This document shows, piece by piece, positions 1 to 64,000 of a stretch of DNA of 64,000 bases. A model generated the notes under the pieces. It was given only the letters and a program-made list of their open reading frames with translations, had not been told where the DNA came from and searched no databases. The translations under genes were made by a program, and so were the position numbers. Position 1 is the stretch's first letter; each line of letters begins with the position of its first letter. Origin of the DNA: Bacteroidota bacterium (lineage in GTDB: Bacteria > Bacteroidota > Ignavibacteria > Palsa-1295); contig JAUZNX010000007.1 in the NCBI GenBank assembly GCA_030706745.1, positions 62,001-126,000 on the forward strand, in the 5' to 3' direction.

Positions 1-1
1 A

Positions 2-2713
2 AAGATCGGCTGCGAGCAGGGAAGCTGCGGAGCCTGCACTGTCCTCGTCAATGGACAGCCAACACTCAGCTGCATCACGCCGGCACTGAGATACGATGGG
101 GCCGAAGTCACAACCGTCGAGGGAGTCGCGAATGGCAGCAAACTCAACGCGGTCCAGGAAGCACTCATCGAACACGGCGCGTTGCAGTGTGGATATTGTA
201 CGCCTGGCATTGTAACGACTGCAACAGCATTTCTAGAATCGAACCCTCATCCCACCCGCGCGGAAATAGCCGAGGCGATCTCGGGAAATATCTGCCGTTG
301 CACCGGCTATCAAAAGATCATCGATGGGATCGAAGCAGCAGCGAATGCTGAATTCCAGCCAGAACAACCTTCAATTCCGCATGCCGGCAGTGTGATCGGG
401 AAGCGTACACCCCTGCTCGACTCGCGCAAGAAGGTGACCGGCGAAGCAAAGTTCACCGATGACATCATCGTGCCCAACGCGCTCTTTTGTGCATTCCTGC
501 GGTCCACCGAACCGCACGCCACCATCGAGAGCATTGACACCACCGCCACTCTCGCTATGCCGGGCGTAAGAGCGGTGGCAACCGGTAAGGACTTGACCGA
601 GACCTTCGGAGTGCTTGCCATTTCGCAGGATCAGACGGCCATTGCGGTTGAGAAGGTACGGTTTATTGGTGAGATCGTCGCCGCAGTCGCAGCCGAGACA
701 GAAGCAGAAGCACGTAATGCCCTCAAGACCATCGTTATCCGATACAAACCGCTGCCCACCGCCTTTCACTGGAAGGACGCACTAAGACCGACCGACAAGG
801 CCGGACTCATTCACGAGCAATCGACTAAACATGGATGCAATCTCCACAAACAAGCGGAGATGCAGTTGGGAGCGCGCGACGAGACCCGACCTTCGGCTTT
901 TACATCGTCGATGGAGTTTGATTTTCCTGGCATCAATCATGCCTTCCTTGAACCACATGCAGCCATTGCAGTCTGGGATGAACATGACGGCCTCACGCTG
1001 ACATCGGCTACGCAGGTGCCACATTACACCCAGCGCGCACTCGCAAAAGTACTTCATTTGCCTCTGGAGAAAGTCCGCGTGATTAAGCCATTCGTTGGCA
1101 GCGGGTTCGGCGGCAAGAGCGATCCATTCGCACACGAAATGATCGTCTCCTACTTTGCGATCAAAACCTGCCGCCCCGTTCGGACGCGGCTCAGTCGCGA
1201 AGAAGTGTTTTTGACGAATCATGGCCGTCATCCAACCCACATTGCGCTCACGACTTCTATGGATGCTGCAGGCAAGCTACTCAGCACCAATGCCGATGTG
1301 GTGATCGATGGTGGCGCATACGGCAGTTTCGGAGTTGTCACGACGTATTACAACGGAGTTTTGCTCCAGGCGCCGTATGCGCTCGATCAGTATAGCTTCC
1401 GATCACGGCGCGTCTACACGAACAAACCGGCCTGCGGCGCGATGCGCGGCCACGGTGCGGTCAATCCACGATATGCGATGGAAGTCGTACTCGACGATCT
1501 CGCCCACCAGGCTGGCCTCGATCCTATCGAGCTTCGACTGCAAAATCTACTGCCCGGTAATACACAAACACTGGGGCAGTACCGAATTACCAGCAACGGA
1601 CTCCCCGAAGCTATTGAGACCATCCGACGTGACTCTGGCTGGGATGAAAAGCATGGGAAGTTGCCGCATGGCCGTGGTATCGGTGTCGCATGCGGATTCT
1701 TCATCAGTGGCAGCGCGCTTCCGATCATCTGGAATGACCTGCCACAGTCCGTCGTCCATCTCAAAGTGGATTTCGATGGCCGCGTTGTAATTTATTCCGG
1801 TGCGAGCGATATTGGCCAAGGCTCGGATACCATGCTAGCACTGGTGGTCGCCGAAGAACTCGGCGTTTCGCTCTCAAAAACATTCGTTCACGCCGCTGAC
1901 ACCCGGTTCACGCCTGTTGACCTGGGCAGCTACTCGAGTCGGGTGACCTTTATGGCAGGCAATGCCGCCAAGAGCGCGGCGACGAAAATGCGAGAGACAA
2001 TTCTCGAAGCCGTTGCCCGCCAACACGAAATCCAGGCCACAGACCTCACAATCGTAAACGACCGGATTCAATCCGCCAATCAGCGAATAGATCTCTCCTG
2101 GCAAGAGGCGATCGATATTGCGACCGCACATCGTGGCGCGCTTGCGACAAGCGGCTGGTATATCTCGCCAAAGTTGGGAGGCGATTTCAAAGGCGCTGGC
2201 GCGGGGCTGAGCCCATCGTACAGTTTTGGCGCGTTGATCGCGGAAGTCGAGGTGAATCCCACAAGCGGCGCGCTCCGCGTGCTCGATCTCTGGGGCGCGC
2301 ACGATTGCGGGCGCGCACTCAATCGCCTTGCTGTCGAAGGCCAACTCGAAGGCTCTTGGCACATGGGCATGGGACAAGCCGTGAGTGAGGCAATGGAGTT
2401 TTACGACGGACTGCTGCTCAATGGGAATCTGCTCGATTATCGGATACCGACGTCAGTTGATACGCCGCCCATCCACACCAATATCATTGAGACAATGGAC
2501 CCGGAAGGTCCGTTCGGAGCAAAGGAATGCGGAGAGGGCGCTCTGCATCCGGTGATCCCGGCCATTGCCAATGCCGTATTTGATGCCGTTGGAGTTCGAG
2601 TAACGACCTTGCCGATAACATCCGAGAGCCTGCTCGCTGCGATGAAACACCAGAAATTCGGTGAGGGCCGCAAAGTGACATCACTCACAAAGAAGAAATT
2701 AGTAAAGGAATGA
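2..2713 (+). CDS. Molybdenum hydroxylase, fused [2Fe-2S] and molybdopterin subunit (5' end outside window)
   Basis: The reading frame is open from base 2, so the start lies just upstream; 903 residues are visible. The first part is a plant-type [2Fe-2S] domain with cysteines at visible residues 4, 9, 12 and 24. A second [2Fe-2S] domain follows (CGYC at 63-66, CRC at 98-100). From about residue 130 the protein is a xanthine dehydrogenase/aldehyde oxidoreductase-type molybdopterin domain with GSGFGGK, CGAMRGHG and a C-terminal GAKECGE segment where the family's catalytic glutamate lies. Single-chain Fe-S/Mo proteins of this layout resemble Desulfovibrio aldehyde oxidoreductase, about 900 residues. 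It should hydroxylate or reduce an aromatic, N-heterocyclic or aldehyde substrate; the substrate cannot be read from sequence. The stop overlaps the start of the FAD-subunit gene, so the two products probably form one complex. Confidence 0.9.
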   Translation, partial: KIGCEQGSCGACTVLVNGQPTLSCITPALRYDGAEVTTVEGVANGSKLNAVQEALIEHGALQCGYCTPGIVTTATAFLESNPHPTRAEIAEAISGNICRCTGYQKIIDGIEAAANAEFQPEQPSIPHAGSVIGKRTPLLDSRKKVTGEAKFTDDIIVPNALFCAFLRSTEPHATIESIDTTATLAMPGVRAVATGKDLTETFGVLAISQDQTAIAVEKVRFIGEIVAAVAAETEAEARNALKTIVIRYKPLPTAFHWKDALRPTDKAGLIHEQSTKHGCNLHKQAEMQLGARDETRPSAFTSSMEFDFPGINHAFLEPHAAIAVWDEHDGLTLTSATQVPHYTQRALAKVLHLPLEKVRVIKPFVGSGFGGKSDPFAHEMIVSYFAIKTCRPVRTRLSREEVFLTNHGRHPTHIALTTSMDAAGKLLSTNADVVIDGGAYGSFGVVTTYYNGVLLQAPYALDQYSFRSRRVYTNKPACGAMRGHGAVNPRYAMEVVLDDLAHQAGLDPIELRLQNLLPGNTQTLGQYRITSNGLPEAIETIRRDSGWDEKHGKLPHGRGIGVACGFFISGSALPIIWNDLPQSVVHLKVDFDGRVVIYSGASDIGQGSDTMLALVVAEELGVSLSKTFVHAADTRFTPVDLGSYSSRVTFMAGNAAKSAATKMRETILEAVARQHEIQATDLTIVNDRIQSANQRIDLSWQEAIDIATAHRGALATSGWYISPKLGGDFKGAGAGLSPSYSFGALIAEVEVNPTSGALRVLDLWGAHDCGRALNRLAVEGQLEGSWHMGMGQAVSEAMEFYDGLLLNGNLLDYRIPTSVDTPPIHTNIIETMDPEGPFGAKECGEGALHPVIPAIANAVFDAVGVRVTTLPITSESLLAAMKHQKFGEGRKVTSLTKKKLVKE

Positions 2714-3630
2714 GTTACTCGCACCCCAAGACTCTGGCAGAAGCGGCGCTCCTCACGAAGCGTGAGACGGATTGTATGTTCATTGCTGGCGGTACCGATC
2801 TCATGGTGCGCCGATCGCTTGGATTGGACGCAACGACTCATCTTATCGATCTCACAGGCATCCGTGAGCTTCGCGGCATTACGCTCGAAGGCGACACGCT
2901 CTCGATCGGTGCGGCAACCACCCTCGCCGAGCTGGCTAGTAATGCGACCGTGCAATCGCACTTCCTGGCTCTTACCGAGGCGGCCCTGGCGATTGCCTCG
3001 CCCTCAATCCGCAATAGTGGAACTGTCGCGGGCAATCTCCTGTGCGAGAACCGTTGTATTTACTACGATCAGTCTGAGTTTTGGCAGACAGCCGCAGGCG
3101 GCTGCCTGAAATGCGGCGCAGAGGTCTGCATTGCAACCGGCAGCGCCAAGCACTGCTACTCGGTCTTCATTTCCGATCTGGCTCCAGTGCTTATCGTCAT
3201 CGGAGCACAAGTCGAGATCCTGGAAGAGGAAAACGCTCACAACATCGTGGGAAAGCCAGTCGAGTGGCTCTATACAGGTGATGGTCTTGCTTCTCATACG
3301 ACCTCGAAGCGAGATATTCTCACCCGAATACTAATACCAATACCTAAGAGTATTCCGCGAGTATTATTCCGCAAGATTCGGCCGCGCGGAAGTGTTGATT
3401 TTACGAACTTGACAGTTGCATTGCGGCAAAGTCATGATGGAACAACGACTGTCGCGGTAAGTGGTATCGGACCCGCACCGGCAGTCGTGCGCGACACTAC
3501 GACGAACGATGCCGGATCGCTTGCTACCGCACTACTCAAGCAGAGCCAAATTATCGACAATCTATCCTATCGCCGTTCATACCGGAAGGAGATGCTCACG
3601 GAGGTTCTCCAATCAATGACCAAAGACTGA
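2710..3630 (+). CDS. FAD-binding subunit of molybdenum hydroxylase with extra Fe-S cysteines
   Basis: 306 residues of the CoxM/XdhB FAD-binding family: AGGTD near residue 26 and the SIRNSGTVAGNL segment around 100-110 bind FAD. The ATG overlaps the stop of the Fe-S/Mo gene (ATGA), indicating translational coupling. Between the two FAD-binding parts and the C-terminal domain is a Cys-rich insertion with C116, C132, C140 and C149. This spacing (16, 8, 9) is the one I recall for the [4Fe-4S] ligands of 4-hydroxybenzoyl-CoA reductase beta subunit, and the YYDQSEFW segment inside also fits that family. C112 and C135 are extra. The subunit would pass electrons between FAD and the [2Fe-2S] domains of its partner. 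The presence of the cluster is inference from spacing. Confidence 0.9.
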   Translation: MSYSHPKTLAEAALLTKRETDCMFIAGGTDLMVRRSLGLDATTHLIDLTGIRELRGITLEGDTLSIGAATTLAELASNATVQSHFLALTEAALAIASPSIRNSGTVAGNLLCENRCIYYDQSEFWQTAAGGCLKCGAEVCIATGSAKHCYSVFISDLAPVLIVIGAQVEILEEENAHNIVGKPVEWLYTGDGLASHTTSKRDILTRILIPIPKSIPRVLFRKIRPRGSVDFTNLTVALRQSHDGTTTVAVSGIGPAPAVVRDTTTNDAGSLATALLKQSQIIDNLSYRRSYRKEMLTEVLQSMTKD

Positions 3631-3650
3631 TGAAGCCAGCCTATTTGTCA

Positions 3651-5744
3651 TTAATTTGTTGGCGTGGTGACTTCCACCGTTACCGTGCGGGAGTAGAAAC
3701 GTCCTTCCGGCAGACTGTTATCATATAGTAATACGGATCGCCCGAGACCACGCACATCAAGACTGTGGTACGCGCTGGCATTCTTTTGATAGATGGACTG
3801 CGCCGTGGCCTGCGCGCGCGAAGTCGAGAGCTTGAAGTTGTATTCGTCGCTTCCGATTCGATCTGTATACCCAAACACTTTGACCTTTGACTCCGCTGTC
3901 GTTCTCGATCGTACTAATGCGGAGATACGCGCGTTTGCATCACTGAGTTCGCTACGATTAAAGTCGAACAATATCAAATTATACCGCGAGATGATTGTAT
4001 CAATGGAGCCCTCGTGGTGCTTATCGAGCAGGGTATAGTGCCGCGCTGGCAATTGGACCGGCTCACTGTGTACTTCTTGTCCACTCCGATCAGATAGTTC
4101 AAATCGAGCTTGGATCGATCCAAGATTCTTTAGCCTCGTGCCTGGCACATTCTGCAAATCCCAGTCAAGCGTATGCTGCACCGTATCGGAGCCAGTGAAT
4201 GTCTTCGAAGCCACATTTTTATCATCCTGGACCGTGACCAGCCACCGCGCCACACCTGCCTCCGCAACTTCCTTTGGTTCAGCGCGCAGAATTGGCGGCT
4301 TGGGCACATGCGCTGTATCGGTCGTGAAGATCGGCTCCATTATCTGCCAAAGATTCGAGGTGATTTCCACGCGGCGGTTTTCCTGCAATCCGCCCGTATC
4401 GCTGATGCTCGATGGCTTCTCCGGCAAAGTTCGATATTCAAGCTTCATACGCGATGGCTTGATGCCCCAAACATCGTGAAGATAGTCAAACACCGCTTTC
4501 GCCCTTGATTGCGAGAGCCCATTGATCGCTTTTTCATCGCCGCCATCATTGCAGCCGATAATCGTCAAGCGGCCCTTCGGGAATGCCCGCATGCGCTGGC
4601 CGTAGATATTAAGTGCCTCATAATACAGTGGCAGTGTCTCAAGATCAGAGAACCGATGGAAATCATAGTTCCGAGTCTCCTGATCTGAAATCCTGTGATA
4701 ACGTGCAGGTAATTCCGATGTCCCCTTATCGAAGAAGATGTAGTTCAACAGCGGACGGTACTGCGTCCGAATGTAGTCTTCAATCACCAACTCCCTTATT
4801 GGATGTACCGTCTGGTCCACTTCAACCCCTTCGACTTCGAGTGATGCCGCAATCGATGGCATTTTTGGCTTCACTGGAGGTGGTTGAGGAGCCGGAGGTG
4901 GCTGAGGTAGCGGAGGAAGTGTGGGTATGACCTTCGTCGGTGTGTACTCAATCGAGACACCCGCCGTGATAGAACTTGCTCGCCAGCTCATCCCCTTCGC
5001 TAGCGGAGTTACGCCGTATGTGAAAAATGCCTCCGGCACGAGATGCATTGTTCCCGTCGCATTCATCGGCAATTCGTATTGGCTTCCGATGGTGATCGCA
5101 GCCATGAATCTCGAAGCATCAGGAATCGAACCGGAATAATCATTTCGTACACGGCCAACTGCGTTGCCATTACCGTCAACAAAAACACCATTACTCGGTT
5201 GCGTGACTTCTTCTCGCTCCTCGAAGATCTTTGAGGTGACTAATCCAATGGTAGGGCCGGCAAGCAGGCGCCATGCCATCGAAGGATGGTATGCGATCAA
5301 TGGCGAGAGTCCGATCATTCCTATCTTTGTCCTCAATGTGTTCACGAATGTGCCGTTCACGAGTTGATCGTTTTGATCGATGACTTGTGTGACCTCGGTG
5401 CTGTTTAACGTCGCGCCAAGATCGTGATAGCCAAGGCGCAATTCTAACGAGTACTTCGAACTGAGTGGCATTGCATGGAGCGCACCGAAATCCAACCCAA
5501 AGCCAGTCCCGGTTCTGAATGCGTTGCCGCATACTGGGCACGTGGGTACATACCGGAAGTTGCCAGATTGAATCGGCAACGCGCCGTTCAGAAACGCTCC
5601 ATACCGCGCGCCCGAGTCGACTCCTTGCGCATGGGCAATCGAGGCTATGACGAATGACAAATGACAAATGACGAATAAGACTCTTCTCCACAATTTGTTA
5701 TTCGTATTTCGTAATTCGTCATTCGTAATTCTCAATTGCCTCAC
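3651..5744 (-). CDS. OmpA-family outer-membrane protein with two OmpA-like domains
   Basis: About 697 residues from a GTG start at 5744. I prefer this start to the in-frame ATG at 5768 because GGAGG lies 7 nt upstream and the GTG overlaps the stop of the preceding gene (GTGA). A signal peptide ending AHAQ is followed by a beta-barrel-like region of about 250 residues with a CPVCG pair, then a Pro-rich linker. Two OmpA/MotB-like modules follow: one from IFFDKGTSELPARYH and a second near the C-terminus from ILFDFNRSELSD with GYTDRIGSDEYN. OmpA modules bind peptidoglycan, so it probably ties the outer membrane to the wall. The signal peptide is encoded inside an inverted repeat (5651-5725). Co-transcription with a T9SS-type secreted protein suggests shared cell-envelope work, which is inference. 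Confidence 0.85.
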   Translation of the reverse strand: MRQLRITNDELRNTNNKLWRRVLFVICHLSFVIASIAHAQGVDSGARYGAFLNGALPIQSGNFRYVPTCPVCGNAFRTGTGFGLDFGALHAMPLSSKYSLELRLGYHDLGATLNSTEVTQVIDQNDQLVNGTFVNTLRTKIGMIGLSPLIAYHPSMAWRLLAGPTIGLVTSKIFEEREEVTQPSNGVFVDGNGNAVGRVRNDYSGSIPDASRFMAAITIGSQYELPMNATGTMHLVPEAFFTYGVTPLAKGMSWRASSITAGVSIEYTPTKVIPTLPPLPQPPPAPQPPPVKPKMPSIAASLEVEGVEVDQTVHPIRELVIEDYIRTQYRPLLNYIFFDKGTSELPARYHRISDQETRNYDFHRFSDLETLPLYYEALNIYGQRMRAFPKGRLTIIGCNDGGDEKAINGLSQSRAKAVFDYLHDVWGIKPSRMKLEYRTLPEKPSSISDTGGLQENRRVEITSNLWQIMEPIFTTDTAHVPKPPILRAEPKEVAEAGVARWLVTVQDDKNVASKTFTGSDTVQHTLDWDLQNVPGTRLKNLGSIQARFELSDRSGQEVHSEPVQLPARHYTLLDKHHEGSIDTIISRYNLILFDFNRSELSDANARISALVRSRTTAESKVKVFGYTDRIGSDEYNFKLSTSRAQATAQSIYQKNASAYHSLDVRGLGRSVLLYDNSLPEGRFYSRTVTVEVTTPTN
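5651..5725. repeat. 27-bp inverted repeat, loop 21 nt, inside the OmpA-like gene's signal-peptide region
   Basis: Arms 5651-5677 and 5699-5725 pair at 22 of 27 positions around a 21-nt loop. Both arms are degenerate reiterations of a word like AATGACA/AATGACG. In the gene frame the arms read as ITNDELRNTNN and LFVICHLSFVI, the latter being the hydrophobic core of the signal peptide. A second copy of the word family lies at 63476-63522, also with a 21-nt loop. Confidence 0.85.
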
Positions 5745-8695
5745 CGGTACACCTCCATCCTTCGGCATTCCCGCTGTGTCGGCGATTGAAGTATGGTCGT
5801 ATAGATTCCGCAGGGCAGGGATGAGAGATCGAGTTGAACGTCGTAAGCACCAGCATTCTGCTCTGCGTCCAGCACTGTCCGCACCACACGTCCAAGCATA
5901 TCGACGATGCGAAATGAGGTCTTACCGCTCTCGATCAGATGATACTTGATCGAGAGGTTGCCACTCGTCGGATTGGGCGCAATCGAGCTAATTCCAAAAT
6001 ATCCGTTCGCGCTAAAGAGCCGCTTTCCTCCCTCCGTACAGACGCCGAGGAGCTGGAATAACCCACTCCGCAGGCTGGTAGTCACTGGTCGACCATTCGT
6101 CCACACCACCGAGTCGAGCATGATCGAATCCTGATCGGTGTCGCCGAGTGCAACCCGAAACCCAAGCTGAAGGAGATTGCCGACGACAAGGGTATCAGCC
6201 CTATGGCCTGCAATCGTTATGGTGCGGTACCGACCGTTATCGACCGAGGGCCATGCATCGTCCGGCTCGAGCAACGAGCGGTTGAATCGGAGCCTGCAAT
6301 AATAGGATGTTGCCTTCGAGCTGTCAAGATGATGCGAACTCAGAATGTCCAAGGGAATCATGATATGATCGCCGGGAGCCGCGTCTAAGTCGGGCAATGC
6401 AAGCAATACATCGGGGCGCGCCGCCGCCGGAATGATCTCAATCGAATCGACAGCCTGACACCCAGCGACATCTTCAACAAAAACCAGGTACGTGCCGGCA
6501 GAATCGACAACGAGCGAATCTGCCGTGCCAACTTGCCGCGTGCCGGACATCCATAAATATTTCGAAAAGATGCTGGGCACACGTAGAATGATCGAGTCAC
6601 CATTGTCGGGCAGTTGTGTAGCGGAAGCCGATATGTCGACGGTCGGTTTCGCAGCAACGGTGATATTGAACGCGGAGGATGTTCCTTCACATCCGCCCGT
6701 GGTCCAAACGGTCAGGGTATAAGTCCCTGCATTCGAGATGACAATCCATGGTGTGGTTTCGCCAGTGCTCCACTGGTACCTGTCATAAATCGTGTCTGCT
6801 CGGAGTGTATCCGTTACGTCGGTACAAAGAACAGATTGCCCGAGAATTGCTGGGATAATAGTCTTACCGAGCGCAACATCGATCGTGCTCGAGTCTGGGC
6901 ATGAACCATTTGAACTCACTAATGTCACGTGACCTATGCGAGAATCCGCCCATGTTACGACGACTGAATCGCCGGTTAGAGTTGCCGGCGTTCCTCCATC
7001 GACCCTCCAGGTGTGATTCACCCCGGCGCTTGGATCTGTCACATAGGTCGCAGTGCTGCCAGTACATGCTGTACGCGGGCCGCTAAACGAAGATGATGTT
7101 CGTGGCGTCACAATGATCGTCTCACTATCTTTGAACGGACAGCCACCCTTCCTCATCGCTACGTAGTAGGTCGTTGTCGTATTCGGCGAAACGACCTGGA
7201 CCGAATCGAAAGGATTGGCGTAGGTGCCGCCGGTCCACGCGTACGAGTCAGCGCCCGTCGCGGCCGGGGAAGCGCTATCCCCGGCACAAATCGTCATCGT
7301 ATCCTGGAGTACCCTTGGATAGGTATAGGGAGTCGTCCCTTCCGGAATTGCGGACGGGGCCGGTATCGTAATACCATCTTGACCCGCGGTCGCCCCGTAC
7401 GCTGTATAGTCGATTGACGGATCGTAACATCTCACCAACAGACCCGACTTCCCGCCGTTCGTCTCTTGACTCAAACCTGTATGCGCATCAGAGTAGATTG
7501 CTCCGCCACTTCCGCCGCCCCCGGGACCGTACCCATACGACGCGCCTCTTATGCTGTCCGCGTCGGCATAGCCGCCATTGCCGCCATCAGCTTGGATGGT
7601 CAGAGCGCCCGCTATCGTACTGACATCGAGCAACACTGTCCCTCCTGCTCCGCCGCCGCCCGCGCCATCGATCTTCGAAGTGTCACGTACGCTCGCGCCG
7701 TTGCTGCGGATGCTCCCCCCTGCACCAACGATCGCCTTAGCCCGAATAATGATAATCCCGCCGCCGGAGGCTCCGCCGGTTCCTCCGCCATCGTTCTCAT
7801 GTCCACCACCTCCGCCGCCGCCCAAGAACAATCCTTTGCCGGAGTATGCGGCAAGACCATGTCCACCAATTCCACCAACTGAGGCTCTCGCAAATCCTTC
7901 GCCGCTGCATTGATCGCCACCTTGTCCGCCATTTGTCAAGTTCGCACCACCACCACCGCCAGCATTATGCGAATCCCCGCCACCACCACCGTTTGCGGGA
8001 GCGCCTCGCGCCTGATCGCGCAGCATGGAATCCTCTGTCCCGATTCCCATGCCTTTGTACCCGCCGCCACCTGTATCCGGACCAACATAATACGTTACCG
8101 AATTACCGTTGTCCTTATCGTTTGTTTGGCCGCCGGCAAAACCCATTCCGCTCGCGTCGATGTCCGATTGCAGCGTCAGTGTACCGGATGCTTCAAGTAT
8201 AAGCACTCCGCCGGTTTGTGTCGTGGCGTCCCAGGGGGTTGCAGTAAGAAGTCCATGCACGATAACATCAGTATACTGGGGAATCTTAACAATTTGGACA
8301 AGCCCACTCACGTCGTAGTGATTCACTAACTTGTTCCTAAAGCGAATCGTAACGAGATCCAGTATTTCGCTGACTTCTGCAATTTCGCAAGCCCCAGCTC
8401 CATTCACGCTTTGGACGGTACCGTAGCTCGCGGCGTCTGTCTCATCAATGGCTGCACCACCCATTTGAATAATCAGAACTCGATCACCTATAACAAATGT
8501 GTGGGCTGCAGGAACAGTCATCGTATTCCGGCACTCATCGATACTCACAACGTGCTGATACACATTGATCATGCCGGAAATGGTTTGGGCCAACGCGACA
8601 GAGGGGATCACTCCCGCGAGCATCACGGCGAAAGCCGCAATCGCAAACACCCCTCGTAAATTTCGCAGCATAATGCAAGTTAAGCGCTTGTGCAT
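5741..8695 (-). CDS. Large Gly-rich secreted protein with T9SS-type C-terminal sorting domain
   Basis: 984 residues with a signal peptide ending VALAQ. Residues about 150-460 are strongly Gly-rich (runs such as GGGGGGHENDGGGTGGASGG) with alternating hydrophobic strands, typical of surface beta-helix or adhesin-like proteins. Several Ig/PKD-like segments follow with the pattern of a Cys-containing strand plus TYYV/TYTLTV. The last 80 residues match a T9SS type A sorting domain: SIAPNPTSGNLSIKYHL, DMLGRVVRTV, GIYTTIL. It should be exported by the Sec pathway, then sent to the surface by T9SS. A second possible start is the ATG at 8671. Its stop codon overlaps the GTG of the OmpA-type gene. The specific function is unknown. 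Confidence 0.85.
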   Translation of the reverse strand: MHKRLTCIMLRNLRGVFAIAAFAVMLAGVIPSVALAQTISGMINVYQHVVSIDECRNTMTVPAAHTFVIGDRVLIIQMGGAAIDETDAASYGTVQSVNGAGACEIAEVSEILDLVTIRFRNKLVNHYDVSGLVQIVKIPQYTDVIVHGLLTATPWDATTQTGGVLILEASGTLTLQSDIDASGMGFAGGQTNDKDNGNSVTYYVGPDTGGGGYKGMGIGTEDSMLRDQARGAPANGGGGGDSHNAGGGGGANLTNGGQGGDQCSGEGFARASVGGIGGHGLAAYSGKGLFLGGGGGGGHENDGGGTGGASGGGIIIIRAKAIVGAGGSIRSNGASVRDTSKIDGAGGGGAGGTVLLDVSTIAGALTIQADGGNGGYADADSIRGASYGYGPGGGGSGGAIYSDAHTGLSQETNGGKSGLLVRCYDPSIDYTAYGATAGQDGITIPAPSAIPEGTTPYTYPRVLQDTMTICAGDSASPAATGADSYAWTGGTYANPFDSVQVVSPNTTTTYYVAMRKGGCPFKDSETIIVTPRTSSSFSGPRTACTGSTATYVTDPSAGVNHTWRVDGGTPATLTGDSVVVTWADSRIGHVTLVSSNGSCPDSSTIDVALGKTIIPAILGQSVLCTDVTDTLRADTIYDRYQWSTGETTPWIVISNAGTYTLTVWTTGGCEGTSSAFNITVAAKPTVDISASATQLPDNGDSIILRVPSIFSKYLWMSGTRQVGTADSLVVDSAGTYLVFVEDVAGCQAVDSIEIIPAAARPDVLLALPDLDAAPGDHIMIPLDILSSHHLDSSKATSYYCRLRFNRSLLEPDDAWPSVDNGRYRTITIAGHRADTLVVGNLLQLGFRVALGDTDQDSIMLDSVVWTNGRPVTTSLRSGLFQLLGVCTEGGKRLFSANGYFGISSIAPNPTSGNLSIKYHLIESGKTSFRIVDMLGRVVRTVLDAEQNAGAYDVQLDLSSLPCGIYTTILQSPTQRECRRMEVYR

Positions 8696-8848
8696 CTCAC
8701 TCTTAATGCATGTCCAAAATTATCAAAAAAGTGCGGCAGTAGTTGACTGTATTTTCCGAGCTCATCGGACAGGACAATAATTTGTCGCATCTCTAACGGA
8801 GTCCTGTAAGGATTTCAGAGACCGATAAGGAAAATTGTCGGGGATATC

Positions 8849-8908
8849 AAACGAGAAGTGCGATTTCCAACAATAGGAAGGCAAGGCACAGAGATTGCAC
8901 TTCGTTTT
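8849..8908 (+). promoter_or_regulatory. Imperfect inverted repeat in the leader of the copper locus
   Basis: Arms at 8849-8864 (AAACGAGAAGTGCGAT) and 8894-8908 (ATTGCACTTCGTTTT) can pair except for a two-base bulge and one mismatch. It lies 32 nt before the first gene of the copper locus in a 245-bp divergent intergenic region. It could be an operator or an RNA hairpin. I saw no match to a named copper-regulator box and cannot identify a regulator gene in the window. Confidence 0.3.
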
Positions 8909-8940
8909 GGGGTGTAGGTTCAATTCGTTCTCAATGTGAC

Positions 8941-9342
8941 ATGAAGACACTTCTGGCAATTGTTTCGATCGTTCTTATTACCGCCACATTTTTTGCATGC
9001 TCTTCCCCCATGAACACATCGCCCGGCAGCGTGCAACTCACTTCGGACAAAATCCAACTTGCCGGAATGGATACTACCGGCACGGTCGAGGCCGCTCTAA
9101 GTTGCGGATGCCCGTGTATGCTCAGTAACATGAAGGTGACGGGAGATACCTCGGTTATTCGTTTCAATCTCGCCGCTCACCGGACTTCGGAATCCACACA
9201 TCATATCACCGCGACGGCGACGCCATCAAGTGCGAAGCCTGGCACGTACACTTGCGTGTTTTCATTCATGATTCACGACCCAATGGAAATGGGTGGTATG
9301 CATGATTATCCTGCCAGTATTGTGGCTACATTTGCTCGCTGA
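8941..9342 (+). CDS. Small Cys/Met/His-containing lipoprotein, first gene of the copper locus
   Basis: 133 residues. A lipoprotein signal ends at FFACSS, predicting lipid attachment at the Cys near residue 20. The mature part looks like one beta-sandwich domain and carries a CGCPC motif followed by MLSNM, two neighbouring histidines (STHHIT), and a C-terminal MIHDPMEMGGMHD cluster. Cys, Met and His in this arrangement suit binding of soft metals such as Cu(I) or Ag(I). It heads a run of same-strand genes leading to cusCBA with short gaps. I do not recognise a named family; the copper role is inferred from composition and context. Confidence 0.75.
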   Translation: MKTLLAIVSIVLITATFFACSSPMNTSPGSVQLTSDKIQLAGMDTTGTVEAALSCGCPCMLSNMKVTGDTSVIRFNLAAHRTSESTHHITATATPSSAKPGTYTCVFSFMIHDPMEMGGMHDYPASIVATFAR

Positions 9343-9355
9343 GTACTGCAACCAA

Positions 9356-9736
9356 ATGCATCAATCTTCTGCCGGGCGCTGGATCCTAATCGCGTCCATC
9401 CTTCTCTTCTGTATTTTTTCATTCTTCGTATCGGCCGCTCGGGCGACAACGCCCGTCAATGACACCGTCGTGGTCACGGACACGGTGCATGTGCTCGATA
9501 TGGTCTGCGGGTCATGTGAGAATCGCATCAAGACCAAACTTGGCAGGTTTGAGGGAGTGCATTCAGTTGAAGCTGACCATGTGGCTGGAAACGTTATCGT
9601 ATCGCATTTGCTATCCGTGACCCAAAAGACGATCGAACAATGGATTTCGAAAATCGGATATAGCACTAAGAAGTATTCTGCTGACAAATCCGCCCACAAG
9701 GCACTACCAGCCTGCTGTAAAAAGGAGAATCAATAG
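9356..9736 (+). CDS. Exported heavy-metal-associated (HMA) domain protein
   Basis: About 126 residues from the ATG at 9356; an upstream in-frame start at 9293 would overlap the previous gene and put a second hydrophobic stretch ahead of the signal peptide. An N-terminal hydrophobic segment (WILIASILLFCIFSFFVSAARA) is a signal peptide or anchor. The rest is an HMA ferredoxin-like fold: VLDMVCGSCENRIKTKL carries the MxCxxC metal site, followed by EGVHSVEADHVAGNVIVSH and a C-terminal ACCKKE. It most likely carries Cu(I)/Ag(I) in the periplasm. The next gene starts 2 nt after its stop. Confidence 0.85.
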   Translation: MHQSSAGRWILIASILLFCIFSFFVSAARATTPVNDTVVVTDTVHVLDMVCGSCENRIKTKLGRFEGVHSVEADHVAGNVIVSHLLSVTQKTIEQWISKIGYSTKKYSADKSAHKALPACCKKENQ

Positions 9737-9738
9737 CC

Positions 9739-10170
9739 ATGCTTCGACAAACGAGTCTCATCTGCACATTATCGACATTCCTTCTGCTCACCATTGGTAC
9801 CGGCTGCAATAAACCCGAACGCTCCAAAAGCGATCAAGTGACCGAACTCATGGCTGATAGCACTGCACGCGCAATTATTGCCCAAAGGATCGTGCAAGAC
9901 CGTGACATGTATCTTCAGGTCCAACAACTGATGATGCAACAAGGGCCTATGGATACGACGGGTGGTGGCATTTGCGATCTCATGATGGGTAAAGCCCGTT
10001 CCGATTCCGCACTGGCAGAACATATGTGTAATGTGATGGCATCCGATACGATGATGGCAGCGAAAATGCGTGCGAAGTTGGGACTCCGCGTTCAGGCAAC
10101 CCCCATGAAGCGCGGCCAACTCCAGAACCCCAGTCTGCACGACAAAACTGGAGTCGTTCGCAAGCCATAG
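9739..10170 (+). CDS. Met-rich lipoprotein of the copper locus
   Basis: 143 residues with lipobox-like LLTIGTGC (Cys at about 23). The mature protein is predicted mainly helical and Met-rich, with MYLQVQQLMMQQGPMD, ICDLMMG, HMCNVMASDTMMAAKM and TPMKRG. Alternating Met and a few Cys/His fit copper or silver binding. It follows the HMA protein by 2 nt, so they are very probably co-translated. No named family is recognised. Confidence 0.75.
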   Translation: MLRQTSLICTLSTFLLLTIGTGCNKPERSKSDQVTELMADSTARAIIAQRIVQDRDMYLQVQQLMMQQGPMDTTGGGICDLMMGKARSDSALAEHMCNVMASDTMMAAKMRAKLGLRVQATPMKRGQLQNPSLHDKTGVVRKP

Positions 10171-10270
10171 ACCATTCGGCACAGATCAAGATCGGGCGAG
10201 ATCGCCTGCCTTTGAAGCTGCGGAACAATGTTTGCAGTGGCTTCCTAGAATTAAGGCAATATTGCACGAT

Positions 10271-11974
10271 GTAATGGCCAGACACCTGTCCCTTGCACAC
10301 GCAGTTTCTCCTGATCAAGCTCAGGCCGAAGGGAGTGATCGTACAGGCCATCAACCCGCTGACAGGCCATCCAGTGACGGACAGCATGCTCACGGGGCAG
10401 TGCGACACAACCACGGAGTCGGATCTCACGCAGGTCCAGGTCCCGCCCACCATGATCATCGAGGTGTAATAGCTGATTTCCAGCGCAGGTTCTGGATCAC
10501 CCTTTCTGCAACCGTCCCGATTCTCCTGCTATCGGAAACATTTCAAGAGATTATTGGCGTCACTGGCTTTCAATTCGCTCAAAGCGCCTACCTCCTCCTG
10601 GCACTTTCCACGTTCGTCTTCTTCTATGGCGGTTGGCCCTTCCTGACCGGCTTGATTTCGGAAATCCGCTACAGGCAGCCAGGCATGATGACCCTGATCG
10701 CCGTGGCGATCAGACATTCCCCGCACAGGTCATCAAATTGGCAAAAGATGTGCAGGAATCCAAATCGCAGACACAGGATCTTGCGATCGCGCAGCCAATT
10801 GGCTGACCGCTGTTGCACTCCTGGGAGGCCTCATAACGCTTCTCGTTTGGAAATTCATTGTTGGCGCATCTTTTTCGTTTGCTCTTGAGCGTATGGTGAC
10901 TGTCATGGACGTCTCCTGTCCTCATGCCCTTGGGCTTGCAGTGCCGCTCGTCGTGGCAATCTCAACATCCATAGCTGCAAAGCGCGGACTTCTTATTCGC
11001 GACGGAGGCGCGTTCGAATCCAGCCGCAATATTCAGGCAATTGTTTTCGACAAAACGGGGACTCTCACTGAAGGACAGTTTCGCATTCTGAAGGTCATCC
11101 GAGTATCGAATGATTTTACCAGCGATGAAGAATTGCTCGACTATGTGTCCGCTCTCGAATCGCAATCGGAACATCCGATCGCGAGAGGAATTGTCTCACC
11201 CAAACCATCCCCTCGGAAGGTCGAAGCGTTTCGGGCACTCCCCGGCGTCGGCGCCGAAGCAACAATCGACGGCCTGGCGATGAAAATTGTCGGCTCCGGT
11301 TATCTTCGAGAGCAGAATCTCCAATATACCAACGGGGATGTTACAGCTCAGCTAGATCAGGGCATACTGTCGTTTACGTCATCGTAAATGACCGAATAGC
11401 CGGCGCCATCGCATTAGGCGACAAAGTTCGGCCGGAATCGAAGACTGCGATGATCCGACTTCAGCAAATGAGCATTGAGCCGATGATGCTCACGGGAGAC
11501 AATCAGCAAGTTGCGGTGGCAGTGGCGAGCGAGCTTGGGATTCGCGATTACTTTGCGGAAGTACTGCCGCAAGATAAAGCCGCGAAGATCAAAGAAGTCC
11601 AAGCACGCGGATTGAAAGTTGCGATGACTGGCGATGGTGTCAACGATGCACCGGCTCTCGCGCAGGCCGACGTTGGCATCGCCATCGGGGCTGGCACCGA
11701 TGTCGCGATCGAGACGGCGGACATTGTACTCGTGAAGAACGATCCAAATGATGTCATCGCGCTGATTGAGCTTTCGCGGTCGACCTACTCGAAGATGGTG
11801 CAGAATCTCTGGTGGGCGGCATGTTACAACATTATTACAATTCCGCTGGCAGCCGGTGTTCTCTCGGGCGTGGGGATCATTCTCTCCCCGGCGGCTGGTG
11901 CCGTGCTCATGTCATTGAGCACGATTATCGTTGCCATCAATGCCAATCTATTAAAGCTGAACACTTCGGCGTGA
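10271..11974 (+). pseudogene. copB: Decayed CopB-type (P1B) copper-transporting ATPase
   Basis: The remains read in three frames. Frame A from about 10271 has a His-rich N-terminus (AHHDHRG) and VIADFQRRFWITLSATVP, running through the first two helices to GMMTLIAVAI (about 10710). The next recognisable piece, QVIKLAKDVQESKSQTQDLA (from 10726, another frame), normally lies after the actuator domain, so the TGE-containing actuator (roughly 130-170 residues) is missing. A frameshift near 10795 leads to VMDVSCPHALGLAVPLV and the DKTGTLTEG phosphorylation site. A further one-base loss near 11362 leads to MLTGDN and GDGVNDAPALAQADVGIAIG. CPH instead of CPC marks the CopB subgroup. With three lesions and no actuator it cannot be a working pump, unless the lesions are assembly errors. 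Confidence 0.85.
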
Positions 11975-12025
11975 TGCTGGGCCTGAGCGAATCTTTTTAC
12001 TCCTGATTTCGTCTATAAGAACAGC

Positions 12026-12391
12026 ATGATGCGCTTAACTCGGTTATTTCTCGCAATGGCCATACTCGTCTCAACGACGGGCGTGACGCTGACGACGCGT
12101 ACCTGCGCCAAGCCATCGGGGAAGACTACGGCAGCGTGCGCGGCCTGCAAAAAGCCAAGTATGAAGCCGAAGGCATGTTGCGTAGTTAAGGCCACCCACC
12201 TTTCTGTGAAGTCGGAGTTTGGCAAGCCTGCTCCTGTCAAGGCCGATTTTTCCTTCATTCTCCTTCCGCTGCTGGCAACCTCCTTCCTCCTCGTGCGCCG
12301 TGCAGTAACGACTACAATTATCCCGATTCCTGCGTCCCCGCCTCGAACTCCTGCGGAGCAGTGCGCCCTATTCTCGACCTACCGCATTTAG
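12026..12391 (+). CDS. Small Cys-rich exported protein ahead of cusC
   Basis: 121 residues (start 12026 or 12029). A signal peptide-like N-terminus (LFLAMAILVSTTGVTL) is followed by a Cys/Lys-rich stretch with C-A-K, ACAACKKP and KACCVVKATHLSVKSEF, then one hydrophobic segment (FSFILLPLLATSFLLV). Small exported proteins with a CC-K-LSVK pattern occur next to CusABC systems in Bacteroidota as I recall. The role is probably metal binding near the efflux complex. It lies between the copB remnant and cusC. Confidence 0.7.
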   Translation: MMRLTRLFLAMAILVSTTGVTLTTRTCAKPSGKTTAACAACKKPSMKPKACCVVKATHLSVKSEFGKPAPVKADFSFILLPLLATSFLLVRRAVTTTIIPIPASPPRTPAEQCALFSTYRI

Positions 12392-12462
12392 CGATCAATA
12401 CTTTCGGCTAGCATATTGCCGGCGACCGCGAGGCCGCCGTAACCGATGTATTTTATCGCAAA

Positions 12463-13830
12463 ATGACCAAACATCCATTCTCTACTTTGTTATTTGTGTG
12501 TTCGTTGCTTCTGGCAACAAGCTCTGCGCATGCCCAAACGCCACCGCCTGATAGCTCCATTGCGGGACTCTATGCTATACTCGCTCGCATCGATTCACAC
12601 CCGATGCTGTTCTCGGGTGAGTCACAGATCGAAGCGGCCCGCCGAAGAATCGCGCAAAAATCCTCGCTCGCGAATCCCATGTTGATGCTCGGCGCCCAAA
12701 ATCTTCCGACGAATTCCTTCAGGTTTTCGGAGGAGCCAATGACTTCTAAAATGATTGGCATTTCCCAGTCATTCCCTTATCCGGGCAAGCTGAAGTTCGA
12801 CGGAAAGATTGCTGCGCAAGATACCCTCACAGCGCAAGACGATTTGCAGGAAGCGCGCAACATGCTTGCCCGTGATGTCAAGTTAGCCTATTTTGATCTA
12901 TATCATCTGGATCAAGAGATTGCGGTCAACAAATTGCATCAGAAGGCGCTGGACGATCTAATTCCTCTTGCGGAGTCTAAGCTTGCCACGGGCAGCACCA
13001 CGCAGTCGCAAGTACTGGACCTAAAACTCGAGCGCGCAACACTCGCGACAGAGATTATTGAGGAGCGAACGATGCTCCGAGAGCGCGCTGCCGATCTGGA
13101 ACAAGCATCAGGAAGTCCTGCGGCGGTTACCATGACCTCAAGCCTTGGGCTTCCTCCTTTTACCTATTCGGTCATGGCTTTGGACTCAATTGCCCGCGCG
13201 AACCGTCCCACCTTAAAGAAGCTGGAGGCGCAGATCGAGCAGGATCGTCTCATCTACCGGAGAAACGATCTCGACAAATACCCGGACTTCCAGGTATCAC
13301 TTGCCTACATGCAGCGCGATGCGCTCTCGGCAACTTCGCCGATGAATCCCATGAACTTCCCCGGCGCAGCCATGGCTGGGGTTACCCCATCGTCGATGTC
13401 GCAGACCGATATGGTTTCCGCCACTGTCAGCGTCGAACTTCCGTTCAACTTTGGTGGTAAACGCACGGAGGCACTCGCTGAGTCCGATGCCATGCGAGCA
13501 ATGAAGGTAGCAGATGCCCGAGCCGAAGAACTGAACATCCATACGGCGATTGAAACAAATCTCGCCAAGTTGCAGGGGATTCAAGAAGAGTACACTCTCC
13601 TCCGTAACGAGATCTATCCCGCCGTGCAACTGGACCTGCAGACGGACATATCCAATTACACCTATGGGAAAGCAAATATTGACGATATTATTCGCACGCA
13701 ACTTGGACTCTTCCATCGCGAGCACGATCGCTACCGGCTGGAAGCTGAATACAACAAGGCGATCGCAATGATCGAGTTCCTGACCGGAACAACGCTCACC
13801 AAATATACAAGTCGAAACGATTGGAAATAA
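12463..13830 (+). CDS. cusC: TolC/CusC-family outer-membrane efflux protein
   Basis: 455 residues with a signal peptide ending SSAHAQ. The body has two long repeats of coiled-coil helices typical of outer-membrane efflux proteins: AARRRIAQKSSLANPMLMLG, then EARNMLARDVKLAYFDLYHL, and in the second half VSVELPFNFGGKRTEALAE. It forms the trimeric outer-membrane channel of the Cus pump. A Met-rich segment (MNPMNFPGAAMAGVTPSSM) sits between the halves. cusB begins 12 nt downstream. Confidence 0.9.
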   Translation: MTKHPFSTLLFVCSLLLATSSAHAQTPPPDSSIAGLYAILARIDSHPMLFSGESQIEAARRRIAQKSSLANPMLMLGAQNLPTNSFRFSEEPMTSKMIGISQSFPYPGKLKFDGKIAAQDTLTAQDDLQEARNMLARDVKLAYFDLYHLDQEIAVNKLHQKALDDLIPLAESKLATGSTTQSQVLDLKLERATLATEIIEERTMLRERAADLEQASGSPAAVTMTSSLGLPPFTYSVMALDSIARANRPTLKKLEAQIEQDRLIYRRNDLDKYPDFQVSLAYMQRDALSATSPMNPMNFPGAAMAGVTPSSMSQTDMVSATVSVELPFNFGGKRTEALAESDAMRAMKVADARAEELNIHTAIETNLAKLQGIQEEYTLLRNEIYPAVQLDLQTDISNYTYGKANIDDIIRTQLGLFHREHDRYRLEAEYNKAIAMIEFLTGTTLTKYTSRNDWK

Positions 13831-13842
13831 GAGGCGCTCGAT

Positions 13843-15267
13843 ATGACAAGCAAAAATACACTTCGGACAAGTAAAGCCCTGCGGTATGGACTACTGGCGC
13901 TGTTCGTCGCAATTCTCGGAGGAGCAGTCATACTTCTCTTGGGCAAGCGAGAAAAGCCAATGAGCCAGTCCAGTACCACGATGACATCGATTACCACGGC
14001 CAGCAGCACGCCCGAGATGGTCAGCTTGACAAACGAGGCGGTGGTCCGGTCCGGCATTACGGTTGTTCCGGTTGAATCAAGAGCGTTCACAAGCGAGCTT
14101 TCAACGGTTGGCGTGATCGAGATTCCTGAGCCGGCGCAGAAGACGATCGCCGCGCGTGCACGTGGCAGGATCGAACGGATGTTCGTGGCGGCCACTGGGA
14201 CGTATGTCCGCAAAGGCGATCCACTGTTCGAGTTCTATAGCCCAGATATTCTTAGTGCGGAAAAGGATTATCTCATCGCCGCCGGCGCTGGCGAGATGGA
14301 TCAAGGCCACACAGCCGGCATGGAACATCATGCGGACGCAGGACTTATGAGAGCCAACAAAAAGCGGCTTGAACTTTATGGGCTGAGCGAGGAGCAAATC
14401 CGTCAGTTTGGGGAAAGCCCCACTGTCGCCAATACGGTGACCATTGCCGCGCCAATGGACGGACTTGTGCTGCAAAAGCTGGCACAAGAAGGTTCATATG
14501 TCGATGAGGGCACCACGATTTTCCAAATTGCCGATCTCTCGATGGTCTGGGCCGAGGTGAATGTGCCTGAGCAGAATATTCGTTACGTTCACGTCGGTCA
14601 GTCTATCCCAATTCGCTCGGAAGCTTATCCTGATGAGAACTTTGTGGGTAAGGTTATCTTCATCTCGCCGGTGGAAGATCAATCCTCACGCACAATTCGA
14701 GTTCGGCTCAGCCTTCCGAACCCGTCCTACAAACTTCGTCCGCAGATGACGTTCACGGCGAGCATTCGCTCAGAACTTGGACGGTCCCTCGCCATTCCAC
14801 AAAACGCCGTCGTGAGAACCGGCACCGGAGACTATGTATGGGTGCTCGACTCTGGCAATATGTTCGCGCGGCACGATGTCACGCTCGGCCTACTCTCACC
14901 GGACAACTATTATCAAGTGCGAAGCGGCATCAGGTTGGATGATAGAATCGCCTCGAATGGCTCGTTCTTAGTCGATGCCGAGCATCAGTTCACGAAGAGC
15001 AATCCCATGGCCGGGATGAATATGGGCGAAACGGGAAATAAGAATTCCGGGGAGGGCACCGGAACGGTTCGTCGGATCAATACTGCGGACCAGACCATCA
15101 CCCTCGATCACGGCAATATCCCGAGCGTCATGTCTGCAATGAGCATGGCCTACAAAGTCGCGGATCCCAAATTTCTCCAGGCGGTACAAGTCGATGAATC
15201 CGTACGCTTCACTCTCACTCGCTCTGAGAGCGGTGAGTGGCTCATCACTGCAATTCGGGAGAAATAG
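13843..15267 (+). CDS. cusB: CusB-type periplasmic adaptor with C-terminal CusF-like domain
   Basis: 474 residues: one N-terminal membrane helix (YGLLALFVAILGGAVILLL), then barrel-sandwich and alpha-hairpin parts (ARARGRIERMFVAATG; TIAAPMDGLVLQKLAQEGSYV) and a beta-barrel, as in heavy-metal RND adaptors. A Met/His-rich insertion (GAGEMDQGHTAGMEHHAD) lies in the hairpin. After a linker with NPMAGMNMGE, residues about 405-474 form a CusF-like domain: TITLDHGNIPSVMSAMSMAY keeps the His and both Met ligands, but the position of CusF Trp44 appears to be Met. The domain would deliver Cu(I)/Ag(I) to the pump. cusA starts 2 nt after the stop. Confidence 0.9.
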   Translation: MTSKNTLRTSKALRYGLLALFVAILGGAVILLLGKREKPMSQSSTTMTSITTASSTPEMVSLTNEAVVRSGITVVPVESRAFTSELSTVGVIEIPEPAQKTIAARARGRIERMFVAATGTYVRKGDPLFEFYSPDILSAEKDYLIAAGAGEMDQGHTAGMEHHADAGLMRANKKRLELYGLSEEQIRQFGESPTVANTVTIAAPMDGLVLQKLAQEGSYVDEGTTIFQIADLSMVWAEVNVPEQNIRYVHVGQSIPIRSEAYPDENFVGKVIFISPVEDQSSRTIRVRLSLPNPSYKLRPQMTFTASIRSELGRSLAIPQNAVVRTGTGDYVWVLDSGNMFARHDVTLGLLSPDNYYQVRSGIRLDDRIASNGSFLVDAEHQFTKSNPMAGMNMGETGNKNSGEGTGTVRRINTADQTITLDHGNIPSVMSAMSMAYKVADPKFLQAVQVDESVRFTLTRSESGEWLITAIREK

Positions 15268-15269
15268 TC

Positions 15270-18200
15270 ATGGTCGAACGCATTGTTGATTGGAGTGCAC
15301 GGCATCGCCTGTTCATCATTGCCGTCTTCCTCCTCGTGTCGGTAGTCGGCGCATGGGCAATCGCCACAACGCCGCTCGATGCCATTCCCGATCTTTCGGA
15401 GAATCAGGTCATCGTGTTCTCAGAGTACATGGGCCGCTCGCCGCAGATCGTCGAAGATCAGGTGACCTTTCCACTCGTCACCGCGCTCCAAGGCCTGCCC
15501 AGCATCAAGGCCGTTCGTGCGACTTCGATGTTCGGCATGAGTTTCATCTATCTGATTTTTGAGGATAACGTCGACCCATATTGGGCGCGAAGTCGCGTCC
15601 TCGAAAAGCTTGCGACCGTTCAGGCCAGTTTGCCGGCTGGTACGAAAACGCAACTTGGTCCCGATGGCACCGGCGTCGGCCACGTCTTCTGGTACACGGT
15701 GGAAGGGAAAGGATATGATCTCGGAACGCTGCGCGCGCTCCAGGACTGGTTCATCAAGCCCCAACTGCAGTCGGTTGAAGGTGTTGCGGAAATTGCCTCT
15801 GTTGGTGGATATGTGCGCGAGTATCAGATCAATCTCGATCCCCTCAAAATGCAGCTCTACGATGTCACACTCGATGACATTACGCGCGCCGTAACTCGCT
15901 CGAACAATGCCGTTGGCGGACGTATCATCGAAGTGAATGGACGTGAGAGTTTCGTACGCGGTCAAGGATACTTCACCAGCGCAAGCGACTTTCGAGCGGT
16001 AAATGTCGCCACGCGCAATGGCGTAGCCATCCCTCTATCGAATGTGGCGGACATAACGATCGGCGCCGCTCCGCGTCGGGGGTCGCTCGATAAGAATGGA
16101 ACTGGCGAAGTAACCGGCGGCATCGTCGTCATGCGGACTGGCGAGAACGCCAAAGACGTGATCGACCGTGTGAAATCGCGTATTGCCGAGGTTGCGCCCG
16201 GCTTACCAACAGGAGTAAAGATAGAGACGGCGTACGATCGCTCCGAACTGATTGAAGCTTCTGTCGCAACACTCGAGCACACGCTGATCGAAGAAGCTAT
16301 CATTGTTTCCATCATCATCCTCATCTTCCTATTCCACTTTCCAAGCGCCTTGCGAATTGTTATCGAGATACCGGTTTCGGTTCTCATTGCGTTCATTCTG
16401 ATGCGGGCCTTCGGCATCACGTCCAACGTCATGTCGCTGGGTGGCATCGCCATTGGGATTGGAATCCTGGTCGATGCATCTATTGTGCTGCTCGAGAATG
16501 CTCATCGTCATCTTTCGGATGCCCAAACAAATAAAGAGCGCGATGGCACTGAGTATGACTATCGTGATGTCGTTATTCACAGTGCGCAACAAGTAGCGCG
16601 ACCGATCTTCTTTTCCATTATTATCATCGTCGTCAGTTTCCTCCCCGTATTTCTGCTCACAGGACAAGAAGGCAAGCTCTTTCATCCGCTAGCATTTACA
16701 AAGACATTCTCCTTGCTTGGCAGCGCGCTGGTATCGATCACACTGGTGCCCGTGCTGATGACGCTTCTCATGCGCGGCAAAATGCGACCTGAAGAGAAGA
16801 ACCCAGTGTCGCGTTTGGCACAGAAACTCTACCTGCCCACACTCGCATGGGCGCTCAAACACAAGAAGACTGCAATTGCTGTTAATGCTCTGGCGCTGGC
16901 CGTCGCAATTCCAATCGCGCTCGGTCTCGGCAGCGAGTTCATGCCACCGCTCGATGAGGGCAGTCTGCTATTCATGCCGCTGCTGGTGCCAAGCACCTCG
17001 ATGTCCCAAGCCACTTGCATCCTGCAAGCGCAGGATGCAATCATCAAGAGCTATCCGGAAGTCGAGCAGGTTCTCGGCAAAGTGGGTAAAGCAGAGACTG
17101 CGACCGATCCCGCTCCACAGTCAATGATCGAGACGATTATCCTGCTCAAGCCTCGTGCACAATGGCGCCCTGGAATCACCAAGGATAAGATCGTCGATGA
17201 CCTCAACCGCAACCTCCGCATGCCGGGCGTGGCACTCGGATGGACACAACCAATCATCAATCGGATCAATATGCTCACGACGGGCGTGCGAACCGATCTT
17301 GGGGTCAAGTTTTTCGGAAGCAATCTGGATACGCTCGATCGCCTCGCCTCTGAAGCCGAACGATTGCTTCGACCAATCCGCGGCGCGGCGGATGTAGCAG
17401 CAGAGCGAGTCAAAGGTGGATCGTTTTTGGAAATCAGTTTAAGGCCGGAAGCCGCGGGGCTGTACGGGCTGACGCCGGCTACCATCAACGACGTAATCGA
17501 GAGTGCGATTGGTGGCGAGAGTGCCGGAACAGTCGTGCAAGGCCGCGAGCGATTCCCAATCACCGTGCGCTATATGCAGGACTTTCGCGGGTCGGTTGAG
17601 GAATTGCGATCGCTGCCAGTCCCAGTCCCAATCCCGATCAGAGCGGGAGCAACGTTGTTGACAAGTCAAGCAGGCGCAGGAGCATCGGTCACGTCGAGCG
17701 ACGCGACAACCGAAATGGGCAGCGGAATGGGAACATCCAGCTCTGCCGGACAGGATAACACCGGATTGACCTCAGGCGGCTCACTTGCCGCCTCTCAAGC
17801 CTCGCAGTCAAATCTACTTTCGCCGCCTCCGATCTCACGAATCCAGTACGTTCCGCTCGGAGCATTGGCAAGCGTGGAGATCAAGGATGGTCCCGCTATG
17901 GTCTCGAGCGAGAATGGCCTCCTGCGTTCGATTGTCTATCTCAATGTCCGCAGCCGCGACATGGGCAGCTTCGTTTCGGAAGCGAAATCGGTATTGACGA
18001 AGGGTTTGCAGCTTCCAGTCGGCTACACGCTTTCGTGGAGCGGGGAGTACGAACAGCAACAGCACGCGGCGTCACAGCTCCGGCTGCTGATCCCGCTTGT
18101 GTTCTTCGTAATCTTTCTTTTGCTCTACGTGACACTCAAAGATTTCAAGGAAGCGGGCGTCGTAATGCTCAGTGTCCCATTCGCGCTCATCGGTGGCGTG

Positions 18201-18641
18201 TTCCTCATCGCGGTTCTTGGCATGAACTGGTCTGTTGCGGTTTGGGTCGGATTTATCGCACTATATGGCATCGCGACGGAGACCGGAGTGGTCATGGTCG
18301 TGTACCTGCACGAGGCGCTGGATAAGAAGCTAATTATAAAGGAAGGATCGATGACCGTTAAGGACATATATGATGCTACGATTGAAGGCGCGGTGCTCCG
18401 GCTTCGTCCGAAGCTCATGACCGTCGCAACCGCGATGCTCGGGCTCGTTCCCATTCTGTTCTCGACCGGGACTGGCTCCGACGTAATGAAACCAATTGCT
18501 GCACCGATGGTCGGCGGCATGCTAACAAGTGCAATTCACGTGCTGATCGTCACACCAATCATTTTCTATGTTCTTAAGGTGCGTGCACTTCACAAAGGAA
18601 CACTTCGTAAGAGCGAGATCTCCGGCTGGATGCACCATTAG
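15270..18641 (+). CDS. cusA: CusA-type heavy-metal RND efflux pump
   Basis: 1123 residues from the ATG at 15270 (MVERIVDWSARHRLF), 2 nt after cusB. It is a full RND transporter: PLDAIPDLSENQVIV, VSLG-type helices with GIGILVDASIVLLENAH (proton-relay Asp in TM4), and the metal-efflux signature ATDPAPQSMIETI followed by NMLTTGVRTDLGVKFFG. Met residues in the porter domain fit Cu(I)/Ag(I). About 70-80 residues of low-complexity Ser/Thr/Ala/Gly/Met (about 17639-17845) interrupt the porter domain between RSLPVPVPIPI and IQYVPLGALASVEIKDG, where homologues have a short loop. The reading frame is intact. The stop overlaps the convergent HD-domain gene by 4 nt. Confidence 0.93.
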   Translation: MVERIVDWSARHRLFIIAVFLLVSVVGAWAIATTPLDAIPDLSENQVIVFSEYMGRSPQIVEDQVTFPLVTALQGLPSIKAVRATSMFGMSFIYLIFEDNVDPYWARSRVLEKLATVQASLPAGTKTQLGPDGTGVGHVFWYTVEGKGYDLGTLRALQDWFIKPQLQSVEGVAEIASVGGYVREYQINLDPLKMQLYDVTLDDITRAVTRSNNAVGGRIIEVNGRESFVRGQGYFTSASDFRAVNVATRNGVAIPLSNVADITIGAAPRRGSLDKNGTGEVTGGIVVMRTGENAKDVIDRVKSRIAEVAPGLPTGVKIETAYDRSELIEASVATLEHTLIEEAIIVSIIILIFLFHFPSALRIVIEIPVSVLIAFILMRAFGITSNVMSLGGIAIGIGILVDASIVLLENAHRHLSDAQTNKERDGTEYDYRDVVIHSAQQVARPIFFSIIIIVVSFLPVFLLTGQEGKLFHPLAFTKTFSLLGSALVSITLVPVLMTLLMRGKMRPEEKNPVSRLAQKLYLPTLAWALKHKKTAIAVNALALAVAIPIALGLGSEFMPPLDEGSLLFMPLLVPSTSMSQATCILQAQDAIIKSYPEVEQVLGKVGKAETATDPAPQSMIETIILLKPRAQWRPGITKDKIVDDLNRNLRMPGVALGWTQPIINRINMLTTGVRTDLGVKFFGSNLDTLDRLASEAERLLRPIRGAADVAAERVKGGSFLEISLRPEAAGLYGLTPATINDVIESAIGGESAGTVVQGRERFPITVRYMQDFRGSVEELRSLPVPVPIPIRAGATLLTSQAGAGASVTSSDATTEMGSGMGTSSSAGQDNTGLTSGGSLAASQASQSNLLSPPPISRIQYVPLGALASVEIKDGPAMVSSENGLLRSIVYLNVRSRDMGSFVSEAKSVLTKGLQLPVGYTLSWSGEYEQQQHAASQLRLLIPLVFFVIFLLLYVTLKDFKEAGVVMLSVPFALIGGVFLIAVLGMNWSVAVWVGFIALYGIATETGVVMVVYLHEALDKKLIIKEGSMTVKDIYDATIEGAVLRLRPKLMTVATAMLGLVPILFSTGTGSDVMKPIAAPMVGGMLTSAIHVLIVTPIIFYVLKVRALHKGTLRKSEISGWMHH

Positions 18642-19288
18642 AGCGCACGGTTCTCGATGAGCAGCATCCTCATGGTTTCGAGCATTTGGAGATTATCGGC
18701 AAGCCCCGGCCCTGCTTGCTCCCTTGCGTAATCGGTGAAAAACGTATGGCTCCGAATGAACTGGATATTAATATCAAGCCATTCGAGATCGGTATATTCA
18801 CGGCCCAGCGCATGGAGGTGCTCTTCACGGAGTCGGTCGCTCCATGGCAAGAGTAGATCAGTACCAAGATAAAAGAGGTCTGCATCGCAGAGTACTTGCG
18901 CGATACGGCCGGTAGGCCGCTGCGGAATTTCGGTTGCGCGGATGCCTTCCTCCACATCCGCAATGATTTCGCTGCTGACCTCTCGCGCGAGTACTTCCCG
19001 TGCAAACTTGCAGCTTTCTTCCTCATGACCAATATAGATCATGTCGAAGCCGACATCATGGAGCCACGCGGCGATCAGAAGAATGGAAGTCTCAGCGTCA
19101 GAAAGACGGGTAGCCTCTGCAATCACGCGAGCATACTCGACCACCATTGCGGTATGCTCTACGCAATGATACCGATAACCGGGATGTAGCGAAGCGATCT
19201 TGCTGGTCGCAAATTCCTGGACCCGTTGAAGGACCAGTTTCATACTTCCATCCAGAATGGAGTTATCTTTGTACTGTGTCTGCGCCAT
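18638..19288 (-). CDS. HD-domain phosphohydrolase
   Basis: About 216 residues from the ATG at 19288 (MAQTQYKDNSIL); an in-frame ATG at 19429 would add an unlikely 47-residue N-terminus into the divergent gene. HD-superfamily metal ligands are visible: YHCVEHTAMVV, AAWLHDVGFD, IGHEEES and LCDADLFYLG. Proteins of this shape hydrolyse phosphate esters or phosphodiesters of nucleotides. It is divergent from the cNMP-binding transporter and cyclase genes, so a role in degrading the cyclic nucleotide is possible but not shown. Its 3' end overlaps cusA by 4 nt on the other strand. Confidence 0.8.
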   Translation of the reverse strand: MAQTQYKDNSILDGSMKLVLQRVQEFATSKIASLHPGYRYHCVEHTAMVVEYARVIAEATRLSDAETSILLIAAWLHDVGFDMIYIGHEEESCKFAREVLAREVSSEIIADVEEGIRATEIPQRPTGRIAQVLCDADLFYLGTDLLLPWSDRLREEHLHALGREYTDLEWLDINIQFIRSHTFFTDYAREQAGPGLADNLQMLETMRMLLIENRAL

Positions 19289-19326
19289 TCGATCGTCTTT
19301 GGACGTCTCGCTTCGTTCTGCAAGCC

Positions 19327-22300
19327 CTGAACCTTCGTTCAAATGAACGCCGTCCGGTGGCGCTCCTTTGGATGCACTCGTTCTGCCTGGGTGTGGGTGT
19401 TGCATATCTGGTTTCTGCTGCCCTTCCAATCTTCCTCGCTACCTTTCCAATCGATTATCTACCCATCGCATTCGCGTCCGCCGCGGTTCTGGAACTCATA
19501 ATAGCGTATGCCTCGGAGCATCTGGAGCGCACCATCGGACAAGCACGATTGCTCCGACTCGAACTACTCGCTTTGGTCGGCGGTACGATCGCCCTGAGGC
19601 TCAGTATGTTGGCCGGCTCGACAATTCCGACATACATGATGGCTTTCGGCCTGCTGGTATGGTCGCGCATCATGATCTATGTGACTGACGACGAATTCTG
19701 GGTGATTGCATCCCATCTGTTCGATGTGCGACAGGGCAAGCGCCTGTTCAGCCTTATCGATTCCGGCTCCTTCCTTGCAAAGATACTTGGTTATTTTTCT
19801 GTCCCGGTCATTCTCGCATTTTTTCAGGTGCCCGACCTTTTGATACTCTCTGCCATCGGAGCTGCCACAAGCCTCTATTTCCTTCAGCGGATCGTCGGCG
19901 ATTTCGGTCATGCTTTCGCGACGCATTCTGCGCATCAATCTCCAATAGCGAACCACTCCCAATCCCACAAGCACCGAATGGAGCCTGGCATATCCGTTCT
20001 TCGGAAGCGATCAGTCATGGAGTTTGTTCGCGCACACCGGTACATTGCAAGTGTAGCGCTCGTATCGTTTCTCGCAGTCCTTGCGACGACAAGTATCGAC
20101 TATGGCTTCCTGCGTCAGATCGAGCTTCGCAGTAAAGATATCGCTGAGATCGCGAATTTCCTCGGTCTATTTCTTGGTCTTGCCCAACTCATAAGCCTGA
20201 TTTTAAAAATCGGCATTGTTGGCCGGCTCTTTAACCGGTTCGGGTTGGCGCGAACCAGCATTGTGCTTCCCGTTGGTCTTTGTGCGATCACGGTTGCAGG
20301 ACTCATCGGAGCAATGGGCACAAAGGAATCGGCAATGATCTGGTCATTCACCGCAGGAATGCTATTTGTCCAACTATGGTCGGATGCCGTACACGTACCC
20401 GCGCTTGCCATTGCATTGCAGCCCCTTTCTAAGCGTGACCGACACAAGGGGCAGTATTTGGTCGGCGGTATCGCGGAGCCGATTGGGTTGGGTGTTTCAG
20501 CACTTTTGCTTTATGTCCTCTCAGTCTCCATTGGGTTCACACTTCTCGACATTAGTTACGCAATAGTCGGAGTGTTTGTCGCTTGGGCGTTTGCTCTCGG
20601 ATGGTTCGATCGGGAATATCGGATGATGGTCTTCCGCGCACTCAAACATCGACGACTTAACGAGGCCGAACTGGTCTTGGATCATGCGACACGACTGATG
20701 ATCGTCGAGAAGTTGCGAAGCATGAATACGACTGAAGCCGAATATGCTCTCCGGCTTATTCCGCAGACGGAATCTTCATTCTTTATCGACATCTTGCCCA
20801 TTGTTTTCGATCATGGCGATCGCGCGTTACGAATAGCCGCACTTCAGCGGAGTGAGGAATTCACCCTCACACCTGATCATCAATCACGATTATCCAACAC
20901 GTTGGAACATGCTATCCGAGTTTCCCAGGATCAGCCGGATGTTCTCGGCCCGATACTACAAGCTTATGGGAAGATCCATGGCGGATTCGACAACACTTCG
21001 GTGACTCGTTGGCTTGAGGATGAACGTCCGCAGGTGCTGGAGGGTCTATTGACGGGCTTGTTCAAGAGCCGGACGATGACGAATCTCAGAATCGCCAACG
21101 AGCATCTCCGGGCGCTGATGAATCACCCCGATCCCGCGCGGCGGACTTCTGCGGCAAGAATAATCGGTCGGGCCGCCGTCCAGGAGACCAACCCTCAGCT
21201 GTTGGCCCTGCTCGGCGACGAAAATGAGGACGTGCGTCTCGCAGCAGCGAATGCATCGTCGCTAATTGCACACCAGGATCTGGTCGAGCCTTTGCTTGAA
21301 CAGTACTTTAATATGGCAACGTCGCGGCAGTTCATGAGAGGGCTGGAGCTTTGTCTGTCGGCATTTGGGAGTCTCCTCATACCTGCTCTTGCTCGTCGCA
21401 TTGAGTCGGACGCCGTTGATGAAGCGCGGTTGATACGAGTTGCCCGGTTGCTAGGTCATTCTATTCGTGGAGAGGACCTGTCAATGGACGAACGGGCATT
21501 TCACGAGCTGGAGTCGCTTCTCCATTGGCCGCCTTCTCGGAGTGGTGACTTAAGCAATATTCGGCTCGTAACGTTGCGCGCGTTGCTCGGCGCCGTGACA
21601 AGATTGGATCGGACAAACCTTGGCGATCGCAGCCTATTCGACCGGCTGATCCGAGAAGAATGCGATCGGGTCTACGAGATCGCTGCAATCTTGTCTTTCG
21701 TGGATTCGATTCGCGCTGCTCCGGGGTTATCGCGAGCCGCCCGCTTGTTCCGAAGCACATTAGCATTCGAAATTGTTCGCGCCGCCGAGCGCCTGCTGCT
21801 GTTGCTGGGATTGCGATACGAACATCACACTCTGCTTCGCGTTCGTGACAGTCTCCTGTTGGGTGATGAACGCGACCGTGCAAATGCATTCGAAACACTT
21901 CATCACATCTTACCAAGTGAAGGCTCGAAGGACATCATCGCGGTGCTCGAAGCTAGTTTATTTTTGAGTGGAAGAGCCCATCATGGTGCCGCATTGGCGG
22001 ATATCATTTCCATGGGACCAATTGAGCGAGTGCCGCAGCAATTAGCGCTCGATCGTTTGATTTCAAACAAGGACCGATTCTATGGTGATTGGACGATCGC
22101 CATAGCACGCTATTGGAAGTCGAGCGAGTCAGTCGCTTCAGGGATCGCTGAACTTCATCATAATTCTACTGGAGGTGAACTTATGCCGTTACTATTTGAA
22201 CGCGTCATTCTCTTAAAGACTGTTGAGCTATTTCGAGAAACGCCCGATCCGGTAATCGCGCACATCGCACAGGCGCTGGAGGAAGTCCACTTCAAAGCCG

Positions 22301-22647
22301 GCGAAAACATTATCCAGAAGGGTGAAATTGGCGATTGCCTTTACATCATCGTCGAGGGCCGAGTGCGTGTGCATGCTGGCGTTCATTTCCTGACCGAACT
22401 CGGTACTCGAGATGTGGTCGGCGAGATGGCATTACTCGATCCTGAGCCACGTTCTGCTTCCGTAACGGCGATCGAGGAAACGACGTTGTTGAAGCTCCAG
22501 CGAGATGTGTTTTACGATCTGATGGCCGACAATGTCGAGATAGCGCGTGGCGCAATAACCACGCTCTCCAGGAAGTTACGGAAGCAAAACGAACAAATTT
22601 CGCATGCTGGCGAGGTTGCGGCCTCAAAGCCGGGGGTCGATACCTGA
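19327..22647 (+). CDS. Nucleotide transporter-like membrane protein with HEAT repeats and cNMP-binding domain
   Basis: About 1106 residues. The start is uncertain: family similarity (LNLRSNERRPVALLW) points to about 19327 (CTG), with a GTG at 19357 and an ATG at 19372 as alternatives; no clear ribosome site is seen. Residues 1-430 hold about 11-12 membrane helices with the FDVRQGKRLFSLIDSG motif of the Npt/ATP-ADP-translocase-like group. The middle (about 450-950) is helical and HEAT-like (ARRTSAARIIGRAAV, LGDENEDVRLAAANA). The C-terminus is a cyclic-nucleotide-binding domain with GEMALLDPEPRSASVTA, whose Glu and Arg are the residues that hold the cyclic phosphate and ribose. The next gene, 33 nt downstream, is a cyclase, so cAMP is a plausible ligand. 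Transport substrate is unknown. Confidence 0.85.
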   Translation: MNLRSNERRPVALLWMHSFCLGVGVAYLVSAALPIFLATFPIDYLPIAFASAAVLELIIAYASEHLERTIGQARLLRLELLALVGGTIALRLSMLAGSTIPTYMMAFGLLVWSRIMIYVTDDEFWVIASHLFDVRQGKRLFSLIDSGSFLAKILGYFSVPVILAFFQVPDLLILSAIGAATSLYFLQRIVGDFGHAFATHSAHQSPIANHSQSHKHRMEPGISVLRKRSVMEFVRAHRYIASVALVSFLAVLATTSIDYGFLRQIELRSKDIAEIANFLGLFLGLAQLISLILKIGIVGRLFNRFGLARTSIVLPVGLCAITVAGLIGAMGTKESAMIWSFTAGMLFVQLWSDAVHVPALAIALQPLSKRDRHKGQYLVGGIAEPIGLGVSALLLYVLSVSIGFTLLDISYAIVGVFVAWAFALGWFDREYRMMVFRALKHRRLNEAELVLDHATRLMIVEKLRSMNTTEAEYALRLIPQTESSFFIDILPIVFDHGDRALRIAALQRSEEFTLTPDHQSRLSNTLEHAIRVSQDQPDVLGPILQAYGKIHGGFDNTSVTRWLEDERPQVLEGLLTGLFKSRTMTNLRIANEHLRALMNHPDPARRTSAARIIGRAAVQETNPQLLALLGDENEDVRLAAANASSLIAHQDLVEPLLEQYFNMATSRQFMRGLELCLSAFGSLLIPALARRIESDAVDEARLIRVARLLGHSIRGEDLSMDERAFHELESLLHWPPSRSGDLSNIRLVTLRALLGAVTRLDRTNLGDRSLFDRLIREECDRVYEIAAILSFVDSIRAAPGLSRAARLFRSTLAFEIVRAAERLLLLLGLRYEHHTLLRVRDSLLLGDERDRANAFETLHHILPSEGSKDIIAVLEASLFLSGRAHHGAALADIISMGPIERVPQQLALDRLISNKDRFYGDWTIAIARYWKSSESVASGIAELHHNSTGGELMPLLFERVILLKTVELFRETPDPVIAHIAQALEEVHFKAGENIIQKGEIGDCLYIIVEGRVRVHAGVHFLTELGTRDVVGEMALLDPEPRSASVTAIEETTLLKLQRDVFYDLMADNVEIARGAITTLSRKLRKQNEQISHAGEVAASKPGVDT

Positions 22648-22680
22648 AATCCCCATGCAGCGGCAATTTGAACCTTTCCA

Positions 22681-25600
22681 TTGGAACGTTCCGTTGAAAT
22701 ACCGTTCAATTTAGTGCCGCCTAACAATCATTCTGTTCGTGTCGTCAAGGATACATTTCTTGCCATGAGTAAGTCGCTACTCAGCCAAAACGCTTGGGTC
22801 TCCGTTTATAAAGATTCCGATCAAGTAACCGGAAGCCCGGTTGTTGTGAAGACGCTCAAAAGCGAGTTTCCTACAGCTGAGGAGATTACGCGTTTAAATA
22901 ACGAATACGAAATCACGCAGCAACTTTCGATTCCCGGAGTCCGGCGAGCACTCCGGAAAGAAACGATCGACGATCGCCGGGCGCTCGTGCTAACTCACAT
23001 CGATGGGGTCACACTTCGGGAAGCATTCGTATCCGAGCGGCAGCCGCTCTCCGTGTTTCTCGACATGGCGATCTCGATCGCTCATTTGTTGGCTGAGTTG
23101 CACGCCGCACCGGTGATCCACAAGGATATTAACAGCAGTAATATCCTCGTCGATTTGCAGACTGGCACGGTAAGTTTGATCGATTTCGGTATTAGCAGCC
23201 GCATCGATTTTCGCTCCTCGTTTCTCGGCAACCCAGAAAAGCTCGAAGGAACACTCGCCTATATCTCGCCCGAGCAAACGGGGCGAATGAACCGCATGGT
23301 CGATTACCGCACCGACCTCTATTCGCTCGGTGTGACGTTCTACGAAGTGCTCTGTGGCTCACTCCCATTCGACACGAGCGACCCGGCGGAGTTGGTCCAT
23401 TGTCATATTGCGAAAGCTGCGACGCCGCCAACGACACGGAATCCCGATCTGCCAGACACGCTCTCGCGCATCGTGATGAAGCTTCTGGAAAAGAATGCGG
23501 AGGACCGATATCAGTCGGCATTCGGACTGCAATACGATCTCGAACGGTGCCGGGAGTCGCTTCAGCAACATGGCTTCATTGCTGACATGGAGCTTGCCAC
23601 GCACGATTATTCGGGCATTCTCCAAATTCAACAGAAACTTTATGGACGCGAGAAGGAAATCGCGCTTCTGCTCGATGCGTTCGATCGCGCAGCCGATGGC
23701 GCCGCGTCACCTATCCTTGTCCTCGGGGCTCCAGGCAGCGGAAAGTCCGCTCTCGTGCATGAGTTACATAAACGGATCAGCACGCGCGGCGGGCGATATG
23801 CCGAGGGCAAGTTCGATCAATTTCAGCGCGATATTCCCTATTCGGCAATCGGTCAGGCCCTCGCAGAGCTTGCATTATTGCTCTTGACCGAGCGCGATGA
23901 CGTGCTGGCCAAGTGGCGAACATCGTTACTGAGTACCCTTGGGACGTTGGGTAAGGTCATCACAAATCTCGTCCCACAATTCGAGTTGGTGCTCGGCCCA
24001 CAGCCGGATCTTCCCGTGCTCGGTGGCGCTGAGTCTCAGAACCGGTTCCAATACGCACTCAGTCAATTCTTCCTTGCACTTGCGACCGAAGAACATCCGC
24101 TCGTGCTCTTCATTGACGATCTGCAATGGGCCGATGCTGCATCACTTGACTTGCTCAAGCTCTTGATGAGCAGTCCCGAACACCGTCATCTTCTCATCAT
24201 TGGCGCCTACCGTGATACGGAGGCGGACCAAACACATCCGCTGGCGGTCATGCTTCGCGATGTATCCGATTCAGGTGTTGCAATTTCTCGGATCAATGTC
24301 CTCGATTTGACTCGCGACGACATATCACGTCTACTGGCCGACGCCCTGTTTCAGAGTCCGGAAGACATTCGAAGCTTAGCCGATTTGGTGCAGGAAAAAA
24401 CACGCGGCAACGCATTCTTTGTCCGTCAATTTCTGGCATCACTCGATGCTCGAGGGGCCCTCCGGTTCGATTTTAACGAACGCCGATGGCGATGGGATGT
24501 CACACAAATCCGACAGCTGAAGATTACGGATAATGTTGTCGAGCTTCTTGCGGATCGCGTGAAACAGTTGCCAGAGGATGTGCAAGGCGCGCTGCGATGT
24601 GCAGCATGCATTGGAAGCAGTTTCGATGTCCAAACTCTGTCTTTCATTTCTCGAAAGTCGCCGTTCGAGCTATCGCAGCTTCTTCGCACGGCGACGCTTG
24701 AGCGGCTCATCATGCCCGCCGACGAGCGGTATAAGCTAGTGGAAGCTGAAGAGAGCGCGACTTTGGGGCAAACGGCCACATTCTATTTCGCGCATGACCG
24801 CGTCCAACAGGCGGTGCATTCTCTGATCCCAGAAGAGGAACGGACAGCAGTTCACCTTGACATCGGTCGGCTACTCCTCAAGAATGTGCCACTTGAGCAG
24901 CAATCGGAACGTATATTCGACATCGTCTATCAGCTCAATCTAGGGCTTTCGGCGATAACGGATGCCGCCGAACGCCGATCTTTGGTCGAGCTCAATTTGA
25001 TGGCGGGGAATAAGGCGAAGCAGAGTTCGGCATACCAACCTGCATTTCTCTTCTATCGCACAGCAATTGGCCAACTGCCGCAAGATGTGTGGACGAGCAA
25101 TTACGGCCTTGCCTTGACGCTTTACACGGAAGCATCAGAAGCTGCTTACGTTACTCGTGATGCCCTATTGACCGATGCGTGGACTGATGCTGTGATTCAC
25201 AATGCACGCGATCCGCTCGAATCCATCCGCGCCTACATGATCAAGTTGGACGCCGCGATGGCCGTGAATAAGCATCAGGAGATGCTGCAGTTTGGTCTTG
25301 AAGTCCTGGCTAAACTCGGTGTGAAGTTCCCTCGTAAGCCCACAATGCTCCATGTCGTCCGGGCGCTCGCAGCTACAAAGATGCGACTGGCGGGCAAGAA
25401 GATCGAGTCGCTGGCGGAACTGCCGACGATGACGGATCCGCAAAAGACGTCTGCAATGACGATCATCGAGCGGGTGAGTCCTTCAGCATTCTTGACGGGC
25501 AGTCAGCTCTTCCCTCTCATGATATTCAAGATGGTCGAGCTCTCGCTCAAGTATGGTAATGGCGAAACGGCACCGTATGCTTATGGATCATACGCTATTA

Positions 25601-27873
25601 CGCTATCTGGAATCCTTGGTGACTTCAAAGCAGGTTTCCGGTTTGGCCAAACGAGTCTTGAAACACTTCGGCGGCATTACTCTGAAGACTTCGAAGTAAA
25701 GGTGCTCTTCGTGCTTGGGGTCTTCATCTATCATTGGAACAGACCGCTCAAAGAGACCTACGAACTTCTTCAAAAGTCTTATACCGCCGGGCTAAAGATT
25801 GGAAATGTTGCCACGGGATACTGGTCTGCATACTACAGGTTGTATTACCAATTCCTTGGTGGTGTCCCGCTGGCCGAACTCGAAAGCGAAGTTGGGACGT
25901 ACGCCGCTACATTTGCCAGAATGAAACACGATGGTGCCGTGATGCGCTCTGGGTTCTTGCGACAGGTCATCGCAAATCTTATGCACCCCTCAGCCGAACC
26001 GACACTTCTGAACGGCGAGCACTTCTCGGAGGAATTGATCGAAACGAATTCGGCCGCCGGGGTCGATAAGACTGGCACATTCGGATTCTATGGGATGAAG
26101 GTCATGCTGTCTTATCTTTATGGCGACACACCAGGTGCTGTAGAGAGCATGGAGCATGCGACGGCCTTGGTCGAGTCAGGCGTAGGGCTCGCGGAACTGA
26201 CAATGTTCCGGTTCTATGAGGCACTCGTGCGATTGCGGGCTGCCGAGGGGGCTATCTCCGGTGAACGAAGAACGCACGACAAGAAAGTGGCAGGCCTTCT
26301 TCGCAAGATGAAGAAATGGGCTGCGAGTAGTCCCGATAATTACTCGCATCGCTACCATCTCATACTCGCTGAGCGAGCGAGTAAGCGTGGCAACAAGGAG
26401 GAGGCCGGCGAACTCTTTGCAAAAGCACTCTCTGAAGCTCGTGCAAGCGGTTTCCTGCAAGATGCCGCTCTGACTGCCGAACTTGCCAGCGAACATTTTT
26501 CAAAGATTGGCGACAATAAGTCTGCGCTCGAATATAGCCGTACGGCGTATCAAGCCTATGAGCATTGGGGTGCACGCGCGAAAGCAGAGCACTATCTTGC
26601 CAGACATCCACAAGCTGCGTCGACTGAATTGATTGGGATCTCGGGCCATGGACACACCGTGAGCCATACATCTTCTCTCAGTCTTGATCTCTCGTCGCTG
26701 CTAAAAGCATCAACCGCGATTTCGAGCGCTGTTAGGCTTCGCACACTGATCGAGCGCCTACTGACGATTTGTATCGAGTCCGCGGGAGCGGAGCGAGCTG
26801 TGTTCTTGCTGCCGGAAGGTGACGGCTCCTGGAAGGAGCAAGCTATTGGCAAGGTCGAAGGACAGAAGATTCGCATAGACTTCCCGGAAGCATCTGATTC
26901 GATCGAGGTCTCCCCCGCCGTGATCCAGTATGTTAGCCGCACGAAGCAAAACGTCGTGCTCGTGCATGCAATGAGCGATCCGATGTTCGGACAGGACCGT
27001 TATCTCGCCGAAGGGCGTATGAAGTCCGTGCTTGGCCTTCCCATTATGAACCTTTCGACGTTGACCGGCATCTTGTATCTCGAAAACAATCTCGTTGCCG
27101 GAGCCTTTTCCCCGCAACGGATCGAGGTACTCCAATTACTGTCTGGTCAAATCGCAATTTCTCTCGAAAATTCCAAGCTCTACGAGAATCTCGAGCAAAA
27201 GGTCGAGGAGCGCACGCGCGAGCTCGCAAGCGAAAAACAAAAATCGGACGATCTCCTACTGAATATTATTCCCTATGAGACAGCCGAAGAACTCAAGCGC
27301 AATGGGTATGTCCAGCCTCGGAAATTCGATGAAGTAACGGTGATGTTTACGGATTTCGTCAACTTCTCGAGTGTGACGCGCGAGTGGACCGCCGAACAAG
27401 TCGTTCAGGAAGTTGACTATTACTTCAGTGCATTCGATGAGATTGTGGGTCGTCACGGGCTCGAAAAAATCAAGACCATCGGCGACAGCTATATGTGCGC
27501 GGCCGGTATCCGTTCTGGAACCGAGAACGGCACGAAGGATATGGTCGCTGCGGCCCGCGAGATCCTACAGTTCGTCGAACGCGCAAAAGCCAACACCGGC
27601 AAGATGCGAGGCGCATTCAATTGCCGCGTTGGGATTCATCTCGGACCGGTCGCGGCAGGAATCGTCGGGACAAAGAAGTTTGCCTACGACATTTGGGGGG
27701 ATACAGTCAATGTCGCTTCCAGAATGGAGTCGAACGGCGTCGGCGGCCGTATCAACGTTTCGGGTACGGTGTTCGAGCGCATCAAAGAGATGTACCCTTG
27801 CACATATCGAGGCCAGATCGAAGCGAAGAATATCGGAGCGGTCGATATGTACTTCGTGGAGTTGGCAGGATAA
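22681..27873 (+). CDS. Ser/Thr kinase-AAA ATPase-TPR-GAF-class III adenylate cyclase
   Basis: Up to 1730 residues from TTG at 22681; ATG at 22765 is the alternative. In order: a Hanks-type kinase domain (VVVKTLK lysine, VIHKDINSSNILVD, LIDFGISS, YISPEQTGR); an AAA-type ATPase (GAPGSGKSALVHEL Walker A, LVLFIDDLQWAD Walker B); a long TPR-like helical region; a GAF domain (about 1340-1500); a coiled coil (EQKVEERTRELASEKQ); and a class III cyclase. The cyclase has both metal Asp (VMFTDFVNFSS; KTIGDSYM), the adenine-selecting Lys and Asp (EKIKTIG; YDIWGDTVN), and the N/R transition-state pair (VNVASRME). ATP to cAMP is therefore predicted. Similar kinase/ATPase/GAF proteins usually end in a histidine kinase. 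No membrane helix is seen. Confidence 0.92.
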   Translation: MERSVEIPFNLVPPNNHSVRVVKDTFLAMSKSLLSQNAWVSVYKDSDQVTGSPVVVKTLKSEFPTAEEITRLNNEYEITQQLSIPGVRRALRKETIDDRRALVLTHIDGVTLREAFVSERQPLSVFLDMAISIAHLLAELHAAPVIHKDINSSNILVDLQTGTVSLIDFGISSRIDFRSSFLGNPEKLEGTLAYISPEQTGRMNRMVDYRTDLYSLGVTFYEVLCGSLPFDTSDPAELVHCHIAKAATPPTTRNPDLPDTLSRIVMKLLEKNAEDRYQSAFGLQYDLERCRESLQQHGFIADMELATHDYSGILQIQQKLYGREKEIALLLDAFDRAADGAASPILVLGAPGSGKSALVHELHKRISTRGGRYAEGKFDQFQRDIPYSAIGQALAELALLLLTERDDVLAKWRTSLLSTLGTLGKVITNLVPQFELVLGPQPDLPVLGGAESQNRFQYALSQFFLALATEEHPLVLFIDDLQWADAASLDLLKLLMSSPEHRHLLIIGAYRDTEADQTHPLAVMLRDVSDSGVAISRINVLDLTRDDISRLLADALFQSPEDIRSLADLVQEKTRGNAFFVRQFLASLDARGALRFDFNERRWRWDVTQIRQLKITDNVVELLADRVKQLPEDVQGALRCAACIGSSFDVQTLSFISRKSPFELSQLLRTATLERLIMPADERYKLVEAEESATLGQTATFYFAHDRVQQAVHSLIPEEERTAVHLDIGRLLLKNVPLEQQSERIFDIVYQLNLGLSAITDAAERRSLVELNLMAGNKAKQSSAYQPAFLFYRTAIGQLPQDVWTSNYGLALTLYTEASEAAYVTRDALLTDAWTDAVIHNARDPLESIRAYMIKLDAAMAVNKHQEMLQFGLEVLAKLGVKFPRKPTMLHVVRALAATKMRLAGKKIESLAELPTMTDPQKTSAMTIIERVSPSAFLTGSQLFPLMIFKMVELSLKYGNGETAPYAYGSYAITLSGILGDFKAGFRFGQTSLETLRRHYSEDFEVKVLFVLGVFIYHWNRPLKETYELLQKSYTAGLKIGNVATGYWSAYYRLYYQFLGGVPLAELESEVGTYAATFARMKHDGAVMRSGFLRQVIANLMHPSAEPTLLNGEHFSEELIETNSAAGVDKTGTFGFYGMKVMLSYLYGDTPGAVESMEHATALVESGVGLAELTMFRFYEALVRLRAAEGAISGERRTHDKKVAGLLRKMKKWAASSPDNYSHRYHLILAERASKRGNKEEAGELFAKALSEARASGFLQDAALTAELASEHFSKIGDNKSALEYSRTAYQAYEHWGARAKAEHYLARHPQAASTELIGISGHGHTVSHTSSLSLDLSSLLKASTAISSAVRLRTLIERLLTICIESAGAERAVFLLPEGDGSWKEQAIGKVEGQKIRIDFPEASDSIEVSPAVIQYVSRTKQNVVLVHAMSDPMFGQDRYLAEGRMKSVLGLPIMNLSTLTGILYLENNLVAGAFSPQRIEVLQLLSGQIAISLENSKLYENLEQKVEERTRELASEKQKSDDLLLNIIPYETAEELKRNGYVQPRKFDEVTVMFTDFVNFSSVTREWTAEQVVQEVDYYFSAFDEIVGRHGLEKIKTIGDSYMCAAGIRSGTENGTKDMVAAAREILQFVERAKANTGKMRGAFNCRVGIHLGPVAAGIVGTKKFAYDIWGDTVNVASRMESNGVGGRINVSGTVFERIKEMYPCTYRGQIEAKNIGAVDMYFVELAG

Positions 27874-27923
27874 AGGTTTACGCAACGACGGATGAGGTTC
27901 TCACCCGCCGCAATTACGACGTA

Positions 27924-30302
27924 TCAGTTCTTGTCCTGAGTCGAGCTAAAGACCACCTGATGATTGGTCCTTCCGAACTTCTTGCGCATCGCCTGACCAG
28001 CCAGGAGTCCGCTCGTTGCGGCGCCCTCGATGTAGCCAGCGTTCGCTCCATAGTTGGTCCAGTCGCCAGCTAGGAATAGGTTCTTATACCCTGACTCGTC
28101 CGGTTTTTTCCGATATTGCTTCGTGTAAGGTACAGACAGCGTGAAGCGCACCGAAGGATCGACATTCGCCTTGAAGAACTGTGAGAAGTACCTTTGATAA
28201 GAGGACGCGTTCGGATTGCTCGGATGGATCAACTTCCGGAAGTCGAACCCCATGGGAATTTCATTGAGCGTGGCATTGGGCCAAAATATTCCGGCGTTAT
28301 CGATGAGCCACTGTTCGCTCGAGTTTTGCACACGACGAAGTTCCTGCAATGGAAATCCGTGGTCGCTAAAATCGGGAATCTCTAATTCATCGCGAAGTGC
28401 CCCGCAGAAATAGACAAGGAAACCGGGTTTATTTGAAGCGTCCCAGTCCTCACAGTCGATGATAAGCGACATGTCGATCCAAGAATACATCGCGTCCTGA
28501 TAGCATACGGTGTTTGGCTCGGAGTCATCGCGCATCCCCCACGCGTTGAGATCAAAGCCCAACTCGCTGAGATTGGGTTTGATCCAGAGTTGCATGGACT
28601 GTGTCTGTGTCGTCTTCACATTCTCGATCATCTCCTTCCATGAAATGTCGTGTTCCATGATCTCGGTCGTGATGGATTTGAGAGCGGAAACCGGTATGGC
28701 CAGCAGTACTTCGTCAAAATCTGTACCCTTTGTCATTACACGAGCCTTCACGTCAGTCCAATCGCTCCAGGAGTTTTCGAGATCGACGTTCTTCGCCTGC
28801 ATTGCGCGGGCCTGATCGGGATCGATCTGATCATAGAGCGGCTCGGCTGGCCAGCACTGGAATCCTTTGAAGGGAACGAGCGGATCGTAGCCAGCCCCAG
28901 GATTCTTGAGCGTAACCTGATCGGCAATGGTGATCCGCTCGATCTCGCCGGTATCGGAATGGTGAATGTCGTGGACGCGCTGGAAGAACTTAAATTTCAC
29001 CCCGCGCGCCTTGAGAACTTGATAGATCGGCGTAATCAGGGTCTCACCCGTCCCACACCGGAATTTGAAGACGAACGCTCCCTTGTAGCCGAAGGCGAGC
29101 GTCGTGAGCCGCAGCGCGGTGCCTGCCGCGACTCGTCCCCCAGTCAAATCATCACCGTATTCGTTCTGGAAGATCCCGGTATACATGAAGCGCGTGATCG
29201 GAAACGCAAGCACGCGCTGGCTGGCACCGTGCATCGCGATCCACTCGCGGTAATCGTACTTCATGATCCGTTCGAAATCGAGTTCGTGCGTCACCGGGTC
29301 GTACACATCCTTCAGGATGCCCTTCATATTGACGACCATGAACTCGAGCATGGTCACGATGCGGCGAATCTTATTATCCTCCATCAATCGCTCCTTCACA
29401 CCATGCAAGAGCCACTCGATGAAATGATCGAGTCCTTCGATGATCGTTTCGTGATGTGGCACTCCAGTCGCGCTGACAATCGGCGTTCCCGTCTCATGCT
29501 GCGCCATCTCCTTCACGAGATCGTGGACGTGCGACAGCATCTTGACTTCGACACGAGCCTCAACATGCTTGTAGTCAGCCTCGATTTTTTCGACAAACCC
29601 ACTCCACCAATGTGGACGGGTGCTTGGTACTCCTCCAGCAGCAACGGTGTTCGAGCCTGACAGAACTGTCGATGCGACGACAGTCGTCGTGTTGCCGCCA
29701 CGCGAGACCTTGGGCAGCGGTGAATCGGCGTTGAGAGCTGGGATGTTCTCGCTTTGAGGTGGGAAAAATAAATCGAGAATCCATTTTTCCCAGGCCTCCT
29801 CCCCTGTTTGGTAGGGCGAACCGAGAATGGCCTCGAGCGCCAAAGCAAGCGCCTTGTCGAACAATTGCCAAACGGTGAGCGGTGGGCCATCGCCAGGTAC
29901 AGCGTCGTTGCCGGGAAAGACCATCGGCCAGTTGATCCAGCGGCCTTCCGTGGGACTGTACTCCATGAGCAGCGTGCCGTTATCCTCGATGAAGGCATCC
30001 TTCCATGTTTGGATCGGACAGTCCGGATCGAGTTTCTTGGCTTCGCGTTCGGCATATACATCCTGGATCAGCCGGAAGGCATTATTGTACCAGCCCTGCA
30101 TGATGTGGATACCGTGCTCCTCGATACGCATGTTGACGCCGCGGCCCGTGGCAGTCTTGCCACCCACGCGCCAACCACGCACATAGACCGTAATCTCGTA
30201 ATCATCCTGCCAACCATCGTAGTTGGTCATCTCATGAACGGCTGATAGGGCCGACATTCCCGCCCCTAGCACGGCGATCTTCTTCTTTTGCTTGTCACTC
30301 AT
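27924..30302 (-). CDS. FAD/NAD(P)-dependent oxidoreductase of the amine-oxidase/desaturase type
   Basis: 792 residues from ATG at 30302 (MSDKQKKKIAVLGAGMSALSAVHEM); the longer frame to 30479 runs into the upstream gene. The N-terminus is a dinucleotide-binding fold (VLGAGMSALS) with a second Gly-rich segment (GWRVGGKTATGRG), and the C-terminus has FLAGDWTNYGANAGYIEGAA, the FAD-binding end of phytoene desaturase/amine-oxidase proteins. At about 790 residues it is much longer than typical desaturases (about 500). It is the second gene of a two-gene minus-strand unit with an unrecognised 340-residue protein, 31 nt apart. The substrate is unknown. Confidence 0.82.
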   Translation of the reverse strand: MSDKQKKKIAVLGAGMSALSAVHEMTNYDGWQDDYEITVYVRGWRVGGKTATGRGVNMRIEEHGIHIMQGWYNNAFRLIQDVYAEREAKKLDPDCPIQTWKDAFIEDNGTLLMEYSPTEGRWINWPMVFPGNDAVPGDGPPLTVWQLFDKALALALEAILGSPYQTGEEAWEKWILDLFFPPQSENIPALNADSPLPKVSRGGNTTTVVASTVLSGSNTVAAGGVPSTRPHWWSGFVEKIEADYKHVEARVEVKMLSHVHDLVKEMAQHETGTPIVSATGVPHHETIIEGLDHFIEWLLHGVKERLMEDNKIRRIVTMLEFMVVNMKGILKDVYDPVTHELDFERIMKYDYREWIAMHGASQRVLAFPITRFMYTGIFQNEYGDDLTGGRVAAGTALRLTTLAFGYKGAFVFKFRCGTGETLITPIYQVLKARGVKFKFFQRVHDIHHSDTGEIERITIADQVTLKNPGAGYDPLVPFKGFQCWPAEPLYDQIDPDQARAMQAKNVDLENSWSDWTDVKARVMTKGTDFDEVLLAIPVSALKSITTEIMEHDISWKEMIENVKTTQTQSMQLWIKPNLSELGFDLNAWGMRDDSEPNTVCYQDAMYSWIDMSLIIDCEDWDASNKPGFLVYFCGALRDELEIPDFSDHGFPLQELRRVQNSSEQWLIDNAGIFWPNATLNEIPMGFDFRKLIHPSNPNASSYQRYFSQFFKANVDPSVRFTLSVPYTKQYRKKPDESGYKNLFLAGDWTNYGANAGYIEGAATSGLLAGQAMRKKFGRTNHQVVFSSTQDKN

Positions 30303-30333
30303 ATCGATACTCACGTTGATTGAAAATTCAGAA

Positions 30334-31356
30334 TTATGATTGGGGTACTGGGACGCTCTCGCTGCTCGGTTCTCGGACTGGCATCGTTGTCCGCAAGAGA
30401 TTACCGACAGTCTTAGGATACATCGAGTTGTTATCGATAAAGAACCGTTCGAGTCCTGGCGTATCCAGCCACTTCGCACTCAGACTGTAGATCTTCCGTA
30501 GAAACGGATGGATAAGCCATCGGTCCAGAAACGTCGCAAGTTCACCCATCAGGTGGTGATTTCGGTGCATTACCGCATTGATGTCATGAGGGTCCAACTG
30601 ATAACTGCGCGGATAAAAATCACGAAACAAGACGATGAACCCGACTGCAAATCCGCGCGGATCGCTCAGCCATTGGCCCAGCTTGCCAAAGGCGAAGTCC
30701 ATCCCCTCGACCATCGCCTGAGCGTAGAGCAAGCGGGTCAACACCTCATTCATAAAGACTTGCTCGTATTCCGATTCTAAATCTGCCTTCTCGATCGCGT
30801 CAATGTATCCAACGACGATGCTGCTATTATGCGACCGATACCAGCTAAGTCCGTTAGGATTATCGATGTATTTGAGCCAATGCCACACGGATGGCCCGAG
30901 ATCGTCCGGCAGAAGATATGGGCCGTCGGGTGAAATCGCCGGATAAATTAGGCCGGCAAGTTCGCTATCGAGCAGCAGGCGCGAATTCACTTTTCGCCAC
31001 CAATGGCTTCCAACAACTTCCCTGAGCTGGCGTTCGAGCTCCGCAACGGCTTGTTCTTCCGGGGATGAACGGCCCTCAGCAGTGACAGGGTTTAGAACAC
31101 CACGCTCCGCCTCCCATCCGAGAAATGCTATCTCGGAATTTCCGAGACCGTAGGAATCCGGAATATAGGCGTAACCGTAGTGCTTGTAGAACGCCTTGCG
31201 AAGGGCGATCCGTCCATCGGGATCGTCATGCACGGCGTGCACGGTCGTGCGGGCTTTCTCCTCCAGCTCGTCAAAACTTGTGGACAGCCGAATAGGCACT
31301 GTCCGATCAGCAGGCAAAATAGAAGGATTACTGCTCCTAAATGGATGGATCCTCAT
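30334..31356 (-). CDS. Unrecognised 340-residue protein paired with a flavoprotein
   Basis: 340 residues from the ATG at 31356. There is no signal peptide or membrane helix. It is rich in aromatic residues and likely helical, with striking segments such as FYKHYGYAYIPDSYG, GSHWWRKVNSRLLL, SVWHWLKYIDNP and MHRNHHLMGELATFLDRW. The HRNHH cluster could bind metal or haem, but this is only a guess. It precedes the flavoprotein by 31 nt on the same strand and the two are probably co-expressed. I do not recognise the family. Confidence 0.7.
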   Translation of the reverse strand: MRIHPFRSSNPSILPADRTVPIRLSTSFDELEEKARTTVHAVHDDPDGRIALRKAFYKHYGYAYIPDSYGLGNSEIAFLGWEAERGVLNPVTAEGRSSPEEQAVAELERQLREVVGSHWWRKVNSRLLLDSELAGLIYPAISPDGPYLLPDDLGPSVWHWLKYIDNPNGLSWYRSHNSSIVVGYIDAIEKADLESEYEQVFMNEVLTRLLYAQAMVEGMDFAFGKLGQWLSDPRGFAVGFIVLFRDFYPRSYQLDPHDINAVMHRNHHLMGELATFLDRWLIHPFLRKIYSLSAKWLDTPGLERFFIDNNSMYPKTVGNLLRTTMPVREPSSESVPVPQS

Positions 31357-31574
31357 AGGTCACGGTTCAATCACTTGACGACAATAACAGGGTTGAAAAG
31401 GCGATACAAAGATAATCAACCTTCGGGACGCTACCCGCGAATTGAAAAAGATGCTGCGGGTGGAGTCCTGCAATTCATTGCATCAAAACGCGGCAAAAGG
31501 AACGTGAGTAGGCCGCTCGAAGTTTTGAGCCCGCGTCCGGAAACCCGCTGGATTCGGACGCCAAATTGATGTTT

Positions 31575-31663
31575 GGAGAGGTGGCCGAGTGGCTGAAGGC
31601 AACGGTTTGCTAAACCGTCATAGTTAGTAATAGCTATCGGGAGTTCGAATCTCCCCCTCTCCG
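31575..31663 (+). tRNA. tRNA-Ser (anticodon GCT)
   Basis: Acceptor arms GGAGAGG and CCTCTCC pair. The anticodon loop TTGCTAA sits between ACGGT and ACCGT. A long variable arm (ATAGTTA/TAGCTAT) is typical of Ser tRNAs. The T arm is GGGAG-TTCGAAT-CTCCC. The discriminator is G; CCA is not encoded. Confidence 0.96.
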
Positions 31664-31677
31664 CGAGTTTTGGGTTG

Positions 31678-34600
31678 TTAGCGCAGGACGCCCAGCCGCA
31701 TTGTTCGCGCGCGGCCGCCGCTGCGAAGCACGAGCCGATACGCGCCAGCGCCTAACTCATCAGTCCAATAGGTCTCCCGGACTGTCCCCGATTTCATCGA
31801 AGCCGATTTGAATTGTTTCACCGTGCGGCCAAGCACATCCTGAAGAGACATCTCGACCAGACCCTCCTCCGCAATGTGATACTCGATCGTGAACGAACCT
31901 GTCGACGGATTTGGAACAACGGAATGAATGAAGAACGCTGTGTCCGATGTCTCCGTCCACGAAGTGCATGCACCAGCCACACAGACTTCGCCGTTAACGC
32001 GAGTGACAGCCACGCGCGCATTCGGGAATGCGAACGAATCGATCATGAGCGTGCCGCAATTGGGATCGGTTGACCCTGCAACGAAAGCAAGCATTTCGAG
32101 CGTATCACTTATGCCAACCGGACCAGCAACCGGAAGAGCCCACACGTTACCAGATCGAGTGCTGATTGGATTCGTCGGCGTAAGCAGATCCGCGCGAATG
32201 TGGATGACTCCAGCATAAGTTGTGGCACGAGTCTCAGCAAGATTTACGGCATTCTCGAGCAACAGCGGAATGACGATTGTGCTCCCTGGATTTGCTTTTG
32301 TCAATGCGGGGACCTTGACCGTTGCCAAGCCCTGTATCGAGTAGTTGTAGGGGTCGCTTGTTGCGGAGCAGCCGTGCGCGTCTGTAACCGTAACTGCATA
32401 TATTCCATCCGTATCCGGCGATATTGTCTCCGTCGAATCCGAGGGTATTAGCATACCGCCGAGCGACCATTGGTATCCTGATGAAGGTGTTGATGTTAAT
32501 TTGCCACCGGATTGTGAGATCGTTGGCTTTGCTGGCAATGGATACACGATCACTGTTGCGGCCATCGACGATCCATCGCAGCCGCTTGCATCCGTGACAA
32601 AGACCGAGTAATTGCCTGCCTGGTTGGTCGTAAGTTGTTGGCCGGTCGCACCGCTGATCGCGTTGCCATCTCTCGACCACTGATATGTTGCATATCCCGA
32701 TCCGGCATCGAGCGTAACGCTATCGCCAGGGCAAAACGCCAGTGGATTCTGGTGCGAAACGAGCGGAGTCAGATGCGACCCGATGGTGATCGGAAGTTGA
32801 GAAATCCCTTCGCAGCCACCCGCAGTGACGTTCACCCAGAGCATTCCGGTGCCACCACTCCCCCATTGCACCTCGATCGTGTTCGTCCCTTGACCGGACG
32901 TGATCGTTCCGAGCGAAGCAGGAGTGATCAGCCAAAACACGGCGCCGGGAGGCCCACTTCGCGTGTACTGCGCTTTACCACCAAGGCACATCGATTCCGG
33001 ACCAGAGATCGCCACGACCGGACGCGGATTCACTGTAATCACCAACGCCGGCGATGTGCTATCGCATCCACTGGCACTCGTTGCCGTGACGGAGTACGAG
33101 CCGCTCACCTTTGCGAAGATGCGTTGTGTCGTGTCCGGAAGTTTCGTCGTCCCGTTCCACCATGTGTAGTGGAAGCCAGGCGTGACATCGAGCGGGACGG
33201 AATCTCCCTCGCAAATGCTTGTGGGACCAGCCGCTAGCAATTGCACCTGCGGACGCGGCTCGACCGTGAAGCTTACCGGAACACTCGAACCGGCGCAGCC
33301 GGCGCTGTTAGTTACGGTGACCGAATACTCTCCACTTTTGGTGACGAAGATCGAAGCCGTCGTATCACCGCTGGACCAGAGATAGGACTTGTACGTCCCT
33401 GCCGGTTCGATTCGTATCGAATCGCCACTGCAGAACTGCGTTTGCACGGGTAGTAATACCGGGTGCGGCACGCTGTCGGACAGGACTGTCACATGCGTCG
33501 GCGCCGATGTACCCGAGCAACCAGACGTGCCAGTGACATGCACAGAGTAGTCGCCACTCTGGGTTACAAGGATGCTGCTCGTTGTATCGCCGGTGCTCCA
33601 CTTGTAGGAAGAATATGCACTCGACACCGAGAGCATGACAGTATCTCCCGCGCAAATACTTGGAGTCGCAGGTGATATTCTTGGTCGCAATGTATCCGCG
33701 ACTGCAACTTCGATGGTGTCGCTGCCAGTGCATCCATTTCCATCGGTGACCACAACTGTGTAAACCGTTGTGGACTTTGGGGAGGCCTTTGGGTATTGAG
33801 CGGTCGGATCGCTCAGCCCTGCCGCCGGACTCCACTGAAAGGTCGCCGTGTTCCCAGCGATTGTAACGGAAGCGCCGATTATAACCGAGTCGCCTCTACA
33901 AATTGAGACTGGCAGCAGCGCCCTCACCACAGGCGATTTGTTCACGTGGACCGTGACAGACGAACTCGATTGACAGCCGTTTACATCCGTGGCAGTCACA
34001 GTGTAGGTAGTTGTCGCGGCAGGATGAGCTGTCGTGCTGAGCGAATCCGTATGGTCAATGCCGTCTGCCGGTTGCCACGAAATAATGAATGGCGGTTTGC
34101 CAGTTATCGAATTACCAATCCGAACACTCGTCCCGCTACAGACTGTCTTGTCGGGTCCGGCATCGACAACGGGCGGATTGTTCACGTTAACGATGACCGT
34201 GTCCGTATTCTGGCACCCGTTGGTGTCCGTGACAGAGACGACGTATGTCGTTGTTTGCGTTGGCAGTGCAATTGGGCGTGCTACGGTCGAGTCGAACAAG
34301 CTTTTACCCGGTGACCAGGAATATTGGTACCTCGCAATTGTCTTACCAATCTGAACACTACTGCCTAAGCACATGGTCTTATCCGGTCCGGCGTCGATCG
34401 GCGGTGGTGTGCGGATAAATACGGGCAATGTATCCGTAGCTGTCGCGCATAATTCGGGATCGGCAATGTCCAAAGTGAAGCGGTGTAAGCCGGGATGCAA
34501 TGTGTCCGGCAGGATATATTTGCTGGAGGTCGCGCCGGGTATTATGCTTCCCGTATCGCGCCATTGATATACTGAGAACCCAGATGTCCCGACTAAGGTA

Positions 34601-36876
34601 TCGGCCTCGCCATAACAAATGGTGTCGGCACTTGTCGAACTGAGGTTCGCTCGAATTGTGTCGCAGAACTTCGCCACGAAGCCATCACCAGTTCCGGCAT
34701 AGGTGGACTGATATGATCCTGATGAAGCAATCCCACTTGGACTTTCCGTATAGCCCGCCAAGAGAATATGGCCGAAAATATCAGTACTAACAGCATTACC
34801 CCGGTCGATACCTGTGCCCCCATAGTATGTGCCCCATTTGCGGCGACCAATGCTGTCGAACTTCATCAGGAATGCATCGGAAGTGGAACCGCCGAAAACA
34901 GTTTGGAACTCTCCAGTCGTCGCGATGTAGAGAGAATCGCCAGTATATCCGGTTGCAATGACATCTCCATGTGGATTTGCAGCAAGTCCCAGGTCATCGT
35001 CTCCATCATCTGTAATATGATTCCATCCGCCGATATATGTGCCCCACTTCCGCTTGCCCGAAGTGTCGAAGCGTTCTACAAATGCATTCCACACATTGCC
35101 AATGAGAGTCTGGCGGTAAGCACCAGGCGTTGCAATGCGAGTGTCATCGAGCGTCTGACCGCCGAAATAGATCGACCCAGCATGATCCGAACAAATGGCT
35201 CGAACCACGCCGGGGAAGTAGGTCGCCCATACTCGCGAACCTGCCGGACTAAAAGCTACGATGGTACTACCATCCGTTGGAATGGCATCGAAAGCTCCTG
35301 CAGTCGCAGGTGGCATGTCACTACCCGAAGGAATGGCTGCTATAAAAATCGCATTATCTTTTCCTATTGCAATCGACCCGATCTGGCCCGAGCCATAGTA
35401 AGTGGCCCAGGTGCGAAATCCTGTCGGCGAAAACTTCGCAAGAACTACATCATCCCGATTTGCTGTGCGAGCCGCTTTGAATGAGCCAGGAGTCGCCATG
35501 CTATCATTGTTGGTCTGGATACCAATGATGATGTTATTAGAAGAATCGACAGCGAGAGCGCGGAGTTCATCTCCATATTTCCTTCCCCAGTAGGTGCCCC
35601 ATAACCGCACTCCCGCGCTCGAGAACTTGGCAAGATAAATATCGTCCAAGTACGGGTCTGCCGATGAGAAGCCATTATTCATTTGATAGGCGCCTGCTGT
35701 GGCAAATTCTCCAGTTGTGTCTTGAGTCGTTCCACCGATTATCGGATTTCCACTGGTATCAAGACCGAGCCGATTCACGGAATTGCCGCCGTCAAAATAG
35801 TACGTACACCAAAGGAGTGAACCCGCCGCAGTAAACTTTGCGAGAAAAAAATTGCTCGCATTCGGCGTGTATGTTGCTTGAAATGCGCCCGGAGTGGCGA
35901 TGCCAGAAGAACTATTCGTACCTCCGCATACGAAGATATTTCGTTGTTTATCCACCCCAAGTGAAAAGATCTCATCGCCGTCGCTGCCGCCGAAATAGCT
36001 CCCCCAAATCCGGGGAGGATCGATGACAAGTGTTTTTCGATGATCGTAATGGTCAATCTTAAAGCGAAGATGACTGCTATCGAGAACATAAGAAGCGTTC
36101 ACACTCTTCAGATTATCTTCGGTGCCAGTGAATGAAAAAGGAAGACCCTCACGAATTACGCCCATCGGAGTGAATGCTTGGGCGGCCCCATCCTGTATTC
36201 GAAGGCTATCCGAACCATCGTAGGACAGGACGATTGATGATGGATCACCGCCAGGATGAACGATAAAATCGTACTTCATCCCTTGCTCGGTCGAGTAAAT
36301 CACCATGTCGATCTCTGGATACACGTCATGGTAGATCAGCCTCTCGAAAGCTGGAACGTCGAGCAGGCCATCAGGATGGCTCTTGTCGTAGTAGTTGAAA
36401 TAATAAGGTTTTGCCGCCTCTTCGGTAATGGTTGGATTCGGATTCGACCCAACGAGTTCGAAATCCATTCGGTACGCTGTGAGCGTGTCGAGTAATCTCT
36501 TCCGCTCGTGTTGATTCCGATGGCGAGACAGCTTCATAATATCCTGAGGTTGCACTGAATGCTTAGAGAAGACGAACTGAATTCCGTTTTTCGTCAGATA
36601 GAGGTTCAGACTTCTCGACTTTGCACGATAGAGAACCTCCGGCATTGGCTTACCGAATTGATCGTAAACCTGCCCGAGATTCTTTTCGAATTCGATGGTT
36701 TTGGGAGCGAGTGAAAATCGTGAATCAAAGGCGCCGCCCCGGGCATGCGAAGAAATTTTGGGAATCGACTGTGCAATCGCACACTTCGGTAGTACCGCGA
36801 TTACGAGCAGCAGAGACCAGACGCATTGACGAAGAACTTGCCTCATTACCGTAGGGAAGAATGCATGAAGCTGCAT
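31678..36876 (-). CDS. Giant secreted SBBP/Ig-repeat protein with T9SS sorting domain
   Basis: 1732 residues (start 36876, or ATG 36846); signal peptide ends CAIAQ. Residues about 55-300 match the domain often seen at the N-terminus of such proteins (IEFEKNLGQVYDQFGKPMPE; YHDVYPEIDMVIYS). About 300-760 are SBBP-type beta-propeller repeats of the pattern LAKFSPTGFRTWATYYGSG. About 770-1480 are tandem Ig/PKD-like modules (VDAGPDKTVCSGTSVRIG, TTTYTVTATDVNGCQ, SGDYSVHVTGTSGCSG), each with a Cys pair. The C-terminal 80 residues are a T9SS type A domain (VVPNPSTGSFTIEYHI, DVLGRTVKQF, GAYRLVLRSGG). A surface or released protein is expected. Function is unknown. It lies downstream of nusG on the same strand after a 273-bp gap. 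Confidence 0.88.
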   Translation of the reverse strand: MQLHAFFPTVMRQVLRQCVWSLLLVIAVLPKCAIAQSIPKISSHARGGAFDSRFSLAPKTIEFEKNLGQVYDQFGKPMPEVLYRAKSRSLNLYLTKNGIQFVFSKHSVQPQDIMKLSRHRNQHERKRLLDTLTAYRMDFELVGSNPNPTITEEAAKPYYFNYYDKSHPDGLLDVPAFERLIYHDVYPEIDMVIYSTEQGMKYDFIVHPGGDPSSIVLSYDGSDSLRIQDGAAQAFTPMGVIREGLPFSFTGTEDNLKSVNASYVLDSSHLRFKIDHYDHRKTLVIDPPRIWGSYFGGSDGDEIFSLGVDKQRNIFVCGGTNSSSGIATPGAFQATYTPNASNFFLAKFTAAGSLLWCTYYFDGGNSVNRLGLDTSGNPIIGGTTQDTTGEFATAGAYQMNNGFSSADPYLDDIYLAKFSSAGVRLWGTYWGRKYGDELRALAVDSSNNIIIGIQTNNDSMATPGSFKAARTANRDDVVLAKFSPTGFRTWATYYGSGQIGSIAIGKDNAIFIAAIPSGSDMPPATAGAFDAIPTDGSTIVAFSPAGSRVWATYFPGVVRAICSDHAGSIYFGGQTLDDTRIATPGAYRQTLIGNVWNAFVERFDTSGKRKWGTYIGGWNHITDDGDDDLGLAANPHGDVIATGYTGDSLYIATTGEFQTVFGGSTSDAFLMKFDSIGRRKWGTYYGGTGIDRGNAVSTDIFGHILLAGYTESPSGIASSGSYQSTYAGTGDGFVAKFCDTIRANLSSTSADTICYGEADTLVGTSGFSVYQWRDTGSIIPGATSSKYILPDTLHPGLHRFTLDIADPELCATATDTLPVFIRTPPPIDAGPDKTMCLGSSVQIGKTIARYQYSWSPGKSLFDSTVARPIALPTQTTTYVVSVTDTNGCQNTDTVIVNVNNPPVVDAGPDKTVCSGTSVRIGNSITGKPPFIISWQPADGIDHTDSLSTTAHPAATTTYTVTATDVNGCQSSSSVTVHVNKSPVVRALLPVSICRGDSVIIGASVTIAGNTATFQWSPAAGLSDPTAQYPKASPKSTTVYTVVVTDGNGCTGSDTIEVAVADTLRPRISPATPSICAGDTVMLSVSSAYSSYKWSTGDTTSSILVTQSGDYSVHVTGTSGCSGTSAPTHVTVLSDSVPHPVLLPVQTQFCSGDSIRIEPAGTYKSYLWSSGDTTASIFVTKSGEYSVTVTNSAGCAGSSVPVSFTVEPRPQVQLLAAGPTSICEGDSVPLDVTPGFHYTWWNGTTKLPDTTQRIFAKVSGSYSVTATSASGCDSTSPALVITVNPRPVVAISGPESMCLGGKAQYTRSGPPGAVFWLITPASLGTITSGQGTNTIEVQWGSGGTGMLWVNVTAGGCEGISQLPITIGSHLTPLVSHQNPLAFCPGDSVTLDAGSGYATYQWSRDGNAISGATGQQLTTNQAGNYSVFVTDASGCDGSSMAATVIVYPLPAKPTISQSGGKLTSTPSSGYQWSLGGMLIPSDSTETISPDTDGIYAVTVTDAHGCSATSDPYNYSIQGLATVKVPALTKANPGSTIVIPLLLENAVNLAETRATTYAGVIHIRADLLTPTNPISTRSGNVWALPVAGPVGISDTLEMLAFVAGSTDPNCGTLMIDSFAFPNARVAVTRVNGEVCVAGACTSWTETSDTAFFIHSVVPNPSTGSFTIEYHIAEEGLVEMSLQDVLGRTVKQFKSASMKSGTVRETYWTDELGAGAYRLVLRSGGRARTMRLGVLR

Positions 36877-37149
36877 TAATAATAATGAACGAGACCCAAG
36901 TCTGGTTCAGTCTATGGGAAAATACTTGGTGCTCTGTCTTCCCTATATAACCCGGAAACCAGTCAAAGAACAATCTGGTAAGCACTTCGCGGCGGAAATA
37001 GTACAATACGGGCAGATGACAGCTCTGCCCTCTCTCAGCAATCAAGTCAATGGTCCGAGTCCGTTTCTCGGAGTGATAGAGACGTATTGGACGTGCGTTA
37101 TCGAAGTTCGCGTAGGAACATCGATTTCAGAAGTAACGCTAAGCGTTCG

Positions 37150-37710
37150 TTACTCTGCTTCGACTTGGGCGTAGTCCAGTTCGACCGGTGTCTTGCGGCC
37201 AAAGATCGAGACTTCGACTTTGAGCTTTTGTTTGTCTTCGTTGACCTCTTTGATCTGCGCGCCGAATCCGGAGAATGGTCCATCGATCACCTTGACCGGC
37301 TGGCCAAGATAATAGCGAATCTCAGGCGATTCCATACCGCGCTTCTCCTCGACCTTGCCGAGGATGCGTCGCATCTCATCCGGCTGCAATGCGGTGGGCT
37401 GGGTCTTGGTTGGACCGACAAAACTCACGACACCCGGCACCGAGAGAATGAGATCGATCAGCTTCTTATCGAGTGCGGCCTCGATGAGAATGTAACCGGG
37501 CAGGAAGCTCTTGGTCTTCGTCCGCTTTTTGCCTTCGCGAACTTCATAGACTTTTTCGTTCGGGATTACGACTTCGGGCACACGCTCGGAAAAGCCGCGG
37601 CGCTTCATCTCGTCTTCGAGGAAGGCCTTGACTTTGGACTCATGACCGGTATAGGTCTTGAGCGCATACCATTTGAGGGTGGTCGCTTGAGGCTCGGTCA
37701 TGACTTGCAT
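37150..37710 (-). CDS. nusG: Transcription termination/antitermination protein NusG
   Basis: 186 residues (ATG 37710, or the ATG at 37701). The N-terminal NGN domain has [20 protein letters not shown] and [19 protein letters not shown] precedes the C-terminal KOW domain ([21 protein letters not shown]). It binds RNA polymerase and links it to Rho and the ribosome. It abuts secE directly. The usual downstream rplK/rplA are absent; a 273-bp gap and an unrelated secreted protein follow. Confidence 0.97.
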
Positions 37711-37947
37711 TTAGAATAAGTTGAATATCGTGCGAATGACCGTCTCGAATATCTTGTCCACGCCGAACGTGAAGATCGAAAGCAGGACACACAGCACGAG
37801 AGTGATTACGGTCGCATCTTGGAGCTCGGCGCGCTTGGGCCAGGAGACCTTGCGCATTTCGCGGGCGACGTCGTTGAAAAAGGAAAAGGACTTCTTGCCA
37901 AGGTTTGGCTTCTGGGTCCCTGGAGCGATTGCAGTTGTTTCAGCCAT
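37711..37947 (-). CDS. secE: Preprotein translocase subunit SecE
   Basis: 78 residues, with the conserved FFNDVAREMRKVSWPKRAELQDATVI amphipathic helix region (WPKR motif) and one C-terminal membrane helix (TLVLCVLLSIFTFGVDKIF). It is the single-helix form of SecE that clamps SecY. It is followed immediately by nusG, the standard order, and preceded by tRNA-Trp. Confidence 0.97.
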   Translation of the reverse strand: MAETTAIAPGTQKPNLGKKSFSFFNDVAREMRKVSWPKRAELQDATVITLVLCVLLSIFTFGVDKIFETVIRTIFNLF

Positions 37948-37969
37948 AGTGCTTAAAGTTACGGGGTCA

Positions 37970-38050
37970 GGTAGGGGCTAATGGTGTTAGTCGGGGCTAA
38001 CTGAGTTAGCCCTCCCTGGGTTAAGCGGGTTAATGCCATTAACCCCTACC
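37970..38050. repeat. Nested inverted repeat between tRNA-Trp and secE
   Basis: Outer arms 37970-37984 and 38036-38050 pair at 14 of 15 positions. Inside is a perfect 8-bp hairpin with a 3-nt loop (37994-38001 with 38005-38012). The sequence reiterates a word like GGGGCTAAC/GGGTTAA. This word is not used by the neighbouring hairpins. Confidence 0.85.
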
Positions 38051-38064
38051 TCATCACCCGATAG

Positions 38065-38137
38065 CACGTCAGGAGGGACTCGAACCCCCAACCTGCGGTT
38101 TTGGAGACCGCTGCTCTACCAATTGAGCTACTGACGT
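38065..38137 (-). tRNA. tRNA-Trp (anticodon CCA)
   Basis: Read on the minus strand: acceptor ACGTCAG/CTGACGT, D arm GCTC-AATTGGTA-GAGC, anticodon stem GCGGT/ACCGC with loop CTCCAAA (anticodon CCA), T arm with TTCGAGT, discriminator G. Its position between rpmG and secE is the classic one. Confidence 0.96.
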
Positions 38138-38158
38138 TCGTGAGTAACGAGTAGATGA

Positions 38159-38215
38159 GTAACGGGTAACGAGTCTAATCTCGTCACACGTTACTCATCA
38201 CTCGTTACGCGTTAC
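38159..38215. repeat. Inverted repeat between rpmG and tRNA-Trp
   Basis: Arms 38159-38174 and 38200-38215 pair at 15 of 16. The whole 38140-38221 stretch is reiterations of a word like GAGTAACG/CGTTACTC, distinct from the words of the two flanking hairpins. It touches the rpmG stop codon. Confidence 0.85.
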
Positions 38216-38218
38216 GCG

Positions 38219-38368
38219 TTACTTCGATTCTTTGTGCGGCGTGCGCTTGTTGCAGCGCGAGCAGTACTTGGTGTACTCCACGCGGCCAGACTGTTTCCGT
38301 TTGTTCTTCGTCGCCGAGTAATTCCGCGACTTGCAACTGGTGCACTCGAGTGTAATGATGTCTCTCAT
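38219..38368 (-). CDS. rpmG: Ribosomal protein L33
   Basis: 49 residues, MRDIITLECTSCKSRNYSAT at the N-terminus and YCSRCNKRTPHKESK at the C-terminus. It is the zinc-binding (four-cysteine) form of L33: CTSC and CSRC. It is a structural protein of the large ribosomal subunit. It lies between the zinc-ribbon gene and tRNA-Trp, in the common tRNA-rpmG-secE-nusG order. Confidence 0.97.
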   Translation of the reverse strand: MRDIITLECTSCKSRNYSATKNKRKQSGRVEYTKYCSRCNKRTPHKESK

Positions 38369-38408
38369 CGGTTCTTACCTTTTTATTCTAAACTCGTATT
38401 CAAAACGT

Positions 38409-38699
38409 TCACTTGGTCTCTGCTTCCACGCCCGGCTGTCCCACGATCTGCGCTTGAGCTGGATGCGCTTGCACTTGCTGGGGCGCCTGCGGTTGCATCG
38501 GCTCGATATTATTCAAAAAAATCGCCGACATCAACTTAAACCGCCCGCAGCTCGGACAAATGTAGACCGTCACCGGCAGCGCGCGTGCAAAGTTGAACTG
38601 CAGCCCCGTTGGCGTAGCGTCCAGTCCGGGCATTGCAAACAAGTCCGGATTGACATCCATCTGCGTCCCACAGTCCCCACAAAGCTTTGGTGGTGTCAT
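38409..38699 (-). CDS. Small zinc-ribbon protein of unknown function
   Basis: 96 residues: CGDCG near residue 7 and CPSCG near residue 48 form a zinc-ribbon pair separated by about 40 residues (PGLDATPTGLQFNF, then VTVYICPSCGRFKL). The C-terminal third is Gln/Pro/Ala-rich and probably disordered. It is the first protein gene after tRNA-Gly in the rpmG-secE-nusG unit, so expression is probably linked with translation genes. No named family is recognised. Confidence 0.75.
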   Translation of the reverse strand: MTPPKLCGDCGTQMDVNPDLFAMPGLDATPTGLQFNFARALPVTVYICPSCGRFKLMSAIFLNNIEPMQPQAPQQVQAHPAQAQIVGQPGVEAETK

Positions 38700-38704
38700 C
38701 TCAC

Positions 38705-38776
38705 TAGTGGATAGTTGATAGTGGAAAGTGGATAGTGAGGATTCGTTATCCGTTATCCACTATCAGCTATCCACTA
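38705..38776. repeat. 21-bp inverted repeat between tRNA-Gly and the zinc-ribbon gene
   Basis: Arms 38705-38725 and 38756-38776 pair fully over 21 positions if one G-U pair is allowed (20 of 21 Watson-Crick). The arms and loop reiterate GTGGATA/TATCCAC words. Immediately adjacent to tRNA-Gly. Confidence 0.9.
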
Positions 38777-38782
38777 CCGCAG

Positions 38783-38855
38783 AGCGGGAGACGGGACTCG
38801 AACCCGCGACCAACAGCTTGGAAGGCTGTGACTCTACCAACTGAGTTACTCCCGC
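38783..38855 (-). tRNA. tRNA-Gly (anticodon TCC)
   Basis: Minus strand: acceptor GCGGGAG/CTCCCGC, anticodon stem ACAGC/GCTGT with loop CTTCCAA (anticodon TCC), T arm GCGGG-TTCGAGT-CCCGT, discriminator T. In many bacteria this tRNA stands between tRNA-Tyr and tRNA-Thr upstream of tuf; here those tRNAs are at 63.1-63.4 kb. Confidence 0.96.
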
Positions 38856-39152
38856 GCTTGGCGATCCCTCGCTCGACGATTCCTCGTCGGTCCTCTCCGG
38901 TCTGGAGATTTCCCATTACGAGAGGGAATGCACTGCGCGGCGCTCTAACCGCAAAACCGCGAAAAAAAAGCCGGGGCCACTCGATCCAAATACCCCAAAA
39001 GGGTGGAATCTCGCGACCTCAGCGCCCCTTAGACAAATGCGCGGCACGATGTGTTCCACCGAACTTTCTGGCCGTTGCCTCCCGGAACCGCACCCCCTGC
39101 CGCTCCGTTGCGAAACGACCACTTTTGTGGCGAGTCTTCTCTCTGCTCCCCT

Positions 39153-42100
39153 ATGCTGAACATTCCGTCGGTCGGTGGGACTACTCATAGCGAGTGCACG
39201 AACCGCTTGCGAGCAAGGGGCCTCTCGGTGTACTCCATTGTCGTTTTCGCGCTTCTTTCGCAATTATTCCTTGCAGACCCTTCTTTGGGTTCATGGAAGA
39301 AAGTCGCACAGTTCGCTGCGCCGGTCGCTCGGGTCAATTCCATGTACTTTTTCGACGACTCGGTTGGAATTATCGGATTTTCACAGGGTGGGCTCGGTTG
39401 CCCGCTCATGCGGACCACGGACGGCGGTGTAACCTGGGTCGCCCCAAATACTCCAGCACTGACATTCGGAAGCACCTGCGTCGTCACGGACATTTGGTTC
39501 AAAGACAAGTTGGAGGGCTGGGCTACGTTTGAAATGTCGCAAGCCTCCGGTTCGAGTCTTTGGCATACGCTCGATGGCGGTCTTAACTGGTCGAACCTTG
39601 GACTTACTGGTGGCACCGGGCTTGGTCTGACGAGCGTCCGAGCGACGCCGCGCGCACTCATTGTGACCAATCGCGGAGCCGCTCCTGGAATCTATGTATC
39701 GACGAATGGCGGCGCATCGTTTGGCTCGACCTTCGGACAAACGGATAACGATTTGGACTTTGTCGATTCGATACATGGAGCATCAAGCTTCCTCAGAGAT
39801 CAATTCAATTACACGACCGATGGCGGCCTGACCTGGCGACCCGCACTTACTTCGAACAACCTCCAGACAGAGACCTGGGGCATCTATGGGGCGAAAAGCA
39901 AACGATATTTCGTCGCAGCCGATGAAACCAGTGGGGATATTTATCGGTCACCAGTTGATTTTGGACAAACCTGGCTCACGGCATCCAGTTTCGGCGCAAC
40001 ATATATCACTGGCGGCATCACCGGTTACACGTGCGCGCTGTATGTTCAGTGTGTCATGTCTGGGCTGGGGCATGGCCTCTATCGTTCGACGGATAGTGGA
40101 AGCACCTGGTCACCGATTGGTGGTCCCAACAACGGATACGATACCAGGTTTTCGGTTACGCCGGGAGCGCTTTATGCGGGGGATGCCACTGGAGGACTGT
40201 GGAAATCGACTGATGGCGGAGATGGCACTCTGGTCAATTTGTGTCCGCCACTGCCGCAGATTCCTGAGACCGAGATCCAGCTAACTGCTTCGCTCTGCGA
40301 TTCCATAAGTGTTGTGAAGTACTTCCAAAATCCCTACTTCGATTCCCTTCTGATAACATCATTCCAGATTGTGGACTCGACACGAAAACCTGCCACCTCG
40401 AAGGCATTCGGAATCGACAGCGTTCTGGTGCCGCAAATGCTCAAGGGAGAACAGGTGCTCGGCTACCGCCTTCATTGGTGTCCACGCCGCATGCTGGATA
40501 CGGCGGGACTCGATTCCGCAACGATCCTTGTGAAATTTACCGCACCGGCATTTAATTGGAATAACTCCACCATTATCAAAGTGTATCTTCGAGCAGTGCA
40601 ACCACCGCTATTGCTCGATGTCCCGGCTGCGATCCGTTTGGATTCTGTCAATTGCGAGTACGATACCATCGTGACATTTACAAACAACAGTTGTGACACC
40701 GTCACGCTGACGAGCGCTGCGCTCGCAATAAACAAGGTGTGGTCCGCGACGGATTCGCTGGGCATGCCACTGCTGCTCCCCATTGCTATTCCACCGGATT
40801 CTTCTCTTCCGATTCGCTTGCATTTCCATCCAAAGAGCTTCGCTGTTGGAATCGACACGCTTAAGCTCGGTACCGAGTTTTTCCGGCAACCGGCACTCTC
40901 AAAAGTTAGCCTACGAGGCATATTGAGTAGCGCGGAGGCTCTAGCGAGCGCGCTTTCGCTAGCATTCGATACTCTTTCGACCTGCACGACGGACGATACG
41001 CTCATCCATATTGGCAATCGCGGATGCGACACACTCACGATTACGCTGGATACGCTGAACACGAAAGACTGGGCGCTGCTCGATACGAATGGCTTGCCGA
41101 TACCACTTCCGGTTAAGATTCCTCCCGATTCCAACTGGACGCTGCTTCTGCGATTCCAACCACACTCGCTCGGCGCAACAAGCGGTAGGATCACGCTCGA
41201 CTATCGGTACCTGGGCTCGAAGATTACGCGAACGATCACGCTTACAGGCACGGGCGCCAGTTCGGGCTCGCTTGTTTATCCCAATTCATTTGCCCTTGGC
41301 AATGTCTCGTTCTGTGAGTCATTCGATACGACGATCACATTCCGCAACGCTACCTGCAATGATGTTAGATTGGACAGCCTGAACATTCCAGCGCCATTCT
41401 CGCTGCTCGATTCGACTCTCTTCCCCATCAAACTCGCAAGCGGCAAAAGCATCACGGTTCGCGTGCGGTATCGGCCACGAACGAATAGCGATGCAGGTCT
41501 GGCCATACTTAAAGCTATCGTCAACGGAAAGCAAATCTCAGATACACTCGCATTGCGGGCATCAGCAGTTGGAGGGAAATTCCTTCCGGTCATGCTACCC
41601 TCTGCCCGACTCACTGTCACTGATGGTGGTTTCCGGTTTGCAGACCGCACCATGTGCCAGCTTCCCGATTCTGGCATTGTGAGAATTCTGGATCCCGGTT
41701 GCGATTCGATGTCCCTCGATAGCATCGCCTACATTCCTATGCGCGGAAACACGAATTCTTACATCGTATCCACTTCGCCTTCGTTGCCAAAAGTATTGGC
41801 GAATGATTCCGTCCATCTAAAGATGGTGCTTACCGCCAGCGGTCCTGGCCAGTTTGTTGGCAACCTTCATCTCTATTATCGAATGGATGGTGTGCGACAC
41901 GACACCACATTTATGATCTGGGCTAATGTGACCGGCGGAGCAAGCGCGCTTGCGCTCGATACTTCGAAAATCATGCTGGGCACACTCTCTGCATGCAAAG
42001 CGCGTGATACCACGATCGGTTACACAAACACCGGTTGCGATTCTGTCACCGTTTTGGGATGGAGCATGGCAAGTTGGGGCGCCGGATTTGATGTGTCCGG

Positions 42101-43028
42101 AACCGGGCAAAACCCTCCACGCGGCCTGGCAATTGGCCAGAGTGATTCTCTACATATTACCTATGATGAAACGCACACCGGCATGCTCTACGATACGGTG
42201 AATGTACTGACTGATGCAAAGCCTGATTCCGTTCGGCGCATTCCAATCCAGGCATTCGTTGCTCCACTCGATTCTGTGAACTTCGTGATGTCGCAACCGG
42301 CGAGTCTTGCACCAAATCAGCGTTTTGTCGTGACTGTGCAGCCCGACCGAACGGTCCTGCAAACCAAAGGTCTGACTTCGATCTCCGGCGAAGTGGAATA
42401 CAACGAGGATAATTTCGAGTATGAATCACTCGAGTCTCTTCCGAATCTTTCACTCACGACGAGCGCGCCGCAATCAATTGACGGCGAATCTCGAATTCCA
42501 TTCCAGTTGACGAATCCGGCCGGTATTGTGCTCGATCCGACCCTGCCGGTCCTTTCTATTCATCTCCAGTCCGTGCTCGGCGATACAACCGATCTCACCG
42601 TCGGAGTAAACTCGATGCAACTGAATGCATCCGATCCTGATTTTGCACGGTGCGTGCTGGCGACCAAGGGCGCAACCAGCACATCATCGTTGATGCGCGA
42701 CTGCAATACTACATTCCTGCTGAGCACAATGCGCAATGAGGAATTGCTACTCGTCACCGACCCTTCTCCAAATCCGATGACAGCCAGTACCAACTTCGAA
42801 GCGCACGTGCAGCTACATGCTACCGCGCCAGGCACTGCAACGATCGAGCTTCATGATGCCATTGGACGCACGACGCTGAGTGAAGTCATCCCGTTTGCGC
42901 GCGGTGAAGATCACGATTATGTGTTCGATCTCAGCCACTTCTCGGCTGGAGCGTATATATATCAGGTGCGATTCGATTCGCCTGCTGGTTCTTCGAGAGC
43001 GCTCGGCTCGATTATGTTATTAAAGTAG
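39153..43028 (+). CDS. Giant secreted BNR/Ycf48-like protein with choice-of-anchor-type repeats and T9SS domain
   Basis: About 1291 residues from ATG 39153; an upstream TTG-type start (39051) gives an N-terminus that does not look like a signal peptide. The signal segment is SVYSIVVFALLSQLFLADP. Residues about 50-360 are photosystem-assembly/BNR-like beta-propeller repeats (RTTDGGVTWV, HTLDGGLNWSNLG, RSTDSGSTWSPIGG). About 380-1080 hold repeated modules that alternate a Cys-containing strand (NRGCDTLTI, NNSCDTVTL, NATCNDVRL) with LRFQPHS-type segments, like choice-of-anchor-D or ASH domains. A cohesin-like stretch and a T9SS C-terminal domain follow (DPSPNPMTASTNFEAHV, DAIGRTTL, GAYIYQVRF). 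Function is unknown; a surface protein is expected. Confidence 0.87.
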   Translation: MLNIPSVGGTTHSECTNRLRARGLSVYSIVVFALLSQLFLADPSLGSWKKVAQFAAPVARVNSMYFFDDSVGIIGFSQGGLGCPLMRTTDGGVTWVAPNTPALTFGSTCVVTDIWFKDKLEGWATFEMSQASGSSLWHTLDGGLNWSNLGLTGGTGLGLTSVRATPRALIVTNRGAAPGIYVSTNGGASFGSTFGQTDNDLDFVDSIHGASSFLRDQFNYTTDGGLTWRPALTSNNLQTETWGIYGAKSKRYFVAADETSGDIYRSPVDFGQTWLTASSFGATYITGGITGYTCALYVQCVMSGLGHGLYRSTDSGSTWSPIGGPNNGYDTRFSVTPGALYAGDATGGLWKSTDGGDGTLVNLCPPLPQIPETEIQLTASLCDSISVVKYFQNPYFDSLLITSFQIVDSTRKPATSKAFGIDSVLVPQMLKGEQVLGYRLHWCPRRMLDTAGLDSATILVKFTAPAFNWNNSTIIKVYLRAVQPPLLLDVPAAIRLDSVNCEYDTIVTFTNNSCDTVTLTSAALAINKVWSATDSLGMPLLLPIAIPPDSSLPIRLHFHPKSFAVGIDTLKLGTEFFRQPALSKVSLRGILSSAEALASALSLAFDTLSTCTTDDTLIHIGNRGCDTLTITLDTLNTKDWALLDTNGLPIPLPVKIPPDSNWTLLLRFQPHSLGATSGRITLDYRYLGSKITRTITLTGTGASSGSLVYPNSFALGNVSFCESFDTTITFRNATCNDVRLDSLNIPAPFSLLDSTLFPIKLASGKSITVRVRYRPRTNSDAGLAILKAIVNGKQISDTLALRASAVGGKFLPVMLPSARLTVTDGGFRFADRTMCQLPDSGIVRILDPGCDSMSLDSIAYIPMRGNTNSYIVSTSPSLPKVLANDSVHLKMVLTASGPGQFVGNLHLYYRMDGVRHDTTFMIWANVTGGASALALDTSKIMLGTLSACKARDTTIGYTNTGCDSVTVLGWSMASWGAGFDVSGTGQNPPRGLAIGQSDSLHITYDETHTGMLYDTVNVLTDAKPDSVRRIPIQAFVAPLDSVNFVMSQPASLAPNQRFVVTVQPDRTVLQTKGLTSISGEVEYNEDNFEYESLESLPNLSLTTSAPQSIDGESRIPFQLTNPAGIVLDPTLPVLSIHLQSVLGDTTDLTVGVNSMQLNASDPDFARCVLATKGATSTSSLMRDCNTTFLLSTMRNEELLLVTDPSPNPMTASTNFEAHVQLHATAPGTATIELHDAIGRTTLSEVIPFARGEDHDYVFDLSHFSAGAYIYQVRFDSPAGSSRALGSIMLLK

Positions 43029-43242
43029 AAGCGAGCAAGACCGCTGGTCTGATTTCAATTGACTGGACCCCTGTAACGGGCGAATGTCCCATTGAAATCA
43101 TCTGACATAAACGGAGAGTACCCCCTTCACCCTATATAACAAGGTTCGAGGGGCTGGGTGTTGCATGAACATCATAAAATTATATACTCAATCTTATTTT
43201 TTAATTATTATTCATAATTTAGCCCGCCACCGGGTGTTCACC

Positions 43243-43941
43243 ATGAAATCGCACTTTCTGCTTGAACAACACAACTTCAATCGAACAGGCTGGCTGCGTG
43301 CAGCCGTATTAGGTGCGAACGATGGCATTCTTTCGACTGCAAGTTTGGTCGTTGGCGTGGCTGCGTCACATGCTGCGCGCGGTAGCATATTGATCGCTGG
43401 AGTGGCAGGGCTTGTTGCGGGCGCAATGTCCATGGCGGCCGGAGAATACGTCTCGGTCAGTTCGCAGTCGGACACCGAAGAAGCCGATCTGAAGGTCGAG
43501 AAGAAGGAAATCGCAGTCCACAATGAGTTCGAACATCAGGAGCTTGCTAACATCTACGTGGGGCGCGGGCTCGATCCTGTTTTGGCGAAACAAGTGGCAG
43601 AAGAACTCATGGCTCACGATGCCCTCGGTGCGCATGCGCGCGATGAGCTGGGGATCAATGATATGGTCAAGCCGCGTCCGGTGCAGGCTGCTGCTGCATC
43701 GGGAGCCTCGTTCTTAGCAGGAGCCGCATTGCCGTTGGTGGTCGTTCTTATCTCGCCGTTTGCGATGCTCATCCCGGCCGTATCAAGTTCTTCGCTCATC
43801 TTTCTTGCTGTGCTTGGTGCCGTGGCGGCCAAAACCGGCGGTGCGGGTATGGTAAGAGGTTCGCTTCGCGTCACGTTTTGGGGTGCGCTCGCGCTCGCAG
43901 TGACGGCTGGCATCGGGGCGATCTTTGGCACGGTGGTCTGA
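43243..43941 (+). CDS. VIT1/CCC1-family iron/manganese transporter
   Basis: About 232 residues from ATG 43243 (MKSHFLLEQHNFNRTGW). Family motifs are clear: RAAVLGANDGILSTASLVVGVA in the first helix, GAMSMAAGEYVSVSSQSDTE, then an acidic cytosolic segment (KVEKKEIAVHNEFEHQE; VAEELMAHD) that binds metal, and three more helices ending GIGAIFGTVV. It should move Fe(II) or Mn(II) across the inner membrane. An A+T-rich 214-bp region lies upstream. Flanking genes are unrelated. Confidence 0.93.
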   Translation: MKSHFLLEQHNFNRTGWLRAAVLGANDGILSTASLVVGVAASHAARGSILIAGVAGLVAGAMSMAAGEYVSVSSQSDTEEADLKVEKKEIAVHNEFEHQELANIYVGRGLDPVLAKQVAEELMAHDALGAHARDELGINDMVKPRPVQAAAASGASFLAGAALPLVVVLISPFAMLIPAVSSSSLIFLAVLGAVAAKTGGAGMVRGSLRVTFWGALALAVTAGIGAIFGTVV

Positions 43942-44087
43942 GTTAGCTGTAGCCCGCGCATGCCGCCAAGTGGCTAAGCGCCGAAATTTCCCTTGCACCG
44001 ATTTCGCGCTACTGCTGTTCCGGGTCGGACGCGATCATCCATGACCGCATCCGCCATCATTCGTCACTCGTAATTCACTCCAAGGAC

Positions 44088-46139
44088 TTGTCCGAACAGC
44101 TTCTTTCCCACGAACAGCAACTGACGGAAACGCGCGAATACGCTGCCGCAACCAACGGTCTTGACTCCTCACGGAATTTCACTGCCGCCGATTTCAAAAC
44201 GGCAGCCGAGTGGACAATCGAGGATGCCGTCGAGACGTATAACATCGACCGGTGGGGTCTCGGATATTTCGGGATCAACGAGAAGGGCCATGTGACCGTC
44301 GCACCATTGCGCGAGCAGGGCGCGACGATGGACGTCATGGATGTAATTTCTGACGCACGGGACTGGGGATTGCGTTTCCCGCTCGTGCTCCGATTTCAGG
44401 ACTTGCTTCGGGACCGCGTCGTCGGGTTGAATAGAGCGTTTGCCGACAACATCAAAGAGCAGAATTATCAGGGGCAGTATCTCGGTGTGTTCCCGATTAA
44501 GGTCAACCAGCTTCGCGAAGTTGTCGAGGAAATCGAAGATGCCGGCCGGCCTTACAATTACGGCCTCGAAGCCGGCTCGAAGCCAGAATTGTTCGCTGCG
44601 CTTGCGACGCACACAAATCCCGATGCCATCATTATTTGCAACGGGTATAAAGATACCGCGTTCATTCGCACGGCATTGATGGGCAATCGGCTCGGCAAGA
44701 AAGTCATCATGATTGCTGAGAAGGTCGAAGAGGTCAAGGCGATCATCGAAGTCGCGCGAGAGCTTGGTGTGAAGCCACTGATCGGCGTGCGTATCCGCCT
44801 TGCCGCAAAAAGTACCGGCATCTGGTCCACTTCCGGCGGCGAATCGGCAAAGTTCGGGCTTTCGACGATGGATCTCGTTGAAGCGATCGACTATCTGACG
44901 AAAATGAACGCCCTCGATTCACTCGAACTCGTTCATTTCCACATCGGCAGCCAGGTACCGGACATTCTTTCCATCAAACGGGCGATTCGCGAAGCCACCC
45001 GCTACTATGCGAAGCTGCTCAAGATGGGACTCAGCGGCATTCGCTATCTCGATGTCGGCGGCGGTTTGGGCATCGATTATGATGGAAGCCGCAGCAGCTT
45101 CCACTCTTCCACTAATTACACGATGGAAGAATATGCCGCCGACACGGTCTATAACATCATGGACGTGTGCGACGAAGAAGGTGTTCCGCATCCGCAAATC
45201 GTCTCAGAGTCGGGTCGCGCGATCGTCGCGCACCATGCATTGCTGGTCGTGCAGGTCTTTGGCGCCATCGAAAAAACCAAGGCAGAATACGATCTGACAG
45301 TGAGCCAGTCGGACCACAAGTGGATCAAGCAACTTCGCGATATCGAGCAACGCATCGAGATCAACCCGCGTGAGGCTCTGCATGACACGCTGCAGATCAA
45401 GGACGAATCGCAGAATGCCTTCGATCTTGGAATTCTTGACTTGCCAACAAAGGCTAAGATCGAGACATTTTACTGGCACATTGTCGAGGAGATCGCCGCA
45501 CTGTTTAAGCGCCGCGCCGAAGATCCGAATACCGAAGAAGACGTGCCGGAAGAAATTGCCGATCTCACGCCGCATCTTGCCGATCAGTATCTCTGCAATT
45601 TTTCGGTCTTCCAGAGCCTGCTCGATCACTGGGCACTGGGGCAGATCTTCCCGATCATGCCGATCCATCGCCTGGATCAGCCGCCAACGATTCACGGCAC
45701 GCTTGTCGATATTACATGCGACTCTGATGGAAAAGTTACCAAGTTTGCGGACATCCGTGACGTTCGAACAACGCTGCCGCTTCATCCGCTGAAAGTTGGC
45801 GAAGAGTATTTTGTTGGATTTTTCCTCACCGGCGCGTATCAGGACATCATGGGCGACCTTCACAATTTGTTTGGCCGTGTTAACGAGGCGCATGTGTTCC
45901 TAGACCCGGATGAAGATTCCGGATTCTACATCGAAGAAACAATCCCAGGCAACTCGATTTCGCAGGTGCTGGAACTCACCCAATACCACGAAAAGGAATT
46001 GGTACGCCGCATGAAAGTCCAGATTGACGAAGCGATCAAGTCTGACCGGTTGAAACCGAACGATGCGATGCGACTCTTGAACGAGTACGAGAAAGGCTTG
46101 CAGGACCACACATATTTGACGTTCAACGGGAAGGGATAG
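44088..46139 (+). CDS. speA: Biosynthetic arginine decarboxylase
   Basis: 683 residues, slightly above the usual 630-660. It is a fold III PLP enzyme that converts arginine to agmatine for polyamine synthesis. K138 in YLGVFPIKVNQ is the PLP lysine; LVHFHIGSQ, LDVGGGLGIDYDGS and ESGRAIVAHHALLV are further active-site segments, and the C-terminal part has DITCDSDGKVTKF. No in-frame ATG exists near the N-terminus; TTG at 44088 is the only good start. Upstream 44055-44080 contains a half copy of the ATTCGTCACTCG-type repeat word. Confidence 0.93.
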   Translation: MSEQLLSHEQQLTETREYAAATNGLDSSRNFTAADFKTAAEWTIEDAVETYNIDRWGLGYFGINEKGHVTVAPLREQGATMDVMDVISDARDWGLRFPLVLRFQDLLRDRVVGLNRAFADNIKEQNYQGQYLGVFPIKVNQLREVVEEIEDAGRPYNYGLEAGSKPELFAALATHTNPDAIIICNGYKDTAFIRTALMGNRLGKKVIMIAEKVEEVKAIIEVARELGVKPLIGVRIRLAAKSTGIWSTSGGESAKFGLSTMDLVEAIDYLTKMNALDSLELVHFHIGSQVPDILSIKRAIREATRYYAKLLKMGLSGIRYLDVGGGLGIDYDGSRSSFHSSTNYTMEEYAADTVYNIMDVCDEEGVPHPQIVSESGRAIVAHHALLVVQVFGAIEKTKAEYDLTVSQSDHKWIKQLRDIEQRIEINPREALHDTLQIKDESQNAFDLGILDLPTKAKIETFYWHIVEEIAALFKRRAEDPNTEEDVPEEIADLTPHLADQYLCNFSVFQSLLDHWALGQIFPIMPIHRLDQPPTIHGTLVDITCDSDGKVTKFADIRDVRTTLPLHPLKVGEEYFVGFFLTGAYQDIMGDLHNLFGRVNEAHVFLDPDEDSGFYIEETIPGNSISQVLELTQYHEKELVRRMKVQIDEAIKSDRLKPNDAMRLLNEYEKGLQDHTYLTFNGKG

Positions 46140-46275
46140 TCGTAAGATTTCTTATCAAACAGGCCAATTCCTTTCTGCCCATCCTCCCTCCATTCATAAA
46201 ATTCTTGCGCTCTGAGCCAGTTGCATAATATGGCATTTTCTTTCTATCCCTACATCTCAGTAGGTTTTGGACAAG

Positions 46276-46404
46276 ATGGAAATGAACGGCATGGACGACA
46301 AGACGATCCCTATCCGAATGGAATTGTTGGGTCATCTCAGTAAGGATGATCACGATAACGTAAGTCTCTGGGGTCCTTTTTTCACTCAAAGGGAGAGACT
46401 ATGA
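46276..46404 (+). CDS. Possible 42-residue leader peptide overlapping the sqr start
   Basis: ATG to TGA, encoding MEMNGMDDKTIPIRMELLGH and ending FFTQRERL; the stop overlaps the start of the next gene as ATGA. The arrangement fits translational coupling, but the next gene also has its own GGGAGAG ribosome site, so the peptide may not be made. No family recognised. Confidence 0.3.
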   Translation: MEMNGMDDKTIPIRMELLGHLSKDDHDNVSLWGPFFTQRERL

Positions 46405-47669
46405 GACAGCTTGTGATTTTAGGTGCTGGTACGGCCGGTACCATGATGGCCAATCACCTTCATAAGAGTATCGATCTCCATGAGTGGCAAATCACGATCG
46501 TGGATCAATACCCGAAGCACTATTACCAGCCCGGATTTCTCTTTATTCCCTTTGGACTCTACTCAGAGAAGGACGTCGTGAAGTCCAAGCGAGAGTTCAT
46601 CCCGCATGGAGTCGAATATCTGGAATCCGCAATCGACCGGATCGACCCGAGGACAAACAGCGTCATGCTTGCATCCGGGACGACGCTGAATTACGACATC
46701 CTCATCATTGCAACGGGAGCCAAAACCGCGCCGGAACAGACTGAAGGATTAACTGGCAGCGATTGGCGAAAGCGTATCTTCGACTTCTATACGTTCGAAG
46801 GAGCCACTGCACTCCACGCCGCGCTGGAGAATTGGAACGGCGGCCGACTGGTCGTCCATATTACAGAGCTTCCTATCAAGTGCCCGGTAGCGCCACTCGA
46901 GTTTTCCTTCCTTGCAGATTGGTGGCTTGCCGAGCGCGGGCTCCGCGACAAGACGGAGTTGGTGTATGTCACTCCCCTTTCCAGCGCGTTTACAAAGCCT
47001 ATTTGCGCCGACGTGATGGGACATACGTTGACGGACAAGCGGATCAACACGGTGACCGACTTCAACATCGCGCGTGTCGATAACGATCAGCATCAGATTA
47101 TCTCCTGGGACGGCCGGGAGGTCCCTTACGATCTTCTCGTGACGATTCCGACCAACATGGGCGACGCGATGATCGAGCGCTCCGGCATTGGCGACGAACT
47201 GAATTTCGTGCCGACCGACAAGCATACGTTGCAGTCCAAAGTGAAGGATAATATTTTCGTGATCGGTGACGCGACGGACGTGCCGGCATCGAAAGCCGGA
47301 TCGGTCGCGCATTTCGAGTCCGAAGTGTTGACGAAGAATATCCTTCACTACATGCATGGCGAGCCGCTCACCGAAGATTTCGACGGCCACGCGAATTGCT
47401 ACATCGAATCGGGATTTAACAAGGCATTTCTGATCGACTTCAACTACGAGCTCGAACCGATGCCGGGAACATTCCCGCTACCGGGCATTGGCCCGTTCTC
47501 CCTCTTGAAAGAGAGCTATGTGAACCATCTCGGTAAGCTTGCCTTCCGATGGATTTATTGGAATGGACTGCTGAAAGCCAGGCCGATCCCTGGCATCAGC
47601 CACACCATGAGTCGGACCGGAAAGCGGATCCCACCCACCGTGCCGACTGATGTTGCCTCTGAAGCGTAA
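46401..47669 (+). CDS. sqr: Sulfide:quinone oxidoreductase-like flavoprotein
   Basis: 422 residues. LVILGAGTAGTMMAN binds FAD, LIIATGAKTA and NIFVIGDATDVPASKAG are further FAD/quinone-reductase segments. SQR oxidises sulfide and reduces membrane quinone using two or three cysteines: C161 (PIKCPVAP) and C333 (ANCYIESG) sit at the conserved places, C202 is extra, and the more N-terminal Cys of type I SQR is absent. The C-terminus (LAFRWIYWNGLLKARPIPG) can form a membrane-binding amphipathic end. It begins a tight operon with DsrC- and DsrE-like genes, which argues for sulfur trafficking. It could also be a related non-SQR flavoprotein. Confidence 0.87.
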   Translation: MRQLVILGAGTAGTMMANHLHKSIDLHEWQITIVDQYPKHYYQPGFLFIPFGLYSEKDVVKSKREFIPHGVEYLESAIDRIDPRTNSVMLASGTTLNYDILIIATGAKTAPEQTEGLTGSDWRKRIFDFYTFEGATALHAALENWNGGRLVVHITELPIKCPVAPLEFSFLADWWLAERGLRDKTELVYVTPLSSAFTKPICADVMGHTLTDKRINTVTDFNIARVDNDQHQIISWDGREVPYDLLVTIPTNMGDAMIERSGIGDELNFVPTDKHTLQSKVKDNIFVIGDATDVPASKAGSVAHFESEVLTKNILHYMHGEPLTEDFDGHANCYIESGFNKAFLIDFNYELEPMPGTFPLPGIGPFSLLKESYVNHLGKLAFRWIYWNGLLKARPIPGISHTMSRTGKRIPPTVPTDVASEA

Positions 47670-47699
47670 CACATTCACACTCAACAGACAAATTTAGTT

Positions 47700-48014
47700 A
47701 TGGCCGTATTACAAATCAATGGATCCTCGATCGACGTGAATGACGAGGGATACATGACCAATCATGCCCAATGGAACCCCGACGTTGCTGCGGAACTTGC
47801 GAAGGGTCTCGGCGTCACGCTCACGCCCGCGCATTGGCGTGTGCTGAATTTCATCGACAAGGACTTTGGCGAGAAGGGTGTCGTGCCTGGCATCCGGCGT
47901 ATGAATAAAGTCGGCGGGATTCCGACGAAAGAACTTTATGATTTATTCCCGGAAGGACCGATCAAAAAAGCGGCGAAAATCTCCGGTTACCCGAAACCTG
48001 CAAGCTGCGTTTAA
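47700..48014 (+). CDS. DsrC/TusE-family sulfur carrier lacking the second cysteine
   Basis: 104 residues, full length for the family. FIDKDFGEKGVVPGIRRMN and the flexible C-terminal arm GYPKPASCV are diagnostic. The penultimate cysteine C103 (CysA) is present. The second arm cysteine, 11 residues earlier in true DsrC, is A92 here, so the protein is of the single-cysteine (TusE-like) kind: it can carry persulfide but not form the arm disulfide. It lies 30 nt after sqr and 14 nt before the DsrE-like gene. Confidence 0.93.
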   Translation: MAVLQINGSSIDVNDEGYMTNHAQWNPDVAAELAKGLGVTLTPAHWRVLNFIDKDFGEKGVVPGIRRMNKVGGIPTKELYDLFPEGPIKKAAKISGYPKPASCV

Positions 48015-48028
48015 CGAAAGGAAACACA

Positions 48029-48523
48029 ATGGCCGAAGACAAACTCAGTAAGGTCTCGATCGTCGTTTCGCACGGTTCGCTGGAAGGTATCTATCCGGGC
48101 CTCATCATGGCGAACGGCGCCCGGATGGAAGGGATCGAAGCAAACCTATTTTTTACGTTCTTCGGGCTCTACGGTATACTTCAAAAGTACAATCACAAGC
48201 TCCGGATTGCAACCGTCGGCAATCCGGCGATGCGTTTGCCTGACGCCAAAGGATTTCCGATGCCGACCATCATGGGAGCGATTCCCGGCATGTCCGCCAT
48301 CGCGACGAAAATGATGAGCAAAGAAATGGAGAAGCTGGACATCCCTCCAATCCCGGAATTCCTCGAGATGTTCCACGACGCCGGCGGCAAGATATACGCG
48401 TGCAAAGCGACGGTTGACATGTTCCACTTGACGAACGATGACTTCATTCCGCAATTGGACCAAGTCCTCACAGTCGGGGAATTCTACGAGAAGTCAGTAG
48501 GGGCTCAAATCATCTTCACATAG
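48029..48523 (+). CDS. DsrE/DsrF-like (DsrE2-type) sulfur transfer protein
   Basis: 164 residues. It has the DsrE fold with VSIVVSHGSLEGIYPGLIMA, a hydrophobic segment (LFFTFFGLYGILQK), MPTIMGAIPGMSAIATKMMS and the conserved cysteine in GKIYACKATVDMF. DsrE2-type proteins pass persulfide between TusA/rhodanese-like donors and DsrC. It ends the sqr-dsrC-dsrE operon; no tusA or rhodanese gene is in the window. Confidence 0.9.
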   Translation: MAEDKLSKVSIVVSHGSLEGIYPGLIMANGARMEGIEANLFFTFFGLYGILQKYNHKLRIATVGNPAMRLPDAKGFPMPTIMGAIPGMSAIATKMMSKEMEKLDIPPIPEFLEMFHDAGGKIYACKATVDMFHLTNDDFIPQLDQVLTVGEFYEKSVGAQIIFT

Positions 48524-48591
48524 TTCGTTCGCGAATCAAGTTCGCAAAACTGAATGGAGTCGGCACTGGCCCATTAAGGGGAGCGCGCCGG

Positions 48592-48972
48592 TCACAACTC
48601 CTCGATGATGGATTCGCCATCCGGATGAGAGAGCATCGTGCGGAGTTCGGGAATCTGCACCGCGGGATGGGGAACGACGTGGCCATCATTCTCGAGATAG
48701 TGTTTCCATATTTCGATGGCACGCGATCGAAGGCTGACCCGGCGCTCGCTCGTCAGCATCGTCCAATGCTGCGAGGGCATTTTGCCCGAGGGAGGTATGG
48801 CATACACATGCTGCTCCGCTTCATAGAGCGAAGTGATTCGGGTCTCCAAAAGTGTAGCAGTCATATTCGTGGGTTCGGCAAATCGAACCAAAAATTTTGA
48901 ACAGTGGCCAATAACCGCTTTAGTCGCGTGTGCAATATAGTCATTCGAGCCGAAGAAAGCAAGAGCCTTCAC
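48592..48972 (-). CDS. Hypothetical protein
   Basis: 126 residues, soluble, no signal. Notable segments are ATLLETRITSLYEAEQHVYA and QHWTMLTSERRVSLRSRAIEIWKHYLE. It is convergent with the sulfur operon and lies just upstream of gpsA on the same strand. I do not recognise it; coding is supported by length and clean spacing only. Confidence 0.55.
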   Translation of the reverse strand: MKALAFFGSNDYIAHATKAVIGHCSKFLVRFAEPTNMTATLLETRITSLYEAEQHVYAIPPSGKMPSQHWTMLTSERRVSLRSRAIEIWKHYLENDGHVVPHPAVQIPELRTMLSHPDGESIIEEL

Positions 48973-49039
48973 TGCAATTCATCGTTAATTCATCCACCAC
49001 TCAAGTCCCGGTCACTGCCCAGATAATGGGTGTCTGACC

Positions 49040-50035
49040 TTACCAGCGCTCCGATTTCGGATTTCTGGTCATGAGATCGTTCGTCGCTTCTCTGGGGTCT
49101 TTTCCTTCGAAGAGAATACGATACGTCTCCTCGATAATTGGCATTTCGATTTTATGGGACCTGGCGAGGCTGCGGGCCGATTCTGTTGTGGTTATGCCTT
49201 CGGCGATCTTCTTCATGCTGGCCTGAATATCTGCGAGGGTGCGGCCAAGCCCTATTTGCTCACCGACATAACGATTGCGTGAGTGTCTGCTTGCGCAAGT
49301 GACAACGAGATCGCCAAGACCTGCAAGTCCGCTGAACGTATGTTCCTCCGCGCCAAGCGCAACACCCAATCGGCGCATTTCAGCGAGACCTCGAGTCATC
49401 AGAGCGGCCTTGGTATTATCTCCAAATCCGGCGCCATCGATCATTCCTGCGCAGATAGCAATGACATTCTTCAATGCGCCGGCCAACTCGACACCGATGA
49501 CATCAGAACTCGAGTACACTCGAAAATAAGGCAGGAAGAATGCATCCTGCACAGTGCGCACGGTGTCGTGGTTTTCCCCGGCAATCACCACTGCCGTTGG
49601 CACTCTTCGCGCGACTTCTTCCGCATGACTTGGACCGCTCAGAACAACGGTGCGTGCCGCAGAAACGGCAAGGGACTCTGCGATAATTTCCGTCACCCGC
49701 TCGTCGCTGCCGCGCTCGATCCCTTTGGAAGCATTGACGTAGCAGGCATCCCGCGCAATATGCTGGCGGAGACCAATCGTAACTGCACGCGTGGCTTGCG
49801 ATGGTAAGGCAAAGACGTATAATTCTTTGCCAGCAATGGCCTCCGGGCTATGCGTGATTTCGATCTCTGGATCGATCTGGATTCCGGGAAGATAGATCGC
49901 GTTCTCGCGAGATTCGCGCAACTCAGTTGCAAACTCTTCACGATGGGCCCAGAGCGTAACCGAGTGGCCTCTCTCCATGAGCACGCGCGCCAGTGCCGTC
50001 CCCCAGGCACCTGCACCAATGACAGCCGTATTCAT
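49040..50035 (-). CDS. gpsA: NAD(P)-dependent glycerol-3-phosphate dehydrogenase
   Basis: 331 residues from ATG 50035 (MNTAVIGAGAWGTALARVLM); a longer frame to 50098 adds an unlikely leader. GAGAWGTA binds NAD(P); VLSGPSHAEEVARRVPTAVV, NVIAICAGMIDGAGFGDN (catalytic Lys follows in TKAALMTRGLAEM) and the C-terminal helices complete the family. It reduces dihydroxyacetone phosphate to sn-glycerol 3-phosphate for phospholipids. plsY, the next step, lies just upstream, 78 nt away on the same strand. Confidence 0.96.
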   Translation of the reverse strand: MNTAVIGAGAWGTALARVLMERGHSVTLWAHREEFATELRESRENAIYLPGIQIDPEIEITHSPEAIAGKELYVFALPSQATRAVTIGLRQHIARDACYVNASKGIERGSDERVTEIIAESLAVSAARTVVLSGPSHAEEVARRVPTAVVIAGENHDTVRTVQDAFFLPYFRVYSSSDVIGVELAGALKNVIAICAGMIDGAGFGDNTKAALMTRGLAEMRRLGVALGAEEHTFSGLAGLGDLVVTCASRHSRNRYVGEQIGLGRTLADIQASMKKIAEGITTTESARSLARSHKIEMPIIEETYRILFEGKDPREATNDLMTRNPKSERW

Positions 50036-50113
50036 GGTTAATTGAAGGCGTAGCGTCGTTTGCCGGGCTAATCCACGGTCGTGATTGTCCGTGGCCAAAG
50101 GGCCACGAAAATC

Positions 50114-50785
50114 TTATGACGCTTTGCGGAAAATGCGTAATGCATCGAAGCGGTTTTCTCGCTTCTCGATCAGGCGTGTAATATTCGCCCGGTGAGTAAA
50201 AATCAGGAAGAGCGCAAGCCCGATCGCAAAGACGATCAGCGTGCTGTATCCGACGATATGAACTCCGAACGCGTTCTCACGCAGGAACATCGTTGTCGGA
50301 AACATGATCGCGGCAATGATTGACCCGAGCGAGACATACCCACTCAGAACAACCACCAGTAAGAAGATGCCGGCCACGATTGCAATTTCGATCGGCGCGA
50401 CGCCAATCAGCATTCCAGCCGCTGTGCTAATTCCCTTTCCACCATGGAAGCCAGCAAAGATCGTGTAGACGTGGCCGAGAACTGCGGAGCATCCGGCGAT
50501 CAAACGAAAAATCGTGATGTCTTGAAACGGCGTCGCATTATGAAACGGAAGGCCGTTGAAGAAATAGGTGGCAAGCAGAACCGCACCCAGTCCTTTGGCC
50601 AGATCGAGAACCTGGACCGCGAGGCCCAATTTCCAGCCGAGCACTCGAAAAGCATTCGTCGAGCCCATATTGCCCGAACCTTTGCTTCGAATGTCAAATC
50701 CACGAAATTGCTTCGAAATAATGATCCCAAATGGGATCGAGCCGATCAGGTAGCTCGCGATGACAATGAGAACCAGACTCAACAT
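50114..50785 (-). CDS. plsY: Glycerol-3-phosphate acyltransferase PlsY
   Basis: 223 residues, a polytopic inner-membrane protein. SYLIGSIPFGIIISK, GSGNMGSTNAFRVLG and AGFHGGKGISTAAG are the three PlsY motifs. It transfers acyl from acyl-phosphate to glycerol 3-phosphate. With gpsA downstream it makes a lysophosphatidate-forming pair. Confidence 0.96.
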   Translation of the reverse strand: MLSLVLIVIASYLIGSIPFGIIISKQFRGFDIRSKGSGNMGSTNAFRVLGWKLGLAVQVLDLAKGLGAVLLATYFFNGLPFHNATPFQDITIFRLIAGCSAVLGHVYTIFAGFHGGKGISTAAGMLIGVAPIEIAIVAGIFLLVVVLSGYVSLGSIIAAIMFPTTMFLRENAFGVHIVGYSTLIVFAIGLALFLIFTHRANITRLIEKRENRFDALRIFRKAS

Positions 50786-50898
50786 GCGTTGCTAAATCCT
50801 TTGTAATTTCCTTTGGACGGCAGTATGCGAATTCTCTTAGAAGCCGATACAACACCTGCTCTTCAGAAATCGTTGAATAAAATTGCGCTCATAAACTG

Positions 50899-51594
50899 CT
50901 AATCTATCTGCGATGCGTTGGCCAGAACGGAACGCGCGCGCTCCAGATCGGCCGGATATGTAATCTTGAAATTCGACTCGCTTCCGGGCACGATCCACGG
51001 ATGCTCACCGATCCGCTCGAGCAACTGCGCCTCGTCAGTCGCCGTGCGGAGTATGTCCGGCGCCACATCATACGCCCCGAGCATCAACTCGAGGCGTGCT
51101 CCTTGCGGCGTTTGCGCGCGCCAGAGATTCTCGCGCGAGACTGTTTCGATAATCCTCTGACCGTCTGTTCGTTTGAGTGTGTCCACAACCGGTAGTCCCG
51201 GAATGGCCGAACCATGCTCGCGGACTGCCCGAATCACCGCCTCGATGAGCGGCGGATTCACCAATGCCCGCGCGGCATCGTGAACGAGTAGTACCTCGAT
51301 GCCGTCAAATGCACGGAATACATCCAAACCCTTGGCCACCGATTCCTGTCGTGTCGCGCCGCCGGAAACAACGTGGCACTCACATTCTAGCTTGAGTTCG
51401 CGTAGACCGGCTTCGTATGTGGGCACCTCTTCCTCACGGCCGACAAGTACAAGCGCGCGGATTGACTCGATTGATGAAAACGTTCGCGCAACATATTGAT
51501 ACAGCGCGAGATCACCGAGCAATTCGAATTGCTTGACCTTACCGAATCGGCTGCCACTTCCAGCCGCTGCGATGATTACGCCGACATCCCTCAT
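50899..51594 (-). CDS. ispD: 2-C-methyl-D-erythritol 4-phosphate cytidylyltransferase
   Basis: 231 residues. GVIIAAAGSGSRFGKVKQFE is the nucleotide-binding loop; LLVHDAARALVNPPLIEAVI, PVVDTLKR and the TPQGARLELMLGAY segment are typical. It makes CDP-methylerythritol in the MEP isoprenoid pathway. ispF is not adjacent. It lies between the permease gene and plsY in a minus-strand run of housekeeping genes. Confidence 0.95.
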   Translation of the reverse strand: MRDVGVIIAAAGSGSRFGKVKQFELLGDLALYQYVARTFSSIESIRALVLVGREEEVPTYEAGLRELKLECECHVVSGGATRQESVAKGLDVFRAFDGIEVLLVHDAARALVNPPLIEAVIRAVREHGSAIPGLPVVDTLKRTDGQRIIETVSRENLWRAQTPQGARLELMLGAYDVAPDILRTATDEAQLLERIGEHPWIVPGSESNFKITYPADLERARSVLANASQID

Positions 51595-51648
51595 AATGAC
51601 AACTTAGCACGGTGATGGAATTCGCTTTTCGGCATTTGCTATTCGTAA

Positions 51649-53523
51649 CTACTTTTTCTCAGCTTCCTGAATCTCGGCGGCCTCGTGTTCCTGTCCCTTA
51701 TACTCAATGACAAAGCTATACGCCGGGAAGCGTCGCGGCAGTCGCATCAGCGAAAAGACCATCACGCCCGTCGAGAACCGATCGAGCCAACTCGAGGTCG
51801 GCCAGCCAAGGTGGAAGACGATTTTGCGATCGGCAAAATCATACTGCAGCATATAGATCAGTGCCACAAGCCGATGCGCCAGCGACTCACGGAAGAGGGT
51901 CAGCAAGTAATGATTCTCGCCAAGTTTCTGCGGTGATCCCGAGCGGGGTGAGTAGAGCGTGATGTATGCAACGTTCGGATCCGAATTCAGTGGCGAGGTG
52001 TCCTGTTGTCGCCGGAAGAACAGATGAAAGTCCTTCGTCTCATCCGCTTCGGCAATGCGGAACATGAGCTCCATTGGACTGTCGGTCTTGCGGAATTGCT
52101 GAATTTCCGGCGCGCGCCGCTTGGCCACACGGAAGCCAATGATCTGAAAGATCGTGACCGTGATCGCCCATAGTACAAAGCCCTGCCACTTGTGATAACC
52201 GATGAACGCGAAGACCGATAGCAGCAATAGGAATATGAGCAGGGTGCCCGTGCGCGACGTATGATAGTCCGGAATTTCTTCGCTCCCGCGTGAGTAGCGG
52301 TAATAGACTAGTGCGCCCATGTTGATCGTAAAGCTCGCGACAAGGCCAACGGCGTACATGTGCGCGAGCATCGTTTGACTTCCGGCCGTGACGGCAATAA
52401 TCACGCTGAAGAGCGTGGCATTCATGATGTGAATGCGATAGAGCGAATCCGCCTTATTGGTTTTGATCAACCAGTCGAACCCATACCGGTGCGCGACGCG
52501 CTCCAGAAGTTCGCTCGATGCCACGAAGGCCGTGTTGACGGCCATGATCAGTGTAAAGCTCGCCAGCCCGCCCATGAGATACGAGAAGACGCGTCCATTC
52601 ACCACATTGGCAAAATAGGTGATCAGGTCGTTCTCGTGTGCTTTGAAGTCGATGTCGGTGCGAGTCAATACCAGCATCGTAATGAGAGGCGTAACGATGC
52701 CGACGGTCAGAGCGAGAAAGATGTATGCTTTGCGAATGTCCTTCCAGGATTTCACCAAGCCCGCCGTCTGAATCACGCTTTCGATTCCGGAATAGGCAAG
52801 AATAACACCCGAAATACCAAAGATCATAAAACTGATGCCACTGAACAAGCCGTGCCCGAACATGCCAGTGAGTGTGAAGTGAACACCCTCCGTGGCCGCG
52901 GTGAACTGTCCCGGACTTGGGTCGATGACCGCAGAAAGAATCAGTGTCAGGAGAATCATCGCCGCAACGATGAAAATGAGAAACGTAAACCGCGCGTTCT
53001 CGCGGATCCCAACAATATTCAGCGACGCAACTCCCCACACAACGGCAAACATGAGAATGTAAATAACCACCGGCGAGAGGTTGAAAAACGAACCCCCGTT
53101 GCCTACGGCCGCAACGGTGGAAATCGCAGCCGTCAAAATGTAATCGACAAGAATCGAAGCCACTGCGGCGAACGACATCGTAGGCCCGAGCACCAGGTAA
53201 CTAAAACTATAGACACCGCCACCACGGATGCCGTGCTTTTCGAGAATGTGCGCGATTTCGATCATCCGGCTCGACAAGAACCGCATGAGCACAGATGTCG
53301 CGATGATAAAGACGAACGCGGCGACGCCAACTATCAAATAGGATTCCGCGGCGACATAGAAGACGCTTGTCAACTCGTCCATCAGCGTGATGATGGCGAT
53401 CGAGAGCCACGTCAGCCACCACTTCCCGCCATCCATGAAGGAAAGCAGGTTCTTCTTTCGCAGGAGGTAGACGAACAGGCCCAGCAGGCCAGCGTTCAGG
53501 ACGATAATGAGAACGAGCTTCAT
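51649..53523 (-). CDS. APC-superfamily amino acid/polyamine permease
   Basis: 624 residues with about 12 helices in the first 430 (ITLMDELTSVFYVAAESYLI, GGVYSFSYLVLGP, FMIFGISGVILAYSGIESV). The Gly-rich break in helix 1 and the SFSYLVLGP segment fit the APC fold. A soluble C-terminal part of about 170 residues follows the last helices (FRKTDSPMELMFRIAEADE, VALIYMLQYDFADRKIVFHL) and is longer than in most APC permeases. Substrate unknown. A short possible gene precedes it by 7 nt. Confidence 0.85.
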   Translation of the reverse strand: MKLVLIIVLNAGLLGLFVYLLRKKNLLSFMDGGKWWLTWLSIAIITLMDELTSVFYVAAESYLIVGVAAFVFIIATSVLMRFLSSRMIEIAHILEKHGIRGGGVYSFSYLVLGPTMSFAAVASILVDYILTAAISTVAAVGNGGSFFNLSPVVIYILMFAVVWGVASLNIVGIRENARFTFLIFIVAAMILLTLILSAVIDPSPGQFTAATEGVHFTLTGMFGHGLFSGISFMIFGISGVILAYSGIESVIQTAGLVKSWKDIRKAYIFLALTVGIVTPLITMLVLTRTDIDFKAHENDLITYFANVVNGRVFSYLMGGLASFTLIMAVNTAFVASSELLERVAHRYGFDWLIKTNKADSLYRIHIMNATLFSVIIAVTAGSQTMLAHMYAVGLVASFTINMGALVYYRYSRGSEEIPDYHTSRTGTLLIFLLLLSVFAFIGYHKWQGFVLWAITVTIFQIIGFRVAKRRAPEIQQFRKTDSPMELMFRIAEADETKDFHLFFRRQQDTSPLNSDPNVAYITLYSPRSGSPQKLGENHYLLTLFRESLAHRLVALIYMLQYDFADRKIVFHLGWPTSSWLDRFSTGVMVFSLMRLPRRFPAYSFVIEYKGQEHEAAEIQEAEKK

Positions 53524-53530
53524 GCAGCAG

Positions 53531-53656
53531 TTATCTTACGAGTTCCTTATTCACAGCCTCAAACACCCGGACCGGCAAAACGATAACGGTTAATCCATCG
53601 AATTGGAGTCGCACTTGATATGCAATGGAATCGATCGCACAAACGGAAAGGAATAT
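53531..53656 (-). CDS. Possible small membrane/hydrophobic protein preceding the permease
   Basis: 42 codons from ATG 53656 (MIFLSVCAIDSIAYQVRLQF, ending VFEAVNKELVR); an open frame continues upstream to 53860 through a Pro/Glu-rich tandem repeat. The 7-nt gap to the permease ATG suggests coupling. The sequence looks like two beta strands of a small fold. No recognised family and no strong ribosome site. Confidence 0.35.
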   Translation of the reverse strand: MFLSVCAIDSIAYQVRLQFDGLTVIVLPVRVFEAVNKELVR

Positions 53657-54063
53657 CATATTGCGCCCTACCAATATGACTGTGCCGGAATCCCCCGCGT
53701 GGCCGAGGCTACGAGGCGGACGAAACGATAGTGGAGTGAGACGTTGGGGACTCTGTCCTCGGCCCGTGGATTCACAAGGCTCAGGCTCGGGCTCTGGTTG
53801 GGATTCGGGTCCAGGCTCTGATTTCGATTCGGGTCCAGGTTCTGATTGTTGGTGTTCCATGGGTCAATGAATGAGGGGCGGTAAACACCTGTGTGCAGGA
53901 ATCTCATTCCAGCTTTCTTGCCTGCACTTTTTTGCCATGGGGCCGGCAAAACCAACGAGGAAATATGCAATGCTTCATATCTGTCAATATTTGGCACTAA
54001 TCTCGCCGGCGTTCTGTCTTTTTTTAGGGCGTATCCTATTCTTTTCCTCCACTGGTTTCGATA
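53657..54063. other. 407-bp region without a supported gene
   Basis: Between the possible small gene and the TIR protein. It holds a GC-rich tandem repeat (53755-53850), the divergent promoter space, and T-rich stretches (54014-54030 and 54050). Open frames here are short and contain the repeat, so I do not call them genes. Confidence 0.5.
53802..53847. repeat. 24-bp-period tandem repeat
   Basis: GATTCGGGTCCAGG[C/T]TCTGATT occurs at 53802-53823 and 53826-53847 with one difference; degenerate further copies extend left to about 53778. The period is a multiple of three and the frame stays open on the minus strand. It is a direct repeat, unlike the inverted hairpins elsewhere. Confidence 0.85.
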
Positions 54064-55887
54064 ATGGCCCACGTATTTATCTCGTATTCTCGCTCCGATT
54101 CCTCGCAGGCGCTCGAACTTCTCGATGTGCTTCGATCGAATGGAATAGACACGTGGATCGACCGTACTGGCATCGAAGGCTCCTCCTCATGGGGCAGCGA
54201 GATTGCGAAGGCCATCGAGGATTGCGGCACGTTGCTCCTCCTGCTATCACCTCGTTCCGTCAGCTCCCGCCATGTCGAGCGCGAAGTCATGCTCGCCTTC
54301 GAGCGTGAGAAGCGCATTCTCCCGGTCATACTCGAGCCCGTCGAAATCCCGATTTCCATTCGCTATCAACTCGCTGGCTTGCAGCATCTCGCGCTCAATG
54401 ATCTAGCAGGAATTTTGCGAGTCCTGACGCTGCCGGATACCCGTGCTGCGCAAACGCAACGCATTCTGTCGGCCGCGCCGCGAAACCGTCGAACCTTTCA
54501 ACTCATTGCCGGGCCCTCGCTGTTGGCCATTCTGGTGCTCGGGTTCTTTCTGGTGCGTGGCTCCCGTCCGGTCAGTGCGGGTCCCGAATCGCTGAGCCTT
54601 GCCGTGCTCTCGCTGGAAGACGGCAGCCCCGACCGTTCCAATCGATATATCGCAAGCGGGATCAGCGCCGAAATAGCCGGCTCGCTTTCCAAACTGCCCG
54701 GCCTGCGTGTCGTCCCGCAGAACACGATCAATGATTATAACGAGATCGGAGCCTCCCCGCTCAGCGTGGCCAGCGAGCTTGGTGTGAATTATGTGACCTC
54801 CGGACGGCTTGAGCGCAGCGGCGACGAGCTGCACGCAACGCTCCAACTCATCGAGGCCACCAGTGGCAAAGTGGTCTGGAGTAATCAGTACGCCGGCAGC
54901 ATGGCCGATCTTTTCGCACTCCAGGAGAAAATGGTAAGCGGACTTGTGGACGCGATGCGGGTCAAACTCCCCTCTACAGGTTCGCGTCTGACGCCGCGAT
55001 ACACGACGAACCCGGAGGCATACGAGTTGTATCTCAAAGCCTGGGAGCTTCGTTGGCACTATGGCCCCCGCGATTTTCAGAATGCGATCTCGCTCCTTCA
55101 ACAAACGTTGCAGCTTGACTCGAATTTCCATCAGTGTTACGGCGCGCTTGCCCAAATCTATTCCGATTACTATCATCTCTTCGATCAAAGCGACAGCATC
55201 AGCAGCGCGGCATACCAGTATGCACTCAAGGCAATCGAAGTGAGTCCGCGCGAGCCGGTGGGCTATGCGGCGCTGGCGCGATTCTCCGCGGTCAAAGGCG
55301 ATCTCTCGGCGGCAACCATCGCTGCCCGAAAGGCGATTGCTCTCGACACCAACAATGCTTCGTCCTACTCCAACTACGGATACGTGTGTCAAGTCGATGG
55401 GGATGTCCGCACAGCGGTGCAAGCCTATTCTCATGCGCTCCGTCTGGACTCGACCGATCGATGGACCTATGTCAATCTTGCGTTCGCCGCCGGCGCGCTC
55501 TACGAGCATGACACGGCAAGATTCAATCGGCTTTGGAATGACACACTCATGCCACGAGGCCGGGCGCGATGGGCCGTATATGCTCAGCGGCACCCGGACG
55601 ATAATCATGCACGATTGATTTCAAGTCTCTTTGGTAATCACGGGGATTTCTGGGACATGCTCGATAAGTTCAAATTGGTTGCGAGCGATCCTTCTGTCAG
55701 CGCGTATACGCTACTCACCCTTTCGGAGGTCTATGCATTTTTGCATGCTCCGGAAGCTATCCCGCTGCTCCGCCGATCTGTTCGGGAGGGCCTTAAACTC
55801 GATATCCAGCATGAACCACTCTTACTGTCACTCCGAAACAATTCAGCATTTGCCGCCATTGTTCGCGAACAAAAAGCCTTACGATAG
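54064..55887 (+). CDS. TIR-domain membrane protein with TolB-N/FlgO-like and TPR domains
   Basis: 607 residues. Residues 1-130 are a TIR domain (VFISYSRSDSSQALELLDVL, IDTWIDRTGIEGSSSWGSEI, LLLLLSPRSVSSRHVEREV); E74, or possibly E72, is the candidate catalytic glutamate if it acts as an NADase. One membrane helix follows near 150 (FQLIAGPSLLAILVLGFFLV). Then comes a periplasm-type alpha/beta domain (SLAVLSLEDGSPDRSNRYIA, LGVNYVTSGRLERSGDELH) like those of cyclase- and TPR-linked TolB-N/FlgO proteins. The C-terminal half is TPR-like (YGALAQIYSDYYHLF, PVGYAALARFSAVKGDLSAA). The TIR would be cytoplasmic. No known defence partner gene is adjacent. Confidence 0.87.
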   Translation: MAHVFISYSRSDSSQALELLDVLRSNGIDTWIDRTGIEGSSSWGSEIAKAIEDCGTLLLLLSPRSVSSRHVEREVMLAFEREKRILPVILEPVEIPISIRYQLAGLQHLALNDLAGILRVLTLPDTRAAQTQRILSAAPRNRRTFQLIAGPSLLAILVLGFFLVRGSRPVSAGPESLSLAVLSLEDGSPDRSNRYIASGISAEIAGSLSKLPGLRVVPQNTINDYNEIGASPLSVASELGVNYVTSGRLERSGDELHATLQLIEATSGKVVWSNQYAGSMADLFALQEKMVSGLVDAMRVKLPSTGSRLTPRYTTNPEAYELYLKAWELRWHYGPRDFQNAISLLQQTLQLDSNFHQCYGALAQIYSDYYHLFDQSDSISSAAYQYALKAIEVSPREPVGYAALARFSAVKGDLSAATIAARKAIALDTNNASSYSNYGYVCQVDGDVRTAVQAYSHALRLDSTDRWTYVNLAFAAGALYEHDTARFNRLWNDTLMPRGRARWAVYAQRHPDDNHARLISSLFGNHGDFWDMLDKFKLVASDPSVSAYTLLTLSEVYAFLHAPEAIPLLRRSVREGLKLDIQHEPLLLSLRNNSAFAAIVREQKALR

Positions 55888-55952
55888 GCGCTTTTGAGCA
55901 ACGAACGCCCAATTGCCACTAATTCACTCTCCAACTTGTTTTACAATTTGCA

Positions 55953-58427
55953 ATGGCTAAGAAGTCAAAGCCCACGTCGGAAACGGTTGCCAGGAACGCC
56001 AAAGTCGCAGAGGAAATGTCGCAAAAAGAAGCAATTAAGGAAACTACAGCAGTCACAAAATCCAGCAACGGTAACGGAAAGGGATCGGTCAATGGCGGTG
56101 AGGTGAAGAAGACGCCAGCCACTCCCCCGATTCCCGTCGCAGGCACGGGCGGCGCCTCACAGCCGGGGGACCCGACGCATAAACTCACGGGCGATGGCGC
56201 GGTCGACTCCTCTGGCAGCAATACGGTTGCAGAGATCGAACAGATCACCGAAGCTGTCGCGCCGCAGATCGCGCCGGTATCGCTGAAACGCATGCCGAAC
56301 GGCGCTGAACTTCGCGGGCCGCTCGCCGATGGCGCGCGTAGCTTCAATGGGACATTCGAGCAAGCCGGAGTCGATCGCGCGCAATTGCTTGCCTGGTTTC
56401 GCCTGATGGATCTTGGCCGCATTACCGATGTTGCCGCCGCGAATTACCTCAAGAAGGCGATGGGATGGAGCTATCATGCACCCTGCGCCGGACATGAAGG
56501 CATCCAGCTTGCAATCGGACAGTCGTTTCGCCAAAAGAAGGATTATCTCTTCCCTTATTACCGCGATCTCATGACGTGCCTCTCGGCTGGCATGACGGTC
56601 GAGGAGATCGTGCTGAATGGGCTTTCGAAAGCCACTGATATTGCTGGCGGCGGACGCCACATGTCGAATCACTTCGCGAAGATGTCGATCGGCATTCAGA
56701 ATGGGTCGTCGCTCACGAATAATCACGCGCAGCATGTCGCCGGTTGTGCGCGGGCGATCAAGTATTACAAGCTCGGCGCGGTCGCGATTTTTTCCGGCGG
56801 CGAGTCCGGCACGAGCGAAGGATTCTTCTATGAGGCCGTCAATGGGGCGACTCGCGAAAAAGTCCCGGCGATTTTTGTAATACAAAATAATAAGTATGGC
56901 ATCTCGGTGCCAGTCACGGACCAATCGGCAAACACACGAGTTGCCGATAATTTCCGGGGCTTCGACAATCTGCTGATCACGTATTGCGACGGCACAGACA
57001 TGCTGGATTCCTACCGCGCAATGCAGGAAGCGTATGAGTGGTGTCTGAGTGGCCGGGGCGCGGCGATGGTCCATGCTGATTGCGTACGGATTGGATCACA
57101 CTCGAACTCCGACCGGCACGATCTCTACCGCTCTCCAGAAGAGTTGGAAGCAGTGAAGTTGCGCGATCCACTGATTCGCTTGCGCGATTGGCTGGTACAA
57201 AACGAAATCGCGACGGTTGAGGAGCTTCATACGATCCACGCGGACAACCAGAAAATCTTCAACGAATCATCAACGAAAGCCGAAGGGGCGCCTTCGCCGG
57301 ATGCTTCGACCGTGCTCGAATATTTGCTGGCGCCGGATACGATCGTATCGCCAGCTCCGCATGAATTCCAGGCGGATGATATTGATGTGAAGTTCTATCC
57401 TTTCACAATCCCGAGCGGCAAGGATGAGGGGATGCAATTTATCGAGGGCATCAACCGCACGCTCAAAGAAGAATTTCACCTGAATGCGAACACCTTCCTC
57501 TGGGGTCAGGATGTGGCCTCGAAAAATAAAGGCGGCGTCTTCAATGTGACGAAGGGAATGCTGCAGGAGTTCGGTAACCAGCGCGTCTTCAACGGGCCGA
57601 TTGCCGAAGATTTTATTCTCGGCTCGGCCGATGGATTCTGCCGCGTCGATCAGGAGCACATCTGGTGCGTGGTTGAAGGCGCGGAGTTCGCCGACTACTT
57701 CTGGCCGGCCATGGAGTCCTTCGTCGAGCTGACGCACGAGGCATGGCGCACGCGTGGACAGTACATGCCGAACATCATGATCCGGCTCGCCTCCGGTGGC
57801 TACATCGGTGGAGGACTCTATCATTCGCAGAATTTAGAAGGGACGTTCACCACCATCCCCGGCATTCGGATCGTCATTCCGTCGTTCGCGGACGACGCGC
57901 AAGGCCTCGTGCGGACGGCACTTCGTACGCGGGGGATCACGATGTTCCTCGAGCCTAAAGTACTGTACTATCATCCGAAGGCAAAAGCGAATTCGCTGGC
58001 CGACAACGAACTTGTCCCGTTTGGTAAAGCGCGATTGCGCCGCGAAGGTAGCGACCTTTCGATTATCACGTACGGCACGACGACACACTTTTCACTTCAG
58101 GCTGCCGAAGAACTTGCAAAGGATCAGGGCATCCAGTGCGATGTGCTCGATTTACGCTCGCTCTATCCTTTGGACCTCAATGCTATCCTCAAATCGGTCG
58201 AGAAGACGGGCCGCGCACTTGTCGTGCACGAAGACAAAGTGACCGGCGGCTTCGGCGGAGAGATTGGATCTCTCATCACCGAGCATGCATTTCAATCGCT
58301 CGATGCACCGGTCCAGCGCGTTGGTTCGCTCTTCACGCCGGTCGGATTTGCAAAAGTACTCGAAGATGCGACGCTGCCGAATCCAGCGAAGATCAAAGCG
58401 GCGGCAGAACGACTGGCCAAGTGGTAG
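55953..58427 (+). CDS. Fused alpha-beta E1 dehydrogenase (branched-chain/pyruvate type)
   Basis: 824 residues. After a disordered Lys/Thr/Gly/Pro-rich N-terminus of about 125 residues comes the E1 alpha part with a thiamine-diphosphate site (IFSGGESGTSEGFFYEAVN, IFVIQNNKYGIS); here the usual GDG reads GES, so the metal-binding Asp appears as Glu. The E1 beta part starts near residue 485 (GMQFIEGINRTLKEEF) and includes FNGPIAEDFILGSADGF and CDVLDLRSLYPLD. E1 decarboxylates a 2-oxo acid and passes the acyl group to lipoamide of E2. E2 and E3 genes are not in the window, so the substrate is not clear from context. 65 nt separate it from the TIR gene. Confidence 0.93.
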   Translation: MAKKSKPTSETVARNAKVAEEMSQKEAIKETTAVTKSSNGNGKGSVNGGEVKKTPATPPIPVAGTGGASQPGDPTHKLTGDGAVDSSGSNTVAEIEQITEAVAPQIAPVSLKRMPNGAELRGPLADGARSFNGTFEQAGVDRAQLLAWFRLMDLGRITDVAAANYLKKAMGWSYHAPCAGHEGIQLAIGQSFRQKKDYLFPYYRDLMTCLSAGMTVEEIVLNGLSKATDIAGGGRHMSNHFAKMSIGIQNGSSLTNNHAQHVAGCARAIKYYKLGAVAIFSGGESGTSEGFFYEAVNGATREKVPAIFVIQNNKYGISVPVTDQSANTRVADNFRGFDNLLITYCDGTDMLDSYRAMQEAYEWCLSGRGAAMVHADCVRIGSHSNSDRHDLYRSPEELEAVKLRDPLIRLRDWLVQNEIATVEELHTIHADNQKIFNESSTKAEGAPSPDASTVLEYLLAPDTIVSPAPHEFQADDIDVKFYPFTIPSGKDEGMQFIEGINRTLKEEFHLNANTFLWGQDVASKNKGGVFNVTKGMLQEFGNQRVFNGPIAEDFILGSADGFCRVDQEHIWCVVEGAEFADYFWPAMESFVELTHEAWRTRGQYMPNIMIRLASGGYIGGGLYHSQNLEGTFTTIPGIRIVIPSFADDAQGLVRTALRTRGITMFLEPKVLYYHPKAKANSLADNELVPFGKARLRREGSDLSIITYGTTTHFSLQAAEELAKDQGIQCDVLDLRSLYPLDLNAILKSVEKTGRALVVHEDKVTGGFGGEIGSLITEHAFQSLDAPVQRVGSLFTPVGFAKVLEDATLPNPAKIKAAAERLAKW

Positions 58428-58589
58428 TTGAGGAACAAGCGGCAAGGATCGGTCAGCTTGGCCTGATGCCTAAGCCAGGTGCGGTGGCAGACGTGAAAAC
58501 GAAGTAGCCATTCACCACCCCAAGTCTCCACGTTCCTTCTCAGATTAACCGCTCTCTTGCCTCGTGCAGGAGGGCGATTTGTATTTGCT

Positions 58590-59126
58590 CTACGGATAGA
58601 ACCGTATCCCGATCGCGCCATCGAGACCGACGCCGAAGCCTGGGCTGAATGCGATCAGCGGTCCTACTTCAGCGAAGATTTCGAGCGGGGTACGAGAGGG
58701 AATAACATTCAGACCAAAAATGGCGCGCATCCCGAACCCCACGGTGGTGGTATTGTCCACGATGACGTCCTCCCGGTGCCAGCGGAAGCCGGTAATCTCA
58801 TTGCCGAACCCGATTGCGAGTCCCGGCCCAGCGTACATCTTAACGATCCGACTGTGGAAGACATCGAAATGCCACAGATAATCAGCCTGAATGCGGGGAT
58901 CTCCGAAATAAGAGGCCCCAATATCGGCCACGAGGGCATTTTCCGGGCTGAGCCAGCCCTTGATGGTCCCACCCAAAGGTGAGCCAATTATGAGGCCGAA
59001 GCCAAAGCTCTTCCCTTCCGGTCCCTGTGCGGAGGCGGTGCCGGTCAGGAGCAGCATCAGCGCGATGCTCCATGAAGCAACCTTAATGTACACAAGGTGA
59101 GAGAGGCATGGATTTAGAGTCTTCAT
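58590..59126 (-). CDS. Small outer-membrane beta-barrel protein
   Basis: 178 residues; signal peptide ends TGTASAQ. Alternating strands with aromatic ends (SFGFGLIIGSPLGGTIKGWL, NALVADIGASYFG, KMYAGPGLAIGFG, LEIFAEVGPLIAFSPGF, GAIGIRFYP) form a barrel of about 8 strands. C-terminal Phe/Tyr fits outer-membrane targeting. No specific function. It is convergent with the E1 gene and divergent from the BamA-like gene. Confidence 0.8.
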   Translation of the reverse strand: MKTLNPCLSHLVYIKVASWSIALMLLLTGTASAQGPEGKSFGFGLIIGSPLGGTIKGWLSPENALVADIGASYFGDPRIQADYLWHFDVFHSRIVKMYAGPGLAIGFGNEITGFRWHREDVIVDNTTTVGFGMRAIFGLNVIPSRTPLEIFAEVGPLIAFSPGFGVGLDGAIGIRFYP

Positions 59127-59165
59127 ATCCTATATGTGCAAAAATTATTCTTTAAGAATCATACT

Positions 59166-60308
59166 ATGATTATGAAGCTCAACCAAATTCATACCGGCAC
59201 GTCCCACTGGACCGGGATTTTTGTAGCAATGCTCGCTTTTTGTTTGATTCCGCTTCGTCTGGCCGCTCAATTCACGGACGCCAAAAAGCCGCAAGGTTTT
59301 GCAGGAGCCCCGTACATCAAATATTCTCCCGAGACCGGATGGGTCGGAGGGTTGGTCGGACTGTATTATTTTTATATCGGTGGAGATACTTCTGTCCACG
59401 ATACACGGCCGTCCGATTTTTCGGCAGGGGTCATGTACAGCCAAAAGCATCAATATTCAATAGGCATCAATACCGACGAATATTTCGTGCATGACGCATA
59501 TCACTTCAATGCCGGCGTACACTACCAGCGGATCCCACTGGATTTTTTTGGTGTCGGGAATTACAGCCCATCGAGTCCATTAGATAATTATACGCCGATC
59601 CGGCGTGGCGGGGAATTCTATTTTACCAAGAACCTGATTCGGAGTCCGCGTGGCGAAGGATTCAATGCGGGAATCCAGGCGGAATTTCGCAACGACGAAA
59701 TTCTCTCGTCAAATCCGGGCGGGATTGTTGCATCCGGCACAATACCGGGCGCGAGCGGTGGCATGTCAGATGGCATTGGTGCGCTTGCCCTGTTCGATAC
59801 GCGCGACAACAAGTACTCCACGCATGATGGCCACTATGAAGATATCGAGGCGATCTTCTATGGAAGATCATTTGGAAGCGATTACACCTTCAATCGGTAT
59901 ACGCTCGATCTCCGGCGGTTTATTCCCCTGACCGAATCGCAGACTTTGGCGGTGCAAGCGTATGGCGTGCTCGCGAATGGCAACGAGCCATTCTATCTGA
60001 TGGCGGGACTTGGAGGTGATTCGAAATTACGCGGGTATTATCTCCTGCGCTTTCGCGACAATGATATGGGACTTCTGCAGGCAGAGTACCGCTTCCCTGT
60101 CTGGTGGCGCTTTGGAGCGGCCATCTTCGCCGGGGCGGGTGAGGTCGGACACACACTCTCGGATTTCAGGCTCGACGGCTTGCATCCATCCTTTGGCTTG
60201 GGTGTGAGACTCCTCGTCGTTCCCCGCGAGCATATTAGCGCCAGGGTGGATTATGGCATCGGGAGTGATTCGCGCCAGATCTATTTTTCTATCCTGGAAG
60301 CATTCTGA
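59166..60308 (+). CDS. BamA/Omp85-family outer-membrane protein without POTRA domains
   Basis: About 380 residues (start at ATG 59166 or 59172). A signal peptide ends LRLAAQF. The chain is a barrel only: no POTRA repeats precede it. The C-terminal surface-antigen segment is typical of the family: DSKLRGYYLLRFRDNDMG, LQAEYRFPVWWRFGAAIFAG and a final Phe (YFSILEAF). Family members of this size are thought to be surface-antigen (D15) relatives with uncertain role rather than the core assembly BamA. Confidence 0.83.
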   Translation: MIMKLNQIHTGTSHWTGIFVAMLAFCLIPLRLAAQFTDAKKPQGFAGAPYIKYSPETGWVGGLVGLYYFYIGGDTSVHDTRPSDFSAGVMYSQKHQYSIGINTDEYFVHDAYHFNAGVHYQRIPLDFFGVGNYSPSSPLDNYTPIRRGGEFYFTKNLIRSPRGEGFNAGIQAEFRNDEILSSNPGGIVASGTIPGASGGMSDGIGALALFDTRDNKYSTHDGHYEDIEAIFYGRSFGSDYTFNRYTLDLRRFIPLTESQTLAVQAYGVLANGNEPFYLMAGLGGDSKLRGYYLLRFRDNDMGLLQAEYRFPVWWRFGAAIFAGAGEVGHTLSDFRLDGLHPSFGLGVRLLVVPREHISARVDYGIGSDSRQIYFSILEAF

Positions 60309-60319
60309 ATGTGGATAAT

Positions 60320-60399
60320 GCTGATTATTTGCTGATTACACTGATGAATCTTCCAAGAATCTTTTTCACAGTCCATCAGTACAATTAGAAATAATCAGC
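60320..60399. repeat. 11-bp inverted repeat between BamA-like and dioxygenase genes
   Basis: Arms 60320-60330 and 60389-60399 (GCTGATTATTT and its complement) match perfectly. The word GCTGATTA recurs directly at 60331-60338 and as CTGATGA at 60341. The loop of 58 nt is long. It could be a terminator-like or repeat element; no T-run follows. Confidence 0.6.
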
Positions 60400-60412
60400 T
60401 TAATCCGGCTTT

Positions 60413-61213
60413 ATGATTGACTGCATCCAAAACTCTTCCAGCGACCGCATGCCACTAATGTTCGTCGGGCACGGCAATCCGATGAATGCGATCGTGGATA
60501 ACACTTTTAGTCGTACATGGCGCGAGATCGGCAAGACGTTACCGAATCCGAGGGCGATCCTTTCAATCTCGGCACATTGGATCACGCCGGAAACCACAAT
60601 GGTCACGGCCATGACACGGCCGAAGACCATCCATGATTTCGGCGGATTCCCAAATGAGCTTTATCAGGTGGAGTATCCCTCACCTGGTGCTCCCGAAGCC
60701 GCTCAAGCCACGCAGGATGCTGTAACTCGTGTGCCTATTGCCCTCGATCAGGATTGGGGACTCGATCACGGAACGTGGAGCGTATTACTCCCGATGTTTC
60801 CCGCAGCCGACATTCCGGTCTATCAACTTTCAATTGATTACGGTCAGCCGGCAGAGTTCCACTACGAGATTGGGCAACAGCTCCGCGCATTGCGGGAGCA
60901 AGGCGTACTTATTATGGGCAGCGGCAATCTGGTGCACAATCTTCGTCGCGTCCGGTTCGATGGCGGTCCGCCGTATGACTGGGCGATTGAGTTTGACGCG
61001 ATCATGGCGAAGGCAATTCAAGATGGTGATCATAGAACCGCAATCGAATTTCAGAAACTCGGGGCGCTCGCACAGATGGCGCATCCGACCTACGATCACT
61101 TTCTGCCTTTACTCTATGTGCTTGGCGCGACGGATCCAAACGAGCAACCTGAGTTCTTCAACTCGGATTTTGACTTCGGTTCGGCTTCCATGCGCTCAAT
61201 GATTTATCGATGA
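60413..61213 (+). CDS. ygiD: DODA-type extradiol aromatic ring-opening dioxygenase (YgiD family)
   Basis: 266 residues. LMFVGHGNPMNAI, ISAHWITPETTMVTA and LDHGTWSVLLPMFP supply the metal-binding His residues of the LigB/DODA family. YgiD cleaves catechol substrates such as L-DOPA in vitro, and its natural substrate is uncertain. The next gene overlaps its stop by 4 nt (ATGA). A second start at 60449 is possible. Confidence 0.92.
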   Translation: MIDCIQNSSSDRMPLMFVGHGNPMNAIVDNTFSRTWREIGKTLPNPRAILSISAHWITPETTMVTAMTRPKTIHDFGGFPNELYQVEYPSPGAPEAAQATQDAVTRVPIALDQDWGLDHGTWSVLLPMFPAADIPVYQLSIDYGQPAEFHYEIGQQLRALREQGVLIMGSGNLVHNLRRVRFDGGPPYDWAIEFDAIMAKAIQDGDHRTAIEFQKLGALAQMAHPTYDHFLPLLYVLGATDPNEQPEFFNSDFDFGSASMRSMIYR

Positions 61214-61746
61214 ACCCGGTGCAAGCAGTCGAACCACGCGTCGCACGCGTATTCTTAAAATGCTACGCTCGCAGGCGTCTGGACGACTACCGCTCGCCCT
61301 ATAGCGATCCGTTCGAATACCGCTCGATCCTTGATTTCAAGCCCATTGAAATCGATCGAATTCTATCCGCGGTTGGAGGCTCTCGCGGACCAACACTGCT
61401 CGAGCTTCATGCTGGCGAAGCATACGATCCAAGACACTGGTTTATCTCGATGTTAGATGATGAGCCGGCTGGTGTCGTCTTTCCGCAGATCTATGAAGAC
61501 GTTGGGGATTTGGGTTCGATCTTCCATGTTGGCATCCTCCCAAAGTTTCAAGGGCTAGGTTATGGCAAGATCATCCATGCGCATGGCCTCGAATCCCTTC
61601 GTGCGCTGGGTGCGAAGAAATATGTTGGATCGACGCCGCCAGACAACATTCCGATGCAACGCGTATTTCGCGCGAATGGCTGCGAAATCTATGCAGTCTA
61701 TCTGATCGAGGAATTCGAAAATGGCACGGGCCGAGCTTTGACTTGA
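61210..61746 (+). CDS. GNAT-family acetyltransferase
   Basis: 178 residues. The acetyl-CoA signature is GILPKFQGLGYGKIIHAHGL, followed by YVGSTPPDNIPMQRVFRANG. It is coupled to the dioxygenase gene by ATGA overlap. The acceptor cannot be told from the sequence; Glu/His at the site (LELHAGEAYDPRHW) could take part. Confidence 0.88.
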   Translation: MNPVQAVEPRVARVFLKCYARRRLDDYRSPYSDPFEYRSILDFKPIEIDRILSAVGGSRGPTLLELHAGEAYDPRHWFISMLDDEPAGVVFPQIYEDVGDLGSIFHVGILPKFQGLGYGKIIHAHGLESLRALGAKKYVGSTPPDNIPMQRVFRANGCEIYAVYLIEEFENGTGRALT

Positions 61747-61755
61747 CGGCGGTCC

Positions 61756-62379
61756 TTACTGCTTTCGCTCGGCGAGGTGCTTCTGAATATCGTCGCGGAT
61801 CTTTGCGGCTCGCTCGTACTCTTCTTTTTTGATCGCTTCGTTGAGCTGCTGATTGAGTTGATCGAGCAAGGTAAGCGGCTTGTTGGTCTTGGCGGGCTTC
61901 TCTTCGGATTTTGCTGCGAGTTGCGATTCGAGACCCATGTCTTCCTCTTCCTCGCCCTCCTCAATTTCCTCTTCGCCTTCCTCAGGCAAAAAGCTGGCTT
62001 CGGTCATGACACTCTCGGTCACATAAATCGGCACACCAAATCGGATTGCAAGCGCGATGGCATCGGAAGGCCGGGCATCGATCTCCTGTTCGTCGGATAG
62101 TCGAAGGCTGGCAAAGAACGTCCCGTCGCGAAGTTCGTTGATCGATGCTTCCGAGATCGAGCCACCAAGCGACTCCACCATTTGCTTGAGGAGATCGTGT
62201 GTAAGCGGACGGGGTGGTTTGATCCCTTCCATTTCGAGCGCGATTGCTTGTGCTTCAAAGCCTCCGATAATGATCGGAATACGCCGAAGTCCCGCCGTTT
62301 CGCGAAGGATGAGCGCATAGGCGCCACTCGTCGATGGGCTGGTTGAAATTCCTAATATCTCTACCTGAACTCTGTCCAT
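61756..62379 (-). CDS. Bifunctional nuclease (DUF151) domain protein with C-terminal UVR motif
   Basis: 207 residues. The first 125 are a DUF151/bifunctional nuclease domain (RIPIIIGGFEAQAIALEMEG, IDARPSDAIALAIRFGVPIY). An acidic linker follows (EEGEEEIEEGEEEED), then a UvrB/UvrC-type motif at the C-terminus (LNEAIKKEEYERAAKIRDDI) that is used for protein-protein contact. Known members have nuclease activity in vitro; cellular function is unclear. Convergent with the GNAT gene, 9 nt apart. Confidence 0.92.
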   Translation of the reverse strand: MDRVQVEILGISTSPSTSGAYALILRETAGLRRIPIIIGGFEAQAIALEMEGIKPPRPLTHDLLKQMVESLGGSISEASINELRDGTFFASLRLSDEQEIDARPSDAIALAIRFGVPIYVTESVMTEASFLPEEGEEEIEEGEEEEDMGLESQLAAKSEEKPAKTNKPLTLLDQLNQQLNEAIKKEEYERAAKIRDDIQKHLAERKQ

Positions 62380-62390
62380 TTCTTACCTAA

Positions 62391-62415
62391 AAAAAGCGAT
62401 TGTCAGCCGCTTTTT
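62391..62415. terminator. Bidirectional intrinsic-terminator-like hairpin
   Basis: AAAAAGCG (62391-62398) pairs with CGCTTTTT (62408-62415) around a 9-nt loop. A/T tracts on both sides suit both strands. On the minus strand it lies after the lipoprotein gene and before the nuclease gene, so it probably ends lipoprotein transcription. Confidence 0.6.
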
Positions 62416-62521
62416 CTCATAGCACTTCATAAAGCGTGCCGCTCCGCGTCCGTACTGGTTTACGCATGAGCACTATCGAATGTAACAACGGGATTGAAAA
62501 GCGATTCCCGGCCTGATTTCT

Positions 62522-63046
62522 TCACTTTGGCACCTTCAAGTTCTGCCCTGATGGCGGCAACCTGTCTGCTCGCGCATACACGGTAGTGTTGGCCGCACCG
62601 ATTACTCCCCCAAGCATCGCCCCAAGAGCCCCACCAATGAGAGCGCCATCCGCCGAATGAAAAGCTACAACAATGTCATGGGCGATCGGAGTAGCCGGGG
62701 CAGATGACGGTTCTGGAGAAAGGAATGTCCCACAAAGGACGCCTCCTATAGCTCCTGCGAGAATTCCCAAGGCAACCTGGGGTGTGCCTATTGCGATCGA
62801 AGCAATGTCTTCCGTGGCAACTGAAGTTTGGGGGCCATCAACGGTTCGCCTCCAAGAGGTCGAGTCCACGCGAAGAGAAATGCAATAACGATCTAGTTCA
62901 ACACCTCCAGCGAGCTTCACGTGAGCCGCGTGCTGCGTGGTTGCTCGAAGAATATTCTCTGAAACCTCAGGATTCGTTGATAACGGACTGCTAGCACATC
63001 CTGCGAATAGCATGCTAGAAAGAAGGATGAGTTTGGTACAATTCAT
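62522..63046 (-). CDS. Lipoprotein with glycine-zipper-like membrane segments
   Basis: 174 residues from ATG 63046 (MNCTKLILLSSMLFAGCASS); the longer frame to 63109 has no signal peptide. Lipobox LFAGC. A beta-rich N-terminal part (HVKLAGGVELDRYCISLRVD) is followed by two Gly/Ala-rich segments (GTPQVALGILAGAIGGVLCG and GALIGGALGAMLGGVIGAAN) like those of glycine-zipper proteins. It should sit in the envelope. No named family is recognised. Confidence 0.75.
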   Translation of the reverse strand: MNCTKLILLSSMLFAGCASSPLSTNPEVSENILRATTQHAAHVKLAGGVELDRYCISLRVDSTSWRRTVDGPQTSVATEDIASIAIGTPQVALGILAGAIGGVLCGTFLSPEPSSAPATPIAHDIVVAFHSADGALIGGALGAMLGGVIGAANTTVYARADRLPPSGQNLKVPK

Positions 63047-63131
63047 CTCTAAGTACCGCCGATGGTAGAAGCCAAAGAACGAGGTCGGGAGGCGCTGCGC
63101 TATACGCACGGCTCGGGAGATCGTGGAGAAG

Positions 63132-63204
<73 letters not shown>

Positions 63205-63213
63205 GATTCGGTG

Positions 63214-63296
63214 TGGGCAGAGAAGGATTCGAACCTTCGTAGACATTCGTCAACAGATTTACAGTCTGTCCTCGTTGACCGCTTGAGTATCTGCCC
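63214..63296 (-). tRNA. tRNA-Tyr (anticodon GTA)
   Basis: Minus strand: acceptor GGGCAGA/TCTGCCC, anticodon stem ACAGA/TCTGT with loop CTGTAAA (anticodon GTA), an extended variable arm as in Tyr tRNAs, T arm GAAGG-TTCGAAT-CCTTC, discriminator A. Confidence 0.95.
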
Positions 63297-63309
63297 TAAT
63301 AAAAACCTG

Positions 63310-63382
63310 AGCCGGCGGACGGACTTGAACCGACGACCTGCTGATTACAAATCAGCTGCTCTACCAACTGAGCTACGCCGGC
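63310..63382 (-). tRNA. tRNA-Thr (anticodon TGT)
   Basis: Minus strand: acceptor GCCGGCG/CGCCGGC, anticodon stem GCTGA/TCAGC with loop TTTGTAA (anticodon TGT), T arm with TTCAAGT, discriminator T. First of the three-tRNA cluster. Confidence 0.96.
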
Positions 63383-63475
63383 GCGAAGCGCGGCACGGAA
63401 TCCGCACGGCTAAGCGCGGCCACACAAAGCGGATTGGAGTTTTCTGGTTCCCACCTTCGCCGACGAATTACAAAA

Positions 63476-63522
63476 GACAAATGACGAACGATGACTTCAC
63501 TGGTCACCATTCGTCATTTGTC
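63476..63522. repeat. 13-bp perfect inverted repeat, loop 21 nt
   Basis: Arms 63476-63488 (GACAAATGACGAA) and 63510-63522 are exact complements with a 21-nt loop. The word family and the loop length are the same as in the 5651-5725 element. It lies in the gap between the LysM gene and the tRNA cluster. Confidence 0.85.
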
Positions 63523-63538
63523 ACTCGAAAATCGGAGA

Positions 63539-64000
63539 TTATTCCGGGATTTTCAGGCGGGTACCGGCCGCGAGCATGGAGCCCCGGAGATGATTGGCCC
63601 GCTTGAGATCGGAAATCGCGATATCATACTTGTCTGCGATGGAATAGAGTGTATCGCCCCTCTTGACGCGATAGCTCATCAGCTTCTGTTGTTTCTCGGA
63701 ACGGAGCGTAAGCCTGTCCGTTCGCTTCGTCGCCGGAGCAACAGCAGCGACCGCTTTGGCCTCAGATGAGGCGGGCTTCGATTTTGCCGCGACCACATTC
63801 TTGGGCTGATGATAGATGCGAATTGTCTCACCCTTGCGGACATGAGCCCGGCGCCCGAGGTGATTCCATTGCTTTAGTTCGGCGACGGAAACGCCATTCT
63901 TGCGCGCGATCGAAAAGAGAGTCTCTCCGCGAGTTACACGATGCGAGATTAGGCGCAGTTTGCCGTCCACGGCATTACTCTTCGCCGGAGTCACATCGCT
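63539..64000 (-). CDS. LysM-domain protein, N-terminus outside window
   Basis: At least 152 residues; the frame is open to the right edge, so the protein is probably longer. Two LysM domains are visible: HRVTRGETLFSIARKNGVSV with GETIRIY, and YRVKRGDTLYSIADKYDIAI with GTRLKIP, joined by an Ala/Lys/Ser-rich linker. LysM binds peptidoglycan. Many such C-termini belong to MltD-like lytic transglycosylases, but the catalytic part is not in the window. The end lies just before a repeat hairpin and tRNA-Thr. Confidence 0.85.
   Translation of the reverse strand, partial: SDVTPAKSNAVDGKLRLISHRVTRGETLFSIARKNGVSVAELKQWNHLGRRAHVRKGETIRIYHQPKNVVAAKSKPASSEAKAVAAVAPATKRTDRLTLRSEKQQKLMSYRVKRGDTLYSIADKYDIAISDLKRANHLRGSMLAAGTRLKIPE

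Follow-up and report, generated by a model that had tools for sequence, protein, structure and literature searches.

The locus described here lies on contig 7 of a Kapabacteria genome (3.8 Mb, 99.5% complete), within an analyzed stretch of 64,000 nucleotides (the window). Two adjacent genes occupy its forward strand, one for a membrane protein in which an NTT-like domain, HEAT repeats, and a cyclic nucleotide-binding domain (cNBD) are fused (19276..22647, +) and one for a Ser/Thr kinase-AAA-GAF-class III adenylyl cyclase (22681..27873, +). Given TTG 22681 as the start of the cyclase gene, they are separated by 33 nt (22648..22680, +), as had been described in a sequence-only reading of this DNA. 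A terminator scan found no terminator-like site in this gap, and the matches from consensus promoter and terminator scans were at chance level. GTG 19276 is the likely start of the NTT-HEAT-cNBD gene because its product, MSAPFDRLW..., lines up with the MSVPQQRRW... of the nearest relative, and it is likelier than the position proposed in the sequence-only reading (19327), where the codon is CTG and not a start. In profile searches of the 3.8-Mb genome, PF00211 and PF00027 each matched once, and both matches belonged to this neighboring pair; the probability of the two sole matches lying so close by chance is ∼0.003. With one class III cyclase and one cNBD detected, the source genome fits the earlier description of the pair as a self-contained circuit. 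A third gene, encoding an HD-domain metallohydrolase (18638..19288, −; PF01966, E = 2.3e-7), had no place in that description. It is arranged head-to-head with the NTT-HEAT-cNBD gene and overlaps its 5′ end, with a probable start at 19288 (the longest open reading frame extends to 19429). Directly upstream of the locus lie an OEP outer membrane efflux gene and an RND heavy-metal pump gene (12463-18641, +), the latter presumably CzcA-like, a name given by sequence reading. Downstream, and convergent with the cyclase gene, are genes for a FAD amine-oxidase-like protein and a 340-amino-acid protein without a Pfam match (27924-31356, −).

In the NTT-HEAT-cNBD protein (P0001), residues 1 to 430 (19327..20616, +) constitute the NTT-like membrane domain, as indicated by profile comparison and a Pfam TLC match just short of the cutoff. 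The HEAT repeats were detected by Pfam at residues 593 to 658 (21103..21300, +; HEAT_2, E = 7.8e-9), and residues ∼470 to 950 were all-helical in a structure model of low confidence (pLDDT 63.5, with the cNBD below 50). The cNBD itself (PF00027, E = 1.8e-21) spans residues 987 to 1069 (22285..22533, +) and contains, by alignment, the phosphate-binding cassette GEMALLDPEPRSASV (22420..22464, +), in which the pattern GE...PR.A is present with its Glu and Arg. The phosphate-binding loop is thus intact, as the sequence-only reading had stated, and is kept in four same-genus homologues with one M/L change. In the neighboring cyclase, Pfam recognized a protein kinase domain (PF00069; 22801..23514, +), an AAA_16 ATPase domain (23635..24201, +), a GAF domain (26737..27165, +), and Guanylate_cyc (E = 3.8e-48), the class III catalytic domain being placed at 27313..27861 (+) by Pfam and residue alignment. 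The domain anatomy proposed earlier (Pkinase, AAA_16, GAF, Guanylate_cyc, HEAT_2, and PF00027) was therefore recovered, except for the TPR part of the cyclase, for which a Pfam scan at E 0.1 returned no TPR family.

The catalytic domain of the cyclase could be aligned with the halves of mammalian adenylyl cyclases, and the full set of catalytic residues claimed in the sequence-only reading was found in place. The metal ligands are the Asp of FTDF and the Asp of KTIGDS, the adenine selectors are the Lys of EKIKTIG and the Asp of YDIWG, and the transition-state residues are the Asn and Arg of VNVASRM. By this residue set, the protein is predicted to be a class III adenylyl cyclase with cAMP as its product. 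On the side of the putative receiver, the C-terminal half of the cNBD (∼67 residues) aligned without gaps to chains of Mycobacterium tuberculosis CRP (PDB 3i54, 3h3u, and 3mzh) over the phosphate-binding cassette and the C-helix, although the latter protein has a DNA-binding domain and the cNBD here is attached to a membrane protein. The Gly, Glu, and Arg of the cNBD are kept in 71/74, 67/74, and 71/74 sequences, respectively. The position of Escherichia coli CRP Ser128, a residue that selects adenine, is occupied by Asn in the window cNBD and in most of these cNBDs. The same Asn is shared with the M. tuberculosis CRP chains, so that it does not decide the ligand, for which cAMP is the candidate.

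Pycsar likewise combines a class III cyclase with a neighboring cNBD effector, PycC being paired with PycTIR or PycTM. Accordingly, the window pair could be read as a Pycsar-like anti-phage system, in which infection would induce a cyclic pyrimidine from the cyclase and the cNBD membrane protein would be the toxic effector. PADLOC gave PycTIR as the best match of the cNBD (77 bits) and matched the cyclase to PycC (58 bits), and the cUMP sensor PycTIR carries Asn at the Ser128 position, as do most of the present cNBDs; but this Asn is also that of M. tuberculosis CRP, and the cyclase retains the adenylyl cyclase selectors Lys and Asp/Thr. Moreover, the membrane part is different, neither a TIR nor a Pycsar membrane effector is present, no defense gene was recognized among the scanned window proteins, and many complete genomes from two families retain the NTT-HEAT-cNBD gene. 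Pycsar identity, as defined by a pyrimidine-selecting cyclase together with a TIR or Pycsar membrane effector, was rejected, and we regard a defensive role of this kind as highly improbable.

The sequence-only reading had assigned the membrane part to the nucleotide-carrier type, and homology to NTT proteins is indeed found over the membrane domain. A profile built from the six nearest sequences matched NTTs in the PDB, namely, ADP,ATP carrier protein 1 (9j3n, E = 2.9e-9) and AtNTT1 (9j3j, E = 2.9e-7), which represent the plastid/chlamydial ATP/ADP translocases. The match to Pfam TLC/NTT (PF03219) reached 20.2 bits, just under the cutoff of 21, and a PF03219 search at E 0.001 was silent in all genomes, control genomes included, and hence uninformative. 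Foldseek matches of the low-confidence transporter model were MFS carriers; the comparison with NTT carriers by modeling, as suggested earlier, thus yielded an MFS-type match, beyond which the model was too poor. In AtNTT1, K155, E245, E385, and K527 are reported to be critical for transport or ATP binding (PMC3306366, PMC10654386). Three of these positions were mapped, on a numbering of chain 9j3j deduced from the 245/385/527 spacing: the E245 position is V/A here, without an acidic counterpart in the alignments; the K527 position is L388, with Leu in 5/5 genus members; and the E385 position is D258, with Asp in four of the five and Asn in one. R135, Q365, and R372, on the other hand, are conserved throughout the cNBD clade. 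The changes at the E245 and K527 positions make the assignment to nucleotide carriers doubtful, and the known ATP/ADP exchange mechanism is unlikely for this NTT-like domain. Thus, the membrane part, which differs from the translocases in its extra HEAT and cNBD parts as well, is probably not an ATP/ADP exchanger of known mechanism; it is a putative transporter.

The HD protein gave a good structure model (pLDDT 88). Among its top 50 Foldseek matches were many PDE5/6/10 entries, comprising human and trypanosome cyclic-nucleotide phosphodiesterases, along with other HD hydrolases, the best match being weak (E = 4e-3). The metal ligands H...HD...H...D are kept in all 42 linked homologues, and a His88-type ligand is found in 40/42. 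Considering that HD folds include cAMP/cGMP phosphodiesterases (PMC8177086), this protein may be a cyclic-nucleotide phosphodiesterase.

Within the genus, the transporter was found in four further genomes (G001, G002, G004, and G005; 41 to 56% identity over the main part), while two (G003 and G006) had neither the transporter nor a PF00211 match. An alignment-based scan with NTT-HEAT-cNBD matched only the four same-genus records, and a single-sequence scan of the genome contigs with P0001 gave no match. The HD gene occupies the same place in 5/5 genus members with the transporter. The exact pair is directly adjacent in only one of these five genomes, so that conserved adjacency of the two architectures, which the sequence-only reading had put forward as a check, fails inside the genus. 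A different cyclase lies within 10 kb in two more, bringing the genomes with a cyclase at this distance to 3/5 versus 0.04 expected. Specifically, a Zn-ribbon-cyclase-AAA protein is encoded beyond the HD gene in G004, and such a protein is encoded ∼10 kb from the transporter in G005; in G002, no cyclase was found near the transporter, and in G001, a kinase-type cyclase (33% identical) is on another contig, far from the transporter and next to an MpaB-like gene. Proximity of the two architectures was seen once elsewhere, in a member of another order (L189), where a kinase-AAA-GAF-cyclase is located 3 kb from NTT-HEAT plus cNBD.

As a separate observation, class III cyclases lie beside MpaB-like oxygenase genes (PF09995) in three genus members, those of G004 and G005 being included (L035, 786-6713, −; L036, 17004-19466, −, with L074, 3976-7293, −; and L070, 2-6821, −). 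These loci also carry desaturase, methyltransferase, or Pyr4-like terpene cyclase genes and possibly represent a second, lipid or terpenoid cluster linked to cyclases. The MpaB-like neighbors of the cyclases in G001, G004, and G005 count against the cAMP module proposed below; as the real partner of the cyclase, however, the MpaB-oxygenase cluster was set aside, being found in three genus members only.

Linkage was then surveyed by sampling the class, the phylum, and two other orders with NTT-HEAT profiles and analyzing ∼20 kb around 122 NTT-HEAT genes, the final batch of loci being hand-picked for spread over genera. A locus was counted as cNBD positive when the cNBD was fused or encoded by a separate open reading frame directly beside NTT-HEAT. 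Results revealed a class III cyclase in 37/71 loci with a cNBD but in 0/51 without one (Fisher 9e-12), corresponding to 20/39 versus 0/34 genera and 8/12 versus 0/17 families; with one random locus per genus, the median p was 1.2e-6. An HD gene was present within 600 bp in 39 of the 71 cNBD loci and in none of the 51 others. A cyclase or an HD gene occurred in 53/71 cNBD loci, and all 51 cNBD-less loci had neither. About half of the cNBD loci had no nearby cyclase, some of them being censored by contig ends (e.g., L104). When all neighbors were clustered without prechosen families, the HD gene ranked first as the most recurrent neighbor (26/39 versus 0/34 genera), followed by separate cNBDs, histidine kinases, and response regulators. 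Genome-wide co-occurrence was uninformative within the class since PF00211 was found in 214/294 genomes and the transporter in 11/294. The cNBD-less NTT-HEAT genes (L106-L108, L110-L135, L148-L149, and L202-L208) have their own recurrent neighbors, e.g., families of 970 and 421 amino acids in 14 genera.

The linked cyclases showed at least six architectures (REC-, TPR-, kinase-AAA-GAF-, beta-propeller-, Zn-ribbon-AAA-, and bare). In families f49, f56, f70, f74, and f81, the cyclases are of the response-regulator type and are accompanied by histidine kinases; the TPR type was found in f36; the beta-propeller, bare, and Zn-ribbon-AAA types were found in L164, L188, and G004, respectively; and the kinase-AAA-GAF type was found in the window genome and L189. 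Of 38 linked cyclase open reading frames, 36 span all six catalytic positions, and the complete adenylyl cyclase set (D, K, D, D/T, N, and R) is present in 34 of the latter. Since gene order and strand vary among the loci, with cyclases of Cytophagales-like genomes mostly lying on the opposite strand, a shared operon is not general. On the NTT tree, 19 changes of linkage state are counted, of which well-supported branches force at least 16; linkage that is maintained or re-established using different genes speaks more for a shared function than for a single gene order passed down by inheritance. The presence and absence of the cNBD, in turn, are separated by a single change on this tree, so that the contrast between 71 and 51 loci is phylogenetically one comparison, and an independent-pairs test, with one usable pair, had no power.

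This single-clade contrast would also be expected to some extent if the carrier-like gene simply resided, by history, in loci where kinases, response regulators, and cyclases abound, without a direct link between cyclase and cNBD. Such clustering of signaling genes is seen in f49 and f56, whose response-regulator cyclases lie within histidine kinase/REC clusters. Nevertheless, linkage was also found outside these two best-sampled families (13/35 versus 0/48), it extends to TPR-, kinase-AAA-GAF-, and bare cyclases, and the HD gene is linked though it is no two-component gene; we therefore consider clustering alone an unlikely, although not negligible, explanation. The clusters around the NTT-HEAT-cNBD genes of f49 and f56, in which histidine kinase, REC, and REC-cyclase genes lie together, are located at 12221-18421 in L100, 12525-16073 in L101, 3370-14296 in L104, and 12184-15054 in L109, and an S9-peptidase-like gene is common to L100 and L104.

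Another group of loci bears on whether the cNBD senses a ligand at all. In family f82 (L169 and L172-L175), NTT-HEAT-cNBD genes lie on long branches, with a degraded loop in 4/5, and neither a cyclase nor an HD gene is linked to them. The cNBD kept there despite the loss of most of the loop motif, like the degenerate cNBDs without the loop Arg in the sister set, would be compatible with a constitutive or vestigial structural domain that does not sense the cAMP of its neighbor. For the linked type this appears quite improbable, given that the ligand residues are kept in ∼95% of such cNBDs and that it is precisely the loci with a degraded loop that lack the partners. That f82 has mostly lost the loop and lacks both partners fits, instead, a functional module of cyclase, HD hydrolase, and cNBD protein.

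NTT-HEAT and NTT-HEAT-cNBD fusions have been described previously by Major, Embley, and Williams in 2017, as has a stand-alone cNBD gene immediately following NTT-HEAT, together with the proposal that cAMP derived from adenylate cyclase adjusts uptake (PMC5381601). The domain order of those fusions, NTT-like, HEAT, and PF00027 in one chain, is the same as here. The idea of a cAMP-controlled carrier, which the sequence-only reading had considered undescribed, is therefore not new. In the portions of that paper considered here, neither a linked cyclase nor a linked HD gene is mentioned, and full-text searches of later, mostly open-access literature returned none. Relative to those portions, the present data extend to cyclase and HD linkage over several families and an adjacent cyclase in the source genome. 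Overall, the new elements are the linkage evidence, its specificity for the cNBD form, the HD partner, the diversity of inputs to the cyclases, and the finding that canonical NTT residues have been lost. MloK1 (PDB 2zd9 and others), to which a sequence match was found, offers a comparison in terms of how the protein may work, since its membrane part is controlled by a C-terminal cNBD, as would be the case here, but that part is a K+ channel, whereas the protein studied here has an MFS-type carrier fold.

Taken together, sequence and genome context establish the domain anatomy, the intact ligand residues of cyclase and cNBD, and a linkage limited to the cNBD form. The cAMP link drawn in the sequence-only reading between the cyclase and the cNBD protein is supported by the cyclase residues, the CRP-like cNBD, and this phylum-wide linkage, although in the genus it holds more narrowly than that reading had it. 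We consider it fairly likely that the pair is one copy of a recurrent Bacteroidota cAMP module composed of an interchangeable cyclase, an HD hydrolase, and a cAMP-regulated carrier-like protein. In such a module, a class III adenylyl cyclase with a lineage-variable input part (here kinase-AAA-GAF) would make cAMP, which would bind the cNBD fused to, or encoded beside, the NTT-like MFS-type HEAT-repeat membrane protein. The cAMP-bound cNBD may then alter the activity of the membrane protein via the HEAT arm, by which cAMP would gate the membrane part, and the adjoining small HD metallohydrolase would likely end the signal by hydrolyzing the cyclic nucleotide. More tentatively, and with somewhat less than even confidence, we propose a phylum-wide relay, in which a carrier-fold protein, acting as a cAMP-gated MFS-type carrier or transceptor, would be controlled directly through its cNBD by a variety of sensor-cyclases together with an HD phosphodiesterase dedicated to this task.

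Known cAMP effectors include CNG channels, kinases, and CRP-type regulators, and we know of no characterized cAMP effector that is an MFS-type carrier or transceptor. To our knowledge, little is known of cAMP biology in Bacteroidota, and the NTT-HEAT-cNBD proteins have had no assigned function since their first description. With the linkage to a cyclase and an HD hydrolase, the speculation of 2017 becomes a module that can be tested and that comprises a producer of the signal, a possible degrader, and an effector. Moreover, the differences among the cyclase sensors of different lineages (two-component, TPR, and kinase-GAF) point to one output shared by many inputs. If the proposed relay is true, it would constitute the sole cNBD-mediated cAMP pathway detected in the source genome. 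The recurrence of the partnership suggests direct control of a membrane carrier by cAMP in Bacteroidota, and if cAMP does gate the membrane part, a directly cAMP-controlled carrier-fold protein would take its place beside CNG channels, kinases, and CRP-type regulators.
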